From IMG/VR virus record IMGVR_UViG_3300024518_003115, positions 1 through 26,581 of that record: a stretch of 26,581 nucleotides of DNA; one strand, written 5' to 3'. The position numbers were made by a program, and so were the translations under genes. The notes beneath the pieces are model-generated. The model did not search any database, had not been told where the DNA came from, and was given only the letters and a program-made list of their open reading frames with translations. Shown one piece after another: positions 1 through 26,581 of this stretch. Every line of letters begins with the position of its first letter. The first letter of the stretch is position 1. This DNA comes from a virus.

Positions 1-14
1 GAATATTTGTCATT

Positions 15-56
15 CTAATATATCCAATCTAGGTGTTCAATATCTTCATGATTCAT
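15..56 (-). CDS. Possible 13-residue ORF downstream of the helicase
   Basis: A minus-strand ATG at 56-54 overlaps the helicase stop as ATGA and opens a 13-codon frame (MNHEDIEHLDWIY) ending at TAG. A further ATG at 13-11 follows after one base and runs off the window. The stop/start overlaps resemble the coupling seen elsewhere in this genome. Nothing else supports translation; it could simply be the edge of the next gene. Confidence 0.2.
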   Translation of the reverse strand: MNHEDIEHLDWIY

Positions 57-1735
57 ATCGTTATAATCTCCTTTTTTTCTATAGCTTCTGTTTCAACATA
101 CATATCTTGAACACTATCTTCTAGTAATTTAGTATTCTTTTTGCTTTCTTCTAAATCTATAACTTTCTTTGTTTCTAGATCCTCCACAAGTGCACTAGTC
201 CAGCTTTCCGTAGATCCCATTACCTTTCCAAGTGAGTTTAATTTCCTTTGAATAATAGGAGAAATATGAGATGTTTCTAATGTGTTATCAAATAATATTA
301 TATATTGATCTGTGTCACTGAAAGATGTAAAACGATGTGCTCGACCCATATATTGAACAATATCCATATCACTATAACATATAGAGAAAAATCCTGTTCT
401 GGTTTTTGTTTCCGCACGTTCATGATGAAGAGATAGACAAGAACCACCTGTTGCTAATGTAAGAAGACATGCTATTTTATCATCATTTTGAAAAGGAAGG
501 ACTTCTTCATTATGACGTCGTTCTTTACTCATAGGTTTGAGATTATATTTTTCAATTCCTTCAGCTAGTCTAGGATCTTTTTCAATATCATTAGGAGTTA
601 TACCACCAAATAATATTGCTATATCTTCTCGTTTGTGGCCATATTTTTCTATAAGACATTTGACTATAAGCATAATGGTGATTTTATATTTTACTCCCAC
701 GACAGGAGCTTTACCTGCTAATATCGCATCATGTGCCAGCATAGCAAAATATGGGGCTTTGATCACTTCACAAGCTTTGTTATATATGGTAAGCTGCACT
801 ATATATAAACCAGCTTTTTCATATCTATCCATTCTTTTAATTCGGATCATCATAGCCTGATATGCTTCTTTAGCACGTTGATATGTTAATCTATCTTTCT
901 CACAAACAAATGGCATTATTTTGAGTTTATTATGAGCGTGATATTTTTGTCTTTCTCCTGTAACTCTCACAACTCGATCAGATATCTTATCCATTAGTCT
1001 ACCAACCGCTGCTCGATTATATGCTTCGGGCGGGCTAGGAGAGGATATAACTTGGCTAAAATCTCTCCAATGATCAGTTGTAATTTCTACAGTGCCTTGC
1101 CAGCCAAATCTATGTGTTGGCCTTAAACTACAAATAACAGCTTTAGCATCACTAACTCTGCCAAAAGGCGTAGCACTCATGGGAAGAATCCGAGGGGCTT
1201 TTTCTGTAGTGAAACTCTCAAGCAATCCTTGGAATTGCTTTGATCTAATAGAACTGGAATTCTTTAAAACCTGGCATTCATCCACTATTATAAGTAGTGG
1301 AGTGAAAAGTTCATTCCATCTATATTCTACTCTTTCTTTTCCCCAATCATCCACAACTACAACTTCTCTTATAAATAGTGCACCAAAACTAGTGCGGAGT
1401 TGTTCATAATTTGTAACAAATATATTCTTTATGCCAAAATCTAAATTAGCTACTTTCTTTGTTTGCATCACCGCTGGAGCTTTTGTTAACCATAGCACAT
1501 TAAATGGCGTCATAGATCCACTTTCTATACGTCGTTTAGAAAACCAGTTTTCTTTTTCTAATTGTTGAATAAGTCTACAAATCATATATGTCTTTCCACT
1601 ACCAGTTTTTGCAACTAACATACATCCTGGTATATCATGTGGGAATCCGGTAGCTAATATATCTTTAACTGCTTTTGTTTGATGTGTGAGTTCTAATATA
1701 TTTCCATGTCTATTATTTAAATTTAAATTTTCCAT
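53..1735 (-). CDS. SF2 DEAD-like/SNF2-like helicase
   Basis: This is a 560-residue superfamily 2 helicase or translocase, presumably acting in phage DNA replication, recombination or transcription. Visible motifs are a Walker A (AKTGSGKT, residues 42-49), motif II (VDECQ, 151-155), motif III (SATP, 187-190) and motif VI (QYMGRAHR, 461-468), in the usual order and spacing for two RecA-like lobes. The DECQ box and the SATPFG motif resemble SNF2-like and phage T4 UvsW-type enzymes more than RecQ. The C-terminal 60 residues are rich in Glu and Lys and probably unstructured. It is the last large gene of the leftward group, 14 bases after the pentapeptide gene. The leader is A/T-rich with no clear Shine-Dalgarno. 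The helicase family is secure; the exact role is inferred. Confidence 0.88.
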   Translation of the reverse strand: MENLNLNNRHGNILELTHQTKAVKDILATGFPHDIPGCMLVAKTGSGKTYMICRLIQQLEKENWFSKRRIESGSMTPFNVLWLTKAPAVMQTKKVANLDFGIKNIFVTNYEQLRTSFGALFIREVVVVDDWGKERVEYRWNELFTPLLIIVDECQVLKNSSSIRSKQFQGLLESFTTEKAPRILPMSATPFGRVSDAKAVICSLRPTHRFGWQGTVEITTDHWRDFSQVISSPSPPEAYNRAAVGRLMDKISDRVVRVTGERQKYHAHNKLKIMPFVCEKDRLTYQRAKEAYQAMMIRIKRMDRYEKAGLYIVQLTIYNKACEVIKAPYFAMLAHDAILAGKAPVVGVKYKITIMLIVKCLIEKYGHKREDIAILFGGITPNDIEKDPRLAEGIEKYNLKPMSKERRHNEEVLPFQNDDKIACLLTLATGGSCLSLHHERAETKTRTGFFSICYSDMDIVQYMGRAHRFTSFSDTDQYIILFDNTLETSHISPIIQRKLNSLGKVMGSTESWTSALVEDLETKKVIDLEESKKNTKLLEDSVQDMYVETEAIEKKEIITI

Positions 1736-1749
1736 AATTATTTATAATT

Positions 1750-2152
1750 TTAACTTTTGTAAGGAATTGCTGGCGATTGTTTTATTAATTCAATTAATAT
1801 GTTTGCATATATATTTTTCCAGTTTAATGCTCTAGGATCATACTTAGATATAGTAAGATTAGAACAACCTTTCCAAGCACTTAAAGTTTTGCATCTACAA
1901 CCTATTTGAATACTATCTATATTATTTTGATCTCTTATCCAATTAATATGAAAAGGGTTTAAAATTAAGGATTTAATTTCATTTCCATTACCTATTGTAT
2001 TAAATAAATTAGCATTAAATAAATTAGTATTAGATAAATTAGTATCAGATAAATCAGCATTAAATAAATCAGCACTACAACCTTTTAAATGTTTTGATGT
2101 TAACCATAAATTATGTTTTTTTTAATATAATATTTAATTTTCTTTTTTCCAT
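1750..2152 (-). pseudogene. Pentapeptide-repeat protein, frameshifted at a run of eight A
   Basis: From ATG at 2152 the frame reads MEKRKLNIILKKT then stops at TAA. If one base of the A8 run (T8 at 2116-2123 on the plus strand) is skipped, the frame opens to 1750 and gives about 133 residues. The restored protein has LKKHNLWL, then repeats such as ADLFN, ADLSD, TNLSN and ANLFN, then a C-terminal part with IGC, W, DPRALNW. That arrangement matches the common family of phage pentapeptide-repeat proteins that start with a KHxxWL motif and end with an SRALEWW-like motif. Function in that family is unknown. The total length is 3n+1, consistent with a single indel. It could be a real pseudogene, slippage-dependent expression, or a homopolymer sequencing error. 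Confidence 0.75.
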
Positions 2153-2223
2153 TTTATATTCTTTCTTTTTATTGTATCTTTGTTATAATTTTTATATGAT
2201 TTGACTGTAAATCTTAGTTAAGA

Positions 2224-2268
2224 TTAAAAACAAATATATCCTCTTTGCATATAATACAAAGAGGATAT
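2224..2268 (-). terminator. Strong hairpin terminator after the 58-aa gene
   Basis: A perfect 12-bp stem (2236-2247 with 2257-2268, ATATCCTCTTTG) surrounds a 9-base loop. Read on the minus strand it is followed by ATTTGTTTTT, a rho-independent U-tract. It lies just downstream of the 58-residue gene and upstream of the pentapeptide gene, so the two are likely separate transcripts or joined only by read-through. The motif ACAAAGAGGATAT recurs at 2519-2531 without a full partner arm. Confidence 0.7.
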
Positions 2269-2276
2269 TGTTTCTA

Positions 2277-2453
2277 TTATTTTTTATAAGTTTCTTTAAT
2301 TAAAATTTTTATGTATTTAGGATCATTAATTAATTTATTGCCAATTTTTATATCATAACCTTGTTTTATCCATCTTAATGCTTCATATAAGTTGCAAGTT
2401 CCATAGTTTTTATGTCCCATACAACGTCCGTGGTTGTAAAATCTTATATTCAT
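2277..2453 (-). CDS. Small basic protein of unknown function (58 aa)
   Basis: The minus-strand frame from ATG 2453 gives 58 residues beginning MNIRFYNHGRCMGHKNYG and rich in Lys, Ile and Asn. It contains two Cys (11, 19) and three His in its first third (HGRC, GHKNYGTC), which could bind a metal or simply be chance. The leader contains GAGAAAG about ten bases before the ATG. A strong hairpin terminator follows within ten bases of the stop, which supports a real gene end. A -24/-12 promoter-like site 130 bases upstream could drive it. I do not recognise a family. Confidence 0.5.
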   Translation of the reverse strand: MNIRFYNHGRCMGHKNYGTCNLYEALRWIKQGYDIKIGNKLINDPKYIKILIKETYKK

Positions 2454-2537
2454 AATTTTATATCTTTCTCATATAAATCTTTGTCTGTTATTATATAGAA
2501 ATATTTCTCTTCTTTATATACAAAGAGGATATATATT

Positions 2538-2627
2538 TTATTTCAGCTTTCGAATTTCATAATTCATTAAGAACCATAGAAGCAAGAAGCATGCCAGTTG
2601 GATGACTAACGGAAGAAAAATAATCAT
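2538..2627 (-). CDS. Possible 29-residue single-span membrane peptide
   Basis: Six bases after the 175-residue gene on the same strand, ATG at 2627 opens a 29-codon frame. About 20 hydrophobic residues (IIFLPLVIQLACFLLLWFLM) are followed by a short charged tail (NYEIRKLK). This is the shape of a single-pass N-out or N-in membrane peptide. The tight spacing supports co-translation. Against it, a -24/-12 promoter-like site lies inside this frame, so the stretch may be regulatory rather than coding. No family is recognised. Confidence 0.4.
   Translation of the reverse strand: MIIFLPLVIQLACFLLLWFLMNYEIRKLK
2581..2596 (-). promoter_or_regulatory. Sigma-54-like -24/-12 promoter, leftward
   Basis: On the minus strand the bases read TGGCATGCTTCTTGCT. 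The GG and GC doublets are 12 bases apart, as in the sigma-54 consensus TGGCAC-N5-TTGCW. The core matches two plus-strand sites at 5072-5087 and 11651-11666 at 13 of 16 positions. Transcription would start near 2570, leaving a leader of about 118 bases before the 58-residue gene. Confidence 0.5.
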
Positions 2628-2633
2628 AGAGGT

Positions 2634-3161
2634 TTATTTCTTTCGGTTTTCTTGGTGAATTGTATATAATTTATCAGGTGCACTTTTCTTTTCTTTTAAC
2701 ATCGAGTCTATATCTCCAAATGCGCTGGCATCAATTCCAAGTGCAGTAAATAATATATTCATTCCTTGCGTGGTTGCCATAGTCCAAAGCTGGCCATGCA
2801 TGTTACTGGGGATTCCTTTAGCGGTGAGGACTGAGAAGAATTTTTTCCTTTCTATATCTTGCATTTCTAATATATCCGCTCTGGCAGAGTCATAAACTTC
2901 CCTCTTTTTCATAAGTTCTCTGGATTTGCTATAATCTTCTTTATTCCATAACCAGACTTCACTTCCTAGCGGATCTCCTATAACAGGATCTTCAACTATA
3001 ATAAATTTGACAATATCTGAGTCTTCGTCAAATCTATTTTCATCCTCTAGATATTGTTGTAATTGTGTTCCTATATATCTTGGAATCCTTGTTCTTCTGG
3101 AAGCCCCGAGTTGTGATTTTAAATAGTCTTCGACTGTAATTCTTATATCTTTAGTATGCAT
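2634..3161 (-). CDS. Hypothetical protein, 175 aa, acidic/helical
   Basis: This 175-residue cytoplasmic protein has no signal peptide or membrane span. The N-terminal part is basic (QLGASRRTRIPRYIG, residues 18-32), the middle is acidic (EDENRFDEDSD, 39-49), and the C-terminal half looks helical with many Lys and Glu. I recognise no motif or family. Its start is preceded by the leader AAATCAGAAAAGGATATA, which contains a Shine-Dalgarno-like AAAAGGA and is repeated before the neighbouring 59-residue gene, so ATG 3161 is well supported. It probably belongs to the leftward, non-structural (early or middle) group. Confidence 0.7.
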   Translation of the reverse strand: MHTKDIRITVEDYLKSQLGASRRTRIPRYIGTQLQQYLEDENRFDEDSDIVKFIIVEDPVIGDPLGSEVWLWNKEDYSKSRELMKKREVYDSARADILEMQDIERKKFFSVLTAKGIPSNMHGQLWTMATTQGMNILFTALGIDASAFGDIDSMLKEKKSAPDKLYTIHQENRKK

Positions 3162-3164
3162 AAT

Positions 3165-3407
3165 TATATCCTTTTCTGATTTAATATGTTGAATTTATTA
3201 TATATTTTAATCTTCCGTGTGTGTGTATTGCAATGTTAATGTATCTTCAATATCTGACAAAGTTTTTTGTATCCTATCAATATCAGCTTTAATATCTACT
3301 AATTTATCATTATTTTGTGTTCTGATAATTCTTGCTTCCATTGCAAGTAAATTTACTAAAATTGTATTTATTATGTGTTTATTCATTATATATCCTTTTC
3401 TGATTTA
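3165..3407 (-). repeat. Two copies of a 19-bp gene leader with Shine-Dalgarno
   Basis: The plus-strand sequence TATATCCTTTTCTGATTTA occurs perfectly at 3165-3183 and 3389-3407. On the minus strand each copy supplies AGAAAAGGA a few bases before an ATG (3161 and 3386). These are among the few clear Shine-Dalgarno-like sites in the window. The copies may be duplicated translation leaders or shared operator sequence. Confidence 0.7.
3207..3386 (-). CDS. Small coiled-coil protein (59 aa)
   Basis: The minus-strand frame from ATG 3386 encodes 59 residues. The first 20 are moderately hydrophobic, and residues 28-52 (KLVDIKADIDRIQKTLSDIEDTL) show a clear heptad pattern typical of a short coiled coil. 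It has the same 19-bp leader, with AAAAGGA, as the 175-residue gene that follows, and lies 45 bases upstream of it. It may be a small oligomeric regulator or accessory factor. No family is recognised. Confidence 0.6.
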   Translation of the reverse strand: MNKHIINTILVNLLAMEARIIRTQNNDKLVDIKADIDRIQKTLSDIEDTLTLQYTHTED

Positions 3408-3468
3408 TATAGTTTATGTGTTTTATCTAGAAGAGTGACTACACTAGTAATCATTTGCAAAAAGACTT

Positions 3469-3504
3469 AAAAAACACCAGCTTCTAGCATAAGCCAAAAG
3501 CTGG
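3469..3504 (-). terminator. Rho-independent terminator after the 145-aa gene
   Basis: Minus strand: CCAGCTT (3504-3498) pairs with AAGCTGG (3483-3477) around a 14-base loop and is followed by TGTTTTTTAAG. It lies 20 bases past the stop of the 145-residue gene. The plus strand here contains CTAGCATAAG (3484-3493), a 10-mer that also appears in the hairpin before the capsid gene at 11611-11620. Confidence 0.75.
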
Positions 3505-3524
3505 CATTTTATGATTTTCCTGTA

Positions 3525-3962
3525 TTATAAATTTGCAAGCATCTTAAGCAATTCTGCTTGTTCCTCTGTTGTTAATACTTCGCCATTTGCAACTTTAGCT
3601 TGTAACATTTTACCAAAATCCTTAAAGCTAGTTAATTTCGCTGCCTTGGACTCGCCCCTGGTGTCCATGTTTTCAATGGCTGATATAAATGCGGTTTTTT
3701 GCTGCTCTTCACTTGGATACATCAAAGCATCAGTTTCTTTATCCCTCTGATCACAAATTGCCCAAAATGTTCGTTGAAACTTTTGATTAAGTGGTAATCT
3801 TATGAGATTATATGCATTCTCATTCCCTAACCACGCCACCACATTTTCAAAAGTGGTGTCATTGTAAGCTGGCGCAAAAAAGTCTTTTCCTTCGCCACGA
3901 GTGGTGTCTTTACTCCTGTATGAAGTAAATTCCAAGTTAATATTATTTCTTGTTATTTTCAT
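3525..3962 (-). CDS. Hypothetical protein, 145 aa, leftward operon head
   Basis: A 145-residue soluble protein with no signal peptide or membrane segment. The N-terminal two thirds have mixed composition (MKITRNNINLEFTSYR at the start, W64 and W87 in the middle region), and the C-terminus (about 120-145) is a helical, Leu-rich segment (LTTEEQAELLKMLANL). It is the first gene of the leftward group, next to the long control region, and has its own terminator, so it is likely transcribed as a single gene. The leader is A-rich without a strong Shine-Dalgarno. I do not recognise a family; its position suggests an early gene. Confidence 0.7.
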   Translation of the reverse strand: MKITRNNINLEFTSYRSKDTTRGEGKDFFAPAYNDTTFENVVAWLGNENAYNLIRLPLNQKFQRTFWAICDQRDKETDALMYPSEEQQKTAFISAIENMDTRGESKAAKLTSFKDFGKMLQAKVANGEVLTTEEQAELLKMLANL

Positions 3963-4094
3963 TTTATTTTCAGTTTTTGAGGGTTTTTGTTTAACTTATA
4001 ACTTACTGTAAATTTTCACATTTCATATACATAAAATCAAGCTTTAAATACAATTTTTATCTTATGAGTTGGTTTTGTCTAAAATGTGTGTGGG

Positions 4095-4210
4095 TAAAAA
4101 AGTGATTTGAGAATTCTCTCTTTGTAGAAAAAAGTTTATAAAAAGGTAAACTTTTTTACACTTTCCTAAACCGTTTTTCAAAAATCTCAAATTCTCAAAT
4201 CACTTTTTTA
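4095..4210. repeat. Nested perfect inverted repeats (21 bp outer, 11 bp inner)
   Basis: In the gap between 3963 and 4295, 4095-4115 is the exact reverse complement of 4190-4210 (core AAGTGATTTGAGAATT). Inside it, 4128-4138 (AAAAAAGTTTA) is the exact reverse complement of 4147-4157 with an 8-base loop. The whole could fold as a long hairpin with a side arm or as a cruciform. No coding frame explains it. Candidates are a replication origin element, a bidirectional terminator, a structured RNA, or a MITE-like element; no flanking target duplication is visible. Confidence 0.8.
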
Positions 4211-4246
4211 TCCTTCCTTTTCCAATTACCCAGAAGCTTCGAAATT

Positions 4247-4272
4247 CCTCCTTTCCCTCACGGGAAAGGAGG
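4247..4272. terminator. 11-bp GC-rich hairpin
   Basis: CCTCCTTTCCC (4247-4257) pairs perfectly with GGGAAAGGAGG (4262-4272) around TCAC. It lies 24 bases beyond the stop of the minus-strand 81-residue gene. No good U-tract follows on the minus strand; on the plus strand GCGTTTTT follows 9-10 bases later. It is probably the terminator of the GC-rich cassette. Confidence 0.6.
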
Positions 4273-4295
4273 CGTGTTGCGTTTTTCCTACCATG

Positions 4296-4541
4296 CTAGC
4301 TTTTGACAGTCACAATGCTGAGAGCCGGCACATCGTTGCTGCGCCCGTATGGCTTGATCCTTCCACCTCTTTCGAGGCATTGATATGCGTGAAGCTTGTC
4401 CGTCACCTGGTCCTGGCGCAGAATGTTGAACTCCTCCTGAAGTTCCAGGAAGAGTCTCCAGGCCGCGTTGAAACCCGATGCCAGAAACACCTCGGGCTTG
4501 GTGAGGGGATTCGTCACTACGATCATTTGTGTTTTCATCAC
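4296..4541 (-). CDS. GC-rich small protein (81 aa), possible recently acquired gene
   Basis: This 81-residue frame (MMKTQMIVVTNPLTKPEVFLAS at the start) lies in a stretch of roughly 58% GC, counted over two 60-base blocks, in a genome that is clearly AT-rich. The protein looks like a real globular domain, with a hydrophobic beta-like start (QMIVVTNPLT), a helical middle (AAWRLFLELQEEFNILRQ) and a C-terminal RGGRIKPYGRSNDVPALSIV. It is flanked by a TTGACA box upstream and an 11-bp hairpin downstream, so it resembles a self-contained moron-type cassette. A plus-strand frame covers the same DNA but has a less protein-like composition. Several Met codons near the start leave the exact start open. 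No family is recognised. Confidence 0.55.
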   Translation of the reverse strand: MMKTQMIVVTNPLTKPEVFLASGFNAAWRLFLELQEEFNILRQDQVTDKLHAYQCLERGGRIKPYGRSNDVPALSIVTVKS

Positions 4542-4545
4542 CCGA

Positions 4546-4574
4546 AGCTTACGATCTTAGCCCCACCTTGTCAA
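4546..4574 (-). promoter_or_regulatory. Possible sigma-70-type promoter for the GC-rich gene
   Basis: On the minus strand a perfect TTGACA (4574-4569) is followed after 17 bases by TAAGCT (4551-4546). The -10 box is weak, and a start near 4539 would be almost at the first ATG, so the transcript would be leaderless or use an internal Met. Confidence 0.3.
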
Positions 4575-4704
4575 CTTAAAAACCTACACCATTCTTGCAC
4601 ACCCTACTACAAGAAACTCTCACCTCTGCTTGTTGCCTGATCCCTGGATCTTATCGTGACATTTAAGGCTAATCTATATCATGCTGTCTATGTCTATATA
4701 TGTT

Positions 4705-4725
4705 TGTGTCTATAACATAGACACA
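4705..4725. repeat. 8-bp hairpin TGTGTCTA / TAGACACA
   Basis: TGTGTCTA (4705-4712) pairs with TAGACACA (4718-4725) around a 5-base loop, immediately left of the (AT)16 tract. It lies in the non-coding control region of 4542-5101. It could be an operator dyad or part of an origin. No frame crosses it. Confidence 0.6.
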
Positions 4726-4728
4726 TAG

Positions 4729-4764
<36 letters not shown>

Positions 4765-4894
4765 TTAATCTATATACTTATCATATCATACAACAGCATA
4801 CTACACTATATCACGCCGACTCTGCGAGGCTGAAGTGATTGATTTATAACGCTACGTTCATACTTCACTACGCTATATAATATTAAAGGAGTGT

Positions 4895-4928
4895 GAGCAT
4901 AGGACGGAGGGGTTCCCCCTCGATGCTC
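4895..4928. other. Two-step GC hairpin in the control region
   Basis: GAGCAT (4895-4900) pairs with ATGCTC (4923-4928), and inside it GAGGGG (4907-4912) pairs with CCCCTC (4916-4921) around a TTC loop, with an asymmetric bulge. It is GC-rich in otherwise AT-rich non-coding DNA, and AAAGGAGTG precedes it. It may be part of a small RNA, an operator, or a terminator lacking a U-tract. I see no gene between 4542 and 5101. Confidence 0.5.
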
Positions 4929-5015
4929 AGATGTACTATACAAGATACTCCCATATAAAATCTACCCTAAAAATCTTTAAGGAATCTCTAATATAAGAAG
5001 GCTTTAATTTAAAAC

Positions 5016-5071
5016 ATAGTAGAAACTTATTTAAAATATAGTAGAAACTAATATGAAAGATAGTAGAAACT
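5016..5071 (+). repeat. Three 12-bp direct repeats at 22-bp spacing (iteron-like)
   Basis: ATAGTAGAAACT occurs perfectly at 5016-5027, 5038-5049 and 5060-5071. The period is exactly 22 bp, about two helical turns, so bound proteins would sit on the same DNA face. A-rich bases precede each copy. The last copy shares one base with the -24 element of the promoter at 5071. They are probably binding sites for an activator, repressor or replication initiator. Confidence 0.85.
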
Positions 5072-5087
5072 TGGCATGATTCTTGCT
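5071..5087 (+). promoter_or_regulatory. Sigma-54-like -24/-12 promoter for the head operon
   Basis: TTGGCATGATTCTTGCT has GG (5073-5074) and GC (5085-5086) 12 bases apart, matching the sigma-54 consensus TTGGCACG-N4-TTGCW except for one base. It shares 13 of 16 core bases with sites at 2581-2596 (minus) and 11651-11666 (plus). The start would be near 5098, only a few bases before the first ORF. A TATAAT at 5098-5103 is also present but lacks a well-spaced -35. Confidence 0.55.
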
Positions 5088-5101
5088 AACTATATTATAT
5101 A

Positions 5102-5209
5102 ATGTTAGAATTTGAGAATATTGAAGAACTTAATAGGGTTTTAGAGGAATTGCTTGGTTTTGAGGATGTGAAAACCCCCGGCTTGAACTTTACGGCGGAG
5201 GGAAATTGA
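5102..5209 (+). CDS. Small acidic ORF (35 aa), first of the rightward operon
   Basis: ATG 5102 opens a 35-codon frame, MLEFENIEELNRVLEELLG and onward, strongly acidic and predicted helical or coiled-coil. It begins just after the predicted transcription start at about 5098, so it would be translated from an almost leaderless message. No Shine-Dalgarno is possible if that start is right. Its helix-forming, Glu/Leu-rich composition looks protein-like. It could be a small regulatory peptide or a non-coding leader. No family is recognised. Confidence 0.4.
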   Translation: MLEFENIEELNRVLEELLGFEDVKTPGLNFTAEGN

Positions 5210-5210
5210 G

Positions 5211-5254
5211 AATTATGGCTTTAAAATTATAAGTTTAAAATTATGGCTTTAAAA
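5211..5254 (+). repeat. Duplicated start region (16-bp direct repeat)
   Basis: AATTATGGCTTTAAAA occurs at 5211-5226 and again at 5239-5254. Both copies include an in-line ATG GCT TTA AAA. The first reads only to TAA after five codons, while the second starts the 51-residue gene. It looks like a small tandem duplication of a leader and start codon. Confidence 0.8.
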
Positions 5255-5398
5255 GAACAAGCGGATGGCAAGCATGGTTGGGCGCGAGGATATCATAAAT
5301 CTCTTAAAGTTTCAAAGCGGCGAATTGAAAGACATCGGGCGAAGCAAAATCCAGAAGCTCAGCCTGCTTATGGCAAGTATGCAGGATATGAGACATAA
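5243..5398 (+). CDS. Small basic protein (51 aa) upstream of the terminase
   Basis: The frame from ATG 5243 encodes 51 residues that are strongly basic (KHGWARGYHKSLKVSKRRIERHRAK spans about residues 10-34) with an aromatic C-terminus (AYGKYAGYET). The composition suggests nucleic acid binding. It lies between the late promoter and the probable small terminase gene. An upstream decoy ATG within a duplicated 16-bp leader is followed by a stop after five codons and could lower translation of this frame. No family is recognised. Confidence 0.5.
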   Translation: MALKEQADGKHGWARGYHKSLKVSKRRIERHRAKQNPEAQPAYGKYAGYET

Positions 5399-5417
5399 TT
5401 TAAGATAATATAAAAAG

Positions 5418-5984
5418 ATGAAATCACAGGAAATCATAGCTTTGCACTTAGCTCAGGGTCTCGACGCTGAAACTTTGGCGCAGTATTATAGACAACCTCT
5501 GGCTTCTGTGAAACTTATGTTAGAAGCTGCTGCGGTTAAAAACCCTGGCAAATTTAAACAAGCTGGTTCATCTTATTACATCCCTCCATCCTCTAGTGAA
5601 GGACTCTCTACAGAAGTTAAAAGATATGATCCGCAGAGTTTAGAGCTTAGCGAAGTTGAGCAATGTGAGAAAAAAGTGGCTATGTTTAAAATCATAGAAA
5701 CTATTGCACATGATACTTTGGATGAAAACAAGCATGTGGCTTTCCGAGCCGCCAAATTTTGTCTTGAAGAACTCAACGGGCGCAATGAGAGAAAACTTGC
5801 GAGCACCGGAAAATTGGCGGCTAATACTTTACTTGCTTTGGAAGTTGGCAAACTCAACGCTGCGATGTCGAAAGCGGCTAAAGACAGAGGTGCATTACTA
5901 GATGCTCCGATTTTAGATATAACTCCTTCTCTTCCTGCAGCTAAAAGTGAATCTAAACCTTTAAAAGAACTGGTTGAAGTTTAA
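5418..5984 (+). CDS. Probable terminase small subunit
   Basis: A 188-residue protein whose first 45 residues look like a helix-turn-helix (QEIIALHLAQGLDAETLAQYY followed by PLASVKLMLEAA), with a helical middle (residues 80-150) and a Pro/Ser/Lys-rich disordered tail. Small terminase subunits recognise the packaging site through such an N-terminal DNA-binding domain and oligomerise through a helical core. The strongest evidence is position: its stop is one base before the ATG of the large terminase gene. The N-terminal HTH could also fit a transcription regulator, so the call rests mainly on synteny. Confidence 0.6.
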   Translation: MKSQEIIALHLAQGLDAETLAQYYRQPLASVKLMLEAAAVKNPGKFKQAGSSYYIPPSSSEGLSTEVKRYDPQSLELSEVEQCEKKVAMFKIIETIAHDTLDENKHVAFRAAKFCLEELNGRNERKLASTGKLAANTLLALEVGKLNAAMSKAAKDRGALLDAPILDITPSLPAAKSESKPLKELVEV

Positions 5985-5985
5985 G

Positions 5986-7719
5986 ATGATTTCTCCTCAA
6001 TTACAGAAACCCACTATACCTAAAAACCCCAAGCTATCCAGCTCTGGGGCTTCTAGTTCTTCTCCTGATCTTATAGTATCCAAAAATTATGTTGCATTTG
6101 ATCAATTTGCTTCTCCGCTTGAAATGCTCTATGTGATTGATGAAAACTTTATTAATGGTAAAATATCTCTTTATCCTTGGCAAAAACATGCTCTTGTTCT
6201 TATAGCACAGGATTACAATGCAGAAGCTCCTCTCAAATATGTAATCCCAGCCGTAAACGGTAGCGGCAAAGATTATATTGTAATCGCCGCCACCGCAATG
6301 TGGCTCACACTTCGCAAAATCCGGCATCTTACAGTCATCACCTCTGCTAGTGGAAATCAGCTTTCTAGTCAAACTGAAACATATATTAGAAATTTAGCAT
6401 CTAAAGCTAACGATACTTTACTTCAGAATATGTTCAAAGTAAATCAACGTAACATAACTTGCTCGGCTACTGGTTCGCAGGTTCGTTTATTTGCTACTGA
6501 TGAACCTGGTAAAGCTGAAGGATATCATCCTATGGATTTTGGTGCTGAGATGTGTATTATACCTAATGAAGCCAAATCTATTCCAGAAGATATCTTTAAA
6601 GCTCTTAATAGATGCACAGGATTCTCACGCTGGATTGAAGTTTCCTCGCCCGGCAAACCTGCTGGGCATTTCTATAATATAGCAAAGATGGCAAAAGATT
6701 TAAAATCTTTCAAGTCTATTCGAGAAGCTTCTACATATCAAGGTGGTTGGATTAAATCTGTTATAACTGTTGATGACTGCCCGCATATCTCTCGCTCCCA
6801 AATGCAAGAAGATTTTATTCTCTATGGAGAGCATTCCTCATATTGCAGATCAAAATATAGGGCTGAGTTTACAACAGAAGATGAACTTGTTGTTATTGAG
6901 TTTGATAAACTTGTAGATTGCTATGAGAATCCTCCTGCTGAAAATCTTACCTTTGCTCCACTTCGCGCCGGAATGGATCTAGGTTTTGGTGGAGATAAAT
7001 CAGAGCTTTCGGTCTGGGAAGGCAATAAGCAAATTGGCATAGAGTCTTGGCGTATTAAAGACACAGTGCAGCAAGTTGAGTTTATAATAGAACTCCTTGC
7101 TACAAAATATCCTCTTCTTAAAGCAGAGAATGTAAATACAGATGATGGCAACGCAGGTAAAGCGGTCATAGATATGTTGCATAATAAAGGATTTTTGGTT
7201 AATAGGGTCTTAAATCAATCTATTCCGATAAACAGGAAAGCTTACGCTAATCGTGGAGCCGAAATGTATTTCTCGCTTGCAGCCCTTATTAACCAAAAAC
7301 TTTTAGTATTTATTCAAGACGAAACACAAAGAGATCAGCTTTCATTCCGGCATTGGAAACAATCTGCAATGAATGGCAAGATAGTTTTAAGATCCAAAGC
7401 AGATGAAAAAGCTTTAGGGATATCTTCACCGGATCGCGGAGATGCTTGCGTGCTGGCGAATAAAGGACTCCAGCCTCAAATGATGGGTGGGTTTGGTTCT
7501 GATAGATTAGCAAAAGATCTTAAAAATAATAAGAAATCTATCTTAAATCAAGGCACAACATCCTCAAATAAGCTAGTTGCTATGATGGAGCGAAGGCAGA
7601 ATGCTACATGGGAAGCTTTACAAGATGAGCATGATAGAAAACATTCTTCTGAATCTTCTAGTAAAAGAAGAGCAACAGGACTTTGTGTTTCTAATGCTCG
7701 AAGAATATTTGATTATTAA
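5986..7719 (+). CDS. Terminase large subunit (packaging ATPase/nuclease)
   Basis: This 577-residue protein is the motor that drives DNA into the prohead and cuts it. The ATPase part has a Walker A-like AVNGSGKD (residues 89-96), a Walker B-like hydrophobic stretch ending in PNEAKSIPEDIF (193-204), and the coupling segment SSPG (220-223). The nuclease part has the RNase H-like acidic set: GMDLGFGGDKS (D331), NTDDGNAG (D386/D387) and SPDRGDA (D483/D486). The usual Walker B Asp appears to be Asn194, followed by the catalytic Glu195. A TTG start at 5974 would add four residues but overlaps the previous gene; ATG 5986, one base after that gene's stop, is preferred. Confidence 0.92.
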   Translation: MISPQLQKPTIPKNPKLSSSGASSSSPDLIVSKNYVAFDQFASPLEMLYVIDENFINGKISLYPWQKHALVLIAQDYNAEAPLKYVIPAVNGSGKDYIVIAATAMWLTLRKIRHLTVITSASGNQLSSQTETYIRNLASKANDTLLQNMFKVNQRNITCSATGSQVRLFATDEPGKAEGYHPMDFGAEMCIIPNEAKSIPEDIFKALNRCTGFSRWIEVSSPGKPAGHFYNIAKMAKDLKSFKSIREASTYQGGWIKSVITVDDCPHISRSQMQEDFILYGEHSSYCRSKYRAEFTTEDELVVIEFDKLVDCYENPPAENLTFAPLRAGMDLGFGGDKSELSVWEGNKQIGIESWRIKDTVQQVEFIIELLATKYPLLKAENVNTDDGNAGKAVIDMLHNKGFLVNRVLNQSIPINRKAYANRGAEMYFSLAALINQKLLVFIQDETQRDQLSFRHWKQSAMNGKIVLRSKADEKALGISSPDRGDACVLANKGLQPQMMGGFGSDRLAKDLKNNKKSILNQGTTSSNKLVAMMERRQNATWEALQDEHDRKHSSESSSKRRATGLCVSNARRIFDY

Positions 7720-7794
7720 AAAAAATTTTGATTATTAAAATATTTTATAAAACTCGTCCGAAGGGCGCGTAAGGTAGAAGATAAAATATTTTAT

Positions 7795-7874
7795 GGCTTT
7801 GTGTAGTGTAATAGGTAGCACGTGGGTCCACAAGATCTTTATAAAGTATAGGTTCGAATCCTATCACTTAGCCA
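7795..7874 (+). tRNA. tRNA-like gene, isotype not assignable
   Basis: The D arm (GTGT 7806-7809, loop AATAGGTA, GCAC 7818-7821) and the T arm (ATAGG, loop TTCGAAT at 7853-7859, CCTAT) are canonical, and the ends pair as GGCTTTGTG with CACTTAGCC with two central U-U mismatches. The T stem abuts the acceptor strand and two bases separate the acceptor from the D stem, as in tRNA. The 26 bases between the D and T arms (7822-7847) do not give a standard 5-bp stem with a 7-base loop and U33, so no anticodon can be read. It may be a degenerate tRNA, one with an unusual anticodon arm, or a tRNA mimic. It sits just after the large terminase gene. Confidence 0.55.
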
Positions 7875-7891
7875 ATTTTTAAAAAATTTAT

Positions 7892-7963
7892 GATAGCTAG
7901 CAGTGTTAGGGCACATTCCACAATAAAGCGGGGAGGAGTAAGATCGTTTCTTGCCTAGCTATC
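7892..7963 (+). ncRNA. Second cloverleaf-like RNA element
   Basis: A perfect 9-bp closing stem (GATAGCTAG 7892-7900 with CTAGCTATC 7955-7963) encloses a D-arm-like hairpin (GTGT 7903-7906 with GCAC 7911-7914) two bases in, and a 5-bp stem with a 7-base loop (GTAAG 7938-7942 with CTTGC 7950-7954) that abuts the closing stem exactly as a T arm does. The middle arm is weak (TTCC 7916-7919 with GGGA 7931-7934). There is no TTCGA and no CCA. TTTTT follows five bases later, so it may also end transcripts. It is probably a tRNA-like or other structured RNA. Confidence 0.4.
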
Positions 7964-8003
7964 GCCGGTTTTTAACTTATAACCCTTAAATTAATATAAA
8001 ATT

Positions 8004-8198
8004 ATGGCAAAAACATCCATTTTACCGAAATCAACTTCAAAAGGGGCTGGCACTCCTGCTAGCCCCAAAATCACAATTACTCCGCTGGCATCTTCTGGGG
8101 AGCCTGCTATAGGACTTAATTCTGCAAATGATTATAGTCTTCCTGCTAAGCAAATTCCAACCGATCCTCGCACCGGCCTTGCCCCTAAGAAAGCTTGA
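8004..8198 (+). CDS. Small Pro/Ser/Lys-rich protein (64 aa)
   Basis: A 64-residue, low-complexity, basic protein rich in Pro, Ser, Lys and Ala (SKGAGTPASPKITITPLASS in the first half, TDPRTGLAPKKA at the end). It is predicted to be disordered. Small genes of this kind often sit between terminase and portal in podovirus-like genomes, but I recognise no family. The start has the leader AATATAAAATT, A/T-rich without a Shine-Dalgarno, as at neighbouring genes. The 5' coding region contains a GGGGCT/AGCCCC hairpin. Confidence 0.55.
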   Translation: MAKTSILPKSTSKGAGTPASPKITITPLASSGEPAIGLNSANDYSLPAKQIPTDPRTGLAPKKA

Positions 8199-8234
8199 CC
8201 GAAATGCAAAAAGCGTAGGCGTGCTCCTAGGCGT

Positions 8235-8334
8235 TCTTAAACTTTACAAGCTGGCATTCTTTTGAAGCTAAAACATTTAAATCCCTCCTCCGGTATTGGT
8301 TTTGATTTTAAATTTATGCCAGTCTTAAACTTTA
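8235..8334 (+). repeat. Direct and inverted repeats before the portal gene
   Basis: TCTTAAACTTTA occurs at 8235-8246 and 8323-8334, and CTGGCAT (8251-8257) is inverted as ATGCCAG (8316-8322). Together they would form a long-range 7-bp stem in the 155-base gap between the 64-residue gene and the portal gene. The role is unknown; a processing or regulatory structure is possible. Confidence 0.5.
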
Positions 8335-8353
8335 TTTTTTAAATTATAATAAA

Positions 8354-10114
8354 ATGCCTCCTTCTTCTTCATATTCTGTAAATACTACGGACTCCGAAAA
8401 TCCTAACTCCACTTCTTATCAGACGCGCGGTGAGGCAATTCGGCGGCTTTATGATAACTGGTCCAGCGAAAGATCAGAAACAACCCGGCGTCGTCTTATT
8501 CGTCGTATAGATGTGGATAATGAAGTTCTTCGTAGGCGCGGAGATATAGCAGCAGATGAATCTTTCGTTGCCATTCGTCTTATAGATTCTAACATCAGCA
8601 AGGAGAAACCAACATTCGTAAATTACTTACGCAACTCACATCGGCAAGCAGTTTTCTCCCCTATCGACGGCGTTTACGATGGTGTGGAACTACTAGAGCA
8701 ATTTTACACCCGTGGCATGAGTTACATGCGCTGGGAAATACCTCACATCAAAGCACAAGATGGTGCGAGCGTTCACGGTTGGGATGCAGTGGAATTAAAG
8801 TTTGACAAATCCGTTCCATTCCATATTAGGGCAGAGCATGTAGGGCATGATAAGCTTTGGTTTAATTTAGATGTTGAAGATATCCAAGATGCAGCATATA
8901 TTGGAAGGGATCTTGTTATATCCAAACGCAAACTTAAAGACTGGGTAACTTCTTTTGGGTTTAATAAAGAACAAGTTGATTTCATATTAGATAAAGATTC
9001 TAACTCAAATCGAGAGCAACATGCTACGGTTATTATCTCTAAGGTATGGTTTCGTAATAAAGATAATGAAGTAATGGTAGGGTATTGGCATAGAGATGCT
9101 CAAGATTGGCTTAAATCTCCTTCGCTTGCTCATGTTGGTTTAGTAAAAGAAAATGGTTCTCCTGAAGCTATTACAAAATACCCTATTATATTACTCACAT
9201 ACACTGAAAGTGAAGAACCTGAAATCGTTTCTACATTAGGTAGAGTTTGGTTAGATCGTTATAAACAAGAAGCGGTTTGTACTTTATGGAGTACTGCTGT
9301 TACTGGAGCAACTCGTTCTGCAAATCTCTACGCCAGCCCCAATAATGCTAGTGATCAACCTATTGCTCCCCTTCAAGGTCTTCAGCTTGAAGGTAACACA
9401 ATGTATAATCAACCTATAAACTTTCATACTCCGCCCGCTCCTTCTCCGCAGCTTGTAGATTTTGCATCTAAGCTTGAAACACAAAATGATCAAGAAATAG
9501 GGCAAGTTAACTTTGCTGTTAATAATAGAAAAGACTCTGAGAAAACTGCAACAGAAATAAAATCTGCTGAGTCTTCTCAAACACAACTTTCCTCTGTTCA
9601 ACTTGTGTTCTTTGCAAATTATTTGCGTGAGTTTCATAACAGTTGTTGGGTTATTATAAATTCTAGAATCAATGCAAAGCTTATAGACAATGTTCCCGAA
9701 AGTATCTTACCCATAATCAATAAGCCTTTCCTAATACAACCGAGCGGCGACATTGATGTTATTAAACGAGATCAATTAGAGCAGCAACGCAGACAGGATT
9801 GGCCTGTTGTAGCAAACACTCCTATAGCGATTCCTTTCCTTATAGATATACTTAAAGTATCTTATCCTAATGACTGGCAAAGATATGCTCAAGTAATGCA
9901 ACAAGCTCAACAGCAACAAGCTGCTCAAGCCCAACAACAAAATGAAGCTAAGACAATTATAGCAGCTCAATCTAATCTCTTAGATGCAACTGTAGATGCT
10001 GATGATCTTAAAGGTGTTCCTAATCTAAATAATCAACTTCAAAAAGTTAAGAAAGTTGCTGAAAACTTTTTAAATCCACCACAACAAAATCAACCACAAA
10101 CACCGCAAGGATAA
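8354..10114 (+). CDS. Portal protein
   Basis: This 586-residue protein is the likely dodecameric portal through which DNA is packaged and to which the tail attaches. Support comes from its place between terminase and scaffold/capsid genes, its usual portal length, and its composition: a basic helical N-terminus (TRRRLIRRIDVDNEVLRRRG, about 44-63), an alpha/beta middle, a helical stretch with TATEIKSAESSQTQLSSVQL (about 414-433) typical of podovirus-like portals, and a Gln-rich C-terminal tail (QQAQQQQAAQAQQQ, 536-549). No exact family signature was matched by eye. The start at ATG 8354 has an A/T-rich leader. The next gene begins six bases after its stop. Confidence 0.75.
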   Translation: MPPSSSYSVNTTDSENPNSTSYQTRGEAIRRLYDNWSSERSETTRRRLIRRIDVDNEVLRRRGDIAADESFVAIRLIDSNISKEKPTFVNYLRNSHRQAVFSPIDGVYDGVELLEQFYTRGMSYMRWEIPHIKAQDGASVHGWDAVELKFDKSVPFHIRAEHVGHDKLWFNLDVEDIQDAAYIGRDLVISKRKLKDWVTSFGFNKEQVDFILDKDSNSNREQHATVIISKVWFRNKDNEVMVGYWHRDAQDWLKSPSLAHVGLVKENGSPEAITKYPIILLTYTESEEPEIVSTLGRVWLDRYKQEAVCTLWSTAVTGATRSANLYASPNNASDQPIAPLQGLQLEGNTMYNQPINFHTPPAPSPQLVDFASKLETQNDQEIGQVNFAVNNRKDSEKTATEIKSAESSQTQLSSVQLVFFANYLREFHNSCWVIINSRINAKLIDNVPESILPIINKPFLIQPSGDIDVIKRDQLEQQRRQDWPVVANTPIAIPFLIDILKVSYPNDWQRYAQVMQQAQQQQAAQAQQQNEAKTIIAAQSNLLDATVDADDLKGVPNLNNQLQKVKKVAENFLNPPQQNQPQTPQG

Positions 10115-10119
10115 AAACT

Positions 10120-10467
10120 ATGAAAACAACATTAGAGATAATGGAAAAAGCTTACGCTGGCGATTATATTTCTTCGCCGGAAAAAGATCCTATAAAAGAT
10201 CCAGATATAGATACAGACATAGATCAACCTCTTGAAGATCCTGTTACTCATGAGAAGAGTTATAAAATCTGGAACTCTCACCCTAACACTGTTTTATTCA
10301 CTCAATTTTTGCAAAATCTTGCTGATCTTCATCAAGTTGCATTAGAAACGACAACTAACCCTAACGTGGCTTATCTAGCAGGTAAGCATGTTGCATTAAT
10401 AAAAAGGATACAACACTATGCCGCAACCGGAACCGATATCTACACTGCCACCAACCCAAGAAGCTAA
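10120..10467 (+). CDS. Hypothetical protein between portal and scaffold (115 aa)
   Basis: A 115-residue protein with an acidic, Asp/Pro-rich N-terminal third (KDPIKDPDIDTDIDQPLEDP, residues 22-41) and a helical C-terminal part (LFTQFLQNLADLHQVALETT, and AGKHVALIKRIQHYAA). It begins five bases after the portal stop, and its last 50 bases overlap the scaffold gene in another frame, so expression of the three is probably coupled. It has no membrane span or signal peptide. It may be a small head-assembly or portal-associated protein; no family is recognised. Confidence 0.65.
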   Translation: MKTTLEIMEKAYAGDYISSPEKDPIKDPDIDTDIDQPLEDPVTHEKSYKIWNSHPNTVLFTQFLQNLADLHQVALETTTNPNVAYLAGKHVALIKRIQHYAATGTDIYTATNPRS

Positions 10468-11614
10468 TCCGCAAGATCAGCAACTTGTAGTTGAGCCACC
10501 GCCTATACAATCTGCCGCTCCTGAATTATATGATGATGATGCTCAAATGCTTTCGTTGGATGATTTCAATATGTCAGATGAAGACTTGGTTGAAAAAGAG
10601 AAAGAATCTACAGCAACCATCACTGAGTCGGAAGGAGAAGAAACTCCTAGCACAACAGAAGTTCCTATTGAAAAAGAAGAAGTTCCTAGCACAGATGAAC
10701 CCGCCCCAGCCGTTGCAGAGACCACACCCGCCGCAGATGCCAAGCCAGATACAACACCCGCCGAGCCCGTAGTAGAGAGTGCTCTTGAAGCAACTCTCGC
10801 TGACATATTTAAAAGTTCTCCTACAACAGAACCACTAAAACCCGACCAGCGTAATTTTGAAGGTTTGGCAGAAGAAGAGAAAGTGCTCTTCAAACAAATG
10901 TCAAATGATGCTTATAATAAGCTATATCCTGAAATACTTCAGCTTCGGCAACAAGCACAAAATGCTACAGTTTATAATAACCCTGAATCTTATAAATTAA
11001 CTCCAGAATATAATCAAGCAGTTGATGAATTTTCTCGTTTAGATACTTATACTCAACATCTCGAAGGTCAGCTTATGCGGCCCGATAATCGTTTTGTGCC
11101 TATAAATCAAGATGCTAATGGCAATCCGGTTGCTGGTGCTGAAGTAGAAATTACAGAGCAAGATAGAATGCAGGTCCGGCAAACTATAGAACAACTTAAA
11201 AACCAACAGAATCAATACCTAACTTCTGTTGATAATATTAAATCTCAATTCCAAACACAACACTCTCAACGCAAGAATCAAGTCATGGGTTTGCTTTCTA
11301 AGTTTGATTCTGAATCTTTACGACAAGATACTCCTGAATATCAATCTGTTAATAAATACTTAAGTGAGATGGGTTTAAATAAAGATATTCTAGCCCCTAT
11401 CGTAGGTGTATATCATAATAAATTAGTTGCTACTTTACGTGAGAATGTTGCTCTTAAGCAAAAGATGTCTTCTACTAGTAGTTTAGATGCTGAGCAAAAT
11501 GCTGCCGGACCTACTAAAGCACAATCAGGTGGAGATCAAAATTCTGTTGCTTCTGGTCCTGGTAATAATGAAGATTACACAGCCGCCGACATGGCAACAA
11601 ATCTCGCAATCTAG
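10418..11614 (+). CDS. Probable scaffolding protein
   Basis: A 398-residue acidic protein placed immediately before the major capsid gene. Residues 1-130 are low-complexity, rich in Glu, Pro, Thr and Ala, and predicted disordered. Residues about 140-370 are helical with many Gln (for example QVRQTIEQLKNQQNQYL), as expected of an elongated scaffold. The C-terminus is Gly/Ala/Ser-rich. Scaffolds guide capsid assembly and then leave or are cleaved. The start at ATG 10418 overlaps the previous gene and has AAAGGA nine bases upstream. The call rests on composition and synteny rather than a recognised signature. Confidence 0.65.
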   Translation: MPQPEPISTLPPTQEANPQDQQLVVEPPPIQSAAPELYDDDAQMLSLDDFNMSDEDLVEKEKESTATITESEGEETPSTTEVPIEKEEVPSTDEPAPAVAETTPAADAKPDTTPAEPVVESALEATLADIFKSSPTTEPLKPDQRNFEGLAEEEKVLFKQMSNDAYNKLYPEILQLRQQAQNATVYNNPESYKLTPEYNQAVDEFSRLDTYTQHLEGQLMRPDNRFVPINQDANGNPVAGAEVEITEQDRMQVRQTIEQLKNQQNQYLTSVDNIKSQFQTQHSQRKNQVMGLLSKFDSESLRQDTPEYQSVNKYLSEMGLNKDILAPIVGVYHNKLVATLRENVALKQKMSSTSSLDAEQNAAGPTKAQSGGDQNSVASGPGNNEDYTAADMATNLAI

Positions 11615-11615
11615 C

Positions 11616-11669
11616 ATAAGAAATCGCCAGCTATCTTATCACTCGAAAACTGGCACATTTCTTGCTTAT
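11616..11669 (+). terminator. Imperfect hairpin between scaffold and capsid genes
   Basis: ATAAGAAAT and GCCAG (11616-11630) pair with CTGGC, ATTTCTT and TTAT (11650-11669), broken by small bulges. The right arm contains the whole -24/-12 promoter core. In transcripts coming from upstream it could act as a terminator or processing site just after the scaffold stop; TATAATCTTATT follows. Confidence 0.55.
11651..11666 (+). promoter_or_regulatory. Sigma-54-like -24/-12 promoter for the capsid gene
   Basis: TGGCACATTTCTTGCT is a full match to the sigma-54 consensus TGGCAC-N5-TTGCW, with GG (11652) and GC (11664) 12 bases apart. Transcription would begin near 11676, giving a leader of about 215 bases before the capsid ATG. 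A second promoter here would raise capsid output above the rest of the operon. TATAAT at 11669-11674 is an alternative -10 but without a good -35. Confidence 0.55.
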
Positions 11670-11751
11670 ATAATCTTATTAATCACTTAGAGTTTTTTCT
11701 AATGTTTTTAATGTTTGTTTTCATCGAACAAAGCTTCTAACATCCGATCAA

Positions 11752-11896
11752 GGGCATGATCGTTTAACTATTGCTTCTTATTATTTGGTAGGGCAGCCAG
11801 TGTGCATGTGGAATTGTGAGTTTTAATAGTCCTCATGGTGGATTTCACAAAAACCTAATCCATAATAATATTACAGAAAGATAAACGATCATGCCC
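11752..11896 (+). promoter_or_regulatory. Long-range 15-bp inverted repeat covering the capsid start codon
   Basis: GGGCATGATCGTTTA (11752-11766) is the exact reverse complement of TAAACGATCATGCCC (11882-11896), and the second arm contains the capsid ATG at 11891-11893. In mRNA the two arms would pair across 115 bases and hide the start. Smaller hairpins such as GGATT/AATCC lie inside. This looks like translational control of the major capsid protein, or a site bound by a dimeric protein. Confidence 0.6.
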
Positions 11897-13264
11897 GTTC
11901 AAACTGATCTCCCCAGGATTCAGAATCAGGAATGGAGTAATATTCAAGCAAATGATCTTTACCGGAAACTTCCGTTCTGGATTGCTGCTAATAACTCTAA
12001 AATGATGACCAAGTATTCTACTTGGCAAAAACTCACAGGAACACTTGCTTGGAAACCCAAACAAGGAACACAAGTTAAAGGTGTTCGTGCTGAACCTACC
12101 CCCGTCGTAAGACAATTCCTTCATCCTAATCGAATTACAACCACTCCTGTTAAAGATGTGTTTGAGGTTCGAGAAACTGAAGAGGATGAGTTCCTCTATC
12201 GTCAGAACTTTGAGTCTAAAGCTATTCACTTTCTGGATAGTTTTGAAGCATGGCGTGATGATCAAGTTGGTTTCGCTCTAAAAGATATCTCTGCACAAAT
12301 TGCTTGTGCTCAAGATCTTTTTATTCGCTCTCACATGTGGTATAAATCACCTGCTGTTATGTTTGCAGGTTCTGATGGATCTATTGCTAGTGCTTCTGAA
12401 TATGAGATTGATGTTCCTGTTAATTTAGGTAATGCTGCAAATACTGTAGCTGGATCTAAAAACAATGATTGGCTTGGAACTAATCTTCCTGGTGTTAAAT
12501 CTAATCTCTCTCTTCGCACTGTTATGCGAGCACTTGCTATCATCTCAGAAGATGTTCAAGCTCCTCCTTACGAATCTACTGCTATGATCCCTGTTGAAGA
12601 TGAAGGTCTTAAAGGATTGTATTGTTTGATTGGTTCTACTGAAGCGCATTGTGCTTTATGGGATGATCCTGAGCTTCGCACTCGTATGAAATCAGATAAT
12701 GAAGATATCATTCATTCTGGTTGGGGTGGAAAAATTGGTGGTCTTACAAGATGGAAATTTGAACGTTATCCAATGCGTATTCAATACACTGCTGTTGCAG
12801 GTGGTTCTCCTACAATTGCATTCCCCGCTCCGCAAATTATAGCAGACGGTGGATATAATGACGGAGAAACTGTTCCTAATCCTGATTACACTAATCCTAA
12901 CGTAGCACAGTATGAAGTTGCATGGCTGATGGGTGCAGATTCTTATCGCACTCTTAAAGTTGGTCCTGCTCCTGCTGATTTCTCTGCTGCGGAGCGTGGT
13001 ACTATGTCTCAAGGTGCTTTCAAAGCTTTGCGATGGAATGGTGAAGTTCGAGTTACTAAAGACTTCTTAGTTGATTATGCTACACCTAATGGTGGAGTTG
13101 AAAAATCAACTAATATGTATGGTGACTTCTTGAAGCTTATCTCTGATGTTACGTTTGGTTCTCTTCCAATCAATCGTAGATATTGCTTGCCAATTATCTT
13201 CAAGCGAACACGAGTAGCGCAGACTGCTGCTTCTGCTTCTGGAGCTAACCAAACTTCAACATAA
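11891..13264 (+). CDS. Major capsid protein
   Basis: A 457-residue protein, the likely subunit of the head shell. The evidence is its position right after the scaffold gene, a typical HK97-fold capsid length, absence of signal peptide or membrane span, and a mixed alpha/beta composition rich in Trp and aromatic residues (for example QEWSNIQANDLYRKLPFWIAAN near the N-terminus). An N-terminal helical region is followed by an apparently globular core and a Ser/Ala/Thr-rich tail. It has its own upstream promoter candidate, a 215-base leader and an inverted repeat over the start codon, which suggests separate and strong regulation. No exact family signature was identified by eye. Confidence 0.75.
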   Translation: MPVQTDLPRIQNQEWSNIQANDLYRKLPFWIAANNSKMMTKYSTWQKLTGTLAWKPKQGTQVKGVRAEPTPVVRQFLHPNRITTTPVKDVFEVRETEEDEFLYRQNFESKAIHFLDSFEAWRDDQVGFALKDISAQIACAQDLFIRSHMWYKSPAVMFAGSDGSIASASEYEIDVPVNLGNAANTVAGSKNNDWLGTNLPGVKSNLSLRTVMRALAIISEDVQAPPYESTAMIPVEDEGLKGLYCLIGSTEAHCALWDDPELRTRMKSDNEDIIHSGWGGKIGGLTRWKFERYPMRIQYTAVAGGSPTIAFPAPQIIADGGYNDGETVPNPDYTNPNVAQYEVAWLMGADSYRTLKVGPAPADFSAAERGTMSQGAFKALRWNGEVRVTKDFLVDYATPNGGVEKSTNMYGDFLKLISDVTFGSLPINRRYCLPIIFKRTRVAQTAASASGANQTST

Positions 13265-13283
13265 TTTATATCATTATATCATT

Positions 13284-13787
13284 ATGAAAAGATTATATTC
13301 TATGTTGCTTGCCACAGCGTTCTTAGTGGCTTCTATCATCCCATCTTATGGGGCTTCTGTAGCTGTAACTGCTACTGGTGGTGCAACTCCTACTTCTTTA
13401 CTATCTACTGGTGGTTTAGTTAATGAGGTTGTTATTGCTAACAGCACTGCATCTGTTATGGCGTTCAAACTTTTTGATTCGCCTGTTGCTGGTGTAACTT
13501 ATACAAATGTTGGTTATACAGTTCGGTCTTCTAGTGTAGTCTCAATCACTAATGCGATTGTTACTATTACCGGAGTGACTAACACTACTATATATCCTGC
13601 ACTTCAAACAACCGAGGTAACTTATACGGGCGGCACTAATATTAACTACGGCACTGTAGTTGCTATTACTGTTCCTGCAAGTGGAACTGTGAGTTGGGTT
13701 CCGATTGCTGGTTATCGTGCTACTCTTGGTCTGACATGCACGAATGATCAAACAGGTATAATCACAATTGATTATAGCCCTAATTAA
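13284..13787 (+). CDS. Small secreted beta-rich protein next to the capsid gene
   Basis: A 167-residue protein beginning 19 bases after the capsid stop. Residues 1-23 form a clear Sec signal peptide (basic MKRLY, hydrophobic LLATAFLVASIIP, likely cleavage after SYG). The mature part is rich in Thr, Val and Gly and predicted all-beta (TVRSSSVVSITNAIVTITGVT; VAITVPASGTVSWVPIAG), like a decoration or immunoglobulin-like domain. In ordinary phages this position holds head decoration or cement proteins, which lack signal peptides. It may be a host-surface protein, or the hydrophobic N-terminus may have another role. No family is recognised. Confidence 0.65.
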   Translation: MKRLYSMLLATAFLVASIIPSYGASVAVTATGGATPTSLLSTGGLVNEVVIANSTASVMAFKLFDSPVAGVTYTNVGYTVRSSSVVSITNAIVTITGVTNTTIYPALQTTEVTYTGGTNINYGTVVAITVPASGTVSWVPIAGYRATLGLTCTNDQTGIITIDYSPN

Positions 13788-13813
13788 TAACTTATAGAAA
13801 CTTTTTATCGAAG

Positions 13814-15790
13814 GTGATAAAAATGCAAAAGTTAGTGTTGGTTATACTAGTGGTTTTGGGGTCGGTGCTTAACACACCGGCCCCAATTTATATGGTTCCT
13901 GATGGTTCTGGTGGTTCGGCTTTAGTAAATTATGCTGTTCCGAACATAGCAGAGCTTCAGCTTCTTTCGATTCCAGATGTGAATCAACTTCAGTATGCTG
14001 TTGTTGCAGGACAGGTGGACCCAGGTGATGACTTGGGTTTTATTTGTGTTCTGACTAATACAGTAAGTGGCATTGATTTTCTTAAGAGATTTCCTTCTTC
14101 TGCTAGTGGGTATTCTTGGGATAAGATAACTTCTACTATAGCAGACTTAGTTGCTAAACCAGAATCCTATTCAGAACTTAGTGATGTTGATGACAGCGCA
14201 AAAGCTGAAGGATTCTTAAATGTTTATGATAACGTAACCGGTAATTGGTTATCTTTTGACATTCAGGTAGCAACCATCCAAAACATGAAGGATGCGGACA
14301 CTTCTAAGTTTGATTTGATATTTGTTACTGAGGATGGACGTTCGGGGCAGTTTAGATTGGATGATGCTTCAAGTTATACTGCTGCACAGATTGATGAAGG
14401 AACCGTGTTTGCCAGTGATTTCAACGCTGCTAAAGTTTGGGTCCGTAATTACGATGGTCCAATCATGGCTAGATGGTATGGCATGGATGACACAGGGGTT
14501 ACGAATGCTACCACACTTTTACAGCTTGCTATTAATTCAGCAGATACGTGGAATAAAGCTCTCGATCTTGAATTTGGTTCTTACCTAACCAGTGCAACTA
14601 TTACTAATGTAGCTGATATGTTTGGCACATTTGCCACTATACTTGTTAATCAAACTAATATTGTCGGAATACAAGCTGGATTTGATGACGGAGATCAAAA
14701 CACATTACTGCGAAGAAAAACTATATGGCTTCCAATAGTCCACGATAATACTAAACCAGCTACTGGTTGGAATGCAGGTGGGGTGGGAATAAGACTTACT
14801 AGCATACTTGAGAGCGAAATTCACATTCCTTGGGTTAGGGGATTTGAAACCGGGGTTAAAACAGTAGGCTCAAATACAAATGGTTTTGCTTACAACAATG
14901 TTTACATTGGCCATATTCATAATAATAAAACTAATTTAATGCTCTATGCGGAATCAGGTGGTTGGTGCAATGAAAATAATTTCTATGGTGGGAGGTTGTC
15001 GCATATATCAACGGAGGGAACTGCCGTATCGGGAACGAAGCATATTTTATTGAACACGGAAACATCACACTACCCTAACAATAATAAATTTTGGGGGAAT
15101 AGTATTGAAGGTAATGTTGCAGAATATGAAATTTACTGCTTTGGTCAAGACAATCTATTTAATGGTTTACGCTATGAAACAGCGGGAGGGGCAAATATTA
15201 CTTTTGATGGATCTAATGCGAAACGAAATGTTATTCAGTATGGATTTCAAATAGATGCTGCGACAGTAACTAATGTTAACAGTGCGATTCAGAATACAGT
15301 TTATACTCCTTTAGATATTAGGATAGATGGTGGGAGTTCGACGGCAACTATAGCATTAAAGAATGCAGGTTCTAGTACATATCCTTTGCTATTTTTAACG
15401 GAAGCGGCAACCGATATTCATAATTTGGCTAATGATGATTTCACTTTAGCGATGACCGCAAACAACAGTTATTATAAAGGAATAGCGGATACAACTAACA
15501 GATTTCATATCAATCATGGAAATGGTGTTTTAACTTGGGGGAATGGCTCTGCTGTTGATACTACGCTTCAACGTAGTGGAGGGGGACTATTAACAACAGG
15601 GGCGGATTTTAGAGTTGACGATGATTTAATAGTCAATGATGAAATAGAATTTACCACTGGTGGACCAACTATAAGAATAGGAACTGGTGCACCGGCATTA
15701 AGTGAACCTAATGGTTCATTGTTTTTAAGAACTGACGGAACTGGCCCTAATCTTTATGTTAGAGAAAACGGAGCATGGGTTGCAAAATAA
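13814..15790 (+). CDS. Tailspike/fibre with pectate-lyase-like beta-helix
   Basis: A 658-residue protein. The first 20 residues (KLVLVILVVLGSVL) are signal-like. Residues about 120-215 resemble the linker found in phage fibres (VYDN, VTEDGRSGQFRLDD, WVRNYDGPI). WYGMDDTGVTNATTLLQLAI (221-240) matches the opening of the pectate lyase 3 type beta-helix, and residues to about 470 have the repeating N-rich strands of such a helix. The C-terminus (GAPALSEPNGSLFLRTDG, LYVRENGAWVAK) is a common fibre ending. Its likely job is to bind or cut a host surface polysaccharide. ATG 13823 is an alternative start. The stop overlaps the next start by one base. Confidence 0.75.
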   Translation: MIKMQKLVLVILVVLGSVLNTPAPIYMVPDGSGGSALVNYAVPNIAELQLLSIPDVNQLQYAVVAGQVDPGDDLGFICVLTNTVSGIDFLKRFPSSASGYSWDKITSTIADLVAKPESYSELSDVDDSAKAEGFLNVYDNVTGNWLSFDIQVATIQNMKDADTSKFDLIFVTEDGRSGQFRLDDASSYTAAQIDEGTVFASDFNAAKVWVRNYDGPIMARWYGMDDTGVTNATTLLQLAINSADTWNKALDLEFGSYLTSATITNVADMFGTFATILVNQTNIVGIQAGFDDGDQNTLLRRKTIWLPIVHDNTKPATGWNAGGVGIRLTSILESEIHIPWVRGFETGVKTVGSNTNGFAYNNVYIGHIHNNKTNLMLYAESGGWCNENNFYGGRLSHISTEGTAVSGTKHILLNTETSHYPNNNKFWGNSIEGNVAEYEIYCFGQDNLFNGLRYETAGGANITFDGSNAKRNVIQYGFQIDAATVTNVNSAIQNTVYTPLDIRIDGGSSTATIALKNAGSSTYPLLFLTEAATDIHNLANDDFTLAMTANNSYYKGIADTTNRFHINHGNGVLTWGNGSAVDTTLQRSGGGLLTTGADFRVDDDLIVNDEIEFTTGGPTIRIGTGAPALSEPNGSLFLRTDGTGPNLYVRENGAWVAK

Positions 15791-16440
15791 TGAGATACTT
15801 ACTTATATTGTTTTTATCCATCATCACAGTTCATGGGCAAAATATCATTGCTACCACAAAAGGGCGTGATAATCCACTCATATCTTCACAGCACATCCAA
15901 AATGGTAGAATTAAACTAACTAATCTTGCTCGTACAGATTTATTGAATAATCCTCTCACAATAGGCACAACGCCAATCGCTTATGAACTTAGTGGTTCGA
16001 TAACGAATCATCTCCTTGTTGCTTCTTTACCATCCACAATAGACATTACTCCAGGTCGGTCTAGGAAAGCATTCATAGTATTAACCAATGGAGTTCCTTT
16101 TACTACTAATGCTACATATAACTTCAATATTATAGTAAATGGTGATCTTTATTTAATTGGAGTAACAACTAATATCCCTCCCGGCGAGGTTGAACCACCA
16201 ACACAGAAGACAGTTAAGTTACAATGGGATGCAAACACTGAGAACGACCTTGCTGGTTACTTTTTATACCAAGGTTCTAGTAGTGGGGTTTATGATACCA
16301 CAAATGATGTTGGATTCGTAACATCGTTTATTATAAATGGACTAACAGCCGGATCTACTAATTTTTATGCTGTGAAAGCATACACCACAGCAGCACTTGA
16401 AAGTGTAAGTTTTAGCAATGAAGTTTCTGAAAACAATTAG
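15790..16440 (+). CDS. Exported protein with fibronectin type III domain
   Basis: A 216-residue protein starting with a Sec signal peptide (MRYLLILFLSIITVHG, cleavage before Q17). Residues 138-213 are a fibronectin type III domain of the kind seen in environmental bacteria (VKLQWDANTENDLAGYFLYQ, then FYAVKAYTT and SNEVSE at the end). The part between is beta-rich and unrecognised. The ATG overlaps the previous TAA as TAATG; an upstream in-frame ATG at 15775 lies inside the tailspike gene and would spoil the signal peptide, so 15790 is preferred. It may be an adhesive or carbohydrate-binding accessory protein. Confidence 0.7.
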   Translation: MRYLLILFLSIITVHGQNIIATTKGRDNPLISSQHIQNGRIKLTNLARTDLLNNPLTIGTTPIAYELSGSITNHLLVASLPSTIDITPGRSRKAFIVLTNGVPFTTNATYNFNIIVNGDLYLIGVTTNIPPGEVEPPTQKTVKLQWDANTENDLAGYFLYQGSSSGVYDTTNDVGFVTSFIINGLTAGSTNFYAVKAYTTAALESVSFSNEVSENN

Positions 16441-18793
16441 CATATTACCACTTCTAGCATTAAATGCTTTTGGTGTTGACCATCATGTTCATAGTGGTGC
16501 AGTTGGCTCTAATAATGGAGAGAGTTGGAATGATGCTTATACTTCTATTCCTGCGACGTTGACACGAGGGGATACCTATTATGTTGCTGATGGTTCTTAT
16601 TCTGGATATGTGTTTGATGATCCAGAATCTGGGTCTTCTGTTATCACTATAAAGAAAGCAACTCCCAACGAGCATGGTTCAAGTAATGGATGGGTGGATA
16701 GTCTTGGGGATGGGCAAGCTATCTTTACGAGCGGGTTAGGGTTTATTAAGGATAATTATGTTTTTGATGGAGTGTATCGTAATGAAGCTGATTGGAGAGA
16801 TGAGCCAGCTTATGGCTTTAGAGTTAAAGGTGCTTTAACATGGAATACAGCTTGGTATTCTGAGGTTGGGCATAATATTGTAGTTAGGTATTGTGATGTT
16901 GGAGGAACACCAAGCGAGAACTTTGATGAAGCACATCCAACGAATGCTTTTTACTTTGGTGGGTTTGGTGAAAATGTGACAAATATCACAGTATCAAGAT
17001 GCCACATTCATAATGTTGATGTGGGATTTCAAATAGCTGGTGGTGATGGGATGCTTATTGAGTATAATCACATTGGGCCTACCTGGAATAAGGAAGTCAT
17101 TCGTGGACAGAATACAGCAAAGAATATAATCATCCGTTATAACATCTTTTTAAATGGTTGTCAGAAAGTAGTAGGCGATCCTCCTGATGGTAGAGCGGGT
17201 TGCACAGCACAGATTGGCATATGGGACGGTGTAGCTGGTGGATTTGATAATAATGAAATTTATGGGAATGTTATAGCGACTGAAAAGACAGATAATCACA
17301 GTGATGCTGCCTTATTTGTTGGTGGGAATTTTTCTGATTTAGCTGGTCCTGGTGGTGATAATACAAAAGTGTATAATAACACAATTGTAGGTATAGCGGT
17401 TGGGCAAGCTGACATTGATCTAAATGGTAACAACACTCATGCTTTTAATAACATGTGGTATGATATATCTGCTAGTGGGGTTGGAGCAACTGCTACATTT
17501 ACGGGTAGTAATGGTGAGGAGGGTTCAGATCCGTTTGTAAATTATGTTGGAAATAATTATCGTTTAATAGCTGCTGTTGCAGGAACTGCATTAGGGGCTG
17601 GTTTTAGTGCTCAAGATATTATTGGCACAGTAAGGGGCAATGACGGGGTATGGGACAGAGGAGCGTATGAGTTTGAATCTGGTGGAGTAGATGTAACTCC
17701 TCCAATTATATCAAGCATAGCGTCATTAACAACCGACACAACAGCAACGATTACTTGGACTACAAACGAGCCAGCCTCTAGTCAAGTTAATTATGGTCTT
17801 ACAGATAGTTATGGGAGTGCTTTCGGTGATGCAGGATTTAGAACTTCACATAACCTTACTATCACAGGATTATCAGCAACTACAACATACCATTATCAGG
17901 TTGTTTCATTAGATCCTTCTTTGAATATGTCTTCTTCTTCTGATGCTACGTTCTTAACTAAGACTGTTGTTCCTCCAGATGCTGCCATCCCAACATTCTC
18001 ACCAAGTGGTGGAAGTTACCTTGAGAGTGTTAATGTAGATATTACAACAACGCTCAATGGTGCTTTAATTTATTATACTACAGATGGGAATGAACCAACT
18101 GAGTCATCAACTTTGTATGGCGGGACGCTTAGTCTTGGAGAGACTACTGAACTTAAAGCAAAAGCATTTAAGACAGGGTTTACTCCAAGTCAAACAGTTC
18201 GTGAGTATTATCAATTTAATTTCTTTGAAGCAACAAGCCCGGATGTTACCGGAACATACTGGCATAATATTAGATTCAATGAACGTACGGAACCATTCAC
18301 GATACAATATGATGTTGGAGTTTTGCTGACTAACATGGATTTTGTTATGGGATTAAGTGATGTTATTGGTGATGATTTTGGGGATAATGCTGTTAAGGTT
18401 CGATTCTTCACTAATAATGTAGTGGAAGCAATTCATGGGGGTTTCAATTACTATACAAACGAGAATGTGTTTAATTACACTGACACTAATGATTACACTC
18501 TTTACAATACAATTGATGCTACTAATTTCACTTACAGCACAGTTATAGGATTACAGGGAAATACAAACTTAACGGTGATTGCTACCAATTATCCATTTGC
18601 TACTGAACAACCGGCGTTAGCGGAGTTTAATTACTTTAACATGATCGTTGACTTTGGCATTGATGACATACCATCAGCGGGAGTCAGTAATTTTGTATTT
18701 GGGCTACCTTCAGCGCCGCCAGTAATCCCACCTGTTCCAATAGCACCGGCTACAACCCAAAACTTAAGAATCATATCAACAAGCTTACAATGA
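16418..18793 (+). CDS. Secreted beta-helix/FN3/chitobiase-like multidomain protein
   Basis: A 791-residue protein with a signal peptide (residues 1-19, ending NAFG). Residues about 20-420 are Asn- and Gly-rich with repeated strands (NIVVRYCDV, NIIIRYNIFLNG, VYNNTIVG), typical of a right-handed parallel beta-helix polysaccharide-active protein. Residues about 425-515 form a fibronectin-like domain (ATITWTTNEPASSQVNYG), and 523-596 a chitobiase/hexosaminidase C-terminal-like domain (PTFSPSGGSYLES, IYYTTDGNEPT). The last 195 residues are beta-rich and unrecognised. This architecture is typical of secreted bacterial enzymes rather than phage fibres, and points to transfer from a host. It overlaps the previous gene by 23 bases and the next by four. 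Confidence 0.75.
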   Translation: MKFLKTISILPLLALNAFGVDHHVHSGAVGSNNGESWNDAYTSIPATLTRGDTYYVADGSYSGYVFDDPESGSSVITIKKATPNEHGSSNGWVDSLGDGQAIFTSGLGFIKDNYVFDGVYRNEADWRDEPAYGFRVKGALTWNTAWYSEVGHNIVVRYCDVGGTPSENFDEAHPTNAFYFGGFGENVTNITVSRCHIHNVDVGFQIAGGDGMLIEYNHIGPTWNKEVIRGQNTAKNIIIRYNIFLNGCQKVVGDPPDGRAGCTAQIGIWDGVAGGFDNNEIYGNVIATEKTDNHSDAALFVGGNFSDLAGPGGDNTKVYNNTIVGIAVGQADIDLNGNNTHAFNNMWYDISASGVGATATFTGSNGEEGSDPFVNYVGNNYRLIAAVAGTALGAGFSAQDIIGTVRGNDGVWDRGAYEFESGGVDVTPPIISSIASLTTDTTATITWTTNEPASSQVNYGLTDSYGSAFGDAGFRTSHNLTITGLSATTTYHYQVVSLDPSLNMSSSSDATFLTKTVVPPDAAIPTFSPSGGSYLESVNVDITTTLNGALIYYTTDGNEPTESSTLYGGTLSLGETTELKAKAFKTGFTPSQTVREYYQFNFFEATSPDVTGTYWHNIRFNERTEPFTIQYDVGVLLTNMDFVMGLSDVIGDDFGDNAVKVRFFTNNVVEAIHGGFNYYTNENVFNYTDTNDYTLYNTIDATNFTYSTVIGLQGNTNLTVIATNYPFATEQPALAEFNYFNMIVDFGIDDIPSAGVSNFVFGLPSAPPVIPPVPIAPATTQNLRIISTSLQ

Positions 18794-19041
18794 AATATTT
18801 CTTACTACTTATCTTATGTGCTGGTTGTTCTACGACAGAGCTTGTAACTCCTAGTGGAGCACGTTATATCTCAAAGCGACCCCCTTTTGTTAAGCTAGAT
18901 ATTGCCAAAGTTGTTATAACTAAAGATGGTGATGATTACTTGTTTGAGATGGAAGGTATGTCACATGATATGACAGGTTATGAAAGAGTAGCCAATCATG
19001 CTATAGATGCAGCTATGAGTGCTATTAAACCTACTCCTTAG
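18790..19041 (+). CDS. Small lipoprotein (83 aa), spanin candidate
   Basis: An 83-residue protein with a lipoprotein-type signal: MKYFLLLILCAGC with Cys13 as the likely lipidated residue, followed by STTE. The mature part is about 70 residues, mixed charge (KRPPFVKLDIAKVVITKDGDDYLFEME). Lipoproteins beside holin-like genes can be outer-membrane spanins that fuse membranes at lysis; this one lacks the Pro-rich or coiled-coil features that would make the call firm. The start overlaps the previous stop as ATGA, so translation is coupled. Its first codons resemble those at 15790 and 20742. Confidence 0.55.
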   Translation: MKYFLLLILCAGCSTTELVTPSGARYISKRPPFVKLDIAKVVITKDGDDYLFEMEGMSHDMTGYERVANHAIDAAMSAIKPTP

Positions 19042-19043
19042 AA

Positions 19044-19313
19044 ATGAAATTAGATTTAGATAATGGATTTTTATTAAAATTAGTCTGCACTTTTGCCGGT
19101 TTGGTTATTGCTTACGCCACTTTGTTTTTTAAAATCGAAGCTATTGAGAAGGAATTGGCTAAAAATGATCGAGAGCAAATCATGATAGAGTTTCGTCTTC
19201 TTCAGCAACAGGTAACAGCACAAGATGAAGATTTATCTGAAGTTATGAAAGTTGTTAACAAGATAATGTTTGATGTTGAGAAGATTAAAACTAGAATAGA
19301 AATAATTCATTAA
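19044..19313 (+). CDS. Small membrane protein with coiled coil (89 aa)
   Basis: An 89-residue protein with one membrane segment near the N-terminus (FLLKLVCTFAGLVIAYATLF, residues 9-28) and a long charged helix after it (about 30-88), with heptad spacing of Leu, Val and Ile typical of a coiled coil. This shape fits an inner-membrane spanin (Rz-like) paired with the preceding lipoprotein, or a holin accessory protein. It begins two bases after the lipoprotein stop. The function is inferred from topology and neighbours only. Confidence 0.6.
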   Translation: MKLDLDNGFLLKLVCTFAGLVIAYATLFFKIEAIEKELAKNDREQIMIEFRLLQQQVTAQDEDLSEVMKVVNKIMFDVEKIKTRIEIIH

Positions 19314-19335
19314 ATAAAATGAAAGATATAAGGTT

Positions 19336-19677
19336 ATGGCAGAAGGGACACCTTGCGAACCACGTGAATGCATTTGTGAATGCATGCAAAAACAAAGATT
19401 AACTGCTATGGAAGAAAAGCTTGATACACTTAGTACTATAGTTAGTGGAAATGGGAATCCAACTAAAGGTTTAGTTATGCAAAATGCTAAACTTTGGGAT
19501 TGGATGGTTCAATGTAGATGGGCTATTAGTATTATTTTTGTTTCTATTTTAGGTATTATGGCATCTAGTTATAAAACATATAACACGCATCAAAATAATA
19601 AACAACTTCAAGAACATATTCAAAAAATGGATGTTCTAATTAATAAATTCATTATTTTAGCAGAAACTCCTAAATAA
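19336..19677 (+). CDS. Cys-rich single-span membrane protein (113 aa)
   Basis: A 113-residue protein. The N-terminal 16 residues hold four Cys (CEPRECICEC, positions 7, 12, 14, 16), followed by Met17. A coiled-coil-like stretch (about 18-35) precedes one membrane span (WAISIIFVSILGIMASSY, about 62-79), and the C-terminal tail is helical. The Cys cluster may bind a metal or form disulfides. Its stop overlaps the next ATG as TAATG. It belongs to a set of small membrane genes that could serve lysis or envelope entry. No family is recognised. Confidence 0.6.
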   Translation: MAEGTPCEPRECICECMQKQRLTAMEEKLDTLSTIVSGNGNPTKGLVMQNAKLWDWMVQCRWAISIIFVSILGIMASSYKTYNTHQNNKQLQEHIQKMDVLINKFIILAETPK

Positions 19678-19886
19678 TGCAAGACTTAATACCACAAGGA
19701 CATAGACAGATAACAATAGAGATTATATCTTTGGTTGCTATTATTGTTGTTGTTTATGGCTATTTAATTATTACACGACCACCTGATGCCAGCACGGTTA
19801 TCTTAACTGCTTTGGGTGCGATTAGTGGGAATCGTGCGGTTGGTTCTTGGAACTCTAGTGTGCAACATAAAGTAAAAGATAAATAA
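19677..19886 (+). CDS. Holin-like small membrane protein (69 aa)
   Basis: A 69-residue protein with a strong hydrophobic segment (IEIISLVAIIVVVYGYLII, about residues 14-32) and a weaker second one (ASTVILTALGAISG, about 38-51), then a basic tail (HKVKDK). Size, two predicted spans and the charged C-terminus match class II holin-like proteins. No endolysin is visible in this window, so a lysis role is tentative. The start overlaps the previous stop, and its own stop overlaps the next start, both as TAATG. Confidence 0.5.
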   Translation: MQDLIPQGHRQITIEIISLVAIIVVVYGYLIITRPPDASTVILTALGAISGNRAVGSWNSSVQHKVKDK

Positions 19887-20740
19887 TGCCTTTATTAACT
19901 CCAGTAACATTAGAAACTCCTCCTCAGCTTATAACGCCGGTTGGTGTTGTTAGGCGTATCAAGAATAGTTTGGTATTCTCTGAGTTTAGTTATGATACAT
20001 ATCTATTCGCCGATGTGCGAACATCTTATATTGTTACTGAGTTCGTAATGGACCCGCTTGAAGTTTTAAATAACTTCACTCTTGTTTTACCAATCATCCC
20101 ACCGGATCCAGCTGTAAACTTTATGATCGCCGTAAGAATTCCGAACGGCACAGCTTGGCCTACGCGACGTAAACTCTATGCAACTGTTGGTGAGAATTTA
20201 GTTTATCCACAATATAATGGCGAAGTTATAACACCGGACAGTGTATTTGAAATTTGGACTGCTGATGATTCACCTACTACCCTTACAGTTCCTTTTTCTC
20301 TCTTAACATCTTTAACAACTTCAACAGAAACTGATTGCTGTTGTGTTTCAGAAAACCAAGATAATGAAGATGCTCTTGATGAAGATTGTGCAATTTGGAC
20401 AGATGACTTAGCTCTTCCTATAGTTTTTGATACTTGCTATGGTGGAGTTGGTCCTAGTGCTCCTTCTGTGCCTGCTCCTACTCTGTTAGTTGCTGAATTT
20501 TCTGGCACTCCTTTGACTGGTAGTGATCCTTTGAGCGTGACATTCACGGATCTATCAACAGGAAGCCCTACAGGTTGGAACTGGTATTTTGGTTTTGCTG
20601 GCGTTGGTAATACTTCTATACTACAAAATCCTGTAGTTACTTTCCCGACTACAGGCACATATACTATAATGCTCACCGTAAATGATGGTGTTGGCAATGA
20701 CACAGAAACAAAAGTAGGTTATATAACCGTAATAGTTTAA
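19886..20740 (+). CDS. Phage protein with C-terminal PKD domain
   Basis: A 284-residue protein. Residues 201-284 are a PKD domain (LVAEFSGTPL, VTFTDLSTGSPTGWNWYFG, VTFPTTGTYTIMLTVND), an immunoglobulin-like fold used in extracellular adhesion. The first 150 residues are beta-rich and resemble a structural scaffold without known family. A Cys cluster (TDCCCVSE, 149-156) and an acidic stretch (NEDALDEDCAIW) lie between. No signal peptide is present, so it is likely virion-bound, perhaps a fibre or adhesin displayed on the particle. Confidence 0.6.
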   Translation: MPLLTPVTLETPPQLITPVGVVRRIKNSLVFSEFSYDTYLFADVRTSYIVTEFVMDPLEVLNNFTLVLPIIPPDPAVNFMIAVRIPNGTAWPTRRKLYATVGENLVYPQYNGEVITPDSVFEIWTADDSPTTLTVPFSLLTSLTTSTETDCCCVSENQDNEDALDEDCAIWTDDLALPIVFDTCYGGVGPSAPSVPAPTLLVAEFSGTPLTGSDPLSVTFTDLSTGSPTGWNWYFGFAGVGNTSILQNPVVTFPTTGTYTIMLTVNDGVGNDTETKVGYITVIV

Positions 20741-20741
20741 A

Positions 20742-21629
20742 ATGAAATATTTACTTATATTACTCCTTTCTCTCGTAGTTGGCTTTGGCCAAGTTGTTAC
20801 AGATAATGTAACAGGGTTGCCAATGATAAAAATTGGCGCTGGTGCATCTGATGCTAGTGCTCTTAAAGTAGCACGCGGGCTGGTTCCGGGACAATCTTCT
20901 GTTAATAAATTTGGGCGTAATATAGAAATTGATGCTAGTATTACTGCGGATATTTGGGATGGTGGGCATACTCTATCATCAGGTGGAACTTCTCTTATAT
21001 GGGTAGCTCCTACTCAGGCTAGAACTCATGTTATAGCAAGTACAGATGCTGGAGATACTGCTGGTGGCGCTGGTGCTAGAACTCTGCGGGTGTATGGCCT
21101 TCCAGATGATTGGGATAGTCCAGAAGTTAGTGAAGATATTATACTTGATACAGGATCTCCTCCTGTAACAACTAATTCTTATGTTATTATACAAAGAATG
21201 TATGTTCTTACAAAAGGGGCAACTAGTTCTAATATAGGTATTATTACTGCGACCGCTACGACAGATGGAACTATTACTGCTAAGATTCGAGCAGGACAAG
21301 GTCAAACACAAATGATTATCTATGGTGTTCCGTCTACGCAAACTTTTTATATGAGTAGACTTTATGCTAATATGAATAAAGCTAGTGGTAGTGCGACTGG
21401 TTATGTAGACATGGAGCTGAAGTTTAATCCTGAACCACAAGATGAATTAACTAATTTTCTCACTAAGCATACATTTAGTATTTCTTTGGATGGAACTTCA
21501 GCATTTTCTATACCATACAATTTATATAAATCTTTTCCTGGTCCTTGTATTTTAAAGTTACAAGGTTCTAGTGCTACAGCTAACATGGATGTATCAGCAG
21601 GATTTGATGGAATTTTAGTAGACAATTAA
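20742..21629 (+). CDS. Conserved-type virion protein with added signal peptide
   Basis: A 295-residue protein. Residues 1-16 are a Sec signal peptide (MKYLLILLLSLVVGFG, cleavage before Gln17). The body recalls, from memory, a virion protein family seen in environmental podoviruses, with a C-terminal half containing IYGVPSTQTFYMSRLYANMN, VDMELKFNPEPQDELTNFL, and an ending like LKLQGSSATANMDVSAGFDG. In such homologues as I recall there is no signal peptide; I could not check this. The first 21 bases match those of the gene at 15790 at 18 positions, suggesting a shared signal-coding segment. The role is probably fibre or head surface. Confidence 0.6.
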   Translation: MKYLLILLLSLVVGFGQVVTDNVTGLPMIKIGAGASDASALKVARGLVPGQSSVNKFGRNIEIDASITADIWDGGHTLSSGGTSLIWVAPTQARTHVIASTDAGDTAGGAGARTLRVYGLPDDWDSPEVSEDIILDTGSPPVTTNSYVIIQRMYVLTKGATSSNIGIITATATTDGTITAKIRAGQGQTQMIIYGVPSTQTFYMSRLYANMNKASGSATGYVDMELKFNPEPQDELTNFLTKHTFSISLDGTSAFSIPYNLYKSFPGPCILKLQGSSATANMDVSAGFDGILVDN

Positions 21630-21632
21630 GAA

Positions 21633-22487
21633 ATGAAATGTATCATGAGCTTTTGGTCGAAGCCTTTTTTAAATAGACCGAATTTTAATTTAGACGGCAA
21701 ACATATGGAGAATACTTTAGCATGTTGGTCATTATCTACTGCTTTAGCTAAGCAGCATTTCTCTAGTGTGGAGTTATATACAGATTCTATTGGTTCTTCT
21801 ATACTTTGTGATAAACTTCAATTACCTTTTGATAAAGTTCATGTGGTGTTAGATACTGCTTTAAAATATGTAAGTGATAGAATGTGGTGTGCTGGTAAGC
21901 TAGTGGCGCAAAGTTTTGCTGAAGCTCCTTATGTTCATATAGATAACGATCATTTTCAACTCACGCCTTTTAAAGAAGAGTTTAAAGATATTTTAGGATT
22001 TTGTGTTGCGGGTTTTCCTGAGTCTTGTTTTTATCATCATACAATAAAATTTCTTAAAAATCAGAACTTTCCCTTCACACAAGATGAATTGGCAGATATA
22101 GATGATATTACAAACTTCAGTGCGATAAGTTGTGGTGTCGTAGGGTTTCAAGATAATAAACAAAAAGAACTCTATATACAACATGCTTGGGATTTCTTAA
22201 GCCGTCTTCAAGCAACTCCGGAATATATACATTACGCGGAAGGAAATAGTAATGATTTTAATTGCTTAGTTGAGCAGTGGATGTTGGCTTTGGTTGCTAA
22301 AGTTTATGATCTAGATGTTGTGGGTTTGGTGAAAGGTTTAAAACGCGCCGCACAAACACGGGCTGGCATTTATCATCCTTATGCTGAAGCTAAACAAAAA
22401 CCATCTGCTCAGAAATTTATACGAGATCTTCTTATAGAGAAGTTTCCACATTATTACATGAATTTTCAACTTAATACATTAAGGTAA
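21633..22487 (+). CDS. DUF6734-like probable glycosyltransferase
   Basis: A 284-residue protein starting MKCIMSFWSKPFLN, with VELYTDSIG (46-54), VHVVLDTALKY (69-79) and a DxD-type motif in YVHIDNDHFQ (100-109; D104, D106). This pattern resembles the DUF6734 family, common in Bacteroidota, which has a GT-A glycosyltransferase-like layout with DxD for metal-nucleotide binding. It would act in the cytoplasm, adding sugar to an unknown acceptor. Its place between virion and fibre genes suggests it glycosylates a virion protein or alters the host surface. Family assignment is from memory, and catalytic activity is not shown. Confidence 0.6.
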   Translation: MKCIMSFWSKPFLNRPNFNLDGKHMENTLACWSLSTALAKQHFSSVELYTDSIGSSILCDKLQLPFDKVHVVLDTALKYVSDRMWCAGKLVAQSFAEAPYVHIDNDHFQLTPFKEEFKDILGFCVAGFPESCFYHHTIKFLKNQNFPFTQDELADIDDITNFSAISCGVVGFQDNKQKELYIQHAWDFLSRLQATPEYIHYAEGNSNDFNCLVEQWMLALVAKVYDLDVVGLVKGLKRAAQTRAGIYHPYAEAKQKPSAQKFIRDLLIEKFPHYYMNFQLNTLR

Positions 22488-22491
22488 CATT

Positions 22492-23700
22492 ATGGCAGTA
22501 GAATATGATTTAGATGGAGGCTTTGATCCTACCGCATTATCAGTTATTACTGGTAGCGAACTTCTTCAACTTATAGAACAAGCATTACCGAAGTCAATTC
22601 GTGGATTTGTTGTATTTTCTGCAACACAGCCAGATATAATTAATAACCCGCATTTGGTTAGATATTTGTGGATAGATACAAGTGCCGCCGCTCCTTATAT
22701 TGTGCGGGCTTACAATGTTACTGGCGGGAGTTGGGATGCTTTGGAGATAGAAGATAATGCAGTCACTACAGCAAAGATTTTAGATGGTGCTGTTACTGTG
22801 GCTAAGCTTAATGCTGCTGCGGGGAGTGCTGATGATTTGCTTAAAATCAATGCAGGAGGGACTGCTTTTGAATATATTTCTCTTGCAAACTTAATGTTGG
22901 CCGCTACCATCCCACTCACTTCTATACAACAAGGCGGGGCTTCTACGAATCATATCTTATACTGGAATGGTTCAGCTTGGACTGCTGCTGCTTTTGATGC
23001 AGATGATATAATTCCTGCTAATACTTTAGATCCTACTGCGAATAAGAATTCAGCACTTCCTTATTCATTTTTAGTGAGTAATGCTTTAAATATCTTCACT
23101 GCAAGGGTAATGATCCCTAGTACAGATATCCCAGATAACACTATTCCTGGCTCTAAAATATTAACTGGAAGTATAACAGCAGATAAACTTGCTTCTGTTC
23201 CAGGAAGTTATAATGATTTTCCTGTTAAACTTTATGTTGAGTATGTATCTGCTGTTATTAATGATAATTTCACAGCAGTTATTGCAGCAATAGCTAATGT
23301 TGTGGGTGGTTTTACTAACTTACTGCATGTTAATACAGTGCCGACCGGCTACAGTATTGATATGAAAGCAGTAGATGCGGTTTTTGATCAAACTGAACTT
23401 GATGTTGCTACTGGTTCTCCTGGTAGTGTAGACATAGATGATATTACAGAACTTATTTGTCTTGTCCAATATGATGTTGTTGATCCAAGACCACTTGCTG
23501 GTTTGTTTTACTACGATGGCACAACTTATCGTATTGCACATGCTTGGCTTAGTGGTGATCCTTCTGGAACAGATCATGAGACACCTTCTGTTCAAGTCAC
23601 GATCCCTAAATTAGAAGCTGGTGTTATTAATTTACGCTTAGGTGCTAGCCATACTACAATCGACAGTATGGGATTTAAAATCCTAGGTTATAAAATTTAA
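22492..23700 (+). CDS. Tail-fibre-like protein
   Basis: A 402-residue protein. Residues about 80-105 carry repeated TTAKILDGAVTVAKLNAAAGS-type steps (AVTTAKI, AVTVAKL) common in phage fibres, and a similar PGSKILTGSITADKLA lies near 220-235. VFSATQPDIINNPHLVRYLWID (about 40-61) resembles a fibre connector sequence. The C-terminal 150 residues are beta-rich (LICLVQYDVVDPRPLAGLFYYDG). It has no signal peptide, unlike several upstream proteins. It is probably a receptor-binding or short tail fibre component. The start at ATG 22492 has the leader GGTAACATT. Confidence 0.6.
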   Translation: MAVEYDLDGGFDPTALSVITGSELLQLIEQALPKSIRGFVVFSATQPDIINNPHLVRYLWIDTSAAAPYIVRAYNVTGGSWDALEIEDNAVTTAKILDGAVTVAKLNAAAGSADDLLKINAGGTAFEYISLANLMLAATIPLTSIQQGGASTNHILYWNGSAWTAAAFDADDIIPANTLDPTANKNSALPYSFLVSNALNIFTARVMIPSTDIPDNTIPGSKILTGSITADKLASVPGSYNDFPVKLYVEYVSAVINDNFTAVIAAIANVVGGFTNLLHVNTVPTGYSIDMKAVDAVFDQTELDVATGSPGSVDIDDITELICLVQYDVVDPRPLAGLFYYDGTTYRIAHAWLSGDPSGTDHETPSVQVTIPKLEAGVINLRLGASHTTIDSMGFKILGYKI

Positions 23701-23706
23701 AATATT

Positions 23707-24711
23707 ATGAGTTACTCAAATATATTAGAAGATATTTTAGCATATACAGGAAAAAGCATATCTACTGATGCTGAGAAAGCTAAATATAAACGTAATATTA
23801 ATAAAAATGCGTTTGAGCTTTATAGGGATTATGATCTTGTGGGGAGTTTAAGAGAGCAGTTCTTTCTTGTAGATCCTGATGAAGATCAAATAACTTTGCC
23901 TTGGTATATATGGCAGGTGAGGGGTGTGAGATTTAAAGATGGTCGATATAAGATAGATCAACTTGATATGCGGCCTAGGTATCAATCCAATGCCTGGGAA
24001 CCTACCATGTTCACCGAGTGGCGTAAGTTGCATAGAGTTCCTTTAGCTAAGACTCCTGTTAGTGATGGGCCTTTCACTATATCTATTCCTATCGTGGAGA
24101 GTGAAGATATTATAATCTATATTACTGGAGCAACTGCTACTTCCTCTCGATTTGTAGAGACCCTTACTATAGTAGCAGGAACCTTAAGTGTGACAAGCTC
24201 TACAACATTTGTAGCAGGAAATAATAATTTTGGCATAGAATCTATTTCAAAAAATCGCACAACTACCCAAGATTTAATAATCAAAGATGTTACAGGGGTT
24301 GAGATAGCTGTGCTTCCAAATTCTAACTCTCACACCACATATTACCTTTATGCCATTTCGAGTATGTTTGGCGAAGGTAATCATGAGTGTGAGGTTTTTG
24401 AAGTTTTATATAAAACTGCTTTTGTTCCGTTTTTTAATGACACAGATGAATATCCTTGTGATGCTTATGATGATGCTATAGTGGAGAAATATCTTCATTG
24501 GTGGTTTTTGCACATACAACCTGATACTGAGAAATCTATACTTCATAATCAAAAAATGATAGATATTGTTTTAAAGAATGAGAGAGATTCTAATATAGGT
24601 ATTAGGATGAAAACTGATTTTGGCAGGAATCGTTTTATAGAAGCACAAGCGAATTCATATAATTATCCTCGTGATACTTATTATTCGAATTACCCTTTTA
24701 ACCGGACCTAA
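23707..24711 (+). CDS. Probable head-tail adaptor or tail tubular protein
   Basis: A 334-residue protein just upstream of the tail-hub gene. Its N-terminal region (YSNILEDILAYTGKSISTD, then KYKRNINKNAFELYRDYDLVGSLREQFFL) recalls head-tail adaptor or gp4/gp11-like proteins, with helices that dock to the portal, followed by VDPDEDQITLPWYIWQVRGVRF. A beta domain fills residues about 125-215. The C-terminal third is helical (DDAIVEKYLHWWFLHIQ, then HNQKMIDIVLKNE). Position next to a beta-propeller-like hub gene supports a connector role. The family is not certain. Confidence 0.55.
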   Translation: MSYSNILEDILAYTGKSISTDAEKAKYKRNINKNAFELYRDYDLVGSLREQFFLVDPDEDQITLPWYIWQVRGVRFKDGRYKIDQLDMRPRYQSNAWEPTMFTEWRKLHRVPLAKTPVSDGPFTISIPIVESEDIIIYITGATATSSRFVETLTIVAGTLSVTSSTTFVAGNNNFGIESISKNRTTTQDLIIKDVTGVEIAVLPNSNSHTTYYLYAISSMFGEGNHECEVFEVLYKTAFVPFFNDTDEYPCDAYDDAIVEKYLHWWFLHIQPDTEKSILHNQKMIDIVLKNERDSNIGIRMKTDFGRNRFIEAQANSYNYPRDTYYSNYPFNRT

Positions 24712-24723
24712 CATAAGAAGCTA

Positions 24724-26581
24724 ATGGGTTTTATAAAAAAAGTTAATTTCGGAGGTTTGAATTTACTTTCAGCTGAAAGTAAGTTATTACCAGAAGAATA
24801 TCCCTTATTAATAAATGGAAGAGTTAGATACAATCAAATCGAATCCATCCTCAAACCATTACTTATCTCGACTGGATTACCTGCTGGAAACTATCAGAGC
24901 ATTGCCAGCCTTGGTGATATACTCTTTGTTTTTATCGACGGCCGCTGCTATTATACTCAGTTCCCTACTATTGCGTGGGTTAATTTACCTGGGTTCTTGC
25001 TCGATGCGAGTGTTACGGAAATTTTCACACAAGGTGTCCCTGTTTCTACTTCTAATTATGTTCGCAAACCAGTAGATCCAGATAATAAGAAAGGTGGAGT
25101 AACATTAGAAGACTCCGTAACATCGTCTGCGCGGGGAATTGTTTGTCAGGATGGAATTAATCAACCACATTTTATAACTCCTGATGTAACATCTAAGGTG
25201 TTGGGGACTTATGGTAGTTGGAGTTTAATTAGTAGAGAATATGTTCCGGTGGGGAGGCAAATGGCTTTTGTTAATGGGATCTTATATGTTGTAGCCCCAG
25301 AAAGAAAAGAAATTTACCGTAGTGTTACCGGTCGGCCATTAGATTTTATGGTCAATATAGATATTGATGGCAATAAAACTGGTTCGGAGTTAGAAGGTGG
25401 TGCTCCTTCGGTTTCTCATGCTGTTGACTTTAATGATATAACTTCTATAGCAGCGTTGAAGTCAAAAACCGGTGAATTTTTTGTAGGAACTTTACGCTCT
25501 AGCTATGTTGTTATTCCGAATTTCAACTCTACAATATTTGCAGAACCTACTTTTATAAATGACCCTACTGCAGAAACTGGTCCAACAAATCATTACTCTC
25601 TCACTTCTGCTATAGATGGAGATATGGTTTTTATAGATAGCTTTGGTGTTAGAAGTATTAAAGCAATCTTATCGCTGGAGGAGGATGGTGTTAACTCCCC
25701 CTTCTCTTCTGCCGTTCAGAAACTTTTCGAGGACATAACACAAGACATCACGGCTTGTATTAATTTCAATAATTATATATATTTTGCAGTCGATACAATT
25801 TACGGCCCGGCGTCTTTGGTATATGATACTATAACACAAGCTTTTGTTGGAATAGATATTTATGAAGGTGTTGCAGCTATTCGGCAATATATTGTTTTAG
25901 AATACTCTAACTCCCGTGTGTTGATTTTCATAACAACAGATGGAAGAGTTTATCAAAGTTTTGCTTCCACTGAAAGAGAAACTGTTAAATATCTTGTTTC
26001 AGGTATTTCAACACTTCAAGCTGATTCTTATAGCACATTGCAAAAATTATATGTTAGTTTCTCAGACATAAGAGGAGCCGGCGATGTGCAAGTTGAATAT
26101 TATGCAAATAGAAAACTCATAGCAACTGGTGTCAAGAGCTTGTCGAATATTGGTCCGGTTCCTACATTTCCGCACAACATTCCTTACAGTGTTCCGTATG
26201 TTGAAACTAGTGAATGTCTTACTTTTCAATTCTCTGATGAAAAGATCACAGCTTGGGAATCTAGTGCTTTGATAAGTTGGAATGCTGATGCTGCTTTAAA
26301 TACAATATATGCCCTTACTGATGAGCAACTTAGAGATAATACAAATCACTTAGAAGAAGTTGTGTTGAGTGATTCTGAACTTACCATAGCTTTAACAGCA
26401 GATGGGGGTTTATTAACATCGAGCATACAGCTTGTTGTAAATGCTATAGCTGCACATAGTCCAGATTATATCTTTAATATAGGTGATACAGTATATGCTC
26501 CAGATACATTTAATACAATAGTTCGAAATGGTCCTTGGAAGAAATTTTTTGATTCAGGGGTTTATATAGATTCGTTAGGAA
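24724..26581 (+). CDS. Tail hub/stabilisation-like protein with C-terminal metallophosphoesterase domain (partial)
   Basis: The frame from ATG 24724 stays open to the window end (619 codons, incomplete). Residues about 1-480 contain repeated beta blades (DILFVFIDGRCYYTQ, GILYVVAPERKEIYRS, EFFVGTLRSSYVVIPN, NYIYFAVDTI, LIFITTDGRVYQ), the pattern of beta-propeller tail hub or DNA-stabilisation proteins of podoviruses (P22 gp10-like). Near residue 555 a new domain begins: ALTADGG (D560), then SPDYIFNIGDTVY (D588) and WKKFFDSGVY. This matches the first two metal-binding blocks of calcineurin-like or purple-acid-type phosphoesterases (GDxG, then GDNxY). The catalytic His residues lie beyond the window. 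Start follows the previous stop by 12 bases. Confidence 0.7.
   Translation, partial: MGFIKKVNFGGLNLLSAESKLLPEEYPLLINGRVRYNQIESILKPLLISTGLPAGNYQSIASLGDILFVFIDGRCYYTQFPTIAWVNLPGFLLDASVTEIFTQGVPVSTSNYVRKPVDPDNKKGGVTLEDSVTSSARGIVCQDGINQPHFITPDVTSKVLGTYGSWSLISREYVPVGRQMAFVNGILYVVAPERKEIYRSVTGRPLDFMVNIDIDGNKTGSELEGGAPSVSHAVDFNDITSIAALKSKTGEFFVGTLRSSYVVIPNFNSTIFAEPTFINDPTAETGPTNHYSLTSAIDGDMVFIDSFGVRSIKAILSLEEDGVNSPFSSAVQKLFEDITQDITACINFNNYIYFAVDTIYGPASLVYDTITQAFVGIDIYEGVAAIRQYIVLEYSNSRVLIFITTDGRVYQSFASTERETVKYLVSGISTLQADSYSTLQKLYVSFSDIRGAGDVQVEYYANRKLIATGVKSLSNIGPVPTFPHNIPYSVPYVETSECLTFQFSDEKITAWESSALISWNADAALNTIYALTDEQLRDNTNHLEEVVLSDSELTIALTADGGLLTSSIQLVVNAIAAHSPDYIFNIGDTVYAPDTFNTIVRNGPWKKFFDSGVYIDSLG

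Follow-up and report, generated by a model that had tools for sequence, protein, structure and literature searches.

Predicted sigma-54 promoters and a phage-encoded AAA+ activator in a family of tailed phages

Phages are known to take over host transcription with sigma-70-class factors, anti-sigma factors, and polymerases of their own. The gp55, gp33, and gp45 proteins of T4 and the sigma cascade of SPO1, for example, redirect the host RNA polymerase to late promoters. The phage family described here likewise appears to supply factors for its late switch, but the proposed mechanism involves sigma-54 and an ATPase rather than a factor of the sigma-70 class. At sigma-54 promoters, an upstream enhancer bound by the activator is usual, although not universal. 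The family shares with bacterial sigma-54 and its activators of the NtrC, FleQ, and PspF type the same promoter consensus and spacing, an AAA+ protein with a GAFTGA loop, and, in one clade, a full-length RpoN. It differs from the bacterial systems in that the genes serve phages in which no integrase was found (25 family records), in that the activators lack receiver and DNA-binding domains, and in that the RpoN-bearing clade uses a -12 box of AGCW or GGCW.

AAA+ modules that lack a DNA-binding domain have been described. CtcC of Chlamydia has no DNA-binding domain and keeps an N-terminal regulatory domain (PMC7482065), and DctD250, an engineered AAA+ domain alone, gives constitutive, enhancer-free activation of sigma-54 promoters of different regulons (PMC3844500). 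One natural and one engineered precedent thus show that an AAA+ module of this kind can act. The phage activators resemble both proteins in this respect, but CtcC has its regulatory domain and DctD250 is artificial, whereas those of the phages occur naturally and consist of an AAA+ domain preceded by a short N terminus that varies. A sigma-54-like factor has also been claimed for a phage, as gp2 of the T7-like Pectobacterium phage Q19 was labeled a putative sigma-54 factor because of an HHpred match with an E value of 0.67, and the passages located there mention neither sigma-54 promoters nor an activator (PMC7693777). No phage whose late genes are driven by sigma-54 came to light in a search of open-access PMC full text. 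The component parts are known, and their combination appears to be new.

The stretch of DNA that was analyzed, hereafter the window, is a 26.6-kb fragment that is cut at a helicase gene and has few recognizable genes (Table 1). The names portal, scaffold, and capsid were assigned from gene order and not from curated models. Between the genes for the terminase large subunit (TerL) and the putative portal protein lies a tRNA-Cys gene with an anticodon read as ACA (7797-7873), and a DUF6734 protein (21633-22487; E value, 3e-35) is encoded among the structural genes. A long run of TA dinucleotides (4730-4765) sits in the central intergenic region that separates the two arms.

Table 1. Features of the window, with coordinates and the basis of each assignment
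Feature	Coordinates	Strand	Basis or remark
Contig edge	1..52	-	Cut; in relatives, place where the operon continues to the activator gene (F008); gene absent from window
Helicase (ResIII/DEAD), family F005	53..1735	-	In relatives, sigma-54 activator gene follows downstream, same strand
Third sigma-54-type promoter, predicted	2581..2596	-	TGGCATGCTTCTTGCT; reads leftwards toward helicase operon
Three direct repeats, about 24 nt each, 22 bp apart	5005..5072	+	TAATTTAAAACATAGTAGAAACTT; end at -24 element
Sigma-54-type promoter, predicted, head of terminase/portal genes	5071..5087	+	TTGGCATGATTCTTGCT; predicted start 5098
35-aa ORF	5102..5209	+	Begins 4 nt past predicted start; G012 and G017 have small ORFs in a comparable position
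Probable terminase small subunit (TerS)	5418..5984	+	Position; weak match to relative G012 (E value, 6e-4)
TerL	5989..7719	+	E value of 3e-31 to Akkermansia phage Chantilly terminase
Putative portal protein, family F003 (31 contigs)	8354..10114	+	Gene order; no curated model match
Putative scaffold/head-assembly protein, family F004	10418..11614	+	Gene order
Second sigma-54-type promoter, predicted	11651..11666	+	TGGCACATTTCTTGCT; 225 bp upstream of putative major capsid gene
Putative major capsid protein (MCP), family F009	11891..13264	+	Gene order and conservation

The element at 5071 is very probably a genuine sigma-54 (-24/-12) promoter. The phage would have at least three of them, and they would belong to a family-wide scheme with a phage-made activator. 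An earlier, sequence-only reading had placed TTGGCATGATTCTTGCT one mismatch from the -24/-12 consensus, and a consensus scan of the window bears this out: against TGGCACGNNNNTTGCW, the single mismatch is a T for C at 5077, and T is found at the equivalent position in 58% of family sites. That reading also set the element at the head of a late operon of packaging and head genes. The position holds for the 5071 site, but the idea of one operon with one promoter does not, because the putative capsid gene has its own site. Indeed, the window has at least three such sites where one had been noted. The three top-scoring sites (2581-2596 on the minus strand, 5072-5087 and 11651-11666 on the plus strand) compare with 0.08 expected, and none of 1,000 dinucleotide shuffles gave three; thus, the 5071 site is not explained by chance. 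A plain two-mismatch scan of the window gave five matches, and 6 of 100 shuffles scored as high. By that scan alone the window is unconvincing, and it is the comparative evidence that settles the site.

If C5086 is taken as -12, transcription is predicted to start at 5098, and as the first ATG is at 5102, the arithmetic of a four-base leader is correct on paper. The wider idea of a nearly leaderless message fared less well, as family sites (n = 94) have an ATG 8 to 17 nt past the site in 30 cases, compared with 9 to 17 cases in seven other intervals of equal size. This excess is suggestive only, and near-leaderless messages may be common in the family. The direct repeats that run up to the -24 element agree at 15 of 16 positions at a lag of 22, a match never reached in 30 shuffles, and are possible candidate sites for a regulator. 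They are not family wide. TAGAA-containing repeats about 21 bp apart, which resemble those of the window, were seen upstream of sites in two relatives (G007 and G031). Across the family, no convincing upstream enhancer motif was found, and k-mer enrichment was weak.

The family was assembled from the terminase. Scans of IMG/VR with single proteins (MCP, TerL, portal, and helicase) gave no matches, and an alignment of TerL with Akkermansia phages, to whose TerLs the window protein is about 29% identical, led to 80 IMG/VR loci, from which 32 related viral contigs were taken as the family. Among the best 30-odd loci, the helicase, TerL, portal, scaffold, and capsid families are common to the window, and their order is kept. 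Several relatives have terminal repeats and, at 50 to 56 kb, are apparently complete. The window belongs to the family by its TerL, by its portal, scaffold, MCP, and helicase families, and by its promoters, and the TerL tree places it inside the activator-bearing clade with support of 100/100 for the clade and 96/94 for the subclade. Sister terminase families have neither an excess of sigma-54 sites nor the activator. Among 47 contigs with more distant TerLs, only one (L072) carries an activator gene, and the tree puts that contig inside the clade. The helicase is encoded as two neighboring open reading frames in G002 (17453-19917), G015, G020, and G029, and DNA polymerase F001 is likewise divided in some relatives (e.g., G002, 4251-7285); these could be either split genes or genes with intervening elements.

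The promoter is conserved in base and in spacing. GG at -24, GC at -12, and the fixed spacing of YTGGCACG-N4-TTGCW are present in the window and in the family. The pattern TGGCAY-N6-TGCW has 107 matches in family contigs and 3 to 14 at other spacings, with 6 or 13 when the spacer is altered by a single base. The contigs hold 73 top-scoring sites, compared with a shuffle mean of 4.7 and a largest value of 9. Positions outside the search pattern also fit the bacterial consensus (T at -27 in 67%, G at -20 in 63%, and T at -15 in 56%), and nothing downstream of the family sites resembles a -10 hexamer or a +1 element. In 23 of 26 members, a site precedes the capsid gene start as called, mostly by 87 to 262 bp; in G017 and G021 it falls just inside the capsid gene call, which is probably overextended. 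Moreover, 33 MCP-bearing contigs that were fetched later and used neither to find nor to tune the pattern have a site 111 to 232 bp upstream of the MCP match in 25 cases and in none under any of seven controls (reversed, complemented, reverse-complemented, and wrong-spacing patterns). The 5071 site recurs at the same place in G002, G003, G004, G012, G015, G017, and G021, and G023, G024, G028, and G030 have it there with the -12 box shifted; some family members have no recognizable sigma-54 site before TerS. On the left arm, most members of the window's subclade have sites upstream of the helicase-activator operon, like the 2581 site, most members of the other subclade have one directly after the activator gene, and two activator-bearing contigs (G004 and G017) have none at either usual place. 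In one subclade, proteins of 930 to 1,050 aa are encoded behind a sigma-54 site (L016, 1154-3946; L017, 6188-9055; L018, 5918-9073), and the very large proteins that were tested gave no family match.

How the phages could fire such promoters is indicated by an AAA+ protein of 236 to 356 aa that matches the sigma-54 activator family PF00158 (E values, 1e-48 to 1e-65) and is encoded in 27 of 32 contigs. The five contigs without it are fragments from which the helicase region is also missing, and the gene is present in every contig that covers its region. It is always on the left arm. Wherever a contig has both genes, they share a strand, and the activator gene follows that of the helicase with 0 to 13 small genes in between. 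Walker A, Walker B, and a GAFTGA-type loop are conserved, the profile matches FleQ and NtrC chains (E value, 1e-80), and a structure model (pLDDT, 84) matches the AAA+ domains of both (E values, 1e-22 to 1e-23). The N termini are short and variable, no receiver domain was found, and the chain stops about 25 residues past the GNxR motif. With so little sequence beyond the AAA+ domain, the protein has no DNA-binding domain, and Pfam finds no C-terminal helix-turn-helix. It is therefore predicted to act from solution and would not strictly be an enhancer-binding protein. The window itself holds neither an activator nor an rpoN gene within its 26.6 kb, but because it is nested in the activator-bearing clade, its phage most likely has the activator gene just beyond the left edge. 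Matches to RpoN and the activator in INPHARED look mostly bacterial, in records labeled as phage. A human fecal phage contig (L179; MT121960) has an activator-like AAA+ gene at 20001-20594 and no sigma-54 sites of the family type.

Seven contigs that form one tight clade also encode a full RpoN of about 430 aa (family F037), and more RpoN-bearing contigs turned up in another scan. The activator-interacting (AID), core-binding (CBD), and DNA-binding (DBD) Pfam domains are all above cutoff, the RpoN box reads ARRTIAKYR (reference, ARRTVAKYR), and the protein matches solved sigma-54 chains over its full length (E value, 2e-51). Identity to the bacterial RpoNs compared, mostly from the likely host phylum, is 31 to 38%, and the AlphaFold model reaches a pLDDT of only 36. 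Sites in this clade precede TerS, the capsid gene, one gene of unknown function, and rpoN itself. Their -12 box is mostly AGCW (26 A and 3 T), whereas elsewhere it is TGCW (107 T and 13 A), and 11 further RpoN loci have 14 A, 7 G, and 2 T at the first base; some of the sequences counted are related to one another, and the numbers should not be read as independent events. The shift is plain in the sequences, and from it we infer that the sigma specificity may have changed.

A sigma-70 promoter of fair quality, TTGGCA-N16-TATTAT, can be made out in the bases at 5071 as well, with 10 of 12 consensus matches in an AT-rich region, and the likeness to sigma-54 could then be accidental. That reading is not conserved in relatives, however; what the family keeps is the GC at -12 and the fixed spacing, with no conserved -10 hexamer, and the sites co-occur with genes for a sigma-54 activator and RpoN. 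An ordinary sigma-70 promoter is, we think, very improbable. Strong conservation within one family would be equally expected of a T7-type promoter, so the motif might instead serve a phage-specific RNA polymerase or another phage DNA-binding protein, with the AAA+ protein working in replication or packaging. Although a very large gene of unknown function behind one site in several members might suit such a polymerase, the large proteins tested match no family, and no match to a single-subunit RNA polymerase was found, a weak point as control genomes gave no signal either. Moreover, the motif fits the bacterial sigma-54 consensus at unselected positions too, the AAA+ protein carries the loop that contacts sigma-54, and it is the RpoN carriers that shift the -12 box. 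We regard this alternative, too, as very improbable.

A third possibility accepts the sigma-54 promoters but has them driven by host enhancer-binding proteins that sense host physiology, with the phage AAA+ protein as an accessory or a decoy. The presence of rpoN in genomes of the likely host phylum is in keeping with this idea, and the 22-bp repeats directly upstream of the site in the window could be enhancer-like. The repeats, however, are not shared by the whole family and lie far closer to the promoter than enhancers usually do, and the activator gene, present wherever a contig spans its position, would be redundant. Control by host activators thus seems unlikely. The conserved element, the phage-encoded activator, and the RpoN clade with jointly shifted -12 boxes support the sigma-54 assignment of the sequence-only reading, and the best reading is that phage activators without a DNA-binding domain would act at the phage promoters on polymerase that carries the sigma-54 of the host (or of the phage).

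The host is probably a member of the Verrucomicrobiota, as suggested by the kinship of TerL with phages and prophages of Akkermansia and Luteolibacter. TerL relatives in genomes (29 to 32%) come from Luteolibacter and Verrucomicrobiaceae and fall outside the clade. Two contigs with TerL inside the clade (L180 and L181) belong to metagenome-assembled genomes whose labels, Proteobacteria and Methanoregulaceae, disagree, and no 16S sequence was found in either genome; the contigs are probably misbinned phage or else a clue to the host. Because these labels differ from Verrucomicrobiota, the host assignment is a leaning rather than a result. A host without sigma-54, together with no phage equivalent, would speak against the promoter, and where the point could be checked the opposite was found, with rpoN in 144 of 145 Verrucomicrobiota genomes. 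The family MCP was absent from the genome contigs searched and from 388 Verrucomicrobiota genomes, and therefore no prophage of the family was seen.

We envision that core RNA polymerase with sigma-54 would sit at the phage sites as a stalled closed complex. The phage AAA+ ATPase would touch sigma-54 from solution through its GAFTGA loop and open the complexes with ATP, such that the terminase and portal genes, the capsid gene, and the left-arm operons might be switched on together. Because the helicase-activator operon has sigma-54 sites in front of it in most of the window's subclade, the activator there is probably self-amplifying, and positive feedback would follow. Perhaps a leaky sigma-70 promoter starts the first round, or, alternatively, host activators do. 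Most members would use the host sigma-54. The RpoN clade has its own sigma-54 and altered -12 promoters and may therefore read those promoters independently of the host factor. We infer activation from solution, late timing, and feedback from gene content and site placement. As a whole, a tailed-phage family that runs its late program through ATP-driven sigma-54 and a free-floating activator, with a branch that has gained a private sigma-54 of changed -12 specificity (AGCW or GGCW), partly independent of that of the host and autoregulated from the promoter of its own rpoN, seems to us reasonably likely.

If true, sigma-54 would be a separate route of phage takeover, in which promoters stay silent until a phage ATPase fires and the switch is thereby tight. 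The family would supply natural AAA+-only activators of sigma-54, together with a naturally occurring sigma-54 whose -12 box is shifted. Both are directly testable in Escherichia coli reporters and would be of use for the question, still open, of how the -12 element is recognized by sigma-54. For most of these phages, moreover, the RpoN status of the host could limit host range.
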